A stretch of DNA of 64,000 nucleotides from Streptomyces sp. NBC_01478. GTDB lineage: Bacteria; Actinomycetota; Actinomycetes; Streptomycetales; Streptomycetaceae. Numbering within the stretch: the stretch's first letter is position 1; each line of letters opens with the position of its first letter. Under the pieces are notes generated by a model. That model searched no databases. It saw only the letters and a list, made by a program, of their open reading frames with translations, and had not been told where the DNA came from. The DNA lies in the NCBI RefSeq assembly GCF_036227225.1, contig NZ_CP109444.1:8847501-8911500 (forward strand), in the 5' to 3' direction. Shown here piece by piece: positions 1 to 64,000 of this stretch. The translations under genes and the position numbers were made by a program.

Positions 1-1
1 G

Positions 2-742
2 CTCTACATCCAGCCCGACCTGGACATCACCGAGGCGCTGGTGCGGCGGGCCACGGACGCGGGGTGCACCGCGCTCGTGGTCACCGTGGACTCCCCGGTC
101 CTGGGCGCGGGCGAGCGCAACCGGCGCAACGGCTTCCACGACCTGCCGCCGGGCCTGCGCTGCGAGAACCTGGTGGACCTGCGCGACGGAGAGCGCGGCC
201 ACGTGCGCCAGATCGCCATGTCCCCCGAACTGAACTGGGAGCACATCGACTGGCTGCGCCGTACCACCGCGCTGCCCATCCTGCTCAAGGGTGTCCTGCA
301 CCCCGAGGACGCCAGGCTCGCGGTCCGCCACGGTGTCGACGGGCTGTTGCTGTCGAACCACGGCGGTCGCCAACTCGACACCGTCCCCGCCACGTTGGAG
401 CTGCTGCCCGAGATCCTCGCCGCCGTCGAGGGCCGCATCCCGGTCGTGCTGGACGGAGGCGTACGGCGCGGCACCGACGCGGTCAAGGCACTGGCGCTCG
501 GCGCGTCCGCGGTGGGCATCGGCCGGCCCGTGATGTGGGCACTGGCCGAGGGCGGCGAGAAGGGCGTACGGCGTCTCCTCGAACTGCTGCGGGACGAACT
601 CGACGACACCCTGGCCCTGTGCGGGGCCTCCGGACTCGCCGACCTGACACCCGATCTGGTTCGGATGCCCGCGTGGGGTCCTGTCCCTGGTCCCGCCGTG
701 ACGCCGGGGGCGGACCGACGATTCGGCGGGGTGGTCGCGTGA
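2..742 (+). CDS. FMN-dependent alpha-hydroxy-acid oxidase/dehydrogenase, 5' truncated
   Basis: The reading frame is open from base 2, so the N-terminus lies outside the window and only about 246 C-terminal residues are seen. The family oxidises 2-hydroxy acids such as lactate or glycolate with FMN. The active-site signature SNHGGRQLD is intact near residue 118, including the catalytic His, and the downstream GGVRRGTD and GIGRP stretches match the FMN phosphate-binding part of the TIM barrel. The stop overlaps the start of the P450 gene by 4 bp (GTGA), so the two are probably translationally coupled. The substrate cannot be read from the sequence; lactate 2-monooxygenase, lactate oxidase and mycofactocin-type dehydrogenases all belong here. 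Confidence 0.9.
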   Translation, partial: LYIQPDLDITEALVRRATDAGCTALVVTVDSPVLGAGERNRRNGFHDLPPGLRCENLVDLRDGERGHVRQIAMSPELNWEHIDWLRRTTALPILLKGVLHPEDARLAVRHGVDGLLLSNHGGRQLDTVPATLELLPEILAAVEGRIPVVLDGGVRRGTDAVKALALGASAVGIGRPVMWALAEGGEKGVRRLLELLRDELDDTLALCGASGLADLTPDLVRMPAWGPVPGPAVTPGADRRFGGVVA

Positions 743-2121
743 GCCCCACCGGTTGGCTCGTTCTGGGTCTGGCCCTGATCCTGGTGGCCGGTCTGCCGTA
801 CTGGCTGCCCAGGACCGTGATCGCGCTGCGGGTGCGGATCTTCGCCCGGGTGGGCGGCGAGGAAGGGGTCCGGGCTCCGGGCAAGGAGGTGCCCGCCGAG
901 GAGTTCAAGAAGGTGTACGGGCATCCGGCGGCCAACGGCCGCAGCCGGGGCGCCGCGCTCTCCGACCTGTTCTGGTACTGGCTGTCGCCGGGCCCCGAGG
1001 TGCACCAGGAGCACCTGGAGCCAGGACCGCGCTACGACGACGTGGCCCGGACCACCCGGCAGATCCTCGCCGGGCTGTCCCGTGAGCGCTGGACGGAGCT
1101 GGTCGGCCGCTGCACCCGCCGGGTGCTCGCCGAACTCGACGGCCACGCGCGCGTGCACCGGGTCAGACTGCGCGATCTGATGATGCCCGTCTGGGCCGAG
1201 GTCTACTACGAGGTGGTCTTCCGCGCACCCTGCCCACGGCACGTCCGGGACCTGATCACCGCGAACGCGGACGACGTGGTCAGCGCCCTGAAGTGCACCG
1301 GCCTGCGCCACATGGACCGCCGGGCCCGCCTCACCGCCCACCTGCGGGACCGGCTCGCGCACGACCCGCCCCCCGGCCCGCTGCCGGCCACACTCACCCC
1401 GCGAGAGCAGGCGTACTACCTCCAGGGCACGTTCTTCAACACCGCGGTCGTGCAGATGTCGGAGGCGATGGCCCATCTACTGCTGGCCCTCGCCACACAC
1501 CGGCCGGTGCAGGACCGTCTGGCGTCCGGAGCGGAGGACCCGGACTTCCTGGACCGGGTGATCGACGAGACAATGCAGCACTTCCCGCTCTTCGGAGTGG
1601 CCCACCGGATCACCTCGGGGGAGATCCCGCTGGACGGGCGCGACCCCATCCCGGCCGGTTCGGTCCTGCTGTTCAACTACCCCGAGTACCAGAGGTCCGG
1701 AGGCGACCCGTTCGACCCGGACCGGTGGCTGGACCCGGACACCAGGCCCTCGGCCTTCATCCCGTTCGGGGTGACCGCCAACCGTCCCTGCCCGGCGCGC
1801 GGTTTCGCCGTCCTCACCATGCGGGTCGCGGCGGAGGAAGTCCTGCGCCGCTTCCGGCTCGACTCCTCGGCGGAACACACCCGTTCGCTGCCCAGCCGCG
1901 GTCCCTGCCTGCTGGTCCCGCGCACCGGGGCCGGGGTCCGCAGCCGAACCCGGCTCACGGTGATGCGCTTCGCCGACCGGTGGGAGGGCGTGTGGCGCAG
2001 CCTCGTCCAGCTCGTCCTCGGCAGCTACATGGTGTGGGACGCCCGGCGCCAGGGGCTGTGCCGGAACTATTTCGCCGCCTCGTCCGGCGGCTCCGCCACC
2101 TCTGTCCCAGCCGGCCGTTGA
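739..2121 (+). CDS. Atypical membrane-anchored cytochrome P450
   Basis: 460 residues from a GTG that overlaps the stop of the oxidase gene. Residues about 5-25 are hydrophobic and would anchor the protein, which is unusual for bacterial P450s. The haem-binding loop is recognisable as PFGVTANRPCPARG, with the axial Cys about two thirds along. Two hallmark motifs are degenerate. The K-helix ExxR is replaced by E-T-M-Q (DETMQHFP), and the I-helix has no acid-alcohol pair (FFNTAVVQMSE). Loss of ExxR is known from the Streptomyces CYP157 family; loss of the I-helix Thr suggests chemistry that does not need O2 activation. It lies between a hydroxy-acid oxidase and an antiporter in an apparent three-gene operon. 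Substrate unknown. Confidence 0.82.
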   Translation: MSPTGWLVLGLALILVAGLPYWLPRTVIALRVRIFARVGGEEGVRAPGKEVPAEEFKKVYGHPAANGRSRGAALSDLFWYWLSPGPEVHQEHLEPGPRYDDVARTTRQILAGLSRERWTELVGRCTRRVLAELDGHARVHRVRLRDLMMPVWAEVYYEVVFRAPCPRHVRDLITANADDVVSALKCTGLRHMDRRARLTAHLRDRLAHDPPPGPLPATLTPREQAYYLQGTFFNTAVVQMSEAMAHLLLALATHRPVQDRLASGAEDPDFLDRVIDETMQHFPLFGVAHRITSGEIPLDGRDPIPAGSVLLFNYPEYQRSGGDPFDPDRWLDPDTRPSAFIPFGVTANRPCPARGFAVLTMRVAAEEVLRRFRLDSSAEHTRSLPSRGPCLLVPRTGAGVRSRTRLTVMRFADRWEGVWRSLVQLVLGSYMVWDARRQGLCRNYFAASSGGSATSVPAGR

Positions 2122-2133
2122 GAGGACGAGACC

Positions 2134-3414
2134 ATGACTCCCGTGGAGCTCGCTCCCGTCTTCTTCCTGGCCGTCGTCGTGATTCTGCTGACCTGCCGTC
2201 TGGTCGTCCTGCTGGCCGGCCGTTTCGGCCAGCCGCCCGTGGTCGGCGAGATGATCGCCGGGGTACTGCTCGGCCCCTCCCTGTTCGGGCTGATCGCCCC
2301 AGGGGCCTCCGCCCACGTCTTCCCGCCCGAGCTGAAGCCGGTGCTGTACGTGGCCGGCCAGATCGGTCTGGTGGCCCTGATGTTCGGTGCCGGTTACGAG
2401 TTCCGGGCGCACGCGGGACGCGGCCTGGCCGGCACCGCCGTCGCCGTCTCCTCGGCGGGGGTGGCGATCCCGCTGACCCTGGGCGTGGGACTGACCCTCG
2501 TGGCCCACGGCCATGTCGGCATCTTCGTCGACGGGGTCTCGGTCTGGGTGACGGCGGCGTTCGTCGGCGTCGCGCTGGCGATCACCGCTTTCCCGATGCT
2601 GGCCCGGATCATCACCGAACGCGGGCTGGCCGGATCGCGGTTCGGCTCACTCGCCCTGGCTTCCGGGGCCACGGACGACGCCGTCGCCTGGATCATGCTG
2701 GCGGGGGTGCTGAGCGTGGCCTCGGGCAAGGCGAAGCCCATCCTGGAGGCAGTCGGCGGCACCCTGCTCTTCGTGGCCGTACTGCTCCTGCTGGGGCGCC
2801 GCCTGCTGGCCTGGATCGTGAACCGCCCGGGCCTCGGCGACGACACCCGCCTCCTCTTCACACTCGCCCTGCTGTTCTGCGCGGCCTGGTTCACGGACAT
2901 CAGCGGCCTGTACTCCGTGTTCGGGGCGTTCTGCGTGGGGATGGCCATGCCGCGCGGCGAGGCGTCCGAACGGCTGGTGCGGACCACCCAGTCCGTGACC
3001 CAGGTGGTGTTCGTGCCGATGTTCTTCACCTACTCCGGCCTGAACACCCGGTTCGACGTCTTCTCCGACCCGCCCGTCCTGCTGTTCGGGGCGGCCGCGG
3101 TCGTCCTGGCGGTGGTCGGCAAGTTCGGCGGCTGCTGGGCCGCCGCACGGCTGCGCGGCGAACCCGGCGCGGTGGCCGTCCGGGTCGGCGCCCTGATGAA
3201 CGCCCGCGGTCTCATGCAGTTGATCGCGCTCAACATCGGGCTGTCGGCCGGCATCGTCAGCGAGGAGCTGTTCACCGCGCTCGTCCTTGTCGCGCTGGTC
3301 ACCACGGTCATGACGGTGCCGGTGCTGAGCCGGCTGGACCGCCGCGACGCCAGATCCCGGGCAGCGGCGGAGGCACCCGAGGGCGAGGAGGAGGTGGCGG
3401 CGGCGCCGAGTTGA
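2134..3414 (+). CDS. Cation:proton antiporter, CPA2 (KefB/NhaS3-like)
   Basis: 426 residues with about 12 hydrophobic segments, starting at an ATG 12 nt after the P450 stop (upstream GAGAGGACGAG can serve as ribosome site). The first helices carry the LVVLLAGRFGQPPVVGEM pattern typical of CPA2 exchangers, and helix 5-6 contains the TDDAVAW motif, where the paired Asp residues carry out cation/H+ exchange. No RCK/TrkA-N domain follows, so this is the short form. The last 20 residues are Ala/Glu-rich and cytoplasmic. Ion specificity (Na+ or K+) cannot be told. It may support pH or ion balance linked to the upstream oxidase, but this is inference. Confidence 0.92.
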   Translation: MTPVELAPVFFLAVVVILLTCRLVVLLAGRFGQPPVVGEMIAGVLLGPSLFGLIAPGASAHVFPPELKPVLYVAGQIGLVALMFGAGYEFRAHAGRGLAGTAVAVSSAGVAIPLTLGVGLTLVAHGHVGIFVDGVSVWVTAAFVGVALAITAFPMLARIITERGLAGSRFGSLALASGATDDAVAWIMLAGVLSVASGKAKPILEAVGGTLLFVAVLLLLGRRLLAWIVNRPGLGDDTRLLFTLALLFCAAWFTDISGLYSVFGAFCVGMAMPRGEASERLVRTTQSVTQVVFVPMFFTYSGLNTRFDVFSDPPVLLFGAAAVVLAVVGKFGGCWAAARLRGEPGAVAVRVGALMNARGLMQLIALNIGLSAGIVSEELFTALVLVALVTTVMTVPVLSRLDRRDARSRAAAEAPEGEEEVAAAPS

Positions 3415-3436
3415 GCGGGCGGACGAAGACCACGCG

Positions 3437-3449
3437 GCCCCGAAGGGGC
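3437..3449. terminator. Possible small hairpin after the antiporter gene
   Basis: GCCCC-GAA-GGGGC, a 5-bp GC stem with a 3-nt loop, 23 nt after the antiporter stop. There is no T-run, as is usual in Streptomyces. It could end the operon; weak on its own. Confidence 0.4.
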
Positions 3450-3469
3450 GTCGGCGACCGGCCGTCTCC

Positions 3470-3503
3470 CCGGCCGGGCAGGCTCCGATCCGGCCGGGCA
3501 GGC
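3470..3503. repeat. 14-bp direct repeat, period 20
   Basis: CCGGCCGGGCAGGC occurs at 3470-3483 and again at 3490-3503 in the non-coding spacer between two converging genes. It contains the self-complementary core CCGGCCGG. It may be a simple duplication; no function is evident. Confidence 0.5.
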
Positions 3504-3564
3504 CGCCGACACGGCCGTACGTCTTCCGCGACGGTCGGCGCGGGCGTCTCGGGCGCGCGCCGAT

Positions 3565-4296
3565 TCAGCCTCGTCGCCGCAGCGCCGGATGCTCCGTCAC
3601 GACGGTCGCCGAGCCCGGCGCGATCTCCGTGAAGCCCGCGTCCCTGACCAACGGCAGCCCGCTGCTGGTGAGTTCGGCCCACAGGGCCGGGGCGGCGGTG
3701 CGGACGGAGAGCGGGAAGCCCGCCTGACGCCAGGCGGTCCGGTCCTCGTCCGACAGTTCCCACCAGGCCAGTTGGGCTCCGTGGCCGGTCTGGGCCATCG
3801 TCTTGCCGGCCGACATGTCGAGGTCGGGGTTCAGCCAGATCACCGGTGCCGTGGGGTCCGCGTCGGCCGGCGGTTCGGGGTCGTCGAGGTCGGTGCCGGA
3901 GACCTGGAGCCGGGCCAGGTCCTTGGGCCAGCCGTCGAGCGGGACGGGCGGGAAGACCCGTACCTCCGCCGACTTCCCGGTCACGGTGATGCCCGGAAGC
4001 GCCTCGGCCCGCCGCCACTCGGCCCCGCGCGCCCGCCGGACCACCTTCCGGATCCGCGCGTCCTGCCAGTCCCGCATGACCTGCGCCCACTCCCCGTCCC
4101 CGACGGCCCGCTCATCACTGAGGATCGTCAACACGGCCCGGGCAGCGGTCTCCAGCGCGTCCGTACGAGCCGGGGGAGCATCCCGCTCGATCCGCACGAC
4201 GAGGGGCAGCACGAACTGCGGAGCCTCGTCGCGAGAGGTGGGCTCGTTACGGAAAGGGTCGGCACTGTCGCCGGGCACGGTGGAATCACTGGTCAC
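3565..4296 (-). CDS. Peptidyl-tRNA hydrolase family protein (PTH2-like)
   Basis: 243 residues from a GTG at 4296, chosen because GGAGG lies just upstream (short spacing of 2 nt) and the frame above it is only low-complexity. The C-terminal 110 residues fit the PTH2 fold: an opening strand (VIWLNPDLDMSAGK), then K-T-M-A-Q-T-G-H-G-A, close to the K-x-A-x-Q-x-x-H-A signature, and a final strand ending in VTEHP. The N-terminal 120 residues are not part of the catalytic domain and are typical of actinobacterial members. Expected role is recycling of peptidyl-tRNA in the cytoplasm, although many actinobacterial paralogues are untested. Confidence 0.8.
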   Translation of the reverse strand: MTSDSTVPGDSADPFRNEPTSRDEAPQFVLPLVVRIERDAPPARTDALETAARAVLTILSDERAVGDGEWAQVMRDWQDARIRKVVRRARGAEWRRAEALPGITVTGKSAEVRVFPPVPLDGWPKDLARLQVSGTDLDDPEPPADADPTAPVIWLNPDLDMSAGKTMAQTGHGAQLAWWELSDEDRTAWRQAGFPLSVRTAAPALWAELTSSGLPLVRDAGFTEIAPGSATVVTEHPALRRRG

Positions 4297-4472
4297 ACCC
4301 TCCAGTCTGCCAGGCGGAGGTTCGGCCCTTGGAAGCACCGCTGCGAGGACCCACTTAGGGGCGCGGGGCTGTGACATTGTGCGGCTCCGCCGCGTGGGCG
4401 CGACCCGCCACAACAAACCCGCAGCCGCCGAAACGACATGTCCACCCCACCCCCCTGCGAGAGAATGCCCCG

Positions 4473-5354
4473 ATGCGACGCGATCTACAGCTGAACAACG
4501 TCGGCCGCCGCTACGGAATCCACGGCCCCTGGATCCTCCGCGCCGTAAACCTGGAATTGGCGCCCGGAACCCTCACCCGCATAGACGGCCCCAACGGCAC
4601 CGGCAAATCCACCCTCCTCCGCCTCCTCGCCCGCATAGACGCCCCGACGGAAGGCAAGGTGACCGGCCGCCCCCGCACGGCGTACGTCCCCGAACGCTTC
4701 CCCCAGGCCCTCCCCTTCACCGCCGAGGGCTACCTCACCCACCTCGGCACGGTGCACGGCCTCTCCCGCGCGGCAGCGCCCCGCGCCGCCGCCGAGTGGC
4801 TGGCCCGCTTCGGCGCCGAGGCCTACGCCCGCACCCCCATGACCCGCCTCTCGAAGGGCAGCAGCCAGAAGGTCGCCGTAGCCCAAGCCCTGCTCGCCGA
4901 GCCGGAGTTGCTGGTCCTGGACGAGGCGTGGACGGGCCTGGACGAGGACGCGAGAGCGGAGTTGGAACGGGCCGTGGCCGAACGCACCGCGGCCGGCGGA
5001 GCCGTCGTCTTCGTCGACCACGACCCGCGTCGCCTCGCAGGGGCACCCGACGCGACGTACACCGTCATGGACGGAACCCTCAACCGCCGCACGGAGACGA
5101 CCACTTCACCGTCCGGTCCGCAAGTCTCGGTGGAGGTCCAGGGCCCACCGGGAGGTCAACTCCCCGCCGAGGCAGAGCAGTTCGTCACCTCATCAACGCA
5201 ACCGACCCCCGGTACCCACCGCCTGACCGTCCCCGCCCCGCACTCGGACGTCCTGCTCCGCGCCCTGCTGACGGCCCGCCCGCCATGGCATGTGGTGAGC
5301 CTGCACCGGCACACGGACCCGGACCTCCCCCTCGACGACGAAAGCCCCCGGTGA
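4473..5354 (+). CDS. ABC transporter ATP-binding protein
   Basis: 293 residues from ATG 4473. The nucleotide-binding domain occupies roughly residues 5-205: Walker A GPNGTGKST, a Q-loop replaced by a YVPERFPQ segment, a divergent signature LSKGSSQKV, Walker B LLVLDEAWTGL, and switch His in VDHD. The last 85 residues form an extra C-terminal region with a predicted strand pattern rather than a membrane domain. The stop overlaps the next gene by 4 bp, so it is paired with a small permease in a two-gene exporter of the kind common in Streptomyces. Cargo unknown. Confidence 0.9.
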   Translation: MRRDLQLNNVGRRYGIHGPWILRAVNLELAPGTLTRIDGPNGTGKSTLLRLLARIDAPTEGKVTGRPRTAYVPERFPQALPFTAEGYLTHLGTVHGLSRAAAPRAAAEWLARFGAEAYARTPMTRLSKGSSQKVAVAQALLAEPELLVLDEAWTGLDEDARAELERAVAERTAAGGAVVFVDHDPRRLAGAPDATYTVMDGTLNRRTETTTSPSGPQVSVEVQGPPGGQLPAEAEQFVTSSTQPTPGTHRLTVPAPHSDVLLRALLTARPPWHVVSLHRHTDPDLPLDDESPR

Positions 5355-6031
5355 CGGCGATGACAGCCCTCCTGCGCTACCAGGCCGCCCTCCTGCTGCG
5401 CTCACAACGCTGGCTCCCGCCGTTCATCCTGTACGCCGCGTTCCTGGGCATCGGCGTCCAGGGCGGCCAGCCGGTGCTCGACTCGCTCGGTTACACGGCC
5501 GCGGCCCTGCTCCCCGTCGCCGCCTGGCTGGTGCGGATCTGCACGACCAACGAGCCGCCCGCGGCGCGCAGTTGTGTCGCGGCGGCGGTCGGTCCCGGAC
5601 GGGCGCACCTCGCCTGTCTGCTGGTCGCGCTGACCACCGCGGCGGCGGTCGGCACGGCGGCGACCCTCGTCGTCACGCTGATCAGCGACCCGGCGAGCGC
5701 CGATCACCGCACCCGGGTGCCGCTCACCGCAGCCGCCGCGGCCGGCCTGCTCGCGACCCTGGCCTGTGCCCTGCTCGGCACGGCGGTCGGCGCGCTCACC
5801 AACTGGCCGCTGCTGCGCTCGCCGGGCCGGGCCGTGCCCGCGATGCTGCTGGCGGCGCTGCTCGCCGTAGTGGTGACCGGTTCCCCGGCGCAGGCGGCGG
5901 TCAGCGGCCTGGTCACCGGCTCGCGGTCGGGCACGGTCCCGGTGCCGCTGCTGCCACTGGCCGGAGCCGCCCTGGTCACGGCGGCCGCGACCGCCGTGAC
6001 CTGCGCCCTCACCTCCCGCCGCTCACCCTGA
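5351..6031 (+). CDS. ABC transporter integral membrane subunit
   Basis: 226 residues from a GTG that overlaps the stop of the ATPase gene (GTGA); an in-frame ATG follows three codons later. About six hydrophobic segments are visible, among them residues 20-35, 45-65, 85-110, 125-150, 165-185 and 200-220, with little soluble sequence between. No sequence motif gives the substrate. Together with the preceding ATPase it forms a complete small exporter. Its 3' end overlaps the converging 47-residue gene by 9 bp. Confidence 0.8.
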   Translation: MTAMTALLRYQAALLLRSQRWLPPFILYAAFLGIGVQGGQPVLDSLGYTAAALLPVAAWLVRICTTNEPPAARSCVAAAVGPGRAHLACLLVALTTAAAVGTAATLVVTLISDPASADHRTRVPLTAAAAAGLLATLACALLGTAVGALTNWPLLRSPGRAVPAMLLAALLAVVVTGSPAQAAVSGLVTGSRSGTVPVPLLPLAGAALVTAAATAVTCALTSRRSP

Positions 6032-6166
6032 ACAGGCGGTGCGCTGCGCCTCCTGCCACTCGCAGACCGGGCACAGCGTGATCCCTTTGTACGACTCCGG
6101 GTACTCCGTCGGCTCCCGGCACAGCACACACTCCGCGTACGTCGGCGCCGGCTCTTCGTCGCTCAT
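6023..6166 (-). CDS. 47-residue zinc-ribbon-like small protein
   Basis: Small acidic protein with four cysteines arranged as C-V-L-C and C-P-V-C separated by 14 residues, plus a final Cys, a likely single zinc ribbon. ATG at 6166; the stop lies inside the 3' end of the converging permease gene. It is small, but the paired CxxC spacing and compact composition mark it as a real gene rather than noise. Similar tiny CxxC proteins are common in Streptomyces with no assigned role. Confidence 0.65.
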   Translation of the reverse strand: MSDEEPAPTYAECVLCREPTEYPESYKGITLCPVCEWQEAQRTACSG

Positions 6167-6195
6167 GCGACCAGCGTAAGAGGAGTGCGCGCGCT

Positions 6196-7038
6196 TCAGT
6201 GGTGCCGGTCCGTGGCCCCGATCAGCTCGGAGACCTTCACGAACCGGTACCCCTTCTTCCGCAGCTCGGGCACGATCATGCGGACGGCCTTCTCGGTCGC
6301 CGGGGCGGCGCTGCGCGTGCAGTGCATGACGACGACCGAGCCGGGCTTCACACCCTCCAACACCTGCTGCGCCACCGCGTCCGAGTCCCTCGCGAACGCG
6401 TCGCCGCTCACCACGTCCCACTGCACCGCCGTGACACCGACCGCGCTCAGCGTCTTCAGCGCCTGCCGGTCGTAACACCCGCCGGGGAAGCGGAAGTACG
6501 GCATCGCGTTCGGCACGCCCGCCTTCTTGAACGCCGAGTACGCCCGCTCCACATCGGCCTTCATCCGGTCCGGGGGCACGGTCGGCAGGCCGTAGCAGTC
6601 GCCGGTGAAGGCGTAGTGGCTGTAGGAGTGGTTGGCGATCTCGAACTGGGGGTCGCGTCCGATGGCGCGGGCCTCGGCCGGGTACTCGTCGGCCCACCGA
6701 CCCGTCATGAACACGGTCGCCGGCACCTTCAACGTGCGGAGCGTGGCGATCAGTCGGGGATTGTCGAAGTGCTCGCCCGCCGCCGCACGCGGCCCCTGAT
6801 CGGCGGTCATGTCCGCGTCGAAGGTCAGCGCGACGGTCTTGCCGTCGACCCGGGGCCCGTTCTTGAAGACGGGGGTCAGACCGGCGGGACCGGGTGCGAG
6901 CGTGGGCGGCCGCGAGGAGACGGCGGTGGGCGCGCTGGGCGCCGGACGGCTGGCGTGGGGCGCCGAGGGGGCCCCGCAGGCGGTGAGCGCGGCGCCGAGT
7001 GCACAGGCGGCGGCGACTCGTCGTACTCGAATGGTCAC
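6196..7038 (-). CDS. Polysaccharide deacetylase lipoprotein (NodB domain, CE4)
   Basis: 280 residues from GTG 7038. Residues 1-21 form a lipoprotein signal with lipobox LTAC, so the mature protein is anchored outside the membrane. The NodB domain (about 80-270) shows TFDAD (motif 1, with Asp metal ligand), NHSYSH (motif 2, both metal His), YFRFPGG (motif 3) and a VVMHC motif 5. This class removes acetyl groups from cell-wall glycan or other GlcNAc polymers. The TFDAD rather than TFDDG variant is shared by a subgroup of actinobacterial deacetylases. The upstream 76-nt spacer is notably AT-rich and probably holds the promoter. Confidence 0.9.
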   Translation of the reverse strand: MTIRVRRVAAACALGAALTACGAPSAPHASRPAPSAPTAVSSRPPTLAPGPAGLTPVFKNGPRVDGKTVALTFDADMTADQGPRAAAGEHFDNPRLIATLRTLKVPATVFMTGRWADEYPAEARAIGRDPQFEIANHSYSHYAFTGDCYGLPTVPPDRMKADVERAYSAFKKAGVPNAMPYFRFPGGCYDRQALKTLSAVGVTAVQWDVVSGDAFARDSDAVAQQVLEGVKPGSVVVMHCTRSAAPATEKAVRMIVPELRKKGYRFVKVSELIGATDRHH

Positions 7039-7114
7039 CGTAGGAAGATATGGTGATAAAAGGTGTTAATCAGCTATCGACACGGAGTGACGGACGGAGT
7101 GACGGGACGAGCGG

Positions 7115-7990
7115 TCAGTCCGAAGCCAGCAGTCGCTCCCGGCACTCCTCCACATCGAAGTCCGCCTTCGGATACTGCGGATCCAGCGCCGTCAGACGTT
7201 CCAGGAGCAGGCGGCTGATGGCCCAGTTCCGGTACCACTTGCGGTCGGCGGGGACCAGGTACCAGGGGGCCTCCGGGGTGGAGCAGCGGGCGAGGGCGAT
7301 CTCGTACGCCTCCTGGTACGCGGGCCACAGAGCGCGTTCCTCGATGTCGCCGGGGTTGAACTTCCAGTGCTTGTCCGGGTTGTCGAGGCGTTCGAGCAGG
7401 CGGCGGCGTTGCTGGTCGTAGGAGATGTGGAGGAAGCACTTGACGACGGTCACGCCGTCGTCGGTGAGGGACTTCTCGAAGCGGTTGATCCGGGTGTATC
7501 GGTCGTTGATCTCGCGGTGCGGGGCGAGTTCGCGGACCCGGCCGACGAGGACGTCCTCGTAGTGGGAGCGGTCGAAGATGCCGATCTCGCCGGGGTGGGG
7601 GAGGGCGCGCTTGATGCGCCAGAGGAAGTCGTGCTTCCGCTCCTCGGGCGTGGGTGCCTTGAAGGCACTGATCCGGCAGCCGGAGGGGTTGAACAGGCCG
7701 ATGACGTGCTCGACCGTGCCGCCCTTGCCGCTGGTGTCCATGCCCTGGAGGACCAGGAGCAGGCGGCGCCCGTCACCTGCCGTGCTCGCTGCCCAGAGAC
7801 GTTCTTGCAGGTCGGCGAGGTGGTCGCCCATCCCGGCGGTGTCCTTGAGGCCGGCGGCCTTGTCGGCGGGGCCGCCGGGGGTGCCCGCGGCGTCGTGGGA
7901 GGAGAGGTCGACCGGCTCTCCGGCGGGGACGCGCAGCAGCTCGGTGAGGCTCTTCTTCCCGTTCTCGCGCTTCGCGCCCTTCTTGGCCAT
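7115..7990 (-). CDS. Polyphosphate kinase 2 family protein
   Basis: 291 residues, ATG at 7990. The PPK2 core is complete: Walker A with GMDTSGKGG, lid-module segment with FKAPTPEERKHDFLWR, and Walker B IGIFDRSHYEDVL. PPK2 enzymes transfer phosphate between polyphosphate and nucleotides; the single-domain class acts mainly toward NDP or NMP phosphorylation. The class (I, II or III) cannot be settled by eye. The gene stands alone, between two genes on the same strand with 57-76 nt spacers. Confidence 0.93.
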   Translation of the reverse strand: MAKKGAKRENGKKSLTELLRVPAGEPVDLSSHDAAGTPGGPADKAAGLKDTAGMGDHLADLQERLWAASTAGDGRRLLLVLQGMDTSGKGGTVEHVIGLFNPSGCRISAFKAPTPEERKHDFLWRIKRALPHPGEIGIFDRSHYEDVLVGRVRELAPHREINDRYTRINRFEKSLTDDGVTVVKCFLHISYDQQRRRLLERLDNPDKHWKFNPGDIEERALWPAYQEAYEIALARCSTPEAPWYLVPADRKWYRNWAISRLLLERLTALDPQYPKADFDVEECRERLLASD

Positions 7991-8047
7991 GGGGCACCCC
8001 TCTGGTCGGCTCCCTCGATCCTGCGGCGCGGGGGCGGGCCCCGCCAG

Positions 8048-8602
8048 TCAGCGGCCGTAACGGCCGGTCAGCGTGCCCGAGGCGAGCGTGTGGCCGGTCA
8101 GGGCGTGGCGTACGTCGTCGGGTGAGGCGTCGGTGGCGAGGGCGAGCTTCTGGTCGGTGGCGTACACCGAGAAGACGTAGTGGTGGGGCTCGGCTCCCTG
8201 GGGCGGGCATGGGCCGCCGTAGCCGATCTTCTTGAAGCCGTTGCGGCCTTCGGTCGCGCCCCGCAGTGCCGATCCGGCCGTCAGGCGGGTGTCGTGCGGG
8301 GGTACTCCCCACATCAGCCAGTGCGTGAAGGTGCCGTTCGGGGCGTCCGGGTCTTCGAGGAGCACGACCAGTTCGGCGGCGTTCGCCGGGACTCCCGCGA
8401 AGGCCAGTGGCGGTGACACGCCCTCGCCGTCGCAGGTGTAGCGGCGCGGGACCGTGCCGCCCTGGGCGAACGCCGTGCTCGTGACCGCGATCCGTTGCGA
8501 GGCGCTGGGCGCGGGCACGCGCGAGCCGCCTCCGTCGCCCCCGCATCCGGCGACGCTCCCCAGTACGGCGGCCACCGCGACGATCACGATCCTCGGGCGC
8601 AT
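8048..8602 (-). CDS. PEBP/YbhB-family lipoprotein (Raf kinase inhibitor-like)
   Basis: 184 residues with a signal peptide and lipobox (GSVAGC) at residues 15-20. The PEBP signature is clear: DPDAPNGTFTHW followed by GVPP, and a second pocket motif PHHYVFSVYA. Family members bind phospholipid-like or phosphorylated ligands; the bacterial role is poorly defined. It lies 9 nt downstream of the SPFH gene stop on the same strand, so the two may be co-transcribed. Confidence 0.9.
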   Translation of the reverse strand: MRPRIVIVAVAAVLGSVAGCGGDGGGSRVPAPSASQRIAVTSTAFAQGGTVPRRYTCDGEGVSPPLAFAGVPANAAELVVLLEDPDAPNGTFTHWLMWGVPPHDTRLTAGSALRGATEGRNGFKKIGYGGPCPPQGAEPHHYVFSVYATDQKLALATDASPDDVRHALTGHTLASGTLTGRYGR

Positions 8603-8611
8603 GCGGCCACG

Positions 8612-9412
8612 CTACTGCTCCACGGCGGGCGGCGGAGGGGGCTGGGGCGGCTGCGGCTGTGCTCGTTCCAGGAAGCGCAGCAGCTCGACGGGGAAGGGGA
8701 GTACGAGTGTCGAGTTCTTCTCGGCCGCGACCGCAACTACCGTTTGCAGCAGACGGAGTTGGAGTGCTGCGGGCTGTTCCGACATCTGCTCGGCGGCCTC
8801 GGCGAGTTTCTTGGAGGCCTGCAACTCGGCGTCCGCGTTGATGATCCGGGCCCGGCGTTCGCGGTCGGCCTCGGCCTGGCGGGCCATCGAGCGCTTCATC
8901 GTCTCGGGCAGGGAGACGTCCTTGATCTCGACACGGTCGATCTGCACGCCCCACCCGATGGAGGGGCTGTCGATCATCAACTCCAGCCCCTGGTTGAGCT
9001 TTTCGCGGTTGGAGAGCAGATCGTCGAGGTCGCTCTTGCCGATGATCGAGCGCAGGGACGTCTGGGCCATCTGCGAGACGGCGAAGCGGTAGTCCTCGAC
9101 CTTGATGATCGCGTCCGCCGCGTCGACGACCTTGAAGTAGACGACCGCGTCCACGCGCACGGTGACGTTGTCGCGGGTAATGCCCTCCTGCGCGGGCACC
9201 GGCATCGTCACGATCTGCATGTTGACCTTGCGGAGCTTGTCCACGAACGGGACGACCGTGGTGAAGCCGGGCCCCCGCACCTCACCGACCACCCGCCCGA
9301 GCCGGAAGACGACCCCGCGTTCGTACTGCTTGACGACCCTGGCCGCCGCAGCGACGTAGACCACGCACGCGGAACCGACCGCCACGCCCGCCACCAGCAG
9401 TTCCTGGAGCAT
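8612..9412 (-). CDS. Slipin/SPFH (stomatin-like) membrane protein
   Basis: 266 residues from ATG 9412, chosen for the GAGGGGG ribosome site 5 nt upstream; the open frame further upstream lacks one. An N-terminal hydrophobic hairpin or anchor (residues 5-24) is followed by the SPFH domain: YERGVVFRLGRV, GPGFTTVVPFVD, VRVDAVVYFKV, then a helical, charged C-terminal part with EADRERRARIINADAE, typical of slipins. It ends in a Pro/Gln-rich tail. Such proteins scaffold membrane microdomains. No adjacent NfeD-type protease is present, although slipins often have one. Confidence 0.92.
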   Translation of the reverse strand: MLQELLVAGVAVGSACVVYVAAAARVVKQYERGVVFRLGRVVGEVRGPGFTTVVPFVDKLRKVNMQIVTMPVPAQEGITRDNVTVRVDAVVYFKVVDAADAIIKVEDYRFAVSQMAQTSLRSIIGKSDLDDLLSNREKLNQGLELMIDSPSIGWGVQIDRVEIKDVSLPETMKRSMARQAEADRERRARIINADAELQASKKLAEAAEQMSEQPAALQLRLLQTVVAVAAEKNSTLVLPFPVELLRFLERAQPQPPQPPPPPAVEQ

Positions 9413-9512
9413 CCTGACCCCCTCGTCGAGAGGCCGTTGTGTCTGCTCCTGCCAGGGTATGCCCGGTGCCTGCTCCGGGGCCACGAGCATCCCGGAGCAG
9501 GCACCGACGCCG

Positions 9513-11000
9513 CTACTTCACCGCCACGACCTCCACCGGCGTGACCTTCACCGGTTCGGTGCCGGCCGCGCTGTGCCGCTCGGCCCAGTTCTCCAGGGCC
9601 GTACGGCAGGCGTGGTCCAGGTGGTGCAGGCCGGAGAGGTGGAGTTCGACCGGCCGGTCCTGGGGGAGTGCCTCCAGGCTGTCGAGGATCTTCGGCAGCC
9701 GCAGGAAGGTCGCGTTGCCCGACAGATACGCCTGCACGGGGCCCGCGCCCTTGTCGACGACCTCCAGCCTGATGTGCGAGGCCTCCCACGCCGTCTTCGC
9801 GACGGCCAGCGCGAGGCCGATGAGCACGCCCTCGAACATGCTGACCGCGACGATCGACAGCGCCGTGACGACCAGGATCAGCGCCTCGCCGCGGTGCTCG
9901 CGCCACAGCGACACGATCTCCCGGACGGGGATCAGCTTGGCGCCGGCGTGCACCAGGATGCCCGCCAGGGCCGGGATCGGGATGTACGCGAGGACGTCAG
10001 GCAGCAGCGCCGCGAACAGCAGCAGCCATACGCCGTGCATGACCCGGGACGCCTTCGTCCGCGCGCCCGCCTGCACGTTCGCCGCGCTGCGCACGATCAC
10101 CGCGGTCATCGGCAGCGCGCCGAGCATCCCGCACAGCGCGTTGCCCGCGCCCTGCGCCACCAACTCCTTGTCGTACTCGGTGCGTTGGCCGGAGTGCAGC
10201 CGGTCCACGGCCGCCGCACTGAACAGCGACTCCGCGGACGCGATCAGCGTGAACGCGACGATCGTGCCCAGCACACCGACCTGCGCCAGCTCACCGAACG
10301 CGCTCAGCGGCGGCGGCTGCAACGACCCGAGCAGCCCCTGCACCTCCACGGTCGCCACCGGCAGCCCGAAGGCGAGCGCGGCGAGCGTCGCCAGTCCTAC
10401 GGCGGCCAACGGACCCGGCACCGTACGGACCTTGGCCGGCAGCCGCTTCCACAGCACCAGTACGGCGATGGTGGCGGCGCCCAGCGCGAGCGAGGCCAGC
10501 GCCTTCGTGCTCCCGACGGCGTCGATGAGCGCGCCGGGCAGCTCGACTATCTTGTCGAGCCCCGAGGCGGGAGCCTTCGCCCCGGCCACCGAGTACAACT
10601 GCCCGGCGATCAGCACCAGTCCGATACCGGCCAGCATGCCCTCGACGACCGAGACCGAGATGGCCCGGAAGTAGCGCCCCAACTTCAGGACGCCCATGAG
10701 GATCTGGAGCACACCGGTGGTGAGCACGATGACTCCGAGGGCGGGCAGCCCGTACTCCCGCACCGCCTCGAAGACCAGCACGGTCAGACCGGCGGCGGGC
10801 CCGGACACCTGGAGGCTGCTGCCCCGCATGAATCCGGTGACGATCCCGCCCACGATGCCGGTGACCAGGCCGAGTTCGGCCGGCACACCGGAGGCGACGG
10901 CCACACCCACGCACAGCGGGAGCGCGACCAGGAACACGACGAGGGAGGCGGCGAAGTCCTGCCGCAGATAAGGGAACTTGGTCGACATCGGCGCGCTCAC
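9513..11000 (-). CDS. SulP-family anion transporter with STAS domain
   Basis: 495 residues from a GTG at 11000 that overlaps the stop of the carbonic anhydrase gene (GTGA); an ATG four codons later (10988) is the alternative. The membrane domain starts with DFAASLVVFLVALPLCVGVA and has about 12-14 hydrophobic segments, with the SulP features SGPAAGLTVLV and GMLGALPMTAVIVRS. The last 90 residues form a STAS-like domain. SulP carriers move sulphate, bicarbonate or dicarboxylates; direct coupling to a carbonic anhydrase makes bicarbonate the best guess here. Confidence 0.93.
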   Translation of the reverse strand: MSAPMSTKFPYLRQDFAASLVVFLVALPLCVGVAVASGVPAELGLVTGIVGGIVTGFMRGSSLQVSGPAAGLTVLVFEAVREYGLPALGVIVLTTGVLQILMGVLKLGRYFRAISVSVVEGMLAGIGLVLIAGQLYSVAGAKAPASGLDKIVELPGALIDAVGSTKALASLALGAATIAVLVLWKRLPAKVRTVPGPLAAVGLATLAALAFGLPVATVEVQGLLGSLQPPPLSAFGELAQVGVLGTIVAFTLIASAESLFSAAAVDRLHSGQRTEYDKELVAQGAGNALCGMLGALPMTAVIVRSAANVQAGARTKASRVMHGVWLLLFAALLPDVLAYIPIPALAGILVHAGAKLIPVREIVSLWREHRGEALILVVTALSIVAVSMFEGVLIGLALAVAKTAWEASHIRLEVVDKGAGPVQAYLSGNATFLRLPKILDSLEALPQDRPVELHLSGLHHLDHACRTALENWAERHSAAGTEPVKVTPVEVVAVK

Positions 11001-11575
11001 AGGGCCTTGAAGGCGTCGGCGGCCGGGTCGTGCACCTGGACGGCGCCGGTGTGGACCTCGTAGAACCAGGCGTGCAAAGACAGTTGACGATCCTTCAGCT
11101 TCTTCTCGATGTACGGGTACGAGCGCAGTCGCAGCAACTGCGTCAGGACGTGGCTCTGCACGCCCTCGGACACGGCCGGGTCCTCGACCGCGCCCTGCGG
11201 CCTCGGGGTCGCGTGCGTGAGCCAGTCGCGCACGGCCGGTACGGCGGTCAGGTCGTCGCCGCGCACCAGGGCGCCGACCGCGCCGCAGTGCGAGTGGCCG
11301 CAGACCACGATGTCGGAGACGCCGAGGACCTCGACGGCGTACTCGATGGTGCACGCCTCGCTGGTGGGGTGTTGGGAGGCGTACGGCGGGACGATGTTGC
11401 CGGCGGTGCGCAGCTCGAAGAGTTGGCCCGGGCGTGCGCCCGTGATCAGGGCCGGGACGACCCTGGAGTCGGAGCAGGTGATGAACAGCACCTGCGGGGA
11501 CTGGCCTTCGGCGAGTTTGGCGAACTCCTCAGGGCGTTGTCCGAACGTACGGGCGTTGTCGATGAGGGGCTGCAT
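10997..11575 (-). CDS. Beta-class carbonic anhydrase
   Basis: 192 residues from ATG 11575, with AGGAGG about 11 nt upstream; an upstream ATG extension would add only basic, non-conserved residues. Zinc ligands are visible as C-S-D-S-R and H-S-H-C, with the Asp-Arg pair of the active site. It interconverts CO2 and bicarbonate in the cytoplasm. The stop overlaps the start of the SulP gene, so the pair looks like a bicarbonate uptake/conversion unit. Confidence 0.95.
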   Translation of the reverse strand: MQPLIDNARTFGQRPEEFAKLAEGQSPQVLFITCSDSRVVPALITGARPGQLFELRTAGNIVPPYASQHPTSEACTIEYAVEVLGVSDIVVCGHSHCGAVGALVRGDDLTAVPAVRDWLTHATPRPQGAVEDPAVSEGVQSHVLTQLLRLRSYPYIEKKLKDRQLSLHAWFYEVHTGAVQVHDPAADAFKAL

Positions 11576-11661
11576 GAAGTGTGGACTCCTCCTGGCGCGC
11601 CCGAAGGCGCGTCGGCCTTGCATGACAGTGTGCGTGGGGGAACTGACTGCCTGCCCGGCTC

Positions 11662-12060
11662 TCAGCAGCGGAAGACCTGAAGTGCGGCCGGGGAGTGGGC
11701 TGTTGAGGATCTCGATGTGCGATGGTGCGCCGTGCCGGGCGCCGGCGATGTGCGTACGGCCGCCGGGTCCTCGGTCAGGAGGGGGCGCGCGGGCGTCTCG
11801 GGCCCGCAGTCGGCGGTGCGGCAGCGGTCGCGCAGGCGGAACGGGACGGTGGGGGTCCCGGAGGCGCCGCAGTCGCGGAACGTGATGGTCTCGGCGCGCA
11901 GGGCCTTGCCGCTGAGCTTGAGCCCGGGCTGGGTCTTGGCCTCCGCATGACGCGCTGTGTGCGCGGGTGCGAAGGATTCCATGGGTGCGAAGAACGGGAG
12001 CGCGAGCAGGACGGCGGTGAGCAGCGTCACGACGGTCCGAGCCGTCCTACCTCGGAACAT
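11662..12060 (-). CDS. Small secreted protein of unknown function
   Basis: 132 residues, ATG 12060. Residues 10-26 form a hydrophobic signal segment (VVTLLTAVLLALPFF) after a basic start, followed by a His/Ala-rich stretch. The mature part is short, with five cysteines in FRDCG, DRCRTADC and the final FRC. Little secondary structure is suggested. The family is not recognised. It sits upstream of, and on the same strand as, the carbonic anhydrase operon, 86 nt away. Confidence 0.6.
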   Translation of the reverse strand: MFRGRTARTVVTLLTAVLLALPFFAPMESFAPAHTARHAEAKTQPGLKLSGKALRAETITFRDCGASGTPTVPFRLRDRCRTADCGPETPARPLLTEDPAAVRTSPAPGTAHHRTSRSSTAHSPAALQVFRC

Positions 12061-12214
12061 GCGCCCCCCTCCGGCCGGTTCGTGTGCCTAGTGCAGACCA
12101 AGGCCAGGTCAACGGCTGGTCAAGTGACACGGTAACCCGGTGAAGTTGTTTGCAGGGTTAACGGAGCGTTTCCGATGGAAGAGAGCGTGAAAAGCGTGCC
12201 TGGGCTGGCGTGAA

Positions 12215-13321
12215 CTAGGCGGTTTCGACGAGGTCCTTGGCGTCCCGGGCCAGTGCGGTGAGGCGGGAGATCGCGCGGAAGTACTTCTTGCGGTAGCCGC
12301 CGTTCAGCATCTCCTCGCTGAACAACTGGTCGAAGGGCAACCCCGAGGCCAGGACGGGCACTTCACGGTCGTAGAGCCGGTCCGCGAGGACGACCAGCCG
12401 TAGCGCGGTCGACTGGTCGGGTATCGGCTGGACGTCGGTGAGGCAGACCGCCCTGAGGTCGTCGGTCAGGGCGCCGTAGCGGCTGGGGTGGACCTTGGCG
12501 AGGTGGTCGAGCAGGTGCGGGAAGTCGTCGAGGGAGGCGCCGGCCGTGGCGTACGCCGCCTTCGTGACCTGCTCGTCGGTGAACGGCTTCGGGGCCTCGG
12601 GCAGCCCGCGGTGGCGGTAGTCGTCGCCGTCGATGCGCAGCGAGCGGAAGTGCGCCGACAGCCCCTGGATCTCGCGCAGGAAGTCGACCGACGCGAACCG
12701 CCCCTCGCCGAGCTTGCCCGGCAGGGTGTTGGAGGTGGCGGCGAGCGCCACGCCCGCGTCGACCAGCTTGCCGAGCAGGGTCGACACCAGGACGGTGTCG
12801 CCCGGGTCGTCCAGCTCGAACTCGTCGATGCACAGCAGCCGGTGGCCCGACAGCGTCCGGACCGTCTGCTGGAAGCCGAGCGCGCCGACCAGGTTCGTCA
12901 GCTCGACGAAGGTGCCGAACGCCTTGAGCGCGGGCTCGGCCGGGGTCGCGTGCCACAGGGAGGCCAGCAGGTGGGTCTTGCCGACGCCGTAGCCGCCGTC
13001 GAGGTAGACGCCACGGGGGCCCGCCGGGGTCTTCGGCGCCTTGCCCTTGCCGAAGCCGAGGAAACCGCGCTTGGCGCCGCCGGCCGCGTGCGCCCCGCCG
13101 AGTCCGGCGGCGAAGGTCTCCAGGACGCCGACCGCCTCGGTCTGGCTGGGCTGGTTCGGGTCCGGGAGGTACGTGGCGAAGCGCACCGAGTCGAAGCGCG
13201 GCGGCGGCACCATCTCGGCGACCAGCCGGTCCGCGGGGACGTACGGCTCACGGGCGCACAGGGACAGCGGGGCCGCGTCTGCTATCGGGCTGATCCCGGA
13301 GGCGGCGGAGGAGGATGACAC
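12215..13321 (-). CDS. zapE: Cell division protein ZapE/AFG1-like ATPase
   Basis: 368 residues, GTG 13321. Opens with the family's typical N-terminal segment with PPPRF. The P-loop is YLDGGYGVGKTHLL near residue 112, Walker B is LLCIDEFELDD, sensor 1 is ATSNT. The AFG1/ZapE family are AAA-like ATPases; E. coli ZapE interacts with the Z-ring, while the actinobacterial role is untested. It is divergent from the reductase gene with only 37 nt between start codons, so their promoters must overlap. Confidence 0.9.
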   Translation of the reverse strand: MSSSSAASGISPIADAAPLSLCAREPYVPADRLVAEMVPPPRFDSVRFATYLPDPNQPSQTEAVGVLETFAAGLGGAHAAGGAKRGFLGFGKGKAPKTPAGPRGVYLDGGYGVGKTHLLASLWHATPAEPALKAFGTFVELTNLVGALGFQQTVRTLSGHRLLCIDEFELDDPGDTVLVSTLLGKLVDAGVALAATSNTLPGKLGEGRFASVDFLREIQGLSAHFRSLRIDGDDYRHRGLPEAPKPFTDEQVTKAAYATAGASLDDFPHLLDHLAKVHPSRYGALTDDLRAVCLTDVQPIPDQSTALRLVVLADRLYDREVPVLASGLPFDQLFSEEMLNGGYRKKYFRAISRLTALARDAKDLVETA

Positions 13322-13358
13322 GGTTCAGCAGTCTAAGGGGCGTGCCACACTGCACGAC

Positions 13359-14153
13359 ATGCGACGCCTGTTCCCTGTGACCGACGAAACAGCAGCCCAG
13401 GCCTCGGACGGGGCCCCCGATGCGCGTGGGGCGGACCGGGAGTGGGGGCTTCCGGAGCTGGCGGAGGCGTACGCCTACCCCGCCGGGGGCGGCCCCTGGC
13501 TGCGCGCCAACATGGTGTCCACGCTCGACGGGGCCGGTCAGCACGAGGGCCGTTCGCAGTCCATCTCCGGGGACGCCGACATGCGGATCTTCGGCACTCT
13601 GCGGGCGCTGGCGGATGTTGTGGTGGTCGGTGCGGAAACGGTACGCCAGGAGGGTTATCGGCCCGCACGCGCGCGTGCGGAGTTCGCGGCGGCGCGGGCG
13701 GCGGCGGGGCAGGGACCCGCCCCGGTGATCGCGGTCGTCACCGCGAGCCTCGACCTGGACTTCTCGCTTCCGCTTTTCGTCTCGCCCCTGGTGCCGACGC
13801 TGATCCTGACGGGCGCCCAGGCGCCGCCGGACCGGATCGCGGGCGCGCGGAAGGCGGGCGCCCGGGTGGTCGTCGCCGGTGACGGCGCGGGCGTGGATCC
13901 CGCACGGGCCGTGGCGGCGCTGGCCGGGCTGGGGCACACCCGGCTGCTGGCCGAGGGCGGGCCGCGGCTACTCGGGCAGTTCGTGGCCGCCGGGGTGCTC
14001 GACGAACTGTGTCTGACCCTCTCGCCGTTGCTCGTGGCGGGGGACGCGCAGCGGATCGCGGGCGGGCCGTCGGTTAAGGTTCCTTCGCGCTTCGAACTGG
14101 TGTCCCTGCTGGAAGAGGCCGGGTTCCTGTTCGGTCGTTACCGTCGCTCCTGA
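13359..14153 (+). CDS. RibD C-terminal-like pyrimidine/dihydrofolate reductase family protein
   Basis: 264 residues from ATG 13359. The fold is that of the RibD reductase/DHFR superfamily: an opening strand with NMVSTLDG, the DMRIFGTLRALADVVVVGAETVR segment that binds NADPH in RibD, then LLAEGGPRLLGQF and a C-terminal TLSPLLVAGD loop. The substrate is unknown; in Streptomyces such proteins are often named pyrimidine reductases although riboflavin synthesis genes are not adjacent. Confidence 0.85.
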   Translation: MRRLFPVTDETAAQASDGAPDARGADREWGLPELAEAYAYPAGGGPWLRANMVSTLDGAGQHEGRSQSISGDADMRIFGTLRALADVVVVGAETVRQEGYRPARARAEFAAARAAAGQGPAPVIAVVTASLDLDFSLPLFVSPLVPTLILTGAQAPPDRIAGARKAGARVVVAGDGAGVDPARAVAALAGLGHTRLLAEGGPRLLGQFVAAGVLDELCLTLSPLLVAGDAQRIAGGPSVKVPSRFELVSLLEEAGFLFGRYRRS

Positions 14154-14307
14154 AGACGGGCGGAATGATCCGTTCCGTTTGGCTTTCGACGGGCACACTA
14201 AAACCGGCAGTATCCGTGCGATCACGGGGCAGGATGGTTTCCGCAGGGCCTCGACGGCCTACGGAGGAGAGAGGGCCCGCGGGTCCTCGAAGGAGAAAGG
14301 GCGCCTG

Positions 14308-14781
14308 GTGTTCACAAGCGTACTGATGATCGAGAAGGCCCTTACGTCCGCCGACGTGGAGTTCGTCACCACCTTGCACGGTGACGAGACCGTCTCCTTC
14401 CACGTGTTGCTCCAGCCCCGCGGCGACCAGGCGGACCGCCTGCTGCGGGCCATCGACGACGTCGCCCTCGGCGAACTCGACGAGGCGGCGCACGAGCGGG
14501 AGACCCCCGAGGGCAAGGACGCGGCGGAACTCGGCGCACAGGCCCTGTCGGTGTCCCTGGAGGCCCTGCACGCGGCCGGCAGCGCGGCCGAGGGCCGGCT
14601 CATCGAGGACCATCCGCTGGACGCGCTGAAGACCCTGGTCGACGAGATCGGCGCGGACGAGGTGATCGTGCTGACCGACCCCCACTACGTGGAGGAGTTC
14701 TTCCACCGGGACTGGGCCTCGCGGGCCCGTCACAAGGTCGGCGTACCGGTGCTGAAGCTGTTCTCGCACAGCAAGGAGTAG
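14308..14781 (+). CDS. Conserved actinobacterial protein next to murC, Usp-like fold suspected
   Basis: 157 residues from GTG 14308, chosen because AAGGAGAAAGG lies about 9 nt upstream. Acidic, with the pattern of alternating helices and strands ending in DEVIVLTDPHYVEEFFHRDWASRARHKVGVPVLKLF, which resembles the end of a universal-stress-like alpha/beta domain. In Streptomyces annotation this gene is often called indole-3-glycerol phosphate synthase, but none of that enzyme's TIM-barrel motifs is present and the length is far too short. It precedes murC by 112 nt. Confidence 0.75.
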   Translation: MFTSVLMIEKALTSADVEFVTTLHGDETVSFHVLLQPRGDQADRLLRAIDDVALGELDEAAHERETPEGKDAAELGAQALSVSLEALHAAGSAAEGRLIEDHPLDALKTLVDEIGADEVIVLTDPHYVEEFFHRDWASRARHKVGVPVLKLFSHSKE

Positions 14782-14893
14782 CGGCGAGGGGCGGCGGCCG
14801 ACGGGTGTCCGTGATTGTCGGTGGCACCGCATAGGCTTGCCGCTGAACGTCCGCCGAACCAGTCGTACGAGTACGCAGCACAGGGAGACACAC

Positions 14894-16282
14894 ATGGCAC
14901 CCGGCCTTCCCACCGCCATGGACCGACCGCACTTCATCGGCATCGGCGGGGCCGGGATGTCGGGGATCGCCAAGATCCTCGCGCAGCGCGGGGCGAAGGT
15001 CGCGGGCAGCGACGCCAAGGACTCCGCGACCGCCGACGCCCTGCGCGCCCTGGGTGCCACCGTGCACATCGGGCACGCGGCGGAGCACCTCGCCGACGAC
15101 GCCACCTGCGTGGTCGTGTCGTCGGCGATCCGCCAGGACAACCCCGAGCTGGCCCGCGCGGCCGAGCTGGGCATCCCGGTCGTCCACCGTTCGGACGCCC
15201 TGGCCCGCCTGATGGACGGCCTGCGCCCGATCGCCGTGGCCGGTACGCACGGCAAGACGACCACGACATCGATGCTCGCGGTGTCCCTGACCGAGCTGGG
15301 CCTGCGGCCCTCGTACGCGATCGGCGGCGACCTGGACGCCCCGGGTTCGAACGCGCTGCACGGCGAGGGCGAGATCTTCGTCGCCGAGGCGGACGAATCC
15401 GACCGCAGCTTCCACAAGTACGCCCCCGAGGTCGCGATCGTCCTCAACGTGGAGCTCGACCACCACGCCAACTACGCGTCCATGGAAGAGATCTACGAGT
15501 CCTTCCAGGCCTTCGCCGACCGGATCGTGCCCGGCGGCACCCTGGTGATCTCGGCGGACCACGAGGGCGCGCGCGAGCTGACCCGGCGCGTGGCCGACTC
15601 CGTGAAGGCGGTGACGTACGGGGAGGCGGAGGACGCCGACGTACGCATCCTCTCCGTGGTCGCGCAGGGCCTGAAGAGCGAGGTCACCGTCCTGCTGGGC
15701 GGCGAGGAACTGACCTTCGCCGTCTCGGTCCCCGGCCGCCACTACGCGAGCAACGCGGTCGCCGCCCTCGCCGCCGGCGTCGCGCTCGGCATCCCCGCCG
15801 GGGAGCTGGCGCCCGCGCTGGCCGCGTACACCGGTGTGAAGCGGCGCCTCCAGCTCAAGGGCGAGGCGGCCGGCGTCCAGGTGATCGACTCCTATGCTCA
15901 CCACCCCACGGAGATGACCGCCGACCTGGAGGCGATGCGCGCGGCGGCCTCCTCCGCGCGGCTGCTGGTCGTCTTCCAGCCCCACCTCTTCTCCCGCACC
16001 CAGGAACTCGGCAAGGAGATGGGCCAGTCCCTGGCCCTCGCGGACGCGTCCCTGGTCCTGGACATCTACCCGGCCCGCGAGGACCCGATCCCGGGCGTCA
16101 CCAGCGACCTGATCATCGAGGCCGCGCGCGCGGCGGGCGCCGACGTGACCCCGGTCCACGACAAGGCGGCCGTCCCCGAGGCCGTCGCGGGAATGGCGAA
16201 GCCCGGTGATCTGGTTCTCACCATGGGAGCGGGCGATGTGACAGACCTCGGCCCGCGGATCCTGGACCGTCTCGCGAAGTAA
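14894..16282 (+). CDS. murC: UDP-N-acetylmuramate--L-alanine ligase
   Basis: 462 residues from ATG 14894 with AGGGAGA upstream. Adds L-Ala to UDP-MurNAc in the cytoplasm, the first peptide step of peptidoglycan synthesis. The N-terminal UDP-binding Rossmann motif IGIGGAGMSGIA, the ATP-binding GTHGKTTTT (about residue 117), the EADESD metal site and the C-terminal DSYAHHPTEM are all intact. As recalled for Streptomyces, murC lies outside the main division/cell-wall cluster; the same is seen here, with msrB next to it. Confidence 0.97.
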   Translation: MAPGLPTAMDRPHFIGIGGAGMSGIAKILAQRGAKVAGSDAKDSATADALRALGATVHIGHAAEHLADDATCVVVSSAIRQDNPELARAAELGIPVVHRSDALARLMDGLRPIAVAGTHGKTTTTSMLAVSLTELGLRPSYAIGGDLDAPGSNALHGEGEIFVAEADESDRSFHKYAPEVAIVLNVELDHHANYASMEEIYESFQAFADRIVPGGTLVISADHEGARELTRRVADSVKAVTYGEAEDADVRILSVVAQGLKSEVTVLLGGEELTFAVSVPGRHYASNAVAALAAGVALGIPAGELAPALAAYTGVKRRLQLKGEAAGVQVIDSYAHHPTEMTADLEAMRAAASSARLLVVFQPHLFSRTQELGKEMGQSLALADASLVLDIYPAREDPIPGVTSDLIIEAARAAGADVTPVHDKAAVPEAVAGMAKPGDLVLTMGAGDVTDLGPRILDRLAK

Positions 16283-16295
16283 GGGGCTGAGCTGC

Positions 16296-16703
16296 ATGTC
16301 GTACGACGTCGAAAAGCCGGACGAGGAATGGCGCGCGGAGCTGGACCCGGCCGAGTACGCGGTACTGCGGCAGGCCGGCACGGAGCCCGCCTTCGTCGGT
16401 GAGTACACCGACACCAAGACGAAGGGCGTCTACTCCTGCCGCGCCTGTGGTGCCGAACTCTTCACGTCCACCGAGAAGTTCGAGTCCCACTGCGGCTGGC
16501 CGAGCTTCTACGACCCGAAGGACACCGACGCGGTCGAACTGATCGCGGACCGGTCGCACGGGATGGTGCGCACCGAGGTGCGCTGCGCCCGGTGCGGATC
16601 GCACCTCGGGCACGTGTTCGAGGGTGAGGGGTATGCGACGCCGACCGATCAGCGGTACTGCATCAACTCGATCTCGTTGCGGCTGACGCCCGACGAGGCC
16701 TGA
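16296..16703 (+). CDS. msrB: Peptide-methionine (R)-S-oxide reductase
   Basis: 135 residues, ATG 16296, 13 nt after murC, probably in one transcript. Repairs the R-epimer of methionine sulphoxide in proteins. Two CxxC pairs (CRAC and CARC) hold the structural zinc, the HCGWPSF substrate motif is present, and the catalytic Cys lies in RYCINS near residue 122. Full-length for the family. Confidence 0.97.
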   Translation: MSYDVEKPDEEWRAELDPAEYAVLRQAGTEPAFVGEYTDTKTKGVYSCRACGAELFTSTEKFESHCGWPSFYDPKDTDAVELIADRSHGMVRTEVRCARCGSHLGHVFEGEGYATPTDQRYCINSISLRLTPDEA

Positions 16704-16708
16704 AGACG

Positions 16709-16739
16709 CTCCGTGGCGGGGGAACCCTTCGCCACGGAG
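16709..16739 (+). terminator. Hairpin terminator after msrB
   Basis: CTCCGTGGCG at 16709-16718 pairs perfectly with CGCCACGGAG at 16730-16739 around an 11-nt loop, starting 5 nt after the msrB stop. No T-tract follows. It separates the murC-msrB unit from the regulator gene. Confidence 0.75.
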
Positions 16740-16831
16740 TTCGTGTGGACTCTATGCTCGTTCGCGGCCGTGCGCCCCGAGGGCCGGGGGTGCCGGCCGC
16801 GCAGGTCGTCACAGTCGGCTCGGGGGGCTCG

Positions 16832-19720
16832 GTGCGTACACGTTTCGCCGTACTCGGACCGGTCAGGGCCTGGCGCGGCGACACGGAACTGGCGCTGGGA
16901 CCCCCCAAGCAGCGCGCTCTGCTCGCGCTGCTGCTGACCGAGGCGGGGCACCCGGTCGCCGTCCACGAGATCGTCGATGCCCTGTGGGGACAGGAACCGC
17001 CGGACAGCGCGGTCAACGTGGTCCAGCGGCACGTCGGAGCACTGCGGCGGCTGCTCGAACCCGATCTCCCGGCCGGCGGCGAGTCACGGTGGCTGGTGCG
17101 CGGCTCGGGCGGCTACCGCCTCGAAGTGGACCCCGACGATCTCGACCTGCTGCGCTTCCGGGCCCTGCGCCGACAGGCCGCGCAGGACGGCCGGCCTCCC
17201 ACCGCCACCGGGCTGTTGATCGAGGCGCTGGCCCTGTGGCGAGGGCCGGCGGCCTCCGGGATCGCGGCCGAGGTGAGGTCCCACCCGGCCTTCGCCGCCC
17301 TCGACGGCGAGCACCTGGCCGCCGTGAAGGAGGCCGCCGAACTCGCCCTGGAAGCCGGACCGGGCCTGGGCGCACGGGTGTTGGTGACGCTTCGGCAGGC
17401 CGCCGCACAACACCCGTTGGACGAAGGGCTCCAGGCCAGACTGATCCTGGTGCTCGCGGCCACCGGGCACCAGGCCGAGGCCCTGGACGTCCACCGGACC
17501 GTACGCACCCGCCTCGCGGACGAGTTGGGCGTACAGCCGGGCCCCGAACTGCAGGCCGCTCTGCAGCGGGTCCTCGGGCACGACCGCGCCCTGCGTGCCG
17601 CGACACCGTCCGGAGACGCAAGGCCTGTCGAAGAAGCGGAAGAGGACGCGGACGGGGCGGCACGGCCGGACTCCGTCGCCACCATCCGTCCCGCCCAACT
17701 CCCCGTGGATCTGCCCGCCTTCACCGGCCGGCGCAGTGAACTCGCCCACGTCCAGAAGCTGTTGCTCGCCTCCGACGCCCCCGCCTCGACGGTGGTGATC
17801 AGCGCCATCGGCGGCATGGCCGGCGTCGGCAAGACGACCCTGGCGGTGCACTGGGCGCACAGCGTCGCCGACCGGTTCCCCGACGGGCAGCTCTACGTCA
17901 ATCTGCGCGGCTTCCATCCCAGCGGTTCGATCATGAGCGCGGCCGAGGCCATCCGGTCCTTCCTCGACGCGTTCGGCGTCCCCGGGCAGCGCATCCCCGC
18001 GGGCCTCGACGCACAGGCCGCGCTGTACCGCAGCCTCCTCGCCGACCGGCGCGTCCTCATCGTGCTGGACAACGCCCGGGACACCGAGCACGTCCGCCCC
18101 CTGCTGCCCGGCGCCCCCGGCTGCCTGGTCGTCGTCACCAGCCGCAACCAGCTCTACGGCCTGGTGGCCGGCGAGGGCGCGCACTCGCTGACGCTGGACG
18201 TGCTCACCGAGACGGAGGCGCGCGAGTTCCTGTCCCGCCGGCTGGGCGCCGAACGGATCGAGAACGAACCCGACGCCGTCGCGGAGATCATCACCCTGTG
18301 CGGCCGGCTCCCCCTGGCGCTGGCCGTCGTCAGCGCCCGCGCCGTCGTGTACCCGGCCTTTCCGCTCGCGTCCATCGCCGCCGAACTCTCCGACAGCGAG
18401 GACAGTCTCGACGCCTTCGCCGGAGAGGCCCCCGCCGCGGACGCCCGCAGCGCGTTCTCCTGGTCGTACCAACTCCTCAGTCCCGCCGCCGCCCGGGTGT
18501 TCCGCCTGTTCGCCCTGCACCCGGGACCCGACTGCTCGCTCGCCGCCGCCGCGAGCCTCGTCGGACTGCGGGTCGGCCAAGTCCGGCCGGTCATGGCCGA
18601 GTTGGCCCGGGCACACCTGATCTCCGAACCGCTGCCCGGCCGTTACGGCTGTCATGAACTGCTGCGCGCCTACGCCGCCGAGCTGGGCCGGACCCAGGAC
18701 ACCGCGCAGGAGCTGGACACGGCCCGGCGCCGTATGCTCGACCACTACCTGCACAGCGCGCACGCGGCCGACAGCCTGCTGATGCCCACCCGGGACCGCG
18801 TCCAACTGCGGCCCCACGCGGCCGGGGTGACCGTCCCGCGACTGCCCGACCGGGCGGCGGCGGCCGCGTGGCTGGAGGCCAACCGCTCCGTCCTGCTCGC
18901 CGCGATCGAGCAGGACGCCCGGCACGGCGGCGGCGAGCACAGTTGGCAGTTGGCCTCCGTCCTGGAACTGCATCTGGACCGGGGCGGCCGCTGGCCCGAG
19001 CAACTCGACGCGCAGACAACGGCCGTTGAGGCGGCCCAGCGCCTGGGCGACATACCCGGCCAGGCCTTCGCCCACCTCGCGCTCGGGTTCGTCAGCGGTC
19101 GTCTGGAGCGGCCGGACGAGGCCGACGCGCATCTGTCGCGCGCCCTGGAGCTGTTCGGTGAGATCGGCGACCTGGCCGGCCGGAGCAGGACCCTCCGCAG
19201 GCGCGCCTTCCTGGCCAACGGGCGTGGCCGGCACGAGGACGCCCTCGACCACTACGCCGAGGCGAGCGCCCTGTGCCGTGCGGCCGGGCGGCGCAACGAC
19301 GAGGCCGGCATCGCCAACGAGGTCGGCTGGACGTACATCCTGATGGGCAAGTACGAGGACGCCCTGACCGAGTGCGGCCACGCGGTCTCGGCCCACCGGG
19401 AGACGGGCGACCGCAACGGCGAGGCCGCCGCCCTGGACAGCCTCGGCTACGCCCATCACCATCTGCGCGACCACGACCGGGCGTTGGAGTGCTACGAGCA
19501 GGCGCTGAGCCTGTACCGGGAGATCCGCGACCGCTATCTGGAGGCCGACACCCTGGTGCACATCGGCGACACCCATCGCGCGGCCCACCAGGACACCCGG
19601 GCCGCGCTCGCCTGGCGTGAAGCACTCGGCATCCTCGACGAGATCGGCCACCCGGACGCCGAACAGGTCCGTCGGCGGCTGACGGACCTCACCGACCCCG
19701 ATCGGCCCCCGCGACAGTAA
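16832..19720 (+). CDS. AfsR/SARP-type regulator with NB-ARC ATPase and TPR domains
   Basis: 962 residues from GTG 16832, chosen because the conserved part begins immediately (RTRFAVLGPVRAW); an upstream in-frame ATG adds 29 unconserved residues. Order: OmpR-like DNA-binding domain (1-95), bacterial transcriptional activator domain (100-245), NB-ARC/STAND ATPase with Walker A GMAGVGKTT (about 330) and VLIVLDNARD, then a TPR array (about 720-950; repeats such as AFAHLALGFVSGRLERPDEA). AfsR-like proteins activate secondary metabolism or development genes and are gated by ATP and an unknown signal. It lies 96 nt upstream of an ECF sigma gene on the same strand and may control the type VII locus; this is inference. 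Confidence 0.92.
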   Translation: MRTRFAVLGPVRAWRGDTELALGPPKQRALLALLLTEAGHPVAVHEIVDALWGQEPPDSAVNVVQRHVGALRRLLEPDLPAGGESRWLVRGSGGYRLEVDPDDLDLLRFRALRRQAAQDGRPPTATGLLIEALALWRGPAASGIAAEVRSHPAFAALDGEHLAAVKEAAELALEAGPGLGARVLVTLRQAAAQHPLDEGLQARLILVLAATGHQAEALDVHRTVRTRLADELGVQPGPELQAALQRVLGHDRALRAATPSGDARPVEEAEEDADGAARPDSVATIRPAQLPVDLPAFTGRRSELAHVQKLLLASDAPASTVVISAIGGMAGVGKTTLAVHWAHSVADRFPDGQLYVNLRGFHPSGSIMSAAEAIRSFLDAFGVPGQRIPAGLDAQAALYRSLLADRRVLIVLDNARDTEHVRPLLPGAPGCLVVVTSRNQLYGLVAGEGAHSLTLDVLTETEAREFLSRRLGAERIENEPDAVAEIITLCGRLPLALAVVSARAVVYPAFPLASIAAELSDSEDSLDAFAGEAPAADARSAFSWSYQLLSPAAARVFRLFALHPGPDCSLAAAASLVGLRVGQVRPVMAELARAHLISEPLPGRYGCHELLRAYAAELGRTQDTAQELDTARRRMLDHYLHSAHAADSLLMPTRDRVQLRPHAAGVTVPRLPDRAAAAAWLEANRSVLLAAIEQDARHGGGEHSWQLASVLELHLDRGGRWPEQLDAQTTAVEAAQRLGDIPGQAFAHLALGFVSGRLERPDEADAHLSRALELFGEIGDLAGRSRTLRRRAFLANGRGRHEDALDHYAEASALCRAAGRRNDEAGIANEVGWTYILMGKYEDALTECGHAVSAHRETGDRNGEAAALDSLGYAHHHLRDHDRALECYEQALSLYREIRDRYLEADTLVHIGDTHRAAHQDTRAALAWREALGILDEIGHPDAEQVRRRLTDLTDPDRPPRQ

Positions 19721-19816
19721 ATCGTCAGCGTCCCGAAAGCGGGCCCTGCCTACGCTCCCCGCTCCGCTCCACCCGGAGCCGGAGGCGCGTACGGCATTCC
19801 CCTTCAGGACTGGAAC

Positions 19817-20356
19817 ATGACCCCCACGACTTCCGCGGACCTCCCCACGGCCGCGCACCGCAACCAACTGCTGCGCACCATGATGTCCGACCACGCGAAG
19901 GCACTGCTCGCCTACGCCGACAAGCTGCTGAACGACCGTCACCTGGCGGAGGACATCGTCCAGGAGACCCTCATCCGCGCCTGGCCGCACGCCGAACGCC
20001 TCTACAGCACCGAGGGCTCGGTACGCGGCTGGCTCCTCACGGTCACCCGCAACCTCGTCGTCGACCGGATGCGCAGTGCCGTCGCCCGCCACGAGACCAT
20101 CGGCGCCGAGGACCGGGACGTGTCCCTGCCCGACCACTCCGGCGCCGTGCTGGCCTCGGTGGAGGCGACCGGCCTGCTGCGGCGGCTGTCCCACGAGCAC
20201 CGGGAGGTCCTGCTGCACACGTATCTGTGCGGCCGGACGGTGCAGGAGACCGCGAGCATCCTCGGGATACCCGCGGGCACCGTCAAGTCCCGCCGCCATT
20301 ACGCCCTGAACATCCTGCGCACCGAGGCCGGCCGGGGGCTCACGCCGGAACGGTGA
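19817..20356 (+). CDS. ECF RNA polymerase sigma factor
   Basis: 179 residues. Region 2 is clear (AEDIVQETLIRAW, then GWLLTVTRNLVVDRMR) and region 4 carries LSHEHREVLL...GIPAGTVKSRRHYAL. Size and layout fit a SigK/SigL-like ECF factor. No anti-sigma gene with an HxxxCxxC zinc motif lies next to it; the neighbouring gene is a LysM-like membrane protein on the other strand whose end overlaps this gene by 17 bp. The shared TGAAC(C/G)-N17-CGTGT sites within this locus have the form of ECF promoters and are plausible targets. No such site lies in front of the sigma gene itself. Confidence 0.93.
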   Translation: MTPTTSADLPTAAHRNQLLRTMMSDHAKALLAYADKLLNDRHLAEDIVQETLIRAWPHAERLYSTEGSVRGWLLTVTRNLVVDRMRSAVARHETIGAEDRDVSLPDHSGAVLASVEATGLLRRLSHEHREVLLHTYLCGRTVQETASILGIPAGTVKSRRHYALNILRTEAGRGLTPER

Positions 20357-21794
20357 GCCGGACATCGAGGACCGGGAGGTCGACGTGGCCGTCGGCGTCG
20401 GTGTGCCAGCGCCAGTGCGCGCCGTTCGCCTCGCCGTAGACCAGGCCGGTCCAGCCCGCGCCGCCCGGCCCGCACAGGGCGGCCAGTTCGGCGGCCTCCC
20501 GCTCGCCCGGCGTGCCGGCCACCACGACCAGACCCCGCACCGGACGGCGTGCCGCGCCCGCGCGCACCGTCCCGCGCCCCGCGTCGGGCGCCACCGGAGC
20601 GGCGGCGTCGACCCGGGGAAGCTGCCGCAGCTCCGTCGGCACGGCGAGCGGCAGCGCGCTGTCCGCCCCGCGCAGCACGGTCACCGGAGTGTCCGGCCGG
20701 GTGCGCGCGATCTCCGCGAGGAGGTTCTGTACGACGTCCCGGGCCACGGCATGGTCACCGCTCACGCTGAGGACACCGTCCAGGCGGCTGAGGTCCACGA
20801 ACACGGGCTCACCGTCGGCGTCCGTGCCCGCCCGGACGAGACAGGCCGCGGCGATCGACTCCTGCGAGGCCGGGCCGCCGTCCTCGCCGGGGCTCAGCCA
20901 GCCCGCGGCGGCCGCCGCGGGGCGGCGCCAGCGCGTGCTGTCGACGTTCGTCCACGGAGCGTCGACCGTGTCGGAGGCCGTCAGCCACACCGTCACGCCG
21001 GAGCCGTCGACGCGCAGCGCGTGCACCGGCCGCTCGGGCTGCTGCCGGCCGGGCCCGAACTCACCCAGGACGCCGTAGGCACGGCGTACCGAATCCGCGT
21101 CGGTCGCGAACCGGCGGCCCGTCGCCCGGCGCAGCGCCAGTCGGCGGCTGCGCCGCATCGGCTCGCCCAGCCTCCACACGGCGCGCAGGACGGCGGCGTA
21201 CGCGGAGCGCACCTTGCGCCGGCCCACGATGCCCGCGGTGATCAGGGCGAGCAGGATCGCGCCGAGCAGCGCGACAGCGGCGGCCAGCGGGAACGTGAAC
21301 GCCGCGGAGTTCCCGGTGCTCGGCGCGGCCGACTGCTGTCCCGAACTCGGGGCGGCGGAAGGGGAGTTCTGGCTCCCGGTGTCCCGGGCCAGTTGGACGT
21401 CGGGCCCCGAGGCGTCCTGCGGCAGGCGCAGGATCCAGCCGGGGTGCAGTTGGTCGCCCGCGCTGTTCAGCGCCCCGCCGTCCTTCTGCGCCTGACCGCG
21501 GTTGAGGGCGAGGATCTCACCGGCCCGCGAGGCGTCGCCCAGGGTGGCCGTGGCGATCGACTGGAGGGTGGCGAGCTGCCCGCCGGTCTGCGCCGGGTCC
21601 GGGACCACGAACACCTTGATCAGGTCGTCCGCGGCGGGCGCCGCGCTCGCGGAGGCGGCGCCGCCGAGCGCCATGAGACACGCCGCCAGCAGCGCCGCCA
21701 CGGCGTGCAGGAGCGTCAGTGGCAGGCGGTGCGCCCTGTCGGTCGCCGGCCTGTGCTCGGGCCTCGTGCCCGCGCCGTTGCTCATCGTGTCCAC
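20340..21794 (-). CDS. LysM-like, membrane-anchored protein of the type VII locus
   Basis: 484 residues from GTG 21794 (GGAGG 6 nt upstream); an ATG three codons later is the alternative. A signal peptide (hydrophobic around residues 27-50, ending ASAAP) leads to a LysM-like domain with LATLQSIATATLGDA...HPGWILRLP, a Ser/Gln-rich linker, one membrane helix (about 165-190), and a cytoplasmic part of 290 residues with alpha/beta character (GVLSVSGDHAVARDVV). The layout resembles membrane proteins found beside EccC in Streptomyces. It could connect the secretion ATPase to the wall. Convergent with the sigma gene. Confidence 0.75.
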   Translation of the reverse strand: MDTMSNGAGTRPEHRPATDRAHRLPLTLLHAVAALLAACLMALGGAASASAAPAADDLIKVFVVPDPAQTGGQLATLQSIATATLGDASRAGEILALNRGQAQKDGGALNSAGDQLHPGWILRLPQDASGPDVQLARDTGSQNSPSAAPSSGQQSAAPSTGNSAAFTFPLAAAVALLGAILLALITAGIVGRRKVRSAYAAVLRAVWRLGEPMRRSRRLALRRATGRRFATDADSVRRAYGVLGEFGPGRQQPERPVHALRVDGSGVTVWLTASDTVDAPWTNVDSTRWRRPAAAAAGWLSPGEDGGPASQESIAAACLVRAGTDADGEPVFVDLSRLDGVLSVSGDHAVARDVVQNLLAEIARTRPDTPVTVLRGADSALPLAVPTELRQLPRVDAAAPVAPDAGRGTVRAGAARRPVRGLVVVAGTPGEREAAELAALCGPGGAGWTGLVYGEANGAHWRWHTDADGHVDLPVLDVRLTVPA

Positions 21795-21840
21795 CCATGC
21801 CCTCCGAGGTTCCGTTGCACCGACTACACGGAGCCGACCG

Positions 21841-21920
21841 GCGAGAACGTTCGATGCGAAGTCGCCTGAACCTTTCGGAACTTGGCGAGCACGTGCGACG
21901 CGAAGTCGGTTGAACCTTTC
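21841..21920. repeat. 36-bp imperfect tandem repeat in the divergent promoter region
   Basis: Copies at 21841-21876 and 21885-21920 (period 44) match at 31 of 36 positions. Each holds GCGAAGTCG followed by TGAACCTTTC. The second copy supplies the -35 element of the promoter proposed for the substrate gene; the first copy has the same -35 but no matching -10 at the same distance. They may be duplicated promoter or activator sites. Confidence 0.7.
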
Positions 21921-21938
21921 ACGACACCGACCCCGTGT
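21911..21938 (+). promoter_or_regulatory. ECF-type promoter candidate upstream of the type VII substrate
   Basis: TGAACC at 21911-21916 and CGTGT at 21934-21938 with a 17-nt spacer, 43 nt before the start codon of the substrate gene. The same arrangement is repeated at two other sites in this locus (29792-29819 minus, 29827-29854 plus). Confidence 0.6.
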
Positions 21939-21980
21939 ACCTGGCGAACACACGTCACAGGCAGCGCACCGGGGGATCGC

Positions 21981-23837
21981 ATGGCACGTCGGCACTCGAG
22001 GCCCGAGGACTTCCAGCTCGTCGGCATGGACTCGGACCCGACACCCGGCGACCCCGACCTGATCCAGGGCGTGATGCAGCGCTACCGCGACATCGGCGAC
22101 GCCGCGGAGAAGGCGCTGAACGTCCTGAAGAAGGACGGCTCGATCTCGCAGGGCCGCGGTTCGGCGATGGACGCGCTGAAGGACAAGATCGGCGACGATC
22201 TCCCGGACAAGCTGACCAAGACCGTGACCTCCTACCACGACGCCGCCCAGGCCTACAGCGACTACATGCCGCGGCTGCGCGAGGCCCAGGACACCTTCGA
22301 CCGGGCCGTGGACCAGGCGCAGTCCGCCGCACCGCAGGCGAACCAGACGCCCAAGGAGCTCGGCGCCGACCCGACCGACGCGGAGAAGTCGGCGGCGCGC
22401 AGCACCCAGGACGCCATCGACGCCGGCCAGGCCCAACTGGGTGCGGCCAGAAGCCTGGCCGACCAGGCCAGGACGATGCGGGAGAGCGCGCAGCGGCAGT
22501 GTGCGGACGTGCTGGACCGGGCGGCGCAGGAGGCCATTCCGGAGCGGAACATCTTCCAGAAGATCGCCGACTTCTTCAAGGACTTCCCGTTCGTCCAGAT
22601 CCTGCTGGCCGCCCTCGTCGCCGTCGTGGCGGTGTTCTTCCCGGTGGTCGGCGCGCTGCTCGGCGGGGCGCTGTTCCTGTTCAACCAAGTCGTCGCGAGT
22701 CAGACCGGGGGTATCAAAGCCGGCGACTTCGTCCTCGGCCTGATCGGGATCGTCCCCGGCGGCGCCCTGCTGAAGCTCGGCGGCAAGGCCGTCCAGGCGA
22801 TCGCTCCGGCCGCCGTGGCCGCCGTGAAGAGCTCCGGGTTCATCACCAAGACCGCCGGGACGATCACCAAGGTCGGTGAGTCCCTCACCAACAGCAAGAT
22901 CGTCAGCGGTGTCCTCGCCAACCCGATCGGCAAGGTGGCCACGGAGGTCACCGGCAAGTTCCTGACCAACTCGGCGCTGGAAGCGGCAGGGAAGGCGGCC
23001 AACGGCGACAAGATCACGGCCGCGGGCGTCTTCGCCGGGGCCGCCGCCGGTGCCGTGGCCGGCGTCGCCTTCAAGGGAGGCATCGGCGCGATCGGCAAGC
23101 GGCGCGGGAACCCCGACGTGGAGGAGGGCAAGGGCGGCCGGTTCGGCGACACGACGGAACCCGCCGCCGCGGACACCGTGGGCAAGCGGGCGGCCGACCA
23201 GGTCGGCAACTTCGTCGAGGAAGGCGCCACCCTCGGCACGAAGATCGGCGTCGGCGTCGCCCAGGGCGGCGACCTCAACGAGGTGGCGGCCGGTGAGATC
23301 GCCAACTCCGCGTCGAAGCTGGCCGTCGGGCCGGTCGGCACGGCGGGCCTCGGCCGCGTGGTCGACGGCGTCACCGACAAGATCCCGATCAAGGGCAGCG
23401 TCCGGCCGACGCCCGACATACCGAACGCGCCCGCGCCCCCGCCTCCGCCGCCGGCTCCCGTCGTACCCCCGCGGCCTCCGGTGGATCCCGCCGACGTGCC
23501 GTTGCCGCCCTCGCCCACCCGCCCGGTGCCGCCGCCGCCGGCGCGGCCGGCCCCGGTGGATCCCGCGAGTGTCCCGTTGCCGGATTCGCCCACCCGTCCG
23601 GCACCGGCGACCCCGGTGGATCCGGCCAATGTGCCGCTGCCGCCCTCGCCCACCACCACGGGGCGGCCCGCCGTTCCGCCGATCAACACCTCCGACGCGC
23701 AGTCGAACGCCGGTACCGGCACCGCGTCACCCTCCGACGGATTCGCCACCGCGCCGACCAGCCCCACGCCGTCCGACGGGTTCGTCACCGCGCCGACGAG
23801 CCCCACGGACGGCGCCGACAGCGGCAACGGCAACTAG
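21981..23837 (+). CDS. Putative type VII secretion substrate with hydrophobic core and Pro-rich tail
   Basis: 618 residues, ATG 21981. Residues 15-190 are helical and fit the putative T7SS-signal domain of large actinobacterial substrates (GDPDLIQGVMQRYRDIGDAAEKAL ... YHDAAQAYSDYMPRLREAQ). Residues 200-250 hold strong hydrophobic segments (FVQILLAALVAVVAVFFPVVGALLGGALF), then a Gly/Ala-rich region (250-400), then a disordered Pro-rich tail with three copies of VDPA(D/S/N)VPLP at residues 501, 526 and 546 and two copies of DGF(A/V)TAPTSPT. No toxin or enzyme domain is recognised. It is followed directly by the WXG100 gene and the secretion ATPase. Membrane insertion is possible but unproven. 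Confidence 0.75.
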   Translation: MARRHSRPEDFQLVGMDSDPTPGDPDLIQGVMQRYRDIGDAAEKALNVLKKDGSISQGRGSAMDALKDKIGDDLPDKLTKTVTSYHDAAQAYSDYMPRLREAQDTFDRAVDQAQSAAPQANQTPKELGADPTDAEKSAARSTQDAIDAGQAQLGAARSLADQARTMRESAQRQCADVLDRAAQEAIPERNIFQKIADFFKDFPFVQILLAALVAVVAVFFPVVGALLGGALFLFNQVVASQTGGIKAGDFVLGLIGIVPGGALLKLGGKAVQAIAPAAVAAVKSSGFITKTAGTITKVGESLTNSKIVSGVLANPIGKVATEVTGKFLTNSALEAAGKAANGDKITAAGVFAGAAAGAVAGVAFKGGIGAIGKRRGNPDVEEGKGGRFGDTTEPAAADTVGKRAADQVGNFVEEGATLGTKIGVGVAQGGDLNEVAAGEIANSASKLAVGPVGTAGLGRVVDGVTDKIPIKGSVRPTPDIPNAPAPPPPPPAPVVPPRPPVDPADVPLPPSPTRPVPPPPARPAPVDPASVPLPDSPTRPAPATPVDPANVPLPPSPTTTGRPAVPPINTSDAQSNAGTGTASPSDGFATAPTSPTPSDGFVTAPTSPTDGADSGNGN

Positions 23838-23907
23838 GCGTTCGCCGCACCCAGACCTCCGCCCCCGAAGGGGCGGACCGCACCAACAACCAGCAAGGAG
23901 TACTCCC

Positions 23908-24201
23908 ATGCCCAATTACGCCGTCAACTCGGACACCACCGCGTCCACTTCGCAGGCGCTCCTCAACGACTTCTCCCAGCTCCAGGACAAGCTCAACGAG
24001 GTCAAGGGCAAGATCTCCACCCTGCTCGCCGACGGCTACAGCACGCCGGCCGCCCAGCAGAAGTTCTCGCCGTTCTTCGACGAGTTCGCCAAGGGCTTCG
24101 ACCAGGTCAACCAGGGCCTGCAGGGCATCGGCCAGTACGTGAAGGCCGTCGGCGAGGCCTTCGACCAGACCGACAACCAGCTCGGCTCCAACCTCGGCTG
24201 A
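23908..24201 (+). CDS. WXG100-family small secreted protein, W-less variant
   Basis: 97 residues from ATG 23908 with AAGGAG 7 nt upstream. Two helices, residues 15-42 and 50-90, flank a turn that should carry W-x-G; here it reads DGYSTPA, so the Trp is replaced by Tyr and the Gly precedes it. Composition (Gln/Asn/Asp rich, no Cys, no signal peptide) is typical of EsxA/EsxB-like proteins. It lies between the substrate gene and the EccC gene, a canonical place. Confidence 0.85.
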   Translation: MPNYAVNSDTTASTSQALLNDFSQLQDKLNEVKGKISTLLADGYSTPAAQQKFSPFFDEFAKGFDQVNQGLQGIGQYVKAVGEAFDQTDNQLGSNLG

Positions 24202-24262
24202 CCCACCGGCCCGTCGCCACGGCGGGCGGTGCCGTACCTCCACACCAGAAGGATGATGAGCA

Positions 24263-27200
24263 GTGCGATTGACCGTCAGCGTTCGTGATCCGCAGGTCGA
24301 GGGGGTGTCCACCACCGTCGCCGTGGAAACCGAACCCTCCGCGCAGGCGGGCCGGTTGGCAGCCGAGCTGGCACGCGCCGTCGGGTACGCGGGGGTGGCG
24401 GCGGGGGAGCCGCCCCTCTACATCGGCCCGACGCCCGTCGAACCGCACGCCACCCTCTCGGCGGCCGGTGTGCGCGACGGCATGGACCTCGGACTCGGCG
24501 CTCCCGTGCCCCGGGAGCCCGAGCCCGAGGGCCGCACCGAGGTCCGGGTGGTCTCCGGACCGGGCGCCGGCACCGTCTTCCGGCTCGTCCCGGGCGACTA
24601 CGACATCGGCAGCGGCCCGGTCTGCCGCGTCCGCCTCGCCCAGGGCACGCCGAGCCTCGCGGCCCGGGTCCGGGTCCGGCTCGACGGCAGCGCCGAACTC
24701 CTCATGACCGACGGGGCGTTGCTCGACGGCAAGCCCACGCCGTCACCGTCCCCGTGGCGGGAGGGCAGCCAACTCGCCGTCGGCGACATCCTGTTGGAGC
24801 TGACCTCGCAGCGGACGGCCCGTGCCCCGCTGACCCCGGCGCAGGACGGTCTCGGCCTGGAGTTCAACCGGCCGCCGAGGTTCCTGCCACCCGCCGCGGG
24901 CGCCAAGTTCCGGCTGCCGACCCCGCCGGTCAGGCCCGACAAGCGGCCCATCCCGCTGCTGCCGATCCTCCTGGTGCCCGCGGCCAGCGCGGCGATCGCG
25001 ATCTTCGTCACGCACCGCTGGTCCTTCGTCTTCATCGCGCTGCTCTCCCCGATCGCCGCGCTGATCACCCAGTTCGGCGGCCGCAAGCAGGCGATGCTCA
25101 AGTACCTGGAGAAGAAAGAGGAGTACGAGCAGACACTGGCCCGCGTGCGCGCCGACGCCGACGCCGCCGTACTCGGCGAACAGCACAACCTGCGCCTCTC
25201 GCTGCCCGATCCGGCCACACTCCTCCAGATGGCGGTCCAGCCCTCGGAGCGGCTGTGGGAACGGCGTTGGCAGGACCCCGACTTCCTCTCCGTCCGCGTC
25301 GGCACCGCCGACCTGCCCTCGTCCATCAGCGTCGACGACCCCGACCAGGACGAGCACCGGCGCTCCACCGTGCCGACGCTGAACCAGGTGCCCGTCAGCG
25401 TGGCGCTGCGCAGGGCGGGTGTCGCGGGCGTCGCCGGACCGGGCGCGACCCGGCTGGCCGGCTGGCTGGCCGCCCAGGCCGCCGCCCTGCACAGCCCCAC
25501 CGACCTGCGCCTCGTCGTCCTCGCCGGACCCGACGGCGAGCGCGACTGGTCCTGGATCCGCTGGCTGCCCCACACCCAGGCGCAGGGCGAGGACGCGTAC
25601 GCCCTGATCGGCTCCACCGCCGAGTCTCTGGCCCGGCGCATCGGCGAACTCGGCCAGCTCGTCGCCTCCCGGGTCGCGGCCGGACCCGACCTCACCCGGG
25701 GCGGAGTCAACGGCTACCCCGACGTCCTCGTCGTCCTCGAACAGGCCCGCCGCGCCCGCTCGTTGCCGGGTGTGATCGCGCTGCTGCGCGACGGCCCGTC
25801 CGTCGGCGTCCACACCATCTGCATCGACCGCGAGGAGCGGCTCCTGCCCGAGGAGTGCGGCGCCGTCGTCGTCACCGAGGCGGGCGCCACCACCTCCCGG
25901 GTCCGCACCGGTTCCGGCGCCGCGCTGGAGAACGTCCGCAGCGACTCGCCCGAGTCCGACTGGTACGAGCACTTCGCCCGCGCGCTGGCCCCGCTGCGCG
26001 GCGTCGGCGACAGCGACGAGAGCGCACTGCCCGGCGCCGTACGCCTGTTGGACCTGCTGAAGGTCGAACCGCCCACCGCCGAGGCCGTGGTGGCCGGCTG
26101 GTCGCTGGGCGGCCGCAGCACCCGGGCCGTCCTCGGGACCGGCTACGACGGTGAGTTCGCCGTCGACCTGGTGCGCGACGGCCCGCACGCCCTGATCGCC
26201 GGCACCACCGGCTCCGGCAAGTCCGAGCTGCTGCAGACCCTCGTGGCCACCCTCTCGGTGGTCAACCGGCCCGACGAGATGACCTTCGTGCTCGTCGACT
26301 ACAAGGGCGGCAGCGCCTTCGCCGAGTGCGCCGACCTGCCGCACACCGTCGGCCTGGTCACCGACCTCGACACCCGGCTGGTGGAACGGGCGTTGGTCTC
26401 CCTCGGCGCCGAACTACGGCGCAGGGAGACCCAGTTGGCGCAGGCGGGCGCCAAGGACATCGAGGACTACCTCGACAAGCGCTCGCGCGGCGGCAACGTC
26501 CTGCCCCCGCTGCCCCGACTCCTCCTGGTCGTCGACGAGTTCGCGTCCATGGTGCGCGAACTGCCCGACTTCATCTCGGGGTTGGTCAACATCGCACAGC
26601 GCGGCCGGTCGCTCGGCATCCACATGGTGCTCGCCACCCAGCGCCCCGGCGGCGCGGTCACCCCGGACATCCGCGCCAACACCAATCTGCGCATCGCGCT
26701 GCGCACCACCGACACCTCCGAGAGCCGCGACATCATCGACGCGCCCGACTCCGGTGAGATCTCCCCGGCCAACCCCGGCCGCGCCTACGCCCGGCTCGGC
26801 CCCTCCGCCCTGCTGCCCTTCCAGTCCGGCCGCGTCGGTGGCCGTAGGCCCGGCGGTCAGCCCGCCGAAGGAACCGAGGTGACCGTCCGCGCGGAACCGG
26901 TGACCTGGCAGAACCTCGGCGGCCCGCTCCCGAGTTCGCGCTCACGCGGCGGCTCCACGGCGGCGCAGACCGAGGCTGTCACCGACCTCGCCGTCCTCAC
27001 CGGAGCCATCGCCCAGGCGGCCCGGCTCGCGGACGTACCGCGTCAGCCGAGCCCCTGGCTGCCGCCCCTGCCCGCCCTGCTCCCCTGGACGCCACCGCCC
27101 TCGCCCAAGCCCACCCTCGAGCGCGAGGCGGCCCTGCCGGCCGTCGAGTACGGCATGGTCGACCTGCCCGCACAGCAGACCCGCACCGCGCTGGTCCTCG

Positions 27201-28654
27201 ACCTCGACCGGGCCGGCCATCTGCACATCGTCGGCTCGCCCCGCAGCGGCCGCTCCCAGACCCTGCGCACCCTGGCCGCCGCCCTCGGCCAGGCCCACGG
27301 CGCCGACGACGTCCACCTGTACGGCATCGACTGCGGCAACGGCGCGCTCAACGCCCTGACCGCGCTGCCGCACTGCGGCGCGGTCGTCGACCGCAACCAG
27401 ATCGAGCGCCTGGGCCGTCTCCTCGACCGGCTGGGCGCCGAACTCACCGCACGCCAGAGCATCTTGGGCGCGCGGGGAACCGCCGACCTGGCCGAACTGC
27501 GCACGGCCCAGCCGCCGGAGGAACGGCTCGCCCACATCGTGCTGATGGTCGACCGGTTCGAGGTCTTCGAGCGCGAGTTCGCCTCGTACGACAACGGCAG
27601 CTACATGGAACGCATGATCCGCCTGCTGCGCGACGGCGCGGGCGTCGGCATCCATGTCGTCCTGGCCGGTGACCGGGTGCTCGGCAGCAGCCGGTTCTCC
27701 GGCACCACCGAGGACAAGATCGTCCTCAGGCTCAACGACCGCCAGGACTACTCCAGCGTCGGCATCCCCACCAAGTCCGCGCCGACCGACCCGGCACCCG
27801 GGCGCGGCATCCGCACCCAGGACCTGAGCGAGGTACAACTCGCGGTACTGGGCGAGGACTTGTCCGGCACCGCACAGGCCGACATCCTGCTCGCCCTTGG
27901 CCGGGACCTCACCGAGCGCGAGTCCTCGGTCCCCGCCGCGCGCCGCCCGATCCGCCTCGACGTGCTTCCCGACCGGGTGACGTACGAGGAGGCTGTCGCC
28001 CTGCACACCCGCGGCGGGCCGATGCGCCCGCTGGTGGCCGTGGGCGGCGACGTCCTCACCTCGCTCGGCCCCGACCTGTCGGACGTACCGACCTTCGTGA
28101 TCGCGGGACCGCCGCGCACCGGCCGCAGCACCGCCCTGCTCGTCGCGGCGGAGTCCCTGCTCGCCGCGGGCGCCGGCCTCATCGTGCTGGCGCCGCGCCG
28201 CTCACCGCTGCGGCACCTGCTGGGACGGCCCGGCGTGGCCGCCCTCATCACCGACGCCGAGGTGACGGCCGGCGAGTTCCGGCAGACGCTGGGCAGCGTG
28301 CCCGAGGAGTACGGCGTGATCGTCGTGGACGACGCCGAACTGTTCATGGGCGCCGAGATCGACTCCGACCTCGCGCTGCTCGCCCGCGGCGGCGCGGGCA
28401 CCGGCTGGGGCGTCCTCGCGGCCGGCAACGCGGAGTCCCTGGCGCTGAGCCTGGCCGGCTGGATGGGCCAGGTGAAGCGCAACCGCACCGGCATGCTGCT
28501 CTCCCCGCAGGGCCTCAGCGACGGCGAGGTCATCGGCGTGAAGCTGACCCGGGGTGTCGTCGGCCAGGTCCCGCAGCCGGGCCGGGGCCTGCTGCACCTC
28601 GGCGACGGCACACTGCGCTCGGTCCAGGTGCCGCTGCTGGAACCGGAGCTCTAA
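24263..28654 (+). CDS. EccC/EssC-type type VII secretion ATPase
   Basis: 1463 residues from GTG 24263 with AAGGATGATG upstream. Order: N-terminal ubiquitin-like domain (about 1-80), FHA-like domain (90-180), two membrane helices (about 230-275), then three FtsK/SpoIIIE ATPase domains. The first has an intact Walker A (TGSGKSELLQ, about residue 650) and Walker B LLVVDEFA; the second and third have Lys-less P-loops (SPRSGRSQ near 990, PPRTGRST near 1285), as in other EccC proteins where only ATPase 1 is strongly active. The domain order with an N-terminal FHA part is nearer to firmicute EssC than to mycobacterial EccC. No EccB, EccD, EccE or mycosin gene is present in the window. Confidence 0.93.
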   Translation: MRLTVSVRDPQVEGVSTTVAVETEPSAQAGRLAAELARAVGYAGVAAGEPPLYIGPTPVEPHATLSAAGVRDGMDLGLGAPVPREPEPEGRTEVRVVSGPGAGTVFRLVPGDYDIGSGPVCRVRLAQGTPSLAARVRVRLDGSAELLMTDGALLDGKPTPSPSPWREGSQLAVGDILLELTSQRTARAPLTPAQDGLGLEFNRPPRFLPPAAGAKFRLPTPPVRPDKRPIPLLPILLVPAASAAIAIFVTHRWSFVFIALLSPIAALITQFGGRKQAMLKYLEKKEEYEQTLARVRADADAAVLGEQHNLRLSLPDPATLLQMAVQPSERLWERRWQDPDFLSVRVGTADLPSSISVDDPDQDEHRRSTVPTLNQVPVSVALRRAGVAGVAGPGATRLAGWLAAQAAALHSPTDLRLVVLAGPDGERDWSWIRWLPHTQAQGEDAYALIGSTAESLARRIGELGQLVASRVAAGPDLTRGGVNGYPDVLVVLEQARRARSLPGVIALLRDGPSVGVHTICIDREERLLPEECGAVVVTEAGATTSRVRTGSGAALENVRSDSPESDWYEHFARALAPLRGVGDSDESALPGAVRLLDLLKVEPPTAEAVVAGWSLGGRSTRAVLGTGYDGEFAVDLVRDGPHALIAGTTGSGKSELLQTLVATLSVVNRPDEMTFVLVDYKGGSAFAECADLPHTVGLVTDLDTRLVERALVSLGAELRRRETQLAQAGAKDIEDYLDKRSRGGNVLPPLPRLLLVVDEFASMVRELPDFISGLVNIAQRGRSLGIHMVLATQRPGGAVTPDIRANTNLRIALRTTDTSESRDIIDAPDSGEISPANPGRAYARLGPSALLPFQSGRVGGRRPGGQPAEGTEVTVRAEPVTWQNLGGPLPSSRSRGGSTAAQTEAVTDLAVLTGAIAQAARLADVPRQPSPWLPPLPALLPWTPPPSPKPTLEREAALPAVEYGMVDLPAQQTRTALVLDLDRAGHLHIVGSPRSGRSQTLRTLAAALGQAHGADDVHLYGIDCGNGALNALTALPHCGAVVDRNQIERLGRLLDRLGAELTARQSILGARGTADLAELRTAQPPEERLAHIVLMVDRFEVFEREFASYDNGSYMERMIRLLRDGAGVGIHVVLAGDRVLGSSRFSGTTEDKIVLRLNDRQDYSSVGIPTKSAPTDPAPGRGIRTQDLSEVQLAVLGEDLSGTAQADILLALGRDLTERESSVPAARRPIRLDVLPDRVTYEEAVALHTRGGPMRPLVAVGGDVLTSLGPDLSDVPTFVIAGPPRTGRSTALLVAAESLLAAGAGLIVLAPRRSPLRHLLGRPGVAALITDAEVTAGEFRQTLGSVPEEYGVIVVDDAELFMGAEIDSDLALLARGGAGTGWGVLAAGNAESLALSLAGWMGQVKRNRTGMLLSPQGLSDGEVIGVKLTRGVVGQVPQPGRGLLHLGDGTLRSVQVPLLEPEL

Positions 28655-28660
28655 GAGCCG

Positions 28661-28698
28661 GAGGTGCACCTCGAAGTCCCCCCTTCGGGGTGCACCTC
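28661..28698 (+). terminator. Two-part hairpin after the EccC gene
   Basis: GAGGTGCACC (28661-28670) pairs with GGTGCACCTC (28689-28698); inside, CGAAG (28672-28676) pairs with CTTCG (28683-28687). The stem starts 6 nt after the EccC stop and is followed by a short pyrimidine run. Confidence 0.85.
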
Positions 28699-28739
28699 CT
28701 TCTGCCCCGCGGGGGTACTGGGCCTCTCCCGCGGGACAG

Positions 28740-28778
28740 CGAAGGGCGGCCGGACCGACGTGGTCCGGCCGCCCTTCG
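28740..28778. terminator. Perfect 17-bp bidirectional hairpin
   Basis: CGAAGGGCGGCCGGACC (28740-28756), loop GACGT, then the exact complement (28762-28778). It lies between two convergent genes and can stop transcription from either side. Confidence 0.88.
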
Positions 28779-28796
28779 GCATGCCGTACGGCATGC
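28779..28796. repeat. 18-bp perfect palindrome
   Basis: GCATGCCGTACGGCATGC immediately follows the 17-bp hairpin and ends 3 nt before the stop of the minus-strand gene. It can form a cruciform or be a protein site; its position suggests part of the terminator complex. Confidence 0.6.
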
Positions 28797-28799
28797 GGC

Positions 28800-29456
28800 T
28801 CAGGCGGCGACGCCCTCGCTCCCCGCGGTCCCGGCGCCGTCCGGGGAGACCTGGACACCGTCGTCCGTCACGAAGCGGAAGGTGCAGGTGATGGCGTCGA
28901 AGAGGTCGTACACCTCGTTCTTCAGCGGCAGGTTGGGGCTGGCGAGGGTCACCACCAGGAAGTCCTCCGTGCTGCCGGGCACCGGCATCATGGTGTGCAT
29001 CGTCAGCAGCTTGACGTCGATGTCCCCGGTCAGCCGGGTCACCTCGGTGCCGGTGACGCGGGCCACCGTGCCCACGTGGGGCACCTTCGCCGACGTGATG
29101 ACCCGGTCCTTGGGCGCCACCCCGTTCGCCGAGGAGACACCGAGCCGCGCGGACAGCACGGGGAGGGTGAGCTCCTCACCCTTGGGGGTGCTGACGGCGA
29201 AGACCATGCCGTACGCCATGAAGAGGCCCTCGGTGTACATCGTCGCGGTGCCCGCGGCCAGCAGCGCCCCGTAGCGGCGGGCCGCCCTCGTCACCTCCCG
29301 GCCCTGCCGGAACATGTCGTTGATCCGGGCCTTCTCGCGGGGGTCGTCGGTCGAGGCCAGTGCCTGCGCACGGGTCCTGGCCAGCTCCTCGCCGCTCAGG
29401 TCGACCTGCTCCCAGGAGTCCGGGATGTCCAGCAGGAAACGCTGTGCCGTGCTCAC
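28800..29456 (-). CDS. Conserved unknown protein of the type VII locus
   Basis: 218 residues from GTG 29456, which overlaps the stop of the upstream WXG100-like gene (GTGA). It starts with STAQRFLLDIPDSWEQVDL, continues with a charged helix (residues 20-65), then a mixed strand-rich domain with GALLAAGTATMYTEG and LTGDIDVKLLTMHTMMPVPG. No signal peptide or membrane segment. Translational coupling to a WXG100-like partner suggests a dedicated chaperone or secretion partner, in the manner of EspG-like proteins, but no sequence likeness to EspG is claimed. Confidence 0.65.
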   Translation of the reverse strand: MSTAQRFLLDIPDSWEQVDLSGEELARTRAQALASTDDPREKARINDMFRQGREVTRAARRYGALLAAGTATMYTEGLFMAYGMVFAVSTPKGEELTLPVLSARLGVSSANGVAPKDRVITSAKVPHVGTVARVTGTEVTRLTGDIDVKLLTMHTMMPVPGSTEDFLVVTLASPNLPLKNEVYDLFDAITCTFRFVTDDGVQVSPDGAGTAGSEGVAA

Positions 29457-29746
29457 TTGCCGCTCCCGCTGTCGAGGTTGGACACCGCGTCCTGGTCGGT
29501 CTTCTCGAAGGAGTCCAGGATGCTGCCGATGGCGTCCTTGATGCCCAGCACCTGTTTCTGCAACTGGCCCTTGCCGTCGTCCCACTTGTTCTCGAAGTTC
29601 TGGGCGGAGCCACGGGAGAGCTCGGGCCCGAAGGCCGCGTCGAAGTCGAACGTGTTGTGTCCGATGTCGATGAAGTCGTGCACGAAGCCCAACATGTCCT
29701 GGGCCTCCTTGAGTTCACTCCCGGGGATGTTGACGTCCGACGCCAC
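29453..29746 (-). CDS. WXG100-like small protein
   Basis: 97 residues from GTG 29746. Two helices (about 10-40 and 55-90) flank a turn with NFENKWDDGKGQ, in which W-D-D-G stands where W-x-G is expected (one residue longer). No signal peptide. Overlaps the following gene by 4 bp. Together with the WXG100 protein at 23908 it could form the small secreted pair of this locus, though it is transcribed from the opposite strand from its own promoter. Confidence 0.75.
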   Translation of the reverse strand: MASDVNIPGSELKEAQDMLGFVHDFIDIGHNTFDFDAAFGPELSRGSAQNFENKWDDGKGQLQKQVLGIKDAIGSILDSFEKTDQDAVSNLDSGSGK

Positions 29747-29791
29747 GGAGGGCCCCCGTTTCTGTGCGGTACGGATTGATGTCTGCCCTGA

Positions 29792-29819
29792 ACACGAGGT
29801 CGGCGGCCCGAAACGTTCA
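29792..29819 (-). promoter_or_regulatory. ECF-type promoter candidate for the WXG100-like gene
   Basis: On the minus strand TGAACG (plus coordinates 29814-29819) and CGTGT (29792-29796) with a 17-nt spacer. About 46 nt before the GTG start. Divergent from and 7 nt away from the next site. Confidence 0.6.
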
Positions 29820-29826
29820 CCGCCGT

Positions 29827-29854
29827 TGAACCTTTGCCGGGGGCTGTCTCGTGT
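29827..29854 (+). promoter_or_regulatory. ECF-type promoter candidate for the lipoprotein gene
   Basis: TGAACC (29827-29832) and CGTGT (29850-29854) with a 17-nt spacer. The -10 element is only 8 nt before the proposed ATG at 29862, so the transcript would be nearly leaderless. Confidence 0.6.
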
Positions 29855-29861
29855 TGTCCAC

Positions 29862-30554
29862 ATGACCCCGCTCCAGACCCGCCCGCCGTCCTCGAAGAGC
29901 ACCGCGCGCCGTGCCGTTGTCGCATCCCTTCTCGCCCTGACCGGTGTGGCGAGCCTCTCGGCCTGCGGCAAGACGATCTCCATCGGCGACACTTCGGCCC
30001 CCGCCGCCTCGTCCCCCGCGTCGTCGGCCGCTCCGGCATCGCCCTCCGCCTCCCCCTCGGCCGCGACTTCGGGTCAGGGCGGGGGCAACTCGGCGCTCCA
30101 GGTGGTCGATTCGACGGCGAAGGACGCCGGCCTCACCGGCACCGGCGGGACCGTGGTCGGGGCGGTGGTGCAGGAAGCGCCGCCCAAGTGGGTGCAGTTG
30201 TCGGCGGTCACCTCGTCCTCGCTCTCCTCACCGCACCTGATCAACATCAACCAGGCGGCGCTGTACCGCTTCGACAAGGACACCGCGTCCCCGTCCCAGT
30301 CGAACTGCAACGACGACTGCGCGGTGAAGTGGCCGCCCGTGACCATCGAGGAGGGCGGCAACGTCTACCTCGCGGGTGTGAACCCGAAGGAGGTCGGGGC
30401 CATCCGCCGCACGGACGGGCAGGTCCAGATCACCGTCGGCGGCTGGCCCGTCTACCGCTTCTCCGGCGACAGCAAGCCGGGCGACCTCAACGGCCAGGGC
30501 GTCGGCGGCACTTGGTTCGCGGTGGGCCCGACCGGCGAGAAGGCGACGAGCTGA
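29862..30554 (+). CDS. Secreted-repeat lipoprotein (COG4315/Lipoprotein_15-like)
   Basis: 230 residues. Signal peptide with lipobox LSAC at about residues 32-35, Ala/Ser/Pro linker (40-70), then a domain with two related repeats: ALYRFDKDT...SQSNCNDDCAVKWPPV and PVYRFSGDSKPGDLNGQGVGGTWFAV. This family of cell-surface lipoproteins is common in actinobacteria and is of unknown function. The CNDDC pair probably makes a disulphide. It has its own ECF-type promoter candidate, linking it to the type VII locus. Confidence 0.85.
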   Translation: MTPLQTRPPSSKSTARRAVVASLLALTGVASLSACGKTISIGDTSAPAASSPASSAAPASPSASPSAATSGQGGGNSALQVVDSTAKDAGLTGTGGTVVGAVVQEAPPKWVQLSAVTSSSLSSPHLININQAALYRFDKDTASPSQSNCNDDCAVKWPPVTIEEGGNVYLAGVNPKEVGAIRRTDGQVQITVGGWPVYRFSGDSKPGDLNGQGVGGTWFAVGPTGEKATS

Positions 30555-30582
30555 ACCCGCCGGCCGGGCCCTTGAGTTGGCC

Positions 30583-31605
30583 CTATGAGCCGGTCGTCCC
30601 GAAGGTGATCCTGTAGTAGCAGGCCCCCTTGCACGGCATCGTCGCCCCGTCGTCGAAGGCGTACGCATAGGCATAGGGGGCCGCCCGCTTGAAGACCTGG
30701 GTGTAGTCGACCGGCCACTTCGCGGGGACGCAGTTCTCGCGGCCGGCCCAGGCGCCGCGACAGCAGTACGTGTCACCGCCGAACGCCGCGCAGGGCGGCT
30801 TGCAGCCGACGACCTGGCCGCCCGAGGTGGCCCGCATCGCGGTGGGGCAGTTCACGTCCGAGGTGCAGACGCCCTTGTAGCAGCCGGTGGAGCTGACCGG
30901 GTCGGTGGTCGCGGTGTGCGAGATGTTGATCCACATCGGCAGGTTCGAACCGTCGACCATGCTCACGTCGTAGAAGTCCATCCCCGCGTACGCGTCGAAC
31001 GTGAACTCACCCAGTGTGGTGGGCGGGTTGGCGCCCTCGCACACGCTGGTGCAGTCGCCGGTCGCACAGTGTCCGGCGGCCGTCGAGGCGCATCCCGTCC
31101 GGCCCCAGATCCGGCCGCCCCAGTTGTTCGCGACGGTCACCGACAGGCTCTGGCCCGGGGCGAGTTCGCGGCCCTTCGGATAGATCGCGGTGTTGGTGAC
31201 GATCGCCCAGACCGTCTTCGGGGTGCGGTTGACGACCGTGATCAGGCGCTTGCCGGCGGGAGCCGTCGAGGGCCGGTCCGGTGCCGGTGCGTCCGCCTTG
31301 GCGGTCGGTTTGGGCGTGCTCTTCCTCGACGCGGTGGCCTTGGGGGAGGGGGAGGCCGAAGGCGAAGGGGAGGCCGAGGCGCTGTTGCCCGTCGAAGGGG
31401 AGGGCGAGGTGCTGCGGGACACGGCCGGGCGCGCGGCCGTGTCCTGGTGGGCCGTCGTGCGCGTGCCGCCCGTTCCGGACGGCGTCCACACGCTGTAGGC
31501 GATCAGCACGGTGGCGGCCGTCGCGAGGGCGGCCGCCGCGACGTACCACCAGCGTCGGCGGTGTCCTCGCGCGCTCGCGCCGAGTCTTCTGCGTCCTCGT
31601 GCCAT
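30583..31605 (-). CDS. Surface-anchored thaumatin-like protein (TLP1)
   Basis: 340 residues, ATG 31605. A basic N-terminus, one membrane anchor (about 20-40), a Ser/Thr/Pro linker (45-125), then a thaumatin domain of about 215 residues with 16 or so cysteines. The family signature GHCATGDC is intact, and the acidic-cleft residues typical of beta-1,3-glucan-binding members are visible (GEFTF, DFYDVSMVDG). It would be displayed outside the membrane. Thaumatin-like proteins bind or cut beta-1,3-glucan and act against fungi in plants. A second copy lies 2.1 kb away beyond the sigma/glucanase fusion gene. Confidence 0.9.
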   Translation of the reverse strand: MARGRRRLGASARGHRRRWWYVAAAALATAATVLIAYSVWTPSGTGGTRTTAHQDTAARPAVSRSTSPSPSTGNSASASPSPSASPSPKATASRKSTPKPTAKADAPAPDRPSTAPAGKRLITVVNRTPKTVWAIVTNTAIYPKGRELAPGQSLSVTVANNWGGRIWGRTGCASTAAGHCATGDCTSVCEGANPPTTLGEFTFDAYAGMDFYDVSMVDGSNLPMWINISHTATTDPVSSTGCYKGVCTSDVNCPTAMRATSGGQVVGCKPPCAAFGGDTYCCRGAWAGRENCVPAKWPVDYTQVFKRAAPYAYAYAFDDGATMPCKGACYYRITFGTTGS

Positions 31606-31815
31606 CGTCCTCGCGCCTTCCTGATGCTCTGCGGATGCGGTCCAGATGCGGTCCTGCCTATCGGTGACCTTTTCGGCGGCGGCTCGACAACATAAATTCG
31701 GACGCGACCGGCTGATTTCTTTTGTCGTCCTGTTTTCTGTAGTCCCTGCGCGCGTCGGCGGTCTCCGAACCAGAGAGATGCCACGGCCGGACCACACGCG
31801 GAGGAACGAACCCAG

Positions 31816-33684
31816 ATGCGCAAGAAGCCCAGGAGTGGCCCCGACGCGGGCGTGGTGACGGCCGCGTGCGCGGGCGACCGGCAGGCCCTGGATCACCTGC
31901 TGACGCAGTGCCTGCCGCTGGTCTACAACATCGTCGGCCGGGCCCTGAACGGTCACGCCGACGTCGATGACGTCGTACAGGAGACGCTGTTGCGCATGGT
32001 GCGGGGGCTGCCGAAGCTGCGGGATCCCGCCGCGTTCCGGTCCTGGCTGGTGGCCATCACGATCAGGCAGGTGCGGGACCGCGAGCAGCTACGGGCCGCC
32101 GACCGGGACCGCAGGGCGCACCTGGAGGACGCGGAGGCGATCACCGACCCCGCGCTCGACTTCGCCGGACTGACCATCCTGCGGCTGGGGCTGACCGAGC
32201 AGCGCCGTGAGGTCGTCGAGGCCACGCGCTGGCTCGATCCGGACGACCAGGAACTGCTGTCCCTGTGGTGGCTGGAGGAGACCGGCGAACTCGAACGGGC
32301 CGAACTCGCCGGTGCGTTGGGGCTCTCCGACCGGCACGCCTCCGTCCGCGTGCAGCGCATGAAGAAGCAGATGGAGGTCTCGCGGATCGTGGTGCGGGCG
32401 CTGGTCGCCGCGCCGCGCTGCGCGGAGTTGGACGAGACGGCCTCGACGTGGGACGGCACGCCAAGTGCCTTGTGGCGCAAGCGGTTTGCCCGGCACATCC
32501 GTGGCTGCGGGGTGTGCCGGGGACTGGACGAGGGCCTGCTCCCGATGGACCGGCTGCTCAGCGGGCTGCCACTGGTGGCGGTGCCGGCCCGGTTCGACGT
32601 GTCCCATCTGCTGGACGCCGCCACAACCACCCCTCTCTCAGGGCACGGTGGAACGCGTCGGCGGCACGGGCATGGGCGCCGGTCCGGCCGTATCGGCGGC
32701 AAGCAGGTCGTGGGTGGTTCGGCGGCGGTCGCCGTCGTCGTGGTGGCCGCGCTGGTCGCCCCCCGGCTGACGGGGGGTTCCTCCGCTACGACGGCGGTGG
32801 CGTCGGCGTCACCCGCTCCGGTGGTCAGCGTCACGCCGAGCCCCACGCCCTCGCCCTCGGCGACTCCCAGCGCGTCCCCTTCACCGAAGGCCAAGCCGAG
32901 TCCCTCGCCCTCGACGCACACCGCGGCCGCCCCCGCGCACATCGCCTCCGGTGCCAAGAAGGGTGTCGGGGTGTGGTCGTTCGGCGGGGTGAGCCAGGCG
33001 CTCGCCGCGAGTGGGGCGAGCTGGTACTACACCTGGTCCACCCAGCACTCCGGCATCACGACGCCCTCCTCGGGCTCCTTCGTGCCCATGATCTGGGGCG
33101 CGAAGTCCGTCACCGACTCCTCGCTCGCCCAGGCCCGGTCGTACGGCCCGTATCTGCTGGGGTTCAACGAACCGGACATGGCGCAGCAGTCGAACATGAC
33201 GGTCGAGCAGGCGCTGGAGCTGTGGCCCCGGCTCATGGCGGCGGGCAAGATCCTGGGCAGCCCCGCGGTCGCCTACGGCGGTGACACGGCGGGCGGCTGG
33301 CTGGACCGCTTCATGTCCGGGGCCAAGACGAAGGGCTACCGCGTCGACTTCATCACCCTGCACTGGTACGGCGGCGACTTCCGCACCTCGCAGGCCGTGG
33401 ACCAGTTGAAGTCGTACCTGGCCGCCGTGTACGCGCGCTACCACAAGCCGATCTGGCTCACCGAGTACGCGCTGATCGACTTCTCCCAGGGCACCCGCTT
33501 CCCGTCCGCGCAACAGCAGGCCGACTTCGTCACCGCGTCCACCAAGGCGCTCGACGGGCTGTCCTACGTGCAGCGCTACGCGTGGTTCGGGCTGGGCGCG
33601 GACCCGGCGAAGCCGAGCAGCGGGCTCTTCACGGACGGTACGACGACGACCGCGGCGGGCCGGGCCTTCCGGTCCGCGGACTGA
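31816..33684 (+). CDS. ECF sigma factor fused to extracellular GH128-type glucanase domain
   Basis: 622 residues, ATG 31816 with GGAGG 11 nt upstream. Residues 1-200 form an ECF sigma factor (region 2 with DVDDVVQETLLRM and FRSWLVAITIRQVRD; region 4 with LDPDDQELLSLWWLEE...ASVRVQRMKK). About 215-245 is a zinc-binding-like RHIRGCGVC motif like that of anti-sigma factors. A membrane helix (about 300-325) and a Pro/Ser linker follow, then a 235-residue glycoside hydrolase domain with LLGFNEPDM (acid/base Glu) and IWLTEYALIDF (nucleophile Glu) as in GH128 endo-beta-1,3-glucanases. The sigma half is cytoplasmic and the enzyme half outside. Sigma factors with C-terminal sugar-related domains are known as a class (ECF52/53 as recalled). 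Release probably needs proteolysis. Confidence 0.9.
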   Translation: MRKKPRSGPDAGVVTAACAGDRQALDHLLTQCLPLVYNIVGRALNGHADVDDVVQETLLRMVRGLPKLRDPAAFRSWLVAITIRQVRDREQLRAADRDRRAHLEDAEAITDPALDFAGLTILRLGLTEQRREVVEATRWLDPDDQELLSLWWLEETGELERAELAGALGLSDRHASVRVQRMKKQMEVSRIVVRALVAAPRCAELDETASTWDGTPSALWRKRFARHIRGCGVCRGLDEGLLPMDRLLSGLPLVAVPARFDVSHLLDAATTTPLSGHGGTRRRHGHGRRSGRIGGKQVVGGSAAVAVVVVAALVAPRLTGGSSATTAVASASPAPVVSVTPSPTPSPSATPSASPSPKAKPSPSPSTHTAAAPAHIASGAKKGVGVWSFGGVSQALAASGASWYYTWSTQHSGITTPSSGSFVPMIWGAKSVTDSSLAQARSYGPYLLGFNEPDMAQQSNMTVEQALELWPRLMAAGKILGSPAVAYGGDTAGGWLDRFMSGAKTKGYRVDFITLHWYGGDFRTSQAVDQLKSYLAAVYARYHKPIWLTEYALIDFSQGTRFPSAQQQADFVTASTKALDGLSYVQRYAWFGLGADPAKPSSGLFTDGTTTTAAGRAFRSAD

Positions 33685-33705
33685 TCCGGCCCGGCCCGCA
33701 CGGAG

Positions 33706-34713
33706 TCAGGGACTCACGCCCCAGGTGATGCGGTAACCGCACTCTCCCGAGCAGGTGAGCACGCTGGTCGCGTCGTCGTTGACGTAGGAGTACGCGAAGG
33801 GCTCGGCCTTCTTGAACACGGCCGCCGAGTCGACGGGCCAGGACGAGGGGACGCACTGGGGGCGGGCCGCGTAGGCGCCCGTGCAGCAGGTCCTGTCCGT
33901 CTTGAACACCAGGCAGGCGCTCAGGCACGCGACGACCCGACCGCCCCTGACGCGCTGCAACGCGGTGGGGCAGGTCGCGTTGGCGTCACGGGTGCATCCG
34001 GCGGCGGAGCACCCGTTTGCGTCGATCTCGTCGGTGGACGAGCCGCCGTAACTGTTGATCCACATCGGCAGGTTGTTGCCCTCGACCAGGCTGACGTCGT
34101 AGAAGTCCATGCCGTTCCAGGCGTTCAGGTTGAACTCGGCCAGCGTGGAAGGGAATTCGCCCCATGTCGAACCGCACTGGAAACGGCCGCAGTCCCCGGT
34201 CGTGCAGTGGCCGTCGCCGGCCGCGTCGAAGGAGCAGCCGGTGCGCGCCCACACCCGGACGTCCCAGTGGTCGGGGACGGCGAAGCTCAGGCTGGCCCCG
34301 GGCTTCAGCACCCAACCCGTGGCCTCCACAGGGTGCTTGGGGTCCGCCGCGATAGCGGGCCAGATCGTCTGGTCCAGCCGGTTGACGAGAGTGACGGTCC
34401 GCTTGCCGCCCACGGCCACGGTCTTGGGCTGCCCGGCCGCGCGGGACGGCGAGGCACTGACGCGGGGCGACTTTCGCGCGGCGGGAGTAGGCGAGGTCGA
34501 GGACGTGGTCCGCGGTGACGGCGACGTCGTCGACGAAGGGCGGGGGAGGGAGGGGGAGTCGGCGGTCGCCGTCCCGTGCGTGGCCGACGGGTCCGCGACG
34601 ATACGACCTCCCGACGCGGGCCCTGTCCCCGCGCGGGCCAGCAGTACGCCGGTCACCACCGCGAGGCAGGTGAGGACCGCCGCGGCGATCAGGGCGGCCT
34701 GTCTACGAGGCAT
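33706..34713 (-). CDS. Surface-anchored thaumatin-like protein (TLP2)
   Basis: 335 residues, ATG 34713 with GGAGAG directly upstream. Layout as in TLP1: membrane anchor at residues 7-27, Ser/Thr/Pro linker (35-95), thaumatin domain with GHCTTGDC and LAEFNLNAWNGMDFYDVSLVEG. Clearly a paralogue, but the linker and many loops differ, so the duplication is old. It converges on the sigma/glucanase gene with 21 nt between stops. Confidence 0.9.
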   Translation of the reverse strand: MPRRQAALIAAAVLTCLAVVTGVLLARAGTGPASGGRIVADPSATHGTATADSPSLPRPSSTTSPSPRTTSSTSPTPAARKSPRVSASPSRAAGQPKTVAVGGKRTVTLVNRLDQTIWPAIAADPKHPVEATGWVLKPGASLSFAVPDHWDVRVWARTGCSFDAAGDGHCTTGDCGRFQCGSTWGEFPSTLAEFNLNAWNGMDFYDVSLVEGNNLPMWINSYGGSSTDEIDANGCSAAGCTRDANATCPTALQRVRGGRVVACLSACLVFKTDRTCCTGAYAARPQCVPSSWPVDSAAVFKKAEPFAYSYVNDDATSVLTCSGECGYRITWGVSP

Positions 34714-35013
34714 CTCTCCACACTCCTGTCCGTTCCCACATCTCCGCCGCGCGGCGACGCGGCCGGCGGAGCTTCCGTAGAGGAGACCGGCGCCCGCCGC
34801 GCCGGACAACGGAAACCGGGGCGGCAATACCCGGCACGGGTGAGCAGTGCTGGCCACAAGTCGATCAGAAGTTGGCAACCCGGCCGTGATTGTCCCGCCG
34901 TACATTGCGTCAGCGGGGCCGAAGATCATCTGATTCGGCCCGGAAGTCCGGATACCCGCGACCTCGTCGCAGGCATCGCGACCATGTTCAGAAATTGCTC
35001 TGGAGACCCACCG
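34714..35013. other. 300-bp non-coding region between TLP2 and the DUF3455 gene
   Basis: Divergent intergenic region that must hold both promoters. A GC-rich inverted stretch (GCCGCGCGGCGACGCGGCCGGC, split by mismatches) lies around 34747-34772. No clear promoter boxes, small gene or structured RNA were recognised. Confidence 0.5.
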
Positions 35014-35574
35014 ATGAAGATCGCCAAACGTCTCATCCTCACCACCGCGGCCGTCACCGCCGTGGCCGCCGGCACGCTCGTGAGCGCGACCGTCGGTCAG
35101 GCCGCCACCCCGCAGCCGCCCCTCCGCCTCGGTGTCACCGTGCCCGACGCGCTGAAGGTCCCCGACGGCAACAAGCTCACCGGCGTCTTCTCCGCCGCCG
35201 GCGTCCAGACCTACACCTGCACCAACAGCGCCTGGACGCTGCTGGAGCCCGCCGCCACCCTGTGGGCCAAGAACGACCGCACGCACCGCCCCCTCGCCCT
35301 CCACTCGCGTGGCCCGGTGTGGGTGTCCACGGTCGACGGCAGCGCCGTCAACGGCTCCGCGATCGCCAACTCGCCCAAGACGGGCACCATCCCCGAGCTG
35401 CTGGTGAAGGCCACGGCCACCCGTGGCACCGGGGTCTTCGGCGGCGTCTCCTACGTCCAGCGCCTGGCCACGAGCGGCGGCGTCGCCCCCACCACGGCCT
35501 GCACCGGCACCAGCACGGACCAGGTCAGCGTCCAGTACACCGCGACGTACGCGTTCTACAAGCCCGCCGAGTAA
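35014..35574 (+). CDS. Secreted DUF3455-type protein
   Basis: 186 residues from ATG 35014 with TGGAGA upstream. A cleavable signal peptide (residues 1-31, ending GQAAT) leads to a strand-rich domain with VPDGNKLTGVFSAAGVQTYTC and CTNSAWTLLEPAA, the pattern of DUF3455 proteins. Two Cys pairs are possible. DUF3455 proteins are found in bacteria and filamentous fungi, secreted, without known function. Its place next to the thaumatin/glucanase genes is suggestive only. Confidence 0.82.
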   Translation: MKIAKRLILTTAAVTAVAAGTLVSATVGQAATPQPPLRLGVTVPDALKVPDGNKLTGVFSAAGVQTYTCTNSAWTLLEPAATLWAKNDRTHRPLALHSRGPVWVSTVDGSAVNGSAIANSPKTGTIPELLVKATATRGTGVFGGVSYVQRLATSGGVAPTTACTGTSTDQVSVQYTATYAFYKPAE

Positions 35575-35590
35575 CCCGGCGAGCGGTGAC

Positions 35591-35617
35591 GGCGGTGGCT
35601 CCCTCGGGGGTCACTGC
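35591..35617. terminator. Possible bidirectional hairpin
   Basis: GGCGGTGGCTCCC pairs with GGGGTCACTGCC around a short loop, with some G-U pairs. It lies 17 nt after the DUF3455 stop and before the end of the converging ATPase gene. Confidence 0.5.
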
Positions 35618-35641
35618 CGTGCGCCCGCCCGAAAGGCCCCC

Positions 35642-37723
35642 TCAACTCCCTTGGGCCGGCTCCTGCTCCGCTCTGATCCGGCCGTGCACCTCCCAGTCCC
35701 ACACCGTCTCGCGCACCTCGTCCAGGGCGCGGGCCAGATGCCTGCGGTAGGTGCTGAACGCCATGTTGAGCTTTCGTGCCACCGCGTCCTGCGTCGACGT
35801 CGAGTGGTAGGTAAGCGTCAGCACGTCGTGCAGATGCCGGGTGCGGGGATGGACGTTCAGCCGCTGTACGGCCTTGCCGATCAGCTCGCGCAGCGCGGTC
35901 ACCGGGTCGCCCTCGCTGAGCTCCTCCACCAGCCGACTGCGCAACAGCGGGTTGTCGGTGAGCCCGCCGGGGTCGAGCCAGCCGCGCAGCGCCTCCCGCA
36001 CCGCGGCGTCCGACTCCTCCCGACTCAGCGGTGTGCCACGGGACTCGGGCTTCCCCACCGCCACGGCCGGTGCCCCGCCGAGCAGCCGCGCGTCGATCCC
36101 CTCGGCCCACTCCGTCACCCGCGCCGCCCGCCAGTCGTGGCAGAACAGGCCGTACCCGCGATCGGCGTGGACGGCCCGGCGGGGCGGCTGGAACATGCCC
36201 ATGTACGTCATCAGCGGCGCCCAGAACTTCGGTTCGGCGCTGACGAAACAGGACCAGGCGCAGTGCTTGGCGCGCAGCAGCTCGAAGACGATCCGCATCC
36301 GCACCAGATCCCAGGACCGCGAGGGGCGGTGATGGTTCTCCTCGTGCACCATGAACCGCGCCACACCGAGGTGTTCGCCCTGGCGCGGGGGCGTCATCGC
36401 GGAGACCAGCTCCCACGCCTCCGTCACCACGGGGTCGGCCGCCCGAGTCTCGTCGTCGAGCCCGTCGATCCTCAACCAGGCCATGAATCCCCGCAGTTGA
36501 CCTGTGTCGCAGCACCGGTGGACGTGGAACGCCTCGGGCTGGCGCCGCAACCAGTAGGCGACCGTACGGGCGTTGTGCTCGCCCTCGACCCTGCGGGTCA
36601 GCTCGATCAGCGCGGGGGCGTCCTCCGGCCGCATCGGCTGCTCGTGGACGGCGGACTCGTCGCGGTCGCCCTGGAACTCCCGCAGCCACTGCGCCCGGGA
36701 GACGATGTGGTTGAACTCGCGGGCGGCCCGCAGGGCTTCCTTCTCCGGAGCGTCGCGCACCCGCTCCACCAGATACCGGCGGACCCTGCGGTGCATGGCC
36801 TTGTACCGCTCCGGATCGCGCCAGCGGAAGTCGCTGTCGAGGGCGTCACGGACGACGTCGTACGGGCACACCCCGAAGGGGCTCGACTTCATGAACGACA
36901 ACTGCCGTAGCCAGGCGAAGAGTTCGGTGGCGTCCTCGTCCGGGAGCGCCACGCGCAGCAACTCCTCGGTGGTGTCGGCGACATGGCCGCACACCTCCAG
37001 CGCCCGCCGGTGCGCGGAGGAGGGCGGTCTGCCGACCGCATGGGTCAGCAGCCGGTCGACGACCGTGCGCAGCGGGGCCCAGAAGACCTCGTCCGTCGCG
37101 GTGTTGTCGGGGGTCGCGGCCTCCGCGACCAGGCGCAGGGCGAGCGGATGGCCGGCGGCGAACCGCAGCAGCGAGGCGTGCAGCGCGGGGTCGGCGCCCT
37201 GCGAGGTGAGCAGCGCCGCCGCGTCCTTCGGCCCCAACTCCCGCAGGGGCACGACCTGGAGGACCTCGCTCCACGCGAGGTCCGCCTTCCAGAGGGGGTC
37301 GGGCGCGTGCCGTCCGGCGACGACGACCAGGGCACCTGCCGGTAACCGCGGCAGGAAGCGGTCGCGTATCCACTCCTCCATGTCCCGGTAGCGCTCGAAG
37401 TCGTCGACCAGCAGGACAGCGTTGTCCTGGGCGAAGACCTCGGCGGTCGCCGCCTCGAAGGCCGCCGGGGAGAGCTCGACGGTACGGGCGTCGACGCCGA
37501 CGACCGGCCGGCCGGCGGCGCGCGCCTCCGCGGCGAAGCGCTGCAGCAGCGCGCTCTTGCCCATGCCGCCGGGGCCGTGCAGCACGATGACCATCGGAGC
37601 GCCGGGTTCGCCGGCCAACGCCCGCCGGAAAAGGGCGAGTTCGTCCCGCCTGCCGACGAAGTACTGCAGGCGGGCGGAGGCAAGCCGGTCGGCCAGCAGG
37701 CCGGCGGAATCGTCCTTCGCCAT
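35642..37723 (-). CDS. STAND ATPase with GNAT-like middle domain and C-terminal HTH
   Basis: 693 residues, ATG 37723. N-terminal STAND/NACHT-like ATPase: entry motif FVGRRDELALFRRAL, Walker A HGPGGMGKSALL (about 50), Walker B AVLLVDDFERY, and helical winged part to about 350. Residues 365-570 look like a GNAT acetyltransferase fold (PEDAPALIELTRRVEGEHN ... FMVHEENHH ... FVSAEPKFWAPLMTYMGM). The last 70 residues hold a sigma-region-4-like HTH with DAVARKLNMAFSTYRRHLARAL. So it is probably a regulator gated by ATP and possibly an acyl or CoA ligand. Function unknown; it is divergent from the esterase gene. Confidence 0.75.
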   Translation of the reverse strand: MAKDDSAGLLADRLASARLQYFVGRRDELALFRRALAGEPGAPMVIVLHGPGGMGKSALLQRFAAEARAAGRPVVGVDARTVELSPAAFEAATAEVFAQDNAVLLVDDFERYRDMEEWIRDRFLPRLPAGALVVVAGRHAPDPLWKADLAWSEVLQVVPLRELGPKDAAALLTSQGADPALHASLLRFAAGHPLALRLVAEAATPDNTATDEVFWAPLRTVVDRLLTHAVGRPPSSAHRRALEVCGHVADTTEELLRVALPDEDATELFAWLRQLSFMKSSPFGVCPYDVVRDALDSDFRWRDPERYKAMHRRVRRYLVERVRDAPEKEALRAAREFNHIVSRAQWLREFQGDRDESAVHEQPMRPEDAPALIELTRRVEGEHNARTVAYWLRRQPEAFHVHRCCDTGQLRGFMAWLRIDGLDDETRAADPVVTEAWELVSAMTPPRQGEHLGVARFMVHEENHHRPSRSWDLVRMRIVFELLRAKHCAWSCFVSAEPKFWAPLMTYMGMFQPPRRAVHADRGYGLFCHDWRAARVTEWAEGIDARLLGGAPAVAVGKPESRGTPLSREESDAAVREALRGWLDPGGLTDNPLLRSRLVEELSEGDPVTALRELIGKAVQRLNVHPRTRHLHDVLTLTYHSTSTQDAVARKLNMAFSTYRRHLARALDEVRETVWDWEVHGRIRAEQEPAQGS

Positions 37724-37999
37724 GCCGTTCCCTTCCCCGGAGTCGACCGCTTCGGGCCGCTGCGAAACCTACCCGTTCGGGCCGGGCCGTGGAGCACCGC
37801 CGGACCTTACGCCGGTCTTACGGACCACGGGACCGATCACCGGCCGGGCGCCCCAAACCTGGGAGGGGGCCGTCCGTGGAAACACCCGCCGACCCGCTTC
37901 TTTGTCCTATTCGTGCTCGTTGAGGAACGCGGAAGGGTCCGTAACCCTCCTTCTGTGTGAAGGAAACAGCACAGGCAAGGAAACCGGGGACTGAGTGGC

Positions 38000-39259
38000 A
38001 TGGGTTTGACCAGCGAGACTACCGTTTATGTGATGGCGGCCGTGGCCGTCGTCTGCGTGGCGCTGCTGGTCTGGGTATGGCCGAGGCTCGCCAGTCCGGG
38101 CGTGCGGCACGTGCTCGGGCGGCTGACGGCCATCGGAGTGACTCAGGTCACCATCATCGCGGCGTTCGCGTGCTGGCTGAACTCCTCGTACCAGTTCTTC
38201 GGATCGTGGGGCGAGCTGTTCGGCAACGTCGACACCGCCCCCGTCGGCGTGACCCAGGCGGCCGACCACAACGGCACGATCGGCGGCGTCTCCGTGAAGG
38301 GGGCGCTGGTGCAGCCCGCCGGCAGCGAGCAGTTGAACCGGGTCAGCGGACTGCCCACCGGCGATCCCGCGGTGAACGGACGGGTGGAGTCCGTCAAGGT
38401 CATCGGCCGCCGTACGGGAGTGGTCGACCCGGCGTTCGTCTACCTGCCGCCGCAGTACTTCCAGAAGGCGTACGCGCGCCAGCGCTTCCCCGTGGTCGTC
38501 GCGCTCAGCGGCTACCCGGGCAGCATCTTCAACCTCGCGCAGTACCTGCGGGTGTCGCAGACCGCCGGGCAACTGCAGAAGAGCGGGCAGATGCAGCCGA
38601 CCATCATGGTGATGATCCGGCCGACCATCGCCCCGCCGCGCGACACCGAGTGCGTGAACGTCCCGGGCGGACCGCAGACCGAGACCTTCCTCGCCAAGGA
38701 CCTTCCCCAGGCCCTCAAGTCCGTCTACCGGATCGGCCACGACGCCGGCGCCTGGGGCGTCATGGGTTACTCCTCCGGCGGCACCTGCGCCCTGCAACTG
38801 ACGATGCGCAACCCGCACGTGTACACGACGGCCGCCGCGCTCTCGCCCGACTACCGGATCAAGGACGACCCCACCACCGGCAACCTCTTCGGCAGCGGTC
38901 TCGGCCGCGTCAACCGGGTCAACGGACACGACCTGATGTGGCGGCTGAAGCACCTGCCCGTACCCCAGGTCTCCGTCCTGGTCGCCGACAGCAAGCACGG
39001 CGAGCGCGGCTACCCGCAGACCCTCGCCTTCATCAAGGCCGTCAAGGCACCCATGCGCGTCGCGTCGATCCTGCCCGAGTCGGGCAGCCACAACTTCCCC
39101 ACCTGGGTACGGGAGATGCCCGCCGCCCTGAAGTGGATGAACCAGCAACTCACCTTCCCCCAGGACGTCGTGCCCCGCCACGTCCCCAAGAAGAAGGGCA
39201 ACAGCACCGTCCGGGCCGAGGGCACCGAACCCAAGTCGACAACGGGCCCGCGCAAGTAG
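38000..39259 (+). CDS. Membrane-anchored esterase (esterase D/antigen 85-like alpha/beta hydrolase)
   Basis: 419 residues, ATG 38000. Two membrane helices (about 8-30 and 45-68) put the catalytic domain outside. The domain (about 110-395) has FVYLPPQYFQ, RFPVVVALSGYPG, the nucleophile elbow GYSSGG and the likely catalytic His in SGSHNFPTW. The layout resembles Streptomyces esterases of the antigen-85/mycolyltransferase-like superfamily, though no mycolic acid is expected in this organism. The last 35 residues are basic and disordered. Confidence 0.85.
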   Translation: MGLTSETTVYVMAAVAVVCVALLVWVWPRLASPGVRHVLGRLTAIGVTQVTIIAAFACWLNSSYQFFGSWGELFGNVDTAPVGVTQAADHNGTIGGVSVKGALVQPAGSEQLNRVSGLPTGDPAVNGRVESVKVIGRRTGVVDPAFVYLPPQYFQKAYARQRFPVVVALSGYPGSIFNLAQYLRVSQTAGQLQKSGQMQPTIMVMIRPTIAPPRDTECVNVPGGPQTETFLAKDLPQALKSVYRIGHDAGAWGVMGYSSGGTCALQLTMRNPHVYTTAAALSPDYRIKDDPTTGNLFGSGLGRVNRVNGHDLMWRLKHLPVPQVSVLVADSKHGERGYPQTLAFIKAVKAPMRVASILPESGSHNFPTWVREMPAALKWMNQQLTFPQDVVPRHVPKKKGNSTVRAEGTEPKSTTGPRK

Positions 39260-39272
39260 CGCGGACAGCGGG

Positions 39273-42080
39273 TCACTTCCCGTTCGGACGCCCCAGCGTC
39301 CTGGGCAGTTCGCCCCGCCGCCGGATGCCCAACTTCCGGTAGGAACTGGTGAGATGGGTCTCCACCGTGCGGCGGGCCAGATGCAGCAGATCGGCTATCT
39401 CGGTGTTCGTCCGGCCGTCGGCGGCCAGTTCCGCGATCCGCCGCTCACTGGTCGTCAGCGACCGGAAACCGGTCCGGGCTGGCGCCGCGCGCCGGGCCCC
39501 GCTCTCGCCCAACGCCTCCTCCGCCAGGGCCCATTGACGGGTCGCGCCCAGCCGCTCGGCGCGCTCCGCGGCCTCGCGCAGCGTGGCCCGGGCCCGTCCC
39601 CGGTCCCCGGCCGCGGTCAGCCCACGGCCCTGCGCGATCAGCGCCGCCACCAACTCGGCCTCCGTCCCCACCGGCCCGTCCCGCAGCAGCCCCACGGCCT
39701 CCTCCGCCAGCTCCAGACCGCGCCGGCCACCGGTCGCCGCGGCCAGGACGCGCAGTGAACGGCCCATCGTGCGGGGCGTGTTCCACACCCGGGCCAGTTG
39801 CAGTTCCTCCTCCGCCAGGGCGATCGCCTCCCGGGGCCGGGCGAGTGCGAGCCGGCACTCGGCGGCGGCCGTACGCCACGGGGTGACGACCGGGCTGACC
39901 ACCTCACGCGCCGACTGCCGCCGCCCGCACTCCAGGAAGTCGTGCAGCGCACCCGCCGTGTCACCGGTGGCCGCGCGCAGCACCCCCCGCGCGTACAGGA
40001 AGCGGTTCAACTCCCAGGAGTCCGGCGCCGATCGAAGATCGAAGCCGTCCGCGAGCCGCAGCGCCCGGGCCTCCTCACCGGTCGCCACCAGCGCCAGCAG
40101 CACATGGGCCTGCCGGTTGGAGGGCGTGCTGCGCGCCCGGTCCCGCGCGCCCGGCTCCGCCAGCAGCCGTGCGTGCTCGCCGCGGGCGGCCAGGATGTCG
40201 GCCCGTACGTTGGCCAGCGCCTCGTGCATCGGATGCAGCAGGTCGGGACGCTGCCCCACCAGGCCGCGCTCCACCAGCCTTTCCGCTTCCGGGAGTTCGT
40301 CGGCCCACTGGGCGACGGCGGCGGCCGTGCCGAGCAGGAACGGCTCGGTCAGCGGATCGGCGGGCTGCGCGAGCAGCGCCCGCAGTCGCCGCATCGCCTC
40401 CGCGGCCGAGATCAGCCCGGCCGTGGCAGCGTGGCGCACGAGCAGCGCCCGACCGGCCGTACCGACCAGCTCCGGCGAGTGCTCGGCGGCGTCGGACAGC
40501 CACCGGTACACCTCCGTGCGGACCGTCTGGTCCTGCTCGGACAGCAGCACCGAGGCCGTCTGGAGGGTGCGGATCAACTGCGGACGGTCCGTCAACTCGT
40601 CCTCCACCGTGCGCAGTACGTCCACGGCGGCCCCCGTCCTGCCCCGGCCGGCCAGCGCCGTGCCGAGCGCGACCGCCGCGCGCACCGTGTCCTGCGGCGC
40701 CCCCGGCAGCCGTAGCGCCTCGCTCAGGCGCGGGATACCGGCCGAGGACGTCTGCGCCTTGTACTCCAGGGAGCCCAGTTCGGTCAGCAGCCGCTGTCTG
40801 GGCGCGTCCGGCAGCGGCTCCTCCAGGGCCCGGCGGAGGAAGGCCGTGGCGTCGGACGTGCGCCCGTCGCGCAGCGCGAGCGAGGCCGCCTCCTGGAGCG
40901 CGACCGACGTCCAGGGCGCGCCCACCGGGTCGGACAGCAGCAACTGCCGCGCCACCGTGTCGGGTGAGACACCGTGGCGGTGCATCGTCTCGGCCGCCGC
41001 CGCGTGCGCGGCCCGCCGCCTGGCCGCGGGGACGCCGGTGAGCACCGCGTCCCGCAGGAGTGGATGCGCGTAGCGCGGACGCTCGTCGAGGTCGGGGCGC
41101 AACACCCCCAGGCCGCTCATCGCGGTGAGCCAGCCGGCCACCCGCGCCGGGTCGGCACCCGCCAACTCGGCGACCACCGTGGCCAGTTCGTCGAGCGGAG
41201 GGACCGGGCCGCCCGGCGACTCCCGAGGCAGGTCCCCGTCCCATCCCTCGTCCAGCGCGGCCAGGGCCCGGGCGACCTCGCCGGTGGCCGGGCCCGCGCT
41301 GTCCAGCCACCAGGAGACGGCGGCCGGATACGCGCCCGGGTACAGCGCGGCGGACGTCTTCGGCACGGCCGGATGCCGGCCGGCGCGGAGGTCGTCGAGC
41401 AGGGCCCGCAGCAACAGAGGATTGCCGCCGCCGGCCCGCACGCAGTCGTCGACCCAGGACGCGGGGGCGTCGGCGTGCGCCGAACTCACCAGCGCGGCGG
41501 CCGAGTCGGGGGTCAGAGGGGCCAGCGTGAGGGTGCGGACCAGGGCGGGCGACAGGGTGTGCGTCAGGCCCGGGGCCGATGGATCGACGTCGTACTGGCT
41601 GCGTTCCGTGACGACCAGCAGGATCCGTAATCGGTCGACGTGCCGGGCGGACTCGACCAGCCAGCGGTGCGAGGCCGGGTCGGCCAGATGGACGTCGTCC
41701 ACCGCGATCAGCAGCGGTGCCCGGTCGGCGTAGGAGCGCAGCACCCGCCCGAACAGATCGGCGCTCGCCCGCTCGTCCCCGGCGAACGCCGTGTCCCCGA
41801 ACTCCGGTACCGGCGCCATCAGTTGCAGGACGGCGGCGTACGGAACCGCCTGGTCGCGCGGCGAACAGCGGGCCCGCAGCACCCGCATGCCGTGCGCCAG
41901 GGCGTCCGTGACGGCGGCCTCCAGCACGGTCGTACGGCCTGTACCGGTGGCCCCGCGCAGCAGGACCAGCCGCCCGGCACCCGCTCGGGCCCACGCCGCC
42001 TCCGCCGCCAACAGCCGTGTCGCGTCCCGGTGTTCGGGCGGTGTCGCGGACGCTCCCGCGTCAGACCTCGCCTCCGGCAT
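39273..42080 (-). CDS. LAL-type LuxR regulator at the head of the CIS cluster
   Basis: 935 residues from ATG 42080. N-terminal AAA/STAND ATPase with GATGTGRTTVLEA (Lys of Walker A replaced by Arg) and Walker B LLIAVDDVHLAD; a long helical TPR-like middle; C-terminal LuxR HTH (SERRIAELAADGRTNTEIADLLHLARRTVETH). As recalled, the S. coelicolor CIS locus (SCO4242-SCO4263) is bordered by a regulator of this type, and order here matches. Divergent from the response-regulator-like gene, with about 210 bp between starts. Likely controls CIS expression. Confidence 0.9.
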   Translation of the reverse strand: MPEARSDAGASATPPEHRDATRLLAAEAAWARAGAGRLVLLRGATGTGRTTVLEAAVTDALAHGMRVLRARCSPRDQAVPYAAVLQLMAPVPEFGDTAFAGDERASADLFGRVLRSYADRAPLLIAVDDVHLADPASHRWLVESARHVDRLRILLVVTERSQYDVDPSAPGLTHTLSPALVRTLTLAPLTPDSAAALVSSAHADAPASWVDDCVRAGGGNPLLLRALLDDLRAGRHPAVPKTSAALYPGAYPAAVSWWLDSAGPATGEVARALAALDEGWDGDLPRESPGGPVPPLDELATVVAELAGADPARVAGWLTAMSGLGVLRPDLDERPRYAHPLLRDAVLTGVPAARRRAAHAAAAETMHRHGVSPDTVARQLLLSDPVGAPWTSVALQEAASLALRDGRTSDATAFLRRALEEPLPDAPRQRLLTELGSLEYKAQTSSAGIPRLSEALRLPGAPQDTVRAAVALGTALAGRGRTGAAVDVLRTVEDELTDRPQLIRTLQTASVLLSEQDQTVRTEVYRWLSDAAEHSPELVGTAGRALLVRHAATAGLISAAEAMRRLRALLAQPADPLTEPFLLGTAAAVAQWADELPEAERLVERGLVGQRPDLLHPMHEALANVRADILAARGEHARLLAEPGARDRARSTPSNRQAHVLLALVATGEEARALRLADGFDLRSAPDSWELNRFLYARGVLRAATGDTAGALHDFLECGRRQSAREVVSPVVTPWRTAAAECRLALARPREAIALAEEELQLARVWNTPRTMGRSLRVLAAATGGRRGLELAEEAVGLLRDGPVGTEAELVAALIAQGRGLTAAGDRGRARATLREAAERAERLGATRQWALAEEALGESGARRAAPARTGFRSLTTSERRIAELAADGRTNTEIADLLHLARRTVETHLTSSYRKLGIRRRGELPRTLGRPNGK

Positions 42081-42217
42081 CGCGGTCCTCCTCGTGTCCG
42101 TCGTACCCGTGGCGCGGTCGCTGCCGCCGCCTGTGCCGTTCACTCGCTGTGGTGCGCCGTACGTCCGATCTCGTGGTGCTGCTCGTGGTGCTCCACGATT
42201 GCGCGCGCCCCACCCGT

Positions 42218-42225
42218 CCCCTGAG
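42218..42225. promoter_or_regulatory. CCCCTGAG element between the divergent CIS regulators
   Basis: CCCCTGAG, followed 1 nt later by CTGAGG. The same octamer occurs at 47444-47451 in the promoter region of the sheath gene. Suggestive only. Confidence 0.3.
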
Positions 42226-42291
42226 TCTGAGGAGTACACGGCCGTCACCAGCTCAACCGGTGCGGCACGTATGTGGATTCGAGGGAGAACG

Positions 42292-42960
42292 TTGCTCAGC
42301 TCATCGCGGCCCGCACACCCCGGTACGGCCGACTCCGGCGACCGGATACCCGTGGCGGTGCACGCCCCGGACCCGATCTCCCGTGAGGGAGCACTCAGCC
42401 AACTGCGCAGATACCCGGAGATCGACCTCCGCGAGGAGGGCGACACCGGTCCCGGCAGGGTGGCCCTGTTCATCGCCGACACCCTCGACGAGACCGCGCT
42501 CACCCGACTGCGCCGGCTCGTGCGCAGCGAGGGCGGGCGGGCCGTGCTCGTCGTCGGGGCGCTGCGCGAGGCGGAGTTGCTCGATGTGATCGAGTGCGGG
42601 GTCGGCGCGATCGTGTGGCGCGGGGAGGCGACCGCGCAGCGCCTGGTGCAGGCCGTGATCGCCGCGGCCCGGGGTGACGGCGACCTGCCGGCCGATCTGA
42701 TCGGCCGCCTCGTCGAACAGGTGGGGACGCTGCACCGCAGCGCGGCCGGCCGGTCCGGAGCCCATCCCTCGGGGCTGTCGCCGCGTGAGGTGGACGTCCT
42801 GCGGCTGGTCGCCGAGGGGCTGGACACCGGAGAGATAGCCAGCAAGCTCTCCTATTCCGAACGCACCGTCAAAAACGTCATGCACGGGCTGACCACACGC
42901 CTTCACCTGCGCAATCGGGCGCATGCCGTGGCGCATGCCCTTCGGGAAGGCTACATCTGA
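42292..42960 (+). CDS. LuxR/NarL-type regulator with degenerate receiver domain
   Basis: 222 residues from a TTG at 42292, preferred because GAGGGAG lies 4 nt upstream; an in-frame ATG at 42271 has no ribosome site. The C-terminal HTH is canonical (LSPREVDVLRLVAEGLDTGEIASKLSYSERTVKNVMHGL). The N-terminal 120 residues have the alternating pattern of a receiver (VAVHAPDPISREGAL ... VALFIADTLDE ... VLVVGALREAELL ... GVGAIVWRGE), but the expected phospho-acceptor context is altered and no sensor kinase is adjacent, so control may be by abundance or a ligand. First gene of the CIS operon side. Confidence 0.85.
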   Translation: MLSSSRPAHPGTADSGDRIPVAVHAPDPISREGALSQLRRYPEIDLREEGDTGPGRVALFIADTLDETALTRLRRLVRSEGGRAVLVVGALREAELLDVIECGVGAIVWRGEATAQRLVQAVIAAARGDGDLPADLIGRLVEQVGTLHRSAAGRSGAHPSGLSPREVDVLRLVAEGLDTGEIASKLSYSERTVKNVMHGLTTRLHLRNRAHAVAHALREGYI

Positions 42961-42988
42961 CCGAACGGGCACTCGAAGCCGGACACGC

Positions 42989-43006
42989 GGGCAACCTGCC
43001 GTGCCC
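42989..43006. promoter_or_regulatory. GGGCAAC-type inverted repeat upstream of the cap gene
   Basis: GGGCA (42989-42993) and TGCCC (43002-43006) with an 8-nt spacer, starting GGGCAAC as in the longer palindrome at 47341. It lies in the 177-nt spacer ahead of the cap gene and may be a site of one of the two CIS regulators. Confidence 0.35.
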
Positions 43007-43137
43007 TTCCCCCGTCCCCAAGGTGCTTGCCGGGAGGGCCGGTTGGCACGGCACGATCGGGGTACGGCCGACAGGGGCGTATCGGGAGCCGACGCGTACC
43101 GCGGGGCACGACAGCACGGCAGGGCGGGAGCACGGCG

Positions 43138-43821
43138 GTGATCCACGAGGTGGACGAGGTCCTGGGGGACCTGATCGGCGGCGGCGCACTGGCCGGTTCG
43201 GGCATCGAGGTCTCCTTCGACGCCCCGACCCGCGACTGGGCGGCCCGCCGCAACACCCCCACGATCAATACCTACTTGTACGACATCCGGGAGGACGTGC
43301 ACCGGCGCCAGCGCGGGCACGTCGCCGTGCGCGACGAGCGGGACGTGGTCGTCAAGCGCCGCCAGCCGCCGCGCTGGTTCCGGCTGTCGTACCTGGTGAC
43401 GGCGTGGACGAAGCGGCCGCAGGACGAACACCGGCTGCTGTCCGCCGTGTTGGCGACCCTGATCCCGCGCGAGCTGCTCGCCCCCTCCGAACTACCAGGC
43501 TCGCTGCGTCAGTTGGGCCTGTCGGTGCCGATCTCGGTGGCCGGCATCCAGACCGAGTCACGGTCCCTCGCGGAGATCTGGTCCGCCCTCGGCGGTGAAC
43601 TCAAGCCGTCCCTCGACCTCGTGGTCACCGCGCCCTTCCCGGCCTACCCCGAATACGACGCCGGCCCGCCCGTCACCGAGGGCGCGGCGGTCCGCGTCCA
43701 CCGCTTCGACGGCACCGATCCGGCGCCGGAGGAGCGCGCCCACCGGCCGCGCCAGGTGGCGGAGATACGGGAGGCCCGCGAAGCGGCCCGGCGCAACAGG
43801 GCGCCGGGGACGCCGACATGA
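43138..43821 (+). CDS. cis16: CIS cap/terminator protein (DUF4255, Pvc16/Afp16-like)
   Basis: 227 residues from GTG 43138 with GCGGGAG upstream. DUF4255 pattern: IHEVDEVLGDLIGGG at the start, ISFDAP-like VSFDAPTRDWA, NTPTINTYLYDIREDV, and RLSYLVTAWTKRPQDEHRLLSAVLATL. In Afp/PVC the counterpart caps the distal end of the sheath-tube and sets the end of assembly. Stop overlaps the start of the AAA+ gene by 4 bp (ATGA). Full-length for the family. Confidence 0.93.
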   Translation: MIHEVDEVLGDLIGGGALAGSGIEVSFDAPTRDWAARRNTPTINTYLYDIREDVHRRQRGHVAVRDERDVVVKRRQPPRWFRLSYLVTAWTKRPQDEHRLLSAVLATLIPRELLAPSELPGSLRQLGLSVPISVAGIQTESRSLAEIWSALGGELKPSLDLVVTAPFPAYPEYDAGPPVTEGAAVRVHRFDGTDPAPEERAHRPRQVAEIREAREAARRNRAPGTPT

Positions 43822-45860
43822 CGATCACGGACGGCACCGGAGACGTCGACACGGGCGTTTCGCACGACGCCGTGGCCTTCGCCGCCGAGTCGGCGACCAA
43901 CGCCCTTCTCGCCCGGCTCGGTCGCCTCCGTGAGCGGGTCGCCCTCCTCGTCGACCGGCGCTCCGCCGCCGACCCCACGGCCGGCGACCCGCTGCGCGGC
44001 CTGTACCTCCAGGAGGAGGCGGTACGGCATCTGCTGCTGCGCTCGCCGCAACCGGCCCCGCCCGCACCGGAGTCGACGCACGGACCGGCCGACCGCCTCG
44101 CCGCCCTGCACCTGACCGACCTCGACACCGCCCTCCTCCTCGTCGCCCTCGCCCCCGACCTGGACCGCACCTTCGAGCCCCTCTACGGCTACCTCAACGA
44201 CGACGTCGGCCGCCGCCGGGCCACCGTGGGCCTCGCCCTCGACCTGTGCGGCATCCCCGCGCACGAGGCGACGGGCCGGGCCCGGTTCCGCCCCACGGCC
44301 CCGCTGTCCGCCCTCGGACTGCTCACCGTGGAGGAACCCGAACGCCCCTTCCTCAGCCGCTCGTTGCGCGTCCCGGACCGGGTCGTGGCGCATCTCCTCG
44401 GCGACGACACCCCGGACGCGACCCTCACCGGGCACCTCCACCCCCTGCCCGCGCCGAGCCTGCCGTACGACGGACAAGAACCGGGCACGGACGGCGAGTT
44501 CACCGGCTTCGTGGACAAGCTGGGCGCGCTGCTCGCCGAAGGGCCGCCCGTCGCCGTGTATCTGAGGGAACGTCACGAGGGCGACGGGCTCGTGTGCGTG
44601 GCGACGGCACTGCACGCGGCGGCTGTGGCCGCCGTGCGGTTCTCCGGGCCCGAGGAGCGGGTGCCGGAGCTGCTGCGCGAGGCCCGGCTGGGCGGCCGTA
44701 CGGTCGTCGTGAGCGGACTGCCCGACCAACCCGGGCCGTTGGTACGAGCGTTGACCGCCGCCACCGATGTCTCCGTGCTGATCGCCGGTGCGCGGCCGTA
44801 CGACCCGCAGTGGTGCGAGAGCGATCCGCTGATCCTGGAGGCGCCCCGGCAGCGGGCCGCCACCGTGCGGGCCTGGACGGATGCCGTCGGCGAGGGCGGC
44901 GGCTTCGACGTGCGGGCCACCGTCGCGCCGTACCATCTCGGCGCCGACCGCATCGCGCGCGCCGCCCGGGCGGCCCGGGGGCTCGCCGCGTTCGACGGCA
45001 CCCCGCTGACCGCGGCCCATCTGCGGCTCGCGGCACGGCAGCAGTCGGCGTCGGGGCTCGAACGGCACGCCCGGCGGATCCGGCCCGCCGTCGACTGGCG
45101 GGACCTCGTCCTGCCCGACCGCTCCCTGACCCAGCTCCACGAACTCGCCCTGCGCGCCCGGCACCGCGACCGGGTCCTCGGCGACTGGCGGCTGAGCGCG
45201 GGCGGCGGCCGGGGTCGTGGCGTGCTCGGCCTGTTCGCGGGCGAGTCCGGGACCGGCAAGACACTCTCGGCGGAGGTCGTCGCGGCCGAACTCGGCCTGG
45301 ATCTCTATGTCGTTCAGCTGTCGTCGATCGTCGACAAGTACGTCGGCGAGACCGAGAAGAACCTCGAACGCATCTTCACGGAGGCGGACCGCACCGACGC
45401 CGTGCTCCTCTTCGACGAGGCCGACGCCGTCTTCGGCAAGCGGTCCGAGGTGAAGGACTCGCACGACCGGTACGCCAACATGGAGAGCGCCTATCTGCTC
45501 CAACGGCTGGAGTCCTTCGACGGGATCGCGCTGCTCACCACCAACCTGCGCGCCAACATCGACGAGGCGTTCACCCGCCGGCTCGATCTGGTCGTCGACT
45601 TCCCGTTCCCGGACCCGGCACAGCGGCTCGCGCTGTGGCGGCACGGCCTGACCCATGTGCCGAGCGCACCCGACCTCGAACTCACCCCGCTGGCCAAGGA
45701 GTTCGAGCTGGCCGGCGGTTCCATCCGCAGCGCCGTCGTCACCGCCGCCTACCTGGCCGCCGGACGCGGGGACACGGTCGGTGCGGCGGACCTCCTGGAG
45801 GGGGCCCGCCGCGAGTACCGCAAGGCGGGGCGGCTGGTGCCCGGCGAGGGCACCTGGTAG
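43818..45860 (+). CDS. cis15: CIS AAA+ ATPase (Pvc15/Afp15-like)
   Basis: 680 residues, ATG 43818. The N-terminal 400 residues are helical and divergent; the C-terminal AAA+ domain has Walker A GESGTGKT (about 475), VDKYVGETEKNLERIF pore-loop region, Walker B VLLFDEADAVFG (about 530), and arginine-finger region TNLRANIDEAFTRRLD. Counterparts in PVC and Afp are needed for assembly or quality control and are not part of the finished particle. Co-translated with the cap gene. Confidence 0.95.
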   Translation: MTITDGTGDVDTGVSHDAVAFAAESATNALLARLGRLRERVALLVDRRSAADPTAGDPLRGLYLQEEAVRHLLLRSPQPAPPAPESTHGPADRLAALHLTDLDTALLLVALAPDLDRTFEPLYGYLNDDVGRRRATVGLALDLCGIPAHEATGRARFRPTAPLSALGLLTVEEPERPFLSRSLRVPDRVVAHLLGDDTPDATLTGHLHPLPAPSLPYDGQEPGTDGEFTGFVDKLGALLAEGPPVAVYLRERHEGDGLVCVATALHAAAVAAVRFSGPEERVPELLREARLGGRTVVVSGLPDQPGPLVRALTAATDVSVLIAGARPYDPQWCESDPLILEAPRQRAATVRAWTDAVGEGGGFDVRATVAPYHLGADRIARAARAARGLAAFDGTPLTAAHLRLAARQQSASGLERHARRIRPAVDWRDLVLPDRSLTQLHELALRARHRDRVLGDWRLSAGGGRGRGVLGLFAGESGTGKTLSAEVVAAELGLDLYVVQLSSIVDKYVGETEKNLERIFTEADRTDAVLLFDEADAVFGKRSEVKDSHDRYANMESAYLLQRLESFDGIALLTTNLRANIDEAFTRRLDLVVDFPFPDPAQRLALWRHGLTHVPSAPDLELTPLAKEFELAGGSIRSAVVTAAYLAAGRGDTVGAADLLEGARREYRKAGRLVPGEGTW

Positions 45861-45876
45861 CGGCCCAACGGCCTTG

Positions 45877-47295
45877 CTACACCGTGAACTTGACGGCCAC
45901 CAGCCAGCGGGAGTTGTCGAGCGTTCCGCCGAAGAGGTACTTGGGGCGCGCGTCCGCACACCCCTGACCGCCCCAGTCCCAGCCGGTGTTGCGGGCCGTC
46001 TCGCAGACCTGGCCGCTGCCGATGTTGATGGCGAAGCCCGTCATATAGGGGGCGCCGTCCTTCGAACTGCCGATGTAGTTGTCCTTGTTGTCGTCGATGA
46101 TCGCCGTCCACTGCGGTTCCCAGTGGCCGTTGCCGTCGGTCGAGTCGGGGTTGTGGATGAAGGCGTTGGCGGCCGAGCCGAGGCTTCCCGACACCGCGAT
46201 GTTCAGTGCCGTGATCTGCTTGGCGTCGTCGACCGTGCCGGTCGCGGCCCCGTCGCAGACCGCGTCCGTCCAGCCGTCGCCCGCGATGAAGGCGCGGTAG
46301 CAGATGTGGCGGCCCGCGTCCTTCGCGGCCAGCTTCTTCACCGCGGTCGCCGCCGTCGCCGGTTTGGGCTTGGGCTTGGCGGACGCCGTGGATCCGCCCC
46401 CGCCCCCGTCCGCCGCCGCGGCGGTCGAGGTCACGGCGACCGGCGGGGGAGCCGCGGCCGTCGCGGTGGGCGGCGGCGGCACACTGGCGGTCGGCGAGGG
46501 AGCGGGCGCCAGCGTGCTCACGCCCGCGTCCTTGAGCTGCTCGGTGGCGGCCGTCCGCACCTGCGGCTTGTACGCGATCCACAGCATCAGGAAGGTGAGC
46601 GCGAGCGCGAGGACGGCCCCGAGGAAGGTGGCCAGCCAGCGCGGCAGGAACCCGCGCTGAAGGTAAGTCCCCTCCACCGGAAGGGGGTTGGCACCGGACC
46701 GCAGCACGTTCAGCGTGTACGGCCGCTGCTCCTTCGGCCCGAACCAGATGATCTTCCGCGGCTTCAGCGACGCCTTGACGAAGGCGGCCCGGCCCGGCTC
46801 GATCTGCACATTGCCCGGATGGATGTCGTACGCCAGTTGGTCGCCGTTGTCGCTGCCGCTGATCGACGCCGTGAGCCTGGTGTTGCCGAGGTTGTCCACG
46901 GCCAGTCGCGGGCGGCCCCGGAAACGTCCCTTGACCGTCGGCGGCACCAGCTCCGCCCGCACCTCCGTGAACGGGGTGATGGTCAGATTGCCCTCGGGGA
47001 CGGTGACCGCCTCCGGGTGCTCGGTCGGCGTGATCCGCACCGCGTACGGGTTCGGGCCCGCCGTCGCGTCCGGGGTGCGCGGCGGCGTGAACGTCAGATC
47101 GACCGTACCCGTCGTGCCCGGATAGAGCCGCAGCGTCTGCGGCTCCACAGCGGTCCAGGGAGCGATGCTCCCGACCGGCTCGAAGCGGTACTCGTCCACG
47201 ACGTCGCCGGTGTTGCGCAGCCGCAGCCGCACACGGGTACTGCCACCGGGATCGACGGTCGCGGACGCGGGCTCCAGGGAGGTCCACAGACTCAT
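45877..47295 (-). CDS. CIS-associated membrane protein: Ig-like domains, one TM, ChW-like C-terminus
   Basis: 472 residues, ATG 47295, the only gene of the CIS block on the minus strand. N-terminal 220 residues form two Ig-like/COG1470-type beta domains (WTSLEPASATVDPGGSTRVRLRLRN; GNLTITPFTEVRAELVPP). One membrane helix (about 225-248), a Pro/Ala/Thr linker (265-320), and a C-terminal domain with a clostridial-hydrophobic-W-like repeat (AFIAGDGWTDAVCDGAATG) and RNTGWDWGGQG. Homologues in Streptomyces CIS loci are often called hydrolytic protein, but no hydrolase catalytic motif is visible. It might be a cargo, a membrane partner or a surface binder. Confidence 0.75.
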   Translation of the reverse strand: MSLWTSLEPASATVDPGGSTRVRLRLRNTGDVVDEYRFEPVGSIAPWTAVEPQTLRLYPGTTGTVDLTFTPPRTPDATAGPNPYAVRITPTEHPEAVTVPEGNLTITPFTEVRAELVPPTVKGRFRGRPRLAVDNLGNTRLTASISGSDNGDQLAYDIHPGNVQIEPGRAAFVKASLKPRKIIWFGPKEQRPYTLNVLRSGANPLPVEGTYLQRGFLPRWLATFLGAVLALALTFLMLWIAYKPQVRTAATEQLKDAGVSTLAPAPSPTASVPPPPTATAAAPPPVAVTSTAAAADGGGGGSTASAKPKPKPATAATAVKKLAAKDAGRHICYRAFIAGDGWTDAVCDGAATGTVDDAKQITALNIAVSGSLGSAANAFIHNPDSTDGNGHWEPQWTAIIDDNKDNYIGSSKDGAPYMTGFAINIGSGQVCETARNTGWDWGGQGCADARPKYLFGGTLDNSRWLVAVKFTV

Positions 47296-47340
47296 GTGCC
47301 GACGCTACGACGGACGGTGAGGGCGCGTCAGGAGTCGCCA

Positions 47341-47358
47341 GGGCAACAGCAGTTGCCC
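47341..47358. promoter_or_regulatory. Palindromic operator candidate in the sheath/ChW divergent region
   Basis: GGGCAAC-AGCA-GTTGCCC, a perfect 7-bp inverted repeat. A related GGGCAA-N5-TTGCCC lies at 47451-47467. Both lie between the divergent ChW-protein and sheath genes. Confidence 0.55.
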
Positions 47359-47441
47359 AAAAGGGCCGCCGGCCAAACCCGTCACCGGCTCGGCCGCGAC
47401 GCGGGCCACTGCGGCCTGCCCTCCCCGGCTGCGGAGCGGAC

Positions 47442-47467
47442 TGCCCCTGAGGGCAAGCACGTTGCCC
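47442..47467. promoter_or_regulatory. Nested palindromes upstream of the sheath gene
   Basis: TGCCC-CTGA-GGGCA (47442-47455) overlaps GGGCAA-GCACG-TTGCCC (47451-47467). Two alternative dyads sharing GGGCA suggest an operator with two occupancy states. Candidate sites for the LAL or NarL-type regulator of this cluster. Confidence 0.5.
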
Positions 47468-47518
47468 CCAGGCAGGCACTCCAGGACGTTTCGGCGGCCG
47501 GGGCACGCGCGTGAGGCT

Positions 47519-47531
47519 TAAGAGCGTCTTA
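47519..47531. promoter_or_regulatory. TAAGA-GCG-TCTTA inverted repeat near the sheath start
   Basis: Perfect 5-bp arms, 25 nt before the sheath ATG, probably within the 5' leader or over the -10 region. It may be a short leader hairpin. Confidence 0.35.
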
Positions 47532-47556
47532 TCTCGTACCCCGAGGAGAGCAGAGC

Positions 47557-49140
47557 ATGCCGTCCTACCTGTCACCCGGCGTCTACGTCGAGGAGGTGGC
47601 CAGCGGCTCGCGCCCGATCGAGGGAGTGGGCACTTCGGTGGCGGCCTTCGTGGGCCTGGCCCCGACCGGTCCACTGAACGAGCCGACCCTGGTGACCAAC
47701 TGGACGCAGTACGTGGCTGCCTTCGGTGAGTTCACCGACGGGTACTACCTCGCCCACTCGGTCTACGGCTTCTTCAACAACGGCGGTTCGGCCGCCTACG
47801 TCGTCCGCGTCGGCGGCACCGCCGAGGGCACCGCCGCCGAGTCCAACTCCCCGTCCGCCGTGACGGGTTCGGCCGCACCGGCCGCGCTGCCGCCCGGTGA
47901 GCCGGCCCAGCTCGGCACCTTCGCCGTGACCGCGCTCGCGCCCGGCGACCTGAGCGTCGAGGTGGCCGACGCCGAGGGCGAAGGCCCGGCGGAACGCTTC
48001 CGGCTGGTCGTCAAGGACGCCGGCAGGGACGTCGAGAGCTTCGACGTGACCGCCAAGAAGGGCGGCCGCAACTACGTCGTCACCCAGGTCAAGGAACGTT
48101 CCAAGCTCATCGCCGTGACCGAGGCCGCGCCCGCCGCGCAACTGGCCCGCCCGGAGAACCAGACGGTCGCGCTCAGGGCGCCCGCCGCCACACCGGCCGT
48201 ACCCGGCAAGGCAACTGACGTTCCGTCACATCCCGGCCCGGCCACCTACCTCGGTGACTCCGCCGACCGCACCGGCTTCGGCGGCCTGGAGGCCGTGGAC
48301 GAGATCTCCATGGTCGCGGTGCCCGACCTGATGGCCGCCTACCAGCGCGGCGCGATCGACCTGGAGGCCGTCAAGGCCGTCCAGTTGGGCCTGATCGCGC
48401 ACTGCGAGCTGATGGGCGACCGGGTCGCCGTCGTCGACCCGCCGCCGGGCCTGAACGCCCAGCAGGTCCGCGTCTGGCGGCAGGAGACGGCCGGCTACGA
48501 CTCCAAGTACGCGGCCCTGTACTACCCGTGGATCAAGACCTTCGACCCGTCCAGCGGACAGTCCCGGCTGATCCCGCCGAGCGGCCACATCGCCGGCGTC
48601 TGGGCCCGCAACGACTCCGAGCGCGGTGTGCACAAGGCGCCGGCCAACGAGGTCGTACGCGGCGCGGTCGACCTGGAGACCCAGATAACCCGCGGCGAGC
48701 AGGACTTGCTCAACCCCATCGGCGTCAACTGCATCCGCGCCTTCCCGGGCCGCGGCATCCGTGTCTGGGGCGCCCGCACGATGTCCTCCGACCCGGCCTG
48801 GCGCTACCTCAACATCCGCCGGTACTTCAACTACCTGGAGGAGTCGATCCTGATCGGCACCCAGTGGGTGGTGTTCGAGCCGAACGACCACGCCCTGTGG
48901 GCCCGGATCCGGCGCAACATCTCGGCCTTCCTGGTCAACGAGTGGCGCAGCGGTGCCCTGTTCGGCCAGCGGCCGGAGGAGGCGTACTACGTCAAGTGCG
49001 ACGAGGAGACCAACCCGCCGGAGTCGGTCGACGTCGGCCGGGTCGTCTGCGAGATCGGCATCGCACCGGTCAAGCCGGCCGAGTTCGTGATCTTCCGGCT
49101 GGCCCAGTTCTCCAGCGGCAGCGGGGAGTTGGAGGAGTAG
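47557..49140 (+). CDS. cis2: CIS contractile sheath protein
   Basis: 527 residues, ATG 47557 with GAGGAGAG upstream. Starts with PSYLSPGVYVEEVASGSRPIEGVGTSVAAFVG, the highly conserved opening of phage-tail-like sheaths, and ends with the C-terminal sheath domain (GIRVWGARTMSS, RRYFNYLEESILIGTQWVVFEPND). The variable middle (about 90-215) is an Ala/Pro-rich outer domain. It polymerises around the tube and drives it forward on contraction. Usually the most highly expressed CIS gene. Confidence 0.97.
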   Translation: MPSYLSPGVYVEEVASGSRPIEGVGTSVAAFVGLAPTGPLNEPTLVTNWTQYVAAFGEFTDGYYLAHSVYGFFNNGGSAAYVVRVGGTAEGTAAESNSPSAVTGSAAPAALPPGEPAQLGTFAVTALAPGDLSVEVADAEGEGPAERFRLVVKDAGRDVESFDVTAKKGGRNYVVTQVKERSKLIAVTEAAPAAQLARPENQTVALRAPAATPAVPGKATDVPSHPGPATYLGDSADRTGFGGLEAVDEISMVAVPDLMAAYQRGAIDLEAVKAVQLGLIAHCELMGDRVAVVDPPPGLNAQQVRVWRQETAGYDSKYAALYYPWIKTFDPSSGQSRLIPPSGHIAGVWARNDSERGVHKAPANEVVRGAVDLETQITRGEQDLLNPIGVNCIRAFPGRGIRVWGARTMSSDPAWRYLNIRRYFNYLEESILIGTQWVVFEPNDHALWARIRRNISAFLVNEWRSGALFGQRPEEAYYVKCDEETNPPESVDVGRVVCEIGIAPVKPAEFVIFRLAQFSSGSGELEE

Positions 49141-49205
49141 GCGAGCCCGGCGCGCCTACCGCCGCTCCAGGTAGTTCTCAACACCCTTAGAAGGACAGCG
49201 AATTC

Positions 49206-49649
49206 ATGAGTCTCCAGCCGGGTGACGCCCTCACCTCACACAATTTCGGCCTGCAGATCGACGGCGTGATGGTCGAGTACCTCGCGGAGGTCAGCGGCCT
49301 CAGCATCGAGCAGGACGTCATCACGTACCAGCAGAACACCCCCAACGGCCAGAACGTGGTGAAGAACCTGCCGGGCGTGAAGAAGAACGGCACCTGCACC
49401 GTCATCCGCGGCATGACCCAGTCGGCCTCGTTCACCCAGTGGATCAACGAGTCGATCTCCGGCCAGATGACCACCGCGCGCAAGAACGCGTCGATCATCA
49501 TGATGGACTTCCAGAACAACCCGGTGAAGCGCTACCACCTGCGCAACGCCTGGTGCAGCAAGATCGACGCGAGCACGGTGAAGGCGGGCGAGGCCGCGGC
49601 CCTCACCGAGTCCGTGACCATCGTGTTCGAAGAACTGGTCATCGAATAA
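49206..49649 (+). CDS. cis1: CIS inner tube protein (Pvc1-like)
   Basis: 147 residues, ATG 49206 with AAGGA upstream. gpFI/Hcp-like tube fold: FGLQIDGVMVEYLAEVSGL, PGVKKNGTCTVIRGMT, and the final VTIVFEELVIE strand. Stacked hexameric rings form the inner tube. Follows the sheath gene by 65 nt. The stop codon shares a base with the next ATG (TAATG). Confidence 0.96.
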   Translation: MSLQPGDALTSHNFGLQIDGVMVEYLAEVSGLSIEQDVITYQQNTPNGQNVVKNLPGVKKNGTCTVIRGMTQSASFTQWINESISGQMTTARKNASIIMMDFQNNPVKRYHLRNAWCSKIDASTVKAGEAAALTESVTIVFEELVIE

Positions 49650-50161
49650 TGCGGCGTTCGGGGGCGGCGGCCGCGGCGATGGCGGTGCCGGGTGCGGGTG
49701 CGGGTGCGGGTGCGGATTCGGTGGCCGAGGTGGGCGCGGGGCCGATACCGGCTCCGGCCCCGGCGGCCGCCGCTCCGGCCGTACGGCAGACGCTGCGGAC
49801 CGAGTTCCCCTTCCAACTGCCGCGCGGTTACGTCGACGAGTCCGGCACGGTCCACCAGGACGGCGTGATGCGACTGGCCACCGCACGCGACGAGTTGGTG
49901 CCGCTGCGGGACGTGCGCGTGCAGGAGAACCCGGCGTATCTGTCGGTGGTGCTGCTCGGCCGGGTGATCACGAGGCTGGGCACCGTCCCCATGGTCCACG
50001 ACGGGATCGTGGAGAACATGTTCGCCTCCGACCTCGCCTTCCTCCAGGACTTCTACCGCCAGATCAACGCGGAGGGCCACACCCGCGCGGCAGTTCAGTG
50101 CCCGCACTGCGCGGAACCCTTCGAGGTGGAGCTCGGCGGGAGCCGCCTGGGGGAATCGTGA
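49649..50161 (+). CDS. CIS tail-assembly-chaperone-like protein with CxxC end
   Basis: 170 residues, ATG 49649 overlapping the tube stop. The first 50 residues are Ala/Gly/Pro-rich and lie over a G-quadruplex motif. Residues 60-145 (FPFQLPRGYVDESGTVHQDGVMR, RDVRVQENPAYLSVVLLGRVIT, FLQDFYRQIN) have the look of Mu/P2-type phage tail assembly chaperones. Residues 155-165 carry CPHC, a possible half zinc site. Location between the tube gene and the large gene at 50318 is the usual chaperone position in contractile tails. Product function is inferred from order and pattern. Confidence 0.65.
   Translation: MRRSGAAAAAMAVPGAGAGAGADSVAEVGAGPIPAPAPAAAAPAVRQTLRTEFPFQLPRGYVDESGTVHQDGVMRLATARDELVPLRDVRVQENPAYLSVVLLGRVITRLGTVPMVHDGIVENMFASDLAFLQDFYRQINAEGHTRAAVQCPHCAEPFEVELGGSRLGES
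49690..49710 (+). other. Perfect G-quadruplex motif at the start of the chaperone-like gene
   Basis: Four GGG tracts at 49690, 49696, 49702 and 49708, each separated by TGC, on the coding strand 41 nt into the gene. This fits the canonical G3N3 pattern and could fold in the mRNA. Confidence 0.75.
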
Positions 50162-50316
50162 CGTACGCGACCGACCGGCTGCACGAGGAGATCGCGTACG
50201 TCGCCTACCACTTCCACTGGAGCCTGGAGGACATCCTGGACCTCGAACACCACGACCGCCGCCGCTACACGGGCGAGATCGCGTCCCTGGTGACGCGGTC
50301 CGGGGCGGAGGGCTGA
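50158..50316 (+). CDS. 52-residue CIS protein (DUF6760/phage GpE-like)
   Basis: GTG 50158 overlaps the stop of the preceding gene (GTGA). The protein reads as a single helical unit with the core YVAYHFHWSLEDILDLEHHD, close in pattern to phage P2 GpE (FHWPP...L..L..WR), which in P2 is expressed by a frameshift next to its tail chaperone. Here the second part is reached through a GTGA overlap instead. Stop is followed after 1 nt by the next ATG, so translation is coupled on both sides. Confidence 0.75.
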   Translation: MTYATDRLHEEIAYVAYHFHWSLEDILDLEHHDRRRYTGEIASLVTRSGAEG

Positions 50317-50317
50317 G

Positions 50318-53300
50318 ATGGGGTTCTTGGACCGGTTGCGGGGGCGGGACGACGGGGCTCGGGCTGAGTCAGGGGCCGCGGTCGGTGATGCGGGCTCCGA
50401 CCCCGACGGCTCTACGGGTTCTGCGGGTTCTACGGCTTCCACGAGTTCTACGGGGCCTGCTGTGAGGGTGGCCGCCTGGCCGGGGCTGGCGCCGATTCAG
50501 CGGGCCTCCGCCGTAGGGGGTACCGGGGTGGCCGACACCGGGTTCGGCGCGCGGTTGCCCACGTGGCAGAACCCGTCGTTCACGGGGACGGGGTTCCGCG
50601 CGGTGCTGGACGCGGAGCGGAGTGCGCGGATCGCGGGTTCCCCGCCGATGCGTGCGGCACGGGCGGTGCCGAGTCTGGGACAGCCGGCGGGTGAACTGCC
50701 GTTGGCGGGTCGTGCGGCGGCGGCACCGGTGGAGCGGGCTGCGGCGGTGCCGTTGCGGACGACTGCGGGACGGGGGGTGTCCGGGACGCTCGGTGTTCAG
50801 CGGGCGGTGCCTCTCGTACGGGGTGGTTCCTCCGGTGTGAAGGCGGAGGCGGTGAGGCCGGTCGGGTCGGATTCCGGGGTCGAACCGGTGCGTCCGGCTT
50901 CCGGTGTGCGGGTGACTGCGGTGTCGTCGGAGCCGCTTCGGCCGGGCTCGTTGACACGGGCTGGGGCGGGTGCGGCCGCGGTCGCGGTGCAGCGGAAGCT
51001 GGTTGCCCGGCGGAACTCGGCTGCTGTCGGGGGCGGTTCGGGGAGCGGTTCGGGTGACGACAAGGGTGACAAGGGTGGGGAGTCCGGGTCCGCGTCAACT
51101 GACGCCAGCCGAGGCGGTGTTACTCCGGACGGTGAGTCGCCTGTCCCGTTCGTCGATCCTGCGACCGGTGACGGGACCCCCGCCAGGGGCAACGTGGCTG
51201 GGGTCGTTCCGGCGGCTCCGGGCGGCCCGACAGCCGTCGCCACCGGTGCGGCCAAGCCCGCCGTGCAACGCCGACCGGCTACCAACTCGGTTGCACCACA
51301 GGCTTCTTCGGGTCGGGCCACGACACCGCGGAGGCCCTCGGCGAACGGCGGTGACGACCCCGCGGGCCCCGGCGGACATGGCGACGGGGCTCCCGTCTCC
51401 GGGAACGGGACTGGGAGCGGGAGCGGTACGGACAGGGTGCAGCGGTCGATTCCCGCGCCGGACATGACGGTCGCCGCCCGCGCATCGCTGCCCGTGCAAC
51501 GCGCGATGACCGCATCCGCTCCACGCGACGCCGACACCGCCCAGCCTCGCCCCAACACCCCAGCACCGCCGACCCCCGCGGAACCGGACAACGATCCAAC
51601 CCCCGGCCCTACGTCCCCTCCCGCACCCCAGGTCCAACGCAGCGCCGTGCCCCACACACCCCGCGTTCCCCTCGGTGCCCCGCTCGTCACACACCAGGCG
51701 GTGCGGCGTTCGGCGGCTCACTCCGTGCCGGGGGAGTTGCCCAACACCCCTTCCCCGCAAGGTGATTCGCCCACGGTCCCGGAAGCAGGTTCGGCAACCC
51801 CCGTCCCGCCTCCGCCGACGACCACTCCCACCCGGCGCCGATCACCCCTCGGCGCCCCCGTCACCAGCACCCCCGCAGACGCCAAGCCCCTCACCGGCTC
51901 GCCCATCCCGCAGGCCGGCGCTGAACACCGTACGGAACCGGTTCCAAGGCCGACGATCCAACGAAGCGCGACTCCGAGCACGCTTGTACCGGTCACCACG
52001 ACGTACCCGACCACCGCGCACGGCCCGACCGCAGCCCCCGCGACACCGAGCCCGGCGATCCAGCGCAGCGCCCCCGAGAGCACGCCGATGCCGGCCACGC
52101 AGGCCTCCTCGGCAACCACGCCCCCGAGCACCGCGCACCGTCCGATCGCAGCGTCGCCACCCTCGGGTTCGGAGCCGACGATCCAGCGAAGTGCGGCCCC
52201 CAGCAGGCCTGTTGTACCTGCTCCGCAGACTCCGTCAGTCACCTCGTCAGCGCTGCCGACGCCGGGTCAGGGTCCGGCGGTTCAGCCCAGCGTCGCCCCA
52301 AGCGCGACTGTGCCGCCCTCGCAGATCCCCTCGGCCGGCGCGTCCTCGCCCGCCGTGCGCCCTACCGCCGCAGACGGTGCGACTGGAGCCCCGGCCAACT
52401 CGTCAGTCCTGCCGATGCCGGGCCTGGGTCCGTCGGTGCAGCGGAGTGTCGCCCCGAGTGCCCCTGTGCCGCCCTCGCACATCCCCTCGGCCAGCGCGCC
52501 CTCGCCTGCCGTGCGCCGAACTGCCACAGGCGGCGCGACTGCAGCCCCGGTCGACTGGTCAGTCCTGCCGATGCAGGGTCAGGGGCCGTCGGTTCAGCGG
52601 AGTGTCGCCCCGAGCACGCCTGTGCCGCCCCTGCGGGCCCCCTCGGCCAGCGCGCCTTCGCCAGCGGCGCGCCCAACTGCCACAGGCGGCCTGACCGGAG
52701 TCCAGGCCGACTCGGTAGTCCTGCCGGTGCCGGGCCTGGGTCCGTCGGTGCAGCGGAGTGTCGCCCCGAGCGCCCCTGTGCCGCCCCCGCATACCCCTTC
52801 GGCCACCGAGCCCTCGCCTGTCGCGCGCCGAACTGCCACAGGCGGCGCGCCTGGAGCCCCGGCCACCTCAGCAGTCCCGCCGACGTCGGGCCCGGGTCCG
52901 ACGGTCCAGCGAAGCGCCGCCCCGACCGCCCCTGTACCGCCCCCGCGCACCCCTTCCGCCACGCGCCCAACTACCGCACTCCTGCCGACGGTTGCCCCGG
53001 TGAAGGCCGCGTCTCCGGCTCCGACTCCGTCCTCGGCTGTGATCCCACCCTCGGCGGTGACTTCGTCCAGGATCGGACCCCGATCCTCGGATCTGGCTCC
53101 CCCTTCGGCCGAGAGCCCATCCCCGGCAGGGCCTCGTCCCTCGGCCGTAACTCCGCCCCCAGCCGTGCCTTCGTCTACAGCCGCGAGCCCGCCCCACGTT
53201 GGGTCCCCGCCCCCGGCCCCGAGCACGTCCTCAGCCGGACGCTCAGCCGGACCCTCTACCACGACTCAACACCGCGCCACGAAGCTGACTCCCCCCAGCC

Positions 53301-53932
53301 CGACCGCTCCCGACCCCACGCTTCCCCGCGCGACCTCCACCACCACAACGCCGCTCACCACACCCCGGCCCACCCCGCAGGCACCCCTCACCGCCCTGCT
53401 CCGCACATCACCTCCGCCGCCCTTCACCCCCGTACAACGTCACCGCCGTACCACCCCCGACAGGCCCACCACACCCCTCGGGCACACCGCACCACCCGTA
53501 GTACCCCTACGCCTAGCCACCCCCCCACATCCCACCCGCCTCCCGATCTCCGCCCCCCTCCCCGTCCAACGCACCCCCTCCTCCGCCACCCCCGCACTCG
53601 GCGCCGCACTCTCCTCCCCCCTGAACCAAGTCCGCCCCACCGTCGGAAAGACCGGCATCACCCCCGCCCCCACCACCATCGCCGCCCCCGCACTCACCAC
53701 CGCCCCACCTCCACCCCCGTACTCCCCGACCACAGTCACCGCAGCTCCACCCCCACCCCCACCCCCCGCCTACGAAGCCATCCCCGCAGGCCAGTTCGAC
53801 CCCCGAGAGCTCACCGACTTCCAGCTCGACGAACTCGTGCACAGGATCATCGGCCGCATCACCCGCCTGATCCGCACGGAACTCCGCCTGGACCGCGAAC
53901 GGATCGGCAAACTCCGCGACCCCCGCCACTGA
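50318..53932 (+). CDS. 1204-residue disordered (V/I)QR-repeat protein in the tape-measure position
   Basis: ATG 50318, 1 nt after the preceding stop. N-terminus MGFLDRLRGRDD, then WPGLAPIQRA and GARLPTWQNPSF (about 55-90), which look conserved. Nearly all the rest is Pro/Ser/Ala/Thr-rich and without predicted helices. (V/I)QR occurs 16 times over about 1000 residues, mostly followed by S-(A/V/T). Four 52-residue tandem repeats start at residue 646. The last 45 residues are a compact basic helix pair (LTDFQLDELVHRIIGRITRLIRTELRLDRERIGKLRD). Between the chaperone-like genes and the second tube gene one expects the tape measure, but the composition is not that of a helical ruler. It may be a scaffold, ruler or recruiting hub. 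Confidence 0.8.
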   Translation: MGFLDRLRGRDDGARAESGAAVGDAGSDPDGSTGSAGSTASTSSTGPAVRVAAWPGLAPIQRASAVGGTGVADTGFGARLPTWQNPSFTGTGFRAVLDAERSARIAGSPPMRAARAVPSLGQPAGELPLAGRAAAAPVERAAAVPLRTTAGRGVSGTLGVQRAVPLVRGGSSGVKAEAVRPVGSDSGVEPVRPASGVRVTAVSSEPLRPGSLTRAGAGAAAVAVQRKLVARRNSAAVGGGSGSGSGDDKGDKGGESGSASTDASRGGVTPDGESPVPFVDPATGDGTPARGNVAGVVPAAPGGPTAVATGAAKPAVQRRPATNSVAPQASSGRATTPRRPSANGGDDPAGPGGHGDGAPVSGNGTGSGSGTDRVQRSIPAPDMTVAARASLPVQRAMTASAPRDADTAQPRPNTPAPPTPAEPDNDPTPGPTSPPAPQVQRSAVPHTPRVPLGAPLVTHQAVRRSAAHSVPGELPNTPSPQGDSPTVPEAGSATPVPPPPTTTPTRRRSPLGAPVTSTPADAKPLTGSPIPQAGAEHRTEPVPRPTIQRSATPSTLVPVTTTYPTTAHGPTAAPATPSPAIQRSAPESTPMPATQASSATTPPSTAHRPIAASPPSGSEPTIQRSAAPSRPVVPAPQTPSVTSSALPTPGQGPAVQPSVAPSATVPPSQIPSAGASSPAVRPTAADGATGAPANSSVLPMPGLGPSVQRSVAPSAPVPPSHIPSASAPSPAVRRTATGGATAAPVDWSVLPMQGQGPSVQRSVAPSTPVPPLRAPSASAPSPAARPTATGGLTGVQADSVVLPVPGLGPSVQRSVAPSAPVPPPHTPSATEPSPVARRTATGGAPGAPATSAVPPTSGPGPTVQRSAAPTAPVPPPRTPSATRPTTALLPTVAPVKAASPAPTPSSAVIPPSAVTSSRIGPRSSDLAPPSAESPSPAGPRPSAVTPPPAVPSSTAASPPHVGSPPPAPSTSSAGRSAGPSTTTQHRATKLTPPSPTAPDPTLPRATSTTTTPLTTPRPTPQAPLTALLRTSPPPPFTPVQRHRRTTPDRPTTPLGHTAPPVVPLRLATPPHPTRLPISAPLPVQRTPSSATPALGAALSSPLNQVRPTVGKTGITPAPTTIAAPALTTAPPPPPYSPTTVTAAPPPPPPPAYEAIPAGQFDPRELTDFQLDELVHRIIGRITRLIRTELRLDRERIGKLRDPRH
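52253..52980 (+). repeat. 156-bp tandem repeats, four full copies plus one partial
   Basis: Units at 52253-52408, 52409-52564, 52565-52720, 52721-52876 and a decayed fifth from 52877. Each encodes 52 residues of the form LP-x-PG-x-GP-(S/A)-VQ-(R/P)-SVAPS ... TATGGA. Exactly in frame; length is constant while single bases vary. Confidence 0.9.
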
Positions 53933-54000
53933 CCGGCACCGCGCCGCACGACAGCGCACCCCGACTCATCGCACCGCAACGACAGAAAGGCCCACCCCCG

Positions 54001-54423
54001 ATGTCCCGCCTCGACCCGGGCTCCACCATCTGGTTCACCCTCAGCATCGACGGCGAGAGCCTCGGCTACTTCAACGGGTGCGAAGGGCTGTCGTCGCAGG
54101 TGGAGATCGAGCACCGGCAGGAGGGCGGCAACAACGGCTTCGTATGGCAACTCCCCACCCGTGTCACCTTTTCCACCATCCGGCTGACCCGCCCGCTCAC
54201 CCCGGACACCGCGAAGGTCGCCAAGTGGATCTCCTCCGTGCAGACCGGGATCAAGCGCCCCACCGGGCAGATCGCGGCGCTGCGCGCGGATGGTTCGGAG
54301 GTCGCGCACTGGGGGCTCATCGACGTGCTGCCGGTGAGCTGGCAGGGCCCCTCCCTGGACCCGGCGGGGCCCGCCGTCGCCACCGAGGTGCTGGAGATCG
54401 CCCACCACGGATTCACGGACTGA
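54001..54423 (+). CDS. CIS second tube protein (Pvc5-like, tube initiator/adaptor)
   Basis: 140 residues, ATG 54001. gpFI/Hcp-like fold related to the main tube protein: WFTLSIDGESLGYFNGCEGL, EIEHRQEGGNN, IRLTRPLTPDTAKVAKWI, ending VATEVLEIAHHGF. In PVC and Afp the minor tube proteins sit between the baseplate hub and the main tube. 19 nt upstream of the LysM-type baseplate gene. Confidence 0.93.
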   Translation: MSRLDPGSTIWFTLSIDGESLGYFNGCEGLSSQVEIEHRQEGGNNGFVWQLPTRVTFSTIRLTRPLTPDTAKVAKWISSVQTGIKRPTGQIAALRADGSEVAHWGLIDVLPVSWQGPSLDPAGPAVATEVLEIAHHGFTD

Positions 54424-54442
54424 GCGGGGCGGGAGACGCACC

Positions 54443-55162
54443 ATGGCCACCAGCAGAGGCGCGGGCAAGAGTCTCGTCCGTGCCAGTCTCGCCATTCACG
54501 AGCCGCCCGTCGGAGGCAGCACCACCCCGGGCGGGCTCATCAAGACCTTCGCCTTCGACTTCAACCCGGCACAGTTGTCGCTGACCCGTCGCGCCCAGTG
54601 GAAGACCACCCCGGCGCAGATCGAACGGGACGGCTCCGTCCCGGAGTTCATGGGTTCGCAGCCGCGTGAGATGGGCGTGGAGATCTTCCTCGACTCCTCC
54701 GACGAACCGACCAGCAACTCGGTGCTGAAGAAGGTCGAGTCGCTCCTCGCGTGCTGCGACGTGACCACCAAGTCCATTGCCGCCAAACAGCCTTCACCTC
54801 CGTGGGTGGTGTTCCAGTGGGGGTCCTTCTCCACCGCCCGCTTCACCGCGTACGTCTCCTCCGTCGAGGCCGCGTACTCGCTCTTCGGGACGACCGGCGT
54901 GCCCATCCGTGCCACCTGCCGGCTGCAACTCCACGAGATACCGAGCAAGACCAAGGGCCAGAACCCGACGTCGGGCGCGCTCACCGCGCAACGCGTCCAC
55001 CGGGTCGTGGCAGGGGACTCCCTGCAGTCGCTGGCCTGGCGGGAGTACGGCGACTCCGCCGCGTGGCGGGCGATCGCCGAGGCCAACGGGATCGACGACC
55101 CGACGCGGCTCGCGAACGGTGTCGAACTCGTGCTGCCCGCCGCCGAGGAGGTGCGTTCCTGA
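54443..55162 (+). CDS. cis7: CIS baseplate protein with LysM domain (Pvc7-like)
   Basis: 239 residues, ATG 54443. N-terminal 160 residues match the phage gp53/Pvc7-like fold (LIKTFAFDFNPAQLSLTRRAQWKTTPA, then EFMGSQPREMGVEIFLD). Residues 185-235 form a LysM domain: HRVVAGDSLQSLAWREYGDSAAWRAIAEANGID. In other CIS the LysM part fastens the hub to the tube end. The stop shares a base with the spike gene ATG (TGATG). Confidence 0.93.
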   Translation: MATSRGAGKSLVRASLAIHEPPVGGSTTPGGLIKTFAFDFNPAQLSLTRRAQWKTTPAQIERDGSVPEFMGSQPREMGVEIFLDSSDEPTSNSVLKKVESLLACCDVTTKSIAAKQPSPPWVVFQWGSFSTARFTAYVSSVEAAYSLFGTTGVPIRATCRLQLHEIPSKTKGQNPTSGALTAQRVHRVVAGDSLQSLAWREYGDSAAWRAIAEANGIDDPTRLANGVELVLPAAEEVRS

Positions 55163-57069
55163 TGGTGAAGTCCGCGTTCTCCAACGTCGTCGAGGTGCGG
55201 ATCGGCGGGGCCAAGATCCCTTCCGAGTACGCCCGTTACCTCGTCGACAGCTACGTCGACCAGGGCGTCGGCGTGCCCGCCGCGTTCCGGCTCACCTTCC
55301 GGGACCCGTACCGCCTGATCCTCGGAAAGCTGGGGGTCACCTTCGGCACGAAGGTCGTCATCGCGCCGGTGGCCGACGGACAGGGTGCCTCCGATCCGCT
55401 GCTGACCGGTGAGGTCACGGGACTTGAGGCGGACTACGACGGCACCGGCACCTTCACCGTCGTCCGCGGCTACGACTTCGGGCACCGGCTGCTGCGGCAG
55501 CGCCGGGTGGCCGCCTACCGCAACCAGAGCGCCTCCGACATCGCCCGCAAACTCGCCGCCCAGGACGGCGTGCCGATCGGGAAGATCACCTCCACGCGCA
55601 CGGTCTACGAGTTCATCTCCCAGTCCAACGTGACCGATTGGGACTTTCTCGCCCGGCTCGCCGACGAGAACGAGATGGTCATGTCGGTCGACGCCGACGG
55701 CAAGTTCCAGTTCGTGGAGCCCAAGCCGTCGTCCGGCGCGCCGTCGCCCGAGACCGACGGCGACAAAAGCCCGTTCGTGCTCCAGGCAGGGCACGACATC
55801 CTGCGGCTGCGGGCCGCCGTGACCGCCGCCGATCAGGTCGCCACCGTCGAGGCGCGCGGGTGGGACGTCACCACGAAGAAGAAACTCACCGCCACCTCGC
55901 CCGGGGCCTCGAATCCGGCCATCGGCATCGGCACCACCCCGGGCGCGGCGGCCGGCAAGTTCAAGACGGCCAAGCTCGTCGAGACGGGCACGCCCTACGA
56001 CAAGCAGAACGAGGTGAAGTTCGCCGCCGCCGCCCTCGCCGACGACGTGACGTCCTCCTTCGCCGAACTGGAGGTCGTCGCGCGCGGAAATCCCAAGCTG
56101 CGCCCGGGAGTTCCGGTCGCGCTGGCCGACGTAGGGGCGCCCTTCGAGGGCAAGTACACGGCCACTTCCGTACGGCACGTCTTCGGCGACGGAAAGCACT
56201 ACGAGACCTGGGTGACGGTCAGCGGACGGCAGTGGCGTTCGCTGTACGGGCTCGCCTCGGGCGGTTCGGCCACCGCGCCCCGGCTGCCCGGCGTCGCCAA
56301 CGCCCTTGTCACGGACGTCAACGACCCGCTCAAGCAGGGGCGGGTGCGGCTGCAGTTCCCGTGGCTGGACGACACGTACGTCAGCGACTGGACGCGGACC
56401 GTGCAGTGGGGCGGGCTGGGGGGTGGCGGCGTCTTCCCGATGGACGTCAACGACGAAGTGCTGGTCGCCTTCGACCGAGGGGCACTTGATCATCCCTTCG
56501 TGATCGGCGGGCTCTACAACGGCAAGGACAAGCCGACCGTCGTGAGCGACGTTCCGTTGCACGACGCCGTACGGAAGAAGGCGAGCCGGCACACCGTCTC
56601 CGACCGGGACGGCAACCGGATGGATCTGCTCAGCCAGAAGACCGGCGGCCGCAAGCAAGGGGTCCGACTGGCCTCCGGGGACAAGCAGTTGACCATCACC
56701 CTGGACCGCACGAACACCGAGATCACCGTCGACAGCAAGGGCACGGTCTCCATCAAGGGCAGCCGGTCCGTGTCGGTCGAGGCCGGGACCGATCTCACCC
56801 TCAGCGCCCGGCGCAGCCTGACCATCAAGAGCGGCGGCCTCCTGAACATCGAGGGGCGCGGGATGGTCAACGTCAAGTCGACCACCGGAGCGATCACGTT
56901 GGACGCGATGGGCGCCCTCAACCTGAAGGCGCTCGGCAACGCGATGCTCACCGCGGGCGGGAGCGTGCAGGTCAACTCCATCGGCAACGTGGGCATTCGG
57001 GCCATCACCGTGCCGATCATGGGCGTGGTCACCCTCAACGGCCTTGTCCCGATGGTGATTCCGGCATGA
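55162..57069 (+). CDS. cis8: CIS spike protein (VgrG/gpD-gp5-like, Pvc8)
   Basis: 635 residues, ATG 55162. gp27-like hub (residues 1-370: SEYARYLVDSYVDQGVGVPAAFRLTF, YDFGHRLLRQRRVAAYRNQSASDIA), OB fold (about 380-470: NDPLKQGRVRLQFPWLDD, WGGLGGGGVFPMDVNDEVLVAFDRG), then a triple-stranded beta-helix needle (TEITVDSKGTVSIKGSRSVSVEA). The extreme C-terminus is hydrophobic (VPIMGVVTLNGLVPMVIP). No separate PAAR tip gene is found nearby, so this end may form the tip itself. Confidence 0.95.
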   Translation: MVKSAFSNVVEVRIGGAKIPSEYARYLVDSYVDQGVGVPAAFRLTFRDPYRLILGKLGVTFGTKVVIAPVADGQGASDPLLTGEVTGLEADYDGTGTFTVVRGYDFGHRLLRQRRVAAYRNQSASDIARKLAAQDGVPIGKITSTRTVYEFISQSNVTDWDFLARLADENEMVMSVDADGKFQFVEPKPSSGAPSPETDGDKSPFVLQAGHDILRLRAAVTAADQVATVEARGWDVTTKKKLTATSPGASNPAIGIGTTPGAAAGKFKTAKLVETGTPYDKQNEVKFAAAALADDVTSSFAELEVVARGNPKLRPGVPVALADVGAPFEGKYTATSVRHVFGDGKHYETWVTVSGRQWRSLYGLASGGSATAPRLPGVANALVTDVNDPLKQGRVRLQFPWLDDTYVSDWTRTVQWGGLGGGGVFPMDVNDEVLVAFDRGALDHPFVIGGLYNGKDKPTVVSDVPLHDAVRKKASRHTVSDRDGNRMDLLSQKTGGRKQGVRLASGDKQLTITLDRTNTEITVDSKGTVSIKGSRSVSVEAGTDLTLSARRSLTIKSGGLLNIEGRGMVNVKSTTGAITLDAMGALNLKALGNAMLTAGGSVQVNSIGNVGIRAITVPIMGVVTLNGLVPMVIPA

Positions 57070-57106
57070 GCGGCCCAACGGGCAAGGAACAGGCGGGTGT
57101 TGTCTG

Positions 57107-57550
57107 ATGGCCGAACAATTCGTGGGCTCCGGGTGGTCGTTCCCGCTGCGCATCGGCCCGACCGGCGGCATCGCGCTGGTCAGCGGGGAGCGCGAGGTCG
57201 AGGAGGCGATCCGGCTCGTGCTGTCCACGGCGCCGGGCGAACGCCCGATGCGGCCCGACTTCGGCTGCGCGATCCACGACCTGGTGTTCGCGCCGGTCAA
57301 CGAGCAGACCGCGGGCCGGATCCAGCACGAGGTGCACGTCAGCCTCGACCGCTGGGAGCCGCGTATCGAGGTCGAGGACGTCGAGGTCACCGCGGGCACC
57401 GAGCAGAGCGTGCTGTACATCGACGTGCGCTACTCGATCCGCGGCACCAACAACCCGCGCAGCCTCGTCTTCCCCTTCTACGTCATCCCGTCCCACGACG
57501 AGCCGGACACCTCCGGTACGCCCGGCACGGCTGCTGAAAGCGACAACTGA
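57107..57550 (+). CDS. cis9: CIS baseplate wedge protein (gp25-like, Pvc9)
   Basis: 147 residues, ATG 57107. gp25/lysozyme-like wedge: GWSFPLRIGPTGGIALVSGEREVEEAIRLVLSTAPGERPMRPDFGC, with the EPR-type motif as WEPRIEVEDVEV. gp25 joins sheath and baseplate and starts sheath assembly. 3 nt before the J gene. Confidence 0.95.
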   Translation: MAEQFVGSGWSFPLRIGPTGGIALVSGEREVEEAIRLVLSTAPGERPMRPDFGCAIHDLVFAPVNEQTAGRIQHEVHVSLDRWEPRIEVEDVEVTAGTEQSVLYIDVRYSIRGTNNPRSLVFPFYVIPSHDEPDTSGTPGTAAESDN

Positions 57551-57553
57551 CCG

Positions 57554-59512
57554 ATGGCTCTGCCCTCCCCGAACCTCGACGACCGCCGCTTCCAGCAGTT
57601 CGTCGACGACGCCAAGCGCTACATCCAGCAGCGCGCCCCGGAGTGGACCGACCACAACGTCTCCGACCCCGGCGTCACCCTCGTCGAGACGGTCGCGCAC
57701 ATGGCCGACCAGATCGTCTACCGCCTCAACCGGGTACCGGACAAGAACCACTTGGCCTTCCTCGACCTGGTCGGCATCACGCTCTTCCCGCCGTCCGCGG
57801 CCCGCACCGACGTCACGTTCTGGCTGTCGGCGCCCCAGGAGGAACCGGTGCAGGTGCCGCTGGGCACCGAGGTGGCGACGATGCGCACGGAGGGCGAGGA
57901 GGCGGTGGTCTTCGCCACCGAGCGCGAACTCGCCGTAGTGCCCGCTGCGTTGAGGCATCTCGTGGTGCAGCACCGGGGCAAGCAGGTCGTCGACCGGACC
58001 CACGACCTCGCCGAGGGCAACCACGTGATGTGCTTCGCCGAGGCGCCCGACCCCGGCGACTCCATGCTGTTCGGCCTCACCGCCGCCGTCCCGCACTGCG
58101 CCCTCGCCCTCGAACTCGACAGCCGCGTCGACGGAGTCGGCGTCGACCCGCGCCAGCCGCCCCTGGTCTGGGAGGCGTGGACCGCCGACGGCTGGCAGTC
58201 CTGCGAGGTGGACCGCGACGGCACCGGCGGCCTCAACCGGCCCGGCGCGGTCGTCCTGCACGTCCCCGGCGGCCACACCCTGTCCCGCAACGGCGGCCAG
58301 GAAGCAGGCTGGCTGCGCTGCCGCGTCACCGAACCCCACCCCGACCAGCCCTTCTACACCACCTCGCCGACCGTCCGCTCCGCCGAGGCCTTCACCATCG
58401 GCGGCACCACCACCGTCGTCCACGCCGACACGGTCTACGACGAGGCGCTCGGCGAGTCCACCGGCCTGCCCGGGCAGCGGCTGCGGCTCGCGCACACACC
58501 GGTCGTCGGCGACAGCCCGCCGCTCCTCCTCCAGACCGCCGAGCACGACGGCTGGACGGACTGGCAGGTCGTCCCGCACTTCGCCGCCTCCGGCCCCGAC
58601 GACCGCCACATCACCCTCGACGCGGCCACCGGCGAACTCGGCTTCGGCCCCGCCGTCCGCGAACCCGACGGCTCCCTGCGCCAGTACGGCATGGTCGCCC
58701 CCAAGGGCGCGGTGATCCGCGCCCGCCGCTACCGCACCGGCGGCGGCCGGGCCGGCAACGTGGCGCGCGGCGCGGTGCAGATCCTGCGCAGCTCCATCCC
58801 GTACGTCTCCGAGGTCGTCAACCGTGAGGCGGCACGCGGGGGAGTGGACGGCGAGACGGTCCAGGAGGCCAAGACCCGCGCCCCGATCACCCTGCGCGCC
58901 CAGGAACGGGCGGTCACCCTCCGCGACTACGAGGAACTGTCCCGCCGGGCCGCCCCCGAGACCGCCCGCATCACCTGCCTGGAGGGCGACGAGGGCGAGC
59001 ACGGGGCGTATGCCGTACGGGTGTTGGTGGTGCCGCAGGCCGTGCCCGACCCCGGCGGACGACTGCGCTTCGAGCAACTGGTCCCCGGAGACGCCCTGTT
59101 GGACCGGATCACCCGGCATCTCGACGAACGGCGGCTGATCGGGACCCGGTTGGCGGTCGGCCCGCCCTTCTACCAGGGCATCACCGTCGTTGCCACGGTC
59201 CACGCGTTCCGGGGCGTCGACACCGACCGGGTGCGCCGCCAGGCCCACGACGCCCTCTACCGCCACCTCGACCCGCTCACCGGCGGATCGGACGGAAAGG
59301 GCTGGCCGTTCGGGCGCCCGGTGCAGTCCGGGGAGGTCTTCGCGGTGCTCCAGCGGGTGCCCGGTGTGGAACTGGTCGACGAGGTCGTGCTGCACCCGGC
59401 CGACCCGCTCACCGGCAAGCGCGGCGACCCCACCGACCGCATCGATCTGGAGCGGCCGTCGCTGGTGTTCTCCTTCGACCACCGCGTCCGCGTGATCGGA
59501 GACGGCGCGTGA
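57554..59512 (+). CDS. cis11: CIS baseplate J protein (Pvc11/gp6-like)
   Basis: 652 residues, ATG 57554. Starts with LPSPNLDDRRFQQFVDDAKRYI and WTDHNVSDPGVTLVETVAHM, the conserved opening of the CIS J-like proteins. Later segments (LDAATGELGFGPAVREPDGS; GVDGETVQEAKTRAPITLRAQERAVTLRDYEEL) match the baseplate J core. It forms the wedge ring around the hub. Full-length for the family. Confidence 0.95.
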   Translation: MALPSPNLDDRRFQQFVDDAKRYIQQRAPEWTDHNVSDPGVTLVETVAHMADQIVYRLNRVPDKNHLAFLDLVGITLFPPSAARTDVTFWLSAPQEEPVQVPLGTEVATMRTEGEEAVVFATERELAVVPAALRHLVVQHRGKQVVDRTHDLAEGNHVMCFAEAPDPGDSMLFGLTAAVPHCALALELDSRVDGVGVDPRQPPLVWEAWTADGWQSCEVDRDGTGGLNRPGAVVLHVPGGHTLSRNGGQEAGWLRCRVTEPHPDQPFYTTSPTVRSAEAFTIGGTTTVVHADTVYDEALGESTGLPGQRLRLAHTPVVGDSPPLLLQTAEHDGWTDWQVVPHFAASGPDDRHITLDAATGELGFGPAVREPDGSLRQYGMVAPKGAVIRARRYRTGGGRAGNVARGAVQILRSSIPYVSEVVNREAARGGVDGETVQEAKTRAPITLRAQERAVTLRDYEELSRRAAPETARITCLEGDEGEHGAYAVRVLVVPQAVPDPGGRLRFEQLVPGDALLDRITRHLDERRLIGTRLAVGPPFYQGITVVATVHAFRGVDTDRVRRQAHDALYRHLDPLTGGSDGKGWPFGRPVQSGEVFAVLQRVPGVELVDEVVLHPADPLTGKRGDPTDRIDLERPSLVFSFDHRVRVIGDGA

Positions 59513-59543
59513 ACACTGCCGACTCCCCGATGGGAGGCCCGCG

Positions 59544-60110
59544 TTGAGGGGTTCAGTGGACGGCCTCGGCTCCTCCGCGCCGATCGGCGCGATGCTGCCC
59601 GCCGTGTTCGCCGACGACGACCTCGCCCAGCGTTTCGTCGCCGGGCTCGACGAGGTCGTAGCGCCGATCCTGAGTGTGCTGGACTGCCTGGACACGTACT
59701 TCCGGCCGTCGCTCGCACCGCTCGACTTCGTGCAGTGGCTGGGGAGTTGGGTCGGTGCCGAGACCGACGGCAGTGAACCGGAGGAGCGACTGCGCGCCGC
59801 CGTGGCCGCCGCCACCTATCTGCACCGCATCCGCGGCACCCGACGCGGACTGGCCGAAGCCGTCCGGCTCGCGTTCGGGGTCGAACCCGAGATCACCGAG
59901 AGCGGCGCCGCCGACTGGAACGCCCGCCCGCTCGGCCCGGTACCCGGCGAACGCAGCCCCCGGCTGCACGTACATCTGCGGCTGCCCGCGCCGACCACGC
60001 TGGACACCCACCGGCTGGACGCCCTCGTGGCGGCCGCCCGCCCCGCCCACATGCCGTACACGGTCCAGGTCACCACCACCGTGCCCGCCGAAAGGAACCC
60101 CGAGAGATGA
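59544..60110 (+). CDS. CIS baseplate tail protein (P2 gpI-like, Pvc12-like)
   Basis: 188 residues from a TTG at 59544 with GGGAGG 6 nt upstream; GTG at 59556 and an internal ATG are alternatives. Pattern of phage tail protein I: FVAGLDEVVAPILSVLDCLDTYFRPSLAPLDFVQWLGSWVG, RGTRRGLAEAVRLAFG and a short C-terminal beta domain. It pairs with J in wedge formation. Short compared with Pvc12; fibre-binding parts seem to be absent. Stop overlaps the next ATG by 4 bp. Confidence 0.85.
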   Translation: MRGSVDGLGSSAPIGAMLPAVFADDDLAQRFVAGLDEVVAPILSVLDCLDTYFRPSLAPLDFVQWLGSWVGAETDGSEPEERLRAAVAAATYLHRIRGTRRGLAEAVRLAFGVEPEITESGAADWNARPLGPVPGERSPRLHVHLRLPAPTTLDTHRLDALVAAARPAHMPYTVQVTTTVPAERNPER

Positions 60111-61546
60111 CGACCACCCAGAGCTGCGCCGAATGCGGAACCCGCGCGGAACCGGGCCAGTCGTTCTGCGACTCCTGCGGTGCCGTCCTGAGCTGGACGG
60201 ACCGCGCGGGCGCACGCACCGGGGCCGCGGGGAGCGCGGCGGCCGACGGCCCGGGCCGGGACACGAACGACGCGAACGGCGCACGGGACAACAGGGTCCC
60301 GGCGCAAGGGAGTTCGGTCCTGGACGACCCTGCGGCCCGACTGGACGCCCTGTCCCTGCGCCTGGACGCCCTGGCCGCCGGCGGCTCGTACGACTCCGTC
60401 GGAGCGACCACCGCACAGGACCCGGCGAACGCGGACACCTCCGGTGGCACCACGACGTCCCACCCGTCCGGCGGGTCCACGACGTCGCACCCGTCGGGTG
60501 GGTCTACGACTTCGCACCCGTCCGGCGGTCCTGCAACCCACCCCGCGTCCGGCGGCAGCACGTCCTACCCCGACCCGTGGCCGACTCCGCCCTCCGTGCC
60601 CGACGCCCGCACCCAACCGGTCCCCGCCACCACGCCGGAGTCACCGGAATCCGAGGCCGAGCGCGCCCGGCGTCTCCTCGTCCCGGTCTCCGACCCGGAG
60701 CCCCGCCAGGCCCCCTCCGTCGCCCCGGTCCTGCCCGGCCGCCCGGTGGCCGCGCGCCCGCAGTCCGTCCGGGCACCCGGTGTCGAACCCGGTGCCGCGG
60801 GCGGGGTGCCCTGCCCCTGGTGTGCGACGGCCAACCGGCCCGACCGGCACTACTGCGCCCGCTGCGCGATGCCCATGGCCGGCGACGAGCAGGCCCCCGG
60901 CCGGCTGCCGTGGTGGCGGCGGCTGCTCACGTTCCGGAACGGCGAGATCCCGTGGGCGGGCGACCGGCCGCGGCTGCGCCGTACCTTCGACCGGGTGCTG
61001 ACCTGGCTCGGTGCCGCGATCGTGCTGACCCTGCTGATCGTGCTGGCCGTCAACATCCCGCGTGGCGTGGACGCGGCCAAGGACCACTTCGCCAAGCGGG
61101 CCCCCGTCTACCCGGACCGCGTCACCGCCTCCCGCTCCTTCCCCGGGCACAAGCCGGAGCTTGCCTTCGACCGGCTGAACAACACCTGGTGGGGGCCGGG
61201 GGTGAGCCAGTCGGGCAAGGGCCAGTGGCTGGAGGCGCGATTCGACGAGCCGACCCGGCTGCTGGACCTGATGATCACCCCGGGCGTCTCCACCCGCCCC
61301 GACCAGCTCACCCAGTCGGCGCTCCCGCACCGGATCGAGGCGGAGATCACCCTGGCCGACGGCAAGAAGATCACCCGTCAGCTCACCCTCGACCAGGGGG
61401 CGGGTGCCCAGCGCCGTTCCTTCCGGGTCGGCACGGTCACGGCGGTCCGCTTCACCATCGAGTCCGCCTACGGAACCTCAGGGAAGAAGCAAGTGGCCAT
61501 CGCCGAGATCGAGTTCTTCGGCCCGTCGAACTCCGGCGGTTCCTGA
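60107..61546 (+). CDS. cisA: CisA-like membrane protein: two zinc ribbons, linker, TM, extracellular discoidin-like domain
   Basis: 479 residues, ATG 60107 in ATGA overlap with the preceding gene. N-terminal zinc ribbon (C7/C10 and C22/C25), disordered linker with 9-residue repeats, a second ribbon (C236/C239 and C250/C253), one membrane helix (about 300-320), and an extracellular beta-sandwich of discoidin/NADase-type glycan-binding kind (FPGHKPELAFDRLNNTWWGPG ... VAIAEIEFFGPS). As recalled, S. coelicolor CisA (SCO4242), at the same end of its CIS locus, is a membrane protein required for CIS attachment to the membrane and for function. Domain order fits such a docking role. Confidence 0.82.
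   Translation: MTTTQSCAECGTRAEPGQSFCDSCGAVLSWTDRAGARTGAAGSAAADGPGRDTNDANGARDNRVPAQGSSVLDDPAARLDALSLRLDALAAGGSYDSVGATTAQDPANADTSGGTTTSHPSGGSTTSHPSGGSTTSHPSGGPATHPASGGSTSYPDPWPTPPSVPDARTQPVPATTPESPESEAERARRLLVPVSDPEPRQAPSVAPVLPGRPVAARPQSVRAPGVEPGAAGGVPCPWCATANRPDRHYCARCAMPMAGDEQAPGRLPWWRRLLTFRNGEIPWAGDRPRLRRTFDRVLTWLGAAIVLTLLIVLAVNIPRGVDAAKDHFAKRAPVYPDRVTASRSFPGHKPELAFDRLNNTWWGPGVSQSGKGQWLEARFDEPTRLLDLMITPGVSTRPDQLTQSALPHRIEAEITLADGKKITRQLTLDQGAGAQRRSFRVGTVTAVRFTIESAYGTSGKKQVAIAEIEFFGPSNSGGS
60440..60547 (+). repeat. 27-bp tandem repeats in the CisA-like gene
   Basis: Three near-identical units at 60440-60466, 60467-60493 and 60494-60520, coding for SGG(S/T)TTSHP, with a decayed fourth to 60547. 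They lie in the disordered linker between the zinc ribbons. Copy number may vary between strains. Confidence 0.85.
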
Positions 61547-61561
61547 GACACGGCGGTCGGC

Positions 61562-62020
61562 TCAGGCGTAGTCGGTCGAGGGGACCGTGGCGTAGCGGCT
61601 CATCATCTCGATCGTCGACTCGGCGTTGAACTCCCGGCCGCCGGCGATCATGTCCCTCAGGTCGCGGAAGTACTGCACGAACAGGTCGGGCGTGAAGGTG
61701 TTGATCATCACCGCCGGTTCGTCGCCGGGGTTGGCGAAGGTGTGCGGGGCGCCGGGCGGGATCATCGCGAGGGTGCCCGCCGGGGCGATGTGGACGGTCT
61801 CGCCGATGGTGAACCGCACGGTGCCGGAGACGACGTAGAAGCCCTCGTCGTGCTGCGCGTGGCGGTGCTGCGGGGGGCCCTGGGTGTGCGGGGCGATGGT
61901 GATCTCGCCGATGCCGAGGCGGTGGCCGGTGGTGCTGCCGTCCTCCAGGATGCGCATCGTGACCGGGCCCAGCCGCATGGTCTCGCCGTCGTCCGGACCG
62001 ACCACGGACACCTCGTTCAT
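61562..62020 (-). CDS. Cupin-domain protein
   Basis: 152 residues, ATG 62020 with GGGGAG upstream. Single cupin: motif 1 PPQHRHAQHDEGFYVVSGTVRF (metal His, His, Glu present) and motif 2 IPPGAPHTFANPGDE (final His). The C-terminal 35 residues extend the barrel with a helix (FRDLRDMIAGG). Many such proteins are dioxygenases, isomerases or small-molecule sensors; the substrate is unknown. It is divergent from a TetR gene, which probably represses it. Confidence 0.88.
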   Translation of the reverse strand: MNEVSVVGPDDGETMRLGPVTMRILEDGSTTGHRLGIGEITIAPHTQGPPQHRHAQHDEGFYVVSGTVRFTIGETVHIAPAGTLAMIPPGAPHTFANPGDEPAVMINTFTPDLFVQYFRDLRDMIAGGREFNAESTIEMMSRYATVPSTDYA

Positions 62021-62112
62021 CGCCGACTCCCCTGTGTTCTCCGCGTGTTGGGCGCTCCACGCCGTGGTGCGCCGTCCCGCACACTAGGCGGGCGGCTCTC
62101 GTTATGCAAGCG

Positions 62113-62130
62113 AACTCTTATGATGAGAGC
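62113..62130. promoter_or_regulatory. Operator candidate between cupin and TetR genes
   Basis: CTCT (62115-62118), TATGATG, AGAG (62126-62129) in an AT-rich stretch of the divergent region. The dyad is short, but its place is that of a TetR operator controlling both genes. Confidence 0.4.
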
Positions 62131-62194
62131 TGTTTGTGATAACGTGCGGAGGACGGTGGGCGACGACGAGCGAATACGGGGAAGTGACGCACCG

Positions 62195-62815
62195 ATGGCG
62201 ACAGCACAGACGGACACGGGCCGCAGCAATCAGAAGAAGCGCACCCGTACGGCGATCGTCGAGGCGGCCCGCGGACTGATCGGCGGCGGCAGCGAGGTGA
62301 CGATGCCCGAGGTCGCCCGCGCGGCCCTGGTCTCCGAGGCCACCGCCTACCGCTACTTCCCTGACCTGCCTTCGCTGATCGGCGAGGCCCTGGCCGGTGT
62401 CTGGCCCGACCCCGTCGACGCGCTCGCCCCGGTCGCCGACTCCCGCGATCCGGTCGAACGGGTCGCGTTCGCCTGCGAGTTCCTGCTCCGTGGCACCCTG
62501 GCCCGGCAGGGCGGGGTGCGCGCGATGATGGCGGCGACCATCGTCCGCCCCGACGCGGCGAACATGCGCCCCGGCGTCCGCTTCGGGCTCATCGACCACG
62601 CACTGTCCCCCCTGGCGGCCACCCTCGGAGTGACGGACCCGGACGCCTTCACCCAGCTCAAGCGGAGCCTCGCCGTGGTCGTCGCCGCGGACGCCCTGTT
62701 CACCCTCACCGACCAGTGCGGCCTCACCCCCGACGAGGCGATCACCAGCGCCGTCCGCACGGCGACGACCCTGACGGAGGCGGCGGTGCGCGCGGCGGCG
62801 GAGGGGGAGGGCTAG
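62195..62815 (+). CDS. TetR-family transcriptional regulator
   Basis: 206 residues from ATG 62195; in-frame upstream GTG and ATG codons exist (about 62122-62157), so the start is uncertain. HTH in residues 20-60: RTAIVEAARGLIGGGSEVTMPEVARAALVSEATAYRYFPDLPSLIGEAL. The ligand-binding half is helical and unconserved. Divergent from the cupin gene. Confidence 0.9.
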   Translation: MATAQTDTGRSNQKKRTRTAIVEAARGLIGGGSEVTMPEVARAALVSEATAYRYFPDLPSLIGEALAGVWPDPVDALAPVADSRDPVERVAFACEFLLRGTLARQGGVRAMMAATIVRPDAANMRPGVRFGLIDHALSPLAATLGVTDPDAFTQLKRSLAVVVAADALFTLTDQCGLTPDEAITSAVRTATTLTEAAVRAAAEGEG

Positions 62816-62824
62816 GGGCGCCCA

Positions 62825-62856
62825 GTACCTCTCAACTGGTGGGTACCTCTCAACTG
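62825..62856. repeat. 14-bp direct repeat, period 18
   Basis: GTACCTCTCAACTG occurs at 62825-62838 and 62843-62856. The second copy covers the stop codon of the minus-strand gene at 62850. Probably a local duplication; it may also mark a recent 3' end change. Confidence 0.7.
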
Positions 62857-64000
62857 TCCTTTCTCGCTATGGCAGTCGGGTCGGCCACCAGCCAGTGGCC
62901 GTCCGTGGTCCAGCCGAGCAGACGGCGGGCGCGGCCCCCGTCCGCCGAGCCGTCGGGGGCGAAGGCGCCGCCGTCCGCGACCAGGCGCAGCCCGGCCAGG
63001 GCGGGTGCCAGGCGGGCGGTGACATGGGCGGGGTGGCGGGCCGCCGCCGCGTCCAGGTCGTCGAGCACACGGCGCTGTTCGGCGGGCGGGCAGAGGGACA
63101 GGAAGAACACCGACTGCCGCCAGGCGTACGCCGCGTCCTTGACGGCGGGGTACGGCCACGGGTTGCGGTGCACCCGGGCCGTCAGCCGGCACACGGTGCC
63201 GAAAGCGCGGCGCGCCAGGTCGGCCCACCCCGGCCCGGGGGCGATGCCGACCCGGCGGACCAGCGTGGCCAGGTTGTGCGTGGTCAGGATCTGGCCCTGC
63301 TCGATCACCTTGCCGTCGGCCGCCACCCAGGGTCCGGCGGACGCGGACTCGGACGACCCCGCCGGTGCCGAGGACGCCACCGCGGCCCGCTCCGCGCACA
63401 GCCGCGCGAACCCCGGAGAGGTCCGGGGCCCGCCCGAGCGGCCCGCCGCCTTGCCCGCCGCTCCGCTCGCCTCGCGTGCCTCGGTGATCGCCAGCTCGCG
63501 GATCGCCGCGTAGTCGATGCCGTAGTACCGCTCGTACAGCGAACCACCGAGCAGCTCGCCCGCGATCCCGGCCGCCACCAGGAACTTGGGGCCGAACGCG
63601 TCCATGAAGATGTCCGCGGCCAGCTCCTCCACCAGCGGAGCGCCCAGGCCCGACTGGCGTGCGAGCACGCCGAGTTCGCGCACGAGCGGGTTGGGCAGGA
63701 TCGTGCCCGGGAACCCCCGCACGGCCAGCTCGCCCAACTGCCGTAGCAGCAGGGCCGCTTCGGCCGTGCCGTCGCCGCGCTGCGCGGCCACCGCCCGCAC
63801 CCAGGGCAGTTCCTCGATCCGGACCTGGTGCTCCAGGTTGAGCAGGAGCAGCGAACGGCGGTTGCGGAACGCGCGGTAGTTCGCGGCCATCAGCGTCCGC
63901 AGCGCCTTGTCCTCGTAGCTCCGCGCGGTGGTGACGGCGACCAACCGCGGTACCAGTGCGGCCAGTACCTCGGCCGACGGGACGACTGCCCGCTCCACCA
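62850..64000 (-). CDS. Unknown actinobacterial protein, 5' end beyond the window
   Basis: At least 383 residues; the frame is still open at the last base of the window, although a GTG at 63998 could be a start. Helix-rich, Ala/Arg/Leu-rich, without signal peptide or membrane segment. Recognisable stretches are ANYRAFRNRRSLLLLNLEHQVRIEELPW near the start, YYGIDYAAIRELAITEAREASG in the middle and LLGWTTDGHWLVADP at the end, with a low-complexity Ser/Ala linker around residues 190-215. Family not recognised. Codon use is like that of its neighbours. Confidence 0.7.
   Translation of the reverse strand, partial: VERAVVPSAEVLAALVPRLVAVTTARSYEDKALRTLMAANYRAFRNRRSLLLLNLEHQVRIEELPWVRAVAAQRGDGTAEAALLLRQLGELAVRGFPGTILPNPLVRELGVLARQSGLGAPLVEELAADIFMDAFGPKFLVAAGIAGELLGGSLYERYYGIDYAAIRELAITEAREASGAAGKAAGRSGGPRTSPGFARLCAERAAVASSAPAGSSESASAGPWVAADGKVIEQGQILTTHNLATLVRRVGIAPGPGWADLARRAFGTVCRLTARVHRNPWPYPAVKDAAYAWRQSVFFLSLCPPAEQRRVLDDLDAAAARHPAHVTARLAPALAGLRLVADGGAFAPDGSADGGRARRLLGWTTDGHWLVADPTAIARKDS

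What the first reader, a model, noticed from the sequence alone, without database searches (positions are those of the whole stretch)
50318..53932. Disordered (V/I)QR-repeat protein where the tape measure should be
The gene follows the two putative assembly-chaperone genes and precedes the second tube gene, so by synteny it is the tape measure or its replacement. Yet nearly the whole 1204 residues are Pro/Ser/Ala-rich, with 16 (V/I)QR motifs spread from start to end and only short structured ends. The regular motif may be a docking site for a ring protein, making a beads-on-string ruler, or a cargo hub. If helical at 0.15 nm per residue it would span about 180 nm, but such a composition cannot be helical.
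Basis: partly seen in the sequence, partly recalled or inferred. Interest (0 to 1): 0.85.

Follow-up and report, generated by a model that had tools for sequence, protein, structure and literature searches.

The report
Disordered tape-measure-slot protein in bacterial syringe
In the gene cluster for a phage-tail-like protein syringe of a soil bacterium, the place where phages keep their length-measuring protein holds instead a long floppy protein studded with a three-letter motif that it shares with the syringe's cargo proteins, which makes it a strong, so far unnamed candidate for what sets the length of these syringes.

Summary
In detail: 50318-53932 (+) encodes 1204 aa with 16 (V/I)QR motifs (all 16 QR; about 0.25 expected), predicted disordered except one C-terminal helix (residues 1167-1199). 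The window is a Streptomyces type IId contractile injection system. The gene before DUF6760 is a tail assembly chaperone (26 of 26 relatives match that phage family at E up to 1, best 2e-8), so the protein occupies the tape-measure position. A gene with the same C-terminal helix lies between chaperone and tube initiator in 124 of 136 loci. Three papers on these systems state that no tape-measure gene is present. New here: (V/I)QR is not private to this gene. It is enriched 9-14-fold in DUF4157 (eCIS core) cargo proteins, bracketing that domain, but not in 690 neighbouring ORFs, and it is conserved where its surroundings are not. In three relatives DUF4157 sits inside the slot protein. Best reading: a hub-anchored, disordered, lumenal assembly tether of cargo type that replaces the tape measure and probably helps set length. 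The ruler role is untested, and lengths vary between close relatives. It works like a tape measure but is not a helical tape-measure family member. Ring-protein docking has no support.

The parts
43027..43821 (+). Cap protein (Pvc16 N-terminal family)
   Evidence: PF14065 E 3e-43
43818..45860 (+). AAA+ ATPase (Cis15 type)
   Evidence: PF00004 E 5e-23
47557..49140 (+). Sheath (Cis2)
   Evidence: PF04984 E 9e-32
49206..49649 (+). Inner tube (Cis1a)
   Evidence: PF06841 E 2e-31
49649..50161 (+). Tail assembly chaperone
50158..50316 (+). DUF6760, possible second chaperone (P2 gpE-like); GTG start overlaps the previous stop
   Evidence: PF20546 in 25 of 25; Phage_P2_GpE weakly in 8 of 25 at E up to 1, best 0.0077
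50318..53932 (+). The slot protein, 1204 aa, disordered (V/I)QR protein
   Evidence: relatives
50318..50380 (+). Basic/aromatic N-terminal leader (MGFLDRLRGR...)
   Evidence: aromatic residue in first 8 aa in 84 of 102, net positive aa 6-21 in 95 of 102 relatives
50468..50620 (+). Conserved head: W..L(P/A)PIQR (first motif), then LPTWQNPSF block
   Evidence: alignments
52243..52968 (+). 52-aa tandem repeats holding part of the (V/I)QR motifs
   Evidence: motif positions
53816..53914 (+). C-terminal amphipathic helix (residues 1167-1199), the only ordered element in the model
54001..54423 (+). Tube initiator (Cis1b)
   Evidence: aligned over its full length to S. coelicolor PDB 9gtp, E 6e-81
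54443..55162 (+). LysM hub protein (Cis7)
   Evidence: PF19266 E 2e-20
55159..57069 (+). VgrG-type spike (Cis8)
   Evidence: PF04717, PF05954
57107..57550 (+). gp25 (Cis9)
   Evidence: PF04965
57554..59512 (+). Baseplate J (Cis11)
   Evidence: PF04865
59544..60110 (+). Tail_P2_I baseplate protein (Cis12); start uncertain
   Evidence: PF09684
60107..61546 (+). CisA-like protein at CisA's place (zinc ribbon, weak F5/8-like C-terminal match)
   Evidence: position as described in PMC12237407

Best explanation
The gene encodes a conserved core component of type IId contractile injection systems that has taken the place of the phage tape measure. Its C-terminal helix is inferred to anchor it at the baseplate hub (tube initiator, LysM hub or spike cavity), comparable to the C-terminus of a tape measure or to the small Cis6/Alg6 spike plug. 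About 1,000 disordered, positively charged residues run into the tube lumen during assembly. The (V/I)QR motif is a short linear motif common to cargo of these systems; the slot protein carries many copies, which bind along the tube, a chaperone or the loading machinery, or are cut. It nucleates tube growth and probably contributes to the fixed length. Shown: position, conservation, predicted disorder, motif sharing, motif conservation, DUF4157 fusions in relatives. Inferred: hub anchoring, lumenal location, motif partner, length control.
For: A tail assembly chaperone precedes it (DUF6760 weakly). A gene with the C-terminal helix lies between chaperone and initiator in 124 of 136 loci. Conserved ends around a variable, repeat-bearing middle, the layout of the TP901-1 tape measure (PMC5099701 passages). 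(V/I)QR: slot 1286 vs 21.6 expected; DUF4157 ORFs 128 vs 14.7; 690 control ORFs 137 vs 128; 120 database DUF4157 proteins 287 vs 21.2, with (V/I/L)QR clustered about 75 aa before and 60-80 aa after the HExxH. Motif kept in 211 of 243 cases in 18 pairs with no protein used twice, against 38% for any tripeptide, with ordinary synonymous change. DUF4157 inside slot proteins of three genomes. Mean net charge +40; the Anabaena tube lumen is negative, and AFP and PVC tubes are described as similar (PMC8894136). By elimination: removal of sle1/2, sco4256-4258, the ATPase or cisA leaves particles normal in shape.
Against: Not helical, and no profile hit to any tape-measure family. Length differs by a median of 62 aa (up to 220) between relatives whose initiators are at least 97% identical (63 pairs). 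In the PMC10020575 text the unknown-function proteins found in S. coelicolor particles are SCO4242, SCO4256 and SCO4251, not SCO4249, and preparations also held many empty sheaths of varying length (table not seen). With three effectors deleted the lumen looks mostly empty, although the slot gene was not among those deleted. The cryo-EM model names nine proteins and this is not one. 6 of 136 loci have no gene there and 5 have a Pro-rich ORF with a different end.
Confidence: 0.5

Rival explanations
1. It is a cargo-loading scaffold, not a ruler: a lumenal string that recruits or co-loads effectors and leaves with the tube. Particle length is set by something else, for example the cap or kinetics.
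For: The motif is the motif of DUF4157 cargo. DUF4157 lies inside slot proteins and the giant Deinococcus ORFs combine DUF4157 with a similar C-terminal helix. N-terminus fits the eCIS leader described in PMC11297309 (passages; counts). Length is variable among close relatives.
Against: Present in nearly all sampled Streptomyces loci of this kind at a fixed place right after the assembly chaperone, unlike variable effectors. No effector domain found.
Confidence: 0.3
2. A self-erasing ruler: (V/I)QR are cleavage sites, so the protein is cut and cleared once the tube is complete, making room for cargo.
For: In DUF4157 proteins the motif sits at the module borders. The slot protein is not named among detected particle proteins and the lumen can be empty. 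Tape-measure cleavage in lambda is recalled, not looked up.
Against: No cleavage data. Growth inhibition by Cgo1 did not depend on the DUF4157 metalloprotease motif (PMC8894135). Absence from a list of detected proteins has other causes.
Confidence: 0.1
3. Strict molecular ruler: one slot-protein length gives one particle length.
For: Particles identical in length, 268 nm with 60 tube rings. 60 rings at about 4.1 nm (22 AlgoCIS rings span 90.2 nm) is about 246 nm; nine near relatives of S. coelicolor by Cis1b have slot ORFs of 1280-1433 aa, i.e. about 0.18 nm per residue, feasible for a half-extended chain.
Against: Arithmetic only; slot lengths drift between near-identical systems; published lengths differ by method (about 230, 268 and 295-300 nm).
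Confidence: 0.25
4. Unrelated Pro-rich surface or adhesion protein inserted in the operon.
For: Composition alone.
Against: Conserved place, ends and motif; one base separates it from DUF6760.
Confidence: 0.02

Closest known systems
Phage and eCIS tape measure proteins (lambda gpH type, Afp14/Pvc14, TP901-1 TMP)
   Same: Gene position after tube and tail assembly chaperone; conserved ends with a repeat-bearing, length-variable middle.
   Different: Predicted disordered and proline-rich instead of helical; no detectable sequence relation; carries the cargo motif.
Tme of Streptomyces davawensis CIS (PMC11126660, section and passages)
   Same: Largest gene, immediately upstream of the baseplate genes; about 70% predicted disordered.
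   Different: Tme has DUF4157, predicted transmembrane helices and an EndA-type nuclease; no such domain was found in the window protein (transmembrane helices were not tested with a dedicated predictor). Different CIS clade.
Cis6/Alg6/Afp6 spike plug (PMC8894135, PMC8894136)
   Same: A C-terminal helix as the ordered part; gene next to the tube initiator. Small genes with a similar terminal helix lie between chaperone and initiator in Deinococcus plasmids and just before the initiator in Kovacikia.
   Different: Here the helix ends a chain of about 1,160 further residues; a sequence relation to Alg6/Cis6 was not found.
DUF4157 (eCIS core) effectors, Sle2, Cgo1/Cgo2
   Same: Shared (V/I)QR motif; disordered stretches; the core domain is fused to the slot protein in three relatives.
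   Different: No DUF4157 and no effector domain in the window protein.

Membership tests
Tape measure protein | Gene directly after tube and tail assembly chaperone genes | tested here: met
Tape measure protein | Mainly alpha-helical or coiled-coil body | tested here: not met
   1052 of 1200 residues under pLDDT 50, one 33-residue helix; Pro 19%
Tape measure protein | Sequence similarity to a known TMP family | tested here: inconclusive
   No Pfam, PHROGs, NCBIfam or PDB match for the whole protein; tails only weak PHROGs of unknown function; a diverged relative could be missed
Tape measure protein | Length of the protein sets tail length | not testable with these tools
   No matched protein and particle length for any one species
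DUF4157 (eCIS core) effector | PF13699 domain | tested here: not met
   Absent in the window protein; present in slot relatives L161 and L180 (=L204) and L168 (=L200)
DUF4157 (eCIS core) effector | (V/I)QR motifs outside the core domain | tested here: met
   16 of 16 QR in the window; DUF4157 sets 8.7-fold and 13.5-fold
DUF4157 (eCIS core) effector | eCIS N-terminal leader (aromatic early, positive aa 6-21, disordered) | tested here: met
   Window leader MGFLDRLRGR; 84 of 102 and 95 of 102 in the set; criteria from PMC11297309 passages; no control set counted
Cis6/Alg6 spike plug | C-terminal helix | tested here: met
   Helix 1167-1199
Cis6/Alg6 spike plug | Sequence similarity to Alg6, Afp6 or Cis6 | tested here: inconclusive
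   No PDB match to a plug for profiles A3, A5, A6 or for three single sequences
Cis6/Alg6 spike plug | Trimer in the spike cavity, required for assembly | not testable with these tools
Tme (S. davawensis) | DUF4157 plus EndA-type nuclease domain | tested here: not met
   No domain found

The most novel reading that the evidence does not exclude
An intrinsically disordered, self-erasing ruler: a polymer-like chain anchored in the hub sets tube length through multivalent (V/I)QR contacts and is then cut at those motifs and cleared, leaving the lumen for cargo that uses the same motif. This would be a length-control principle unlike the helical tape measure.
Probability: 0.1. Interest if true: 0.88.

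Novelty: new variant of a known kind. Interest (0 to 1): 0.68.

Why it matters
Papers on the Streptomyces systems report particles of uniform length and state that the tape-measure gene is missing. This names an overlooked gene in exactly that position (SCO4249 in S. coelicolor by gene order), with natural length variants from about 580 to 1430 aa, so the question becomes testable by electron microscopy of existing strains. It also points to a short motif shared by the slot protein and DUF4157 cargo that could be how cargo is recognised, loaded or processed, of use for engineered protein delivery.

Tried and rejected
Helical tape measure: rejected on composition and model. Motif as a by-product of the tandem repeat: rejected, it spans the whole protein and is conserved in alignable homologues with synonymous change. 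Fixed motif spacing matching tube rings: 1186 spacings are broad (median 63, mean 75, CV 0.74), so no periodic docking is seen. Motif general to Streptomyces proteins: rejected, 690 control ORFs give 1.07-fold. Link to Cis6/Alg6 by sequence: none found in six PDB searches; what matched was ribosomal, designed or otherwise unrelated proteins, or nothing. The helix profile built from actinobacterial slots alone did not find the tails of the Nostoc, Paenibacillus and Paraburkholderia ORFs at E up to 1; they resemble it by eye and sit between initiator and LysM. Foldseek alone gave no significant match for the chaperone model. Database searches with C-terminal regions gave one hit each. Length against particle length across species: particle lengths are in print for Roseiflexus castenholzii, C. 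chliarophilus and Deinococcus aquatilis (PMC12998442), but those genomes were not at hand; the Deinococcus ORFs of 1535-1999 codons come from other species and their starts are uncertain, so I draw no correlation. Length comparison with other cluster proteins is not usable because starts were not curated. A first tally of helix genes per group undercounted because duplicate ORFs had been removed; replace it. Alignments can favour motif retention, which the tripeptide control only partly removes: two other tripeptides, APL and LPV, also reach about 0.8. One search counts VQR and IQR exactly (0.87 and 0.52) or as one class (0.87). Pairs are related to each other even where no protein is used twice.
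Full report
What is there. The window lies at 8,847,501-8,911,500 of a 12.1-Mb genome, taken as Streptomyces because same-genus genomes recur under Streptomyces names. It holds a contractile injection system: cap (PF14065), AAA+ ATPase, sheath, tube, two small genes, the 1204-aa protein, a second tube, LysM hub, VgrG spike, gp25, baseplate J, Tail_P2_I and a CisA-like protein. The second tube aligns over its full length to S. coelicolor Cis1b in PDB 9gtp, so this is the CISSc or type IId kind.

The observation. The 1204-aa ORF has 16 QR, all 16 as (V/I)QR; shuffles give 0.25. Only one element is predicted to be ordered, the helix at residues 1167-1199. One base separates the gene from the DUF6760 stop, and DUF6760 overlaps the chaperone stop.

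Conservation. I examined 176 loci, found by similarity of the tube initiator, so the sample leans to close relatives. Of 140 Streptomyces-type loci, 139 have an ORF with the C-terminal helix just before the initiator; the other is cut off at 72 bases upstream. Of 16 loci with weak initiator matches 2 do, and of 20 loci from other actinobacterial families 12 do, two of them weakly. The helix profile was built from 22 of these proteins. Counting only the 136 loci with both chaperone and initiator in reach: 124 have the helix gene between them; 6 have no gene there; L151 has the helix (by eye) but a third tube gene lies between; and 5 (L155, L156, L158, L159, L160) have a Pro-rich ORF (14-23% Pro) with a different end. 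123 are distinct by initiator DNA, 111 of them with the helix gene. For motif work I kept 102 distinct full-length proteins, the window included; dropped were 27 without a usable ORF, 14 with an unanchored start, 21 without the C-terminal motif and 13 duplicates. Lengths run from 581 to 1876 aa (the longest probably has a wrong start), median 1170. The architecture is a basic or aromatic start, W..LPPIQR, a WQNP block, a disordered variable middle and the helix.

The motif. (V/I)QR occurs 1286 times in the 102 slot proteins against 21.6 expected. It is also enriched in 68 DUF4157 ORFs from the fetched loci (128 against 14.7; 121 against 12 with the core removed and four fused slot proteins left out) and in 120 DUF4157 proteins from the protein database (287 against 21.2, core removed; the 120 listed of 3085 hits; the organism names shown are actinobacterial). 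There (V/I/L)QR sits about 75 residues before and 60-80 after the HExxH motif. In 690 coding-like control ORFs of the same loci (V/I)QR is at 1.07-fold. A Haloferax DUF4157 protein shows the same bracketing, one example. In the disordered region V (or I), Q and R are kept in 90, 92 and 96% of aligned motif positions, against 59, 45 and 69% elsewhere (58 pairs, not independent); in 18 pairs with no protein used twice the motif is kept in 211 of 243 cases. Slot proteins outside Streptomyces carry fewer copies (9 proteins, median 4, range 0-11), and the Deinococcus ORFs almost none, so the motif is not a universal part of the slot protein.

Link to cargo. In three genomes the slot protein contains the DUF4157 domain itself: L161, L168 (same protein as L200) and L180 (same as L204). 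Deinococcus plasmids have ORFs of 1535-1999 codons with DUF4157 that lie just after the second tube gene; three of four match the helix profile at E 2e-5 to 4e-5 (L211-L213), and the fourth, L214, only a wider profile that included its own tail. Small genes (about 60 aa) with a similar terminal helix lie between chaperone and second tube in Deinococcus (L211, L212; E 1e-5 and 4e-6; L213 weaker, 2e-3; with a wider profile that held two giant Deinococcus tails), and one (81 codons) just before the second tube in Kovacikia (E 1e-4 with the actinobacterial profile). An 85-aa Rhodococcus gene before LysM resembles them by eye only; no profile reported it and no second tube was found in that stretch. 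These places recall the Cis6/Alg6 plug. Alg6 is a trimer of helices in the spike cavity and is required for assembly (PMC8894135 section read). No sequence match to Alg6 or Cis6 was found, so the plug reading is inference.

What the literature says. PMC12237407 (section and passages): 268 nm, 60 tube and 61 sheath layers, all analysed particles equal, tape-measure gene said to be absent; nine proteins modelled. PMC10066040 (section and passages): no typical tape measure; about 230 nm for the non-contractile mutant in vitro; deletion of sco4256-4258 empties most lumens but leaves the particle otherwise similar. PMC10286715 (passages): no tape-measure gene in the S. lividans cluster; SCO4248 is the slpT2 homologue. 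PMC13277306 (sections and passages): no apparent structural defect without Sle1 and Sle2; Sle2 (DUF4157) potentially interacts with the tube initiator. PMC10020575 (passages): average 295 nm; the ATPase mutant has normal particles; the unknown-function proteins named as detected are SCO4242, SCO4256 and SCO4251; many empty sheaths vary in length. Gene order puts the chaperone at SCO4251 and the slot protein at SCO4249 (inference). A search for SCO4248-SCO4251 by name found no work on SCO4249 as a CIS gene; the one paper holding the tag calls it PhoP. PMC12210884 could not be read.

Mechanism. Position, conserved ends, a repeat-bearing middle and the lack of another candidate among the published removals favour a tape-measure-like assembly role. 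The shared cargo motif, the DUF4157 fusions, the leader-like N-terminus and the net positive charge (mean +40), against a tube lumen reported as negative for Anabaena and described as similar for AFP and PVC, favour a lumenal, cargo-type protein. I combine both: a hub-anchored disordered tether. Whether it is a strict ruler is open. The arithmetic (about 0.18 nm per residue, with slot lengths of near relatives of S. coelicolor, not of S. coelicolor itself) is possible for a half-extended chain, but length differs by a median of 62 aa between relatives with initiators at least 97% identical (63 pairs), which a strict ruler must explain by different particle lengths.

Verdict. Real, conserved, apparently unstudied and testable. 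It is a new variant of a known kind: it works like a tape measure or plug-tether but fails the helical criterion of the tape-measure family. The most novel reading left open is a disordered ruler that is cut and cleared at its own cargo motifs.

Noticed in passing
L044 (same genome, C1:11755500-11775000): A second CIS cluster in the same genome with its own slot protein (1153 aa, 9 motifs); a DUF4157 gene lies about 3 kb before its sheath match, whereas neither DUF4157 match of the genome lies in the window.
   Followed up: partly
window 45877-47295 (-): Divergent gene before the sheath; its first ~250 aa are 50% identical to a 'hydrolase' of the S. clavuligerus plasmid CIS while the rest does not align: a swapped-end effector layout, possibly the SCO4256 type.
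   Followed up: partly
L219:9525-13673: S. clavuligerus plasmid slot ORF (about 1380 codons, 20 motifs) is missing from the gene table shown, with small ORFs listed in its place; slot genes may be prone to misannotation.
   Followed up: no
L218:13297-14640: Archaeal (Haloferax) DUF4157 protein with (V/I)QR at -155, -98, -61 and +59 around its HExxH: the cargo motif may span domains of life.
   Followed up: partly
L170, L172, L175, L176, L177, L179: Actinobacterial CIS loci with chaperone and initiator but no slot gene between them; what replaces it was not worked out.
   Followed up: partly
L215:10009-11580, L217:10930-12531, L216:9711-12425, L222:8791-9885: Nostoc, Paenibacillus, Paraburkholderia and Rhizobium plasmid CIS have ORFs of 365-905 codons between the second tube and LysM genes that end in a similar-looking helix: the slot protein may be a cross-phylum kind.
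   Followed up: partly
window 60107-61546: CisA-like protein has a weak C-terminal match to an F5/8-type (NADase_transloc) domain, E 8e-4, below Pfam's cut-off.
   Followed up: no
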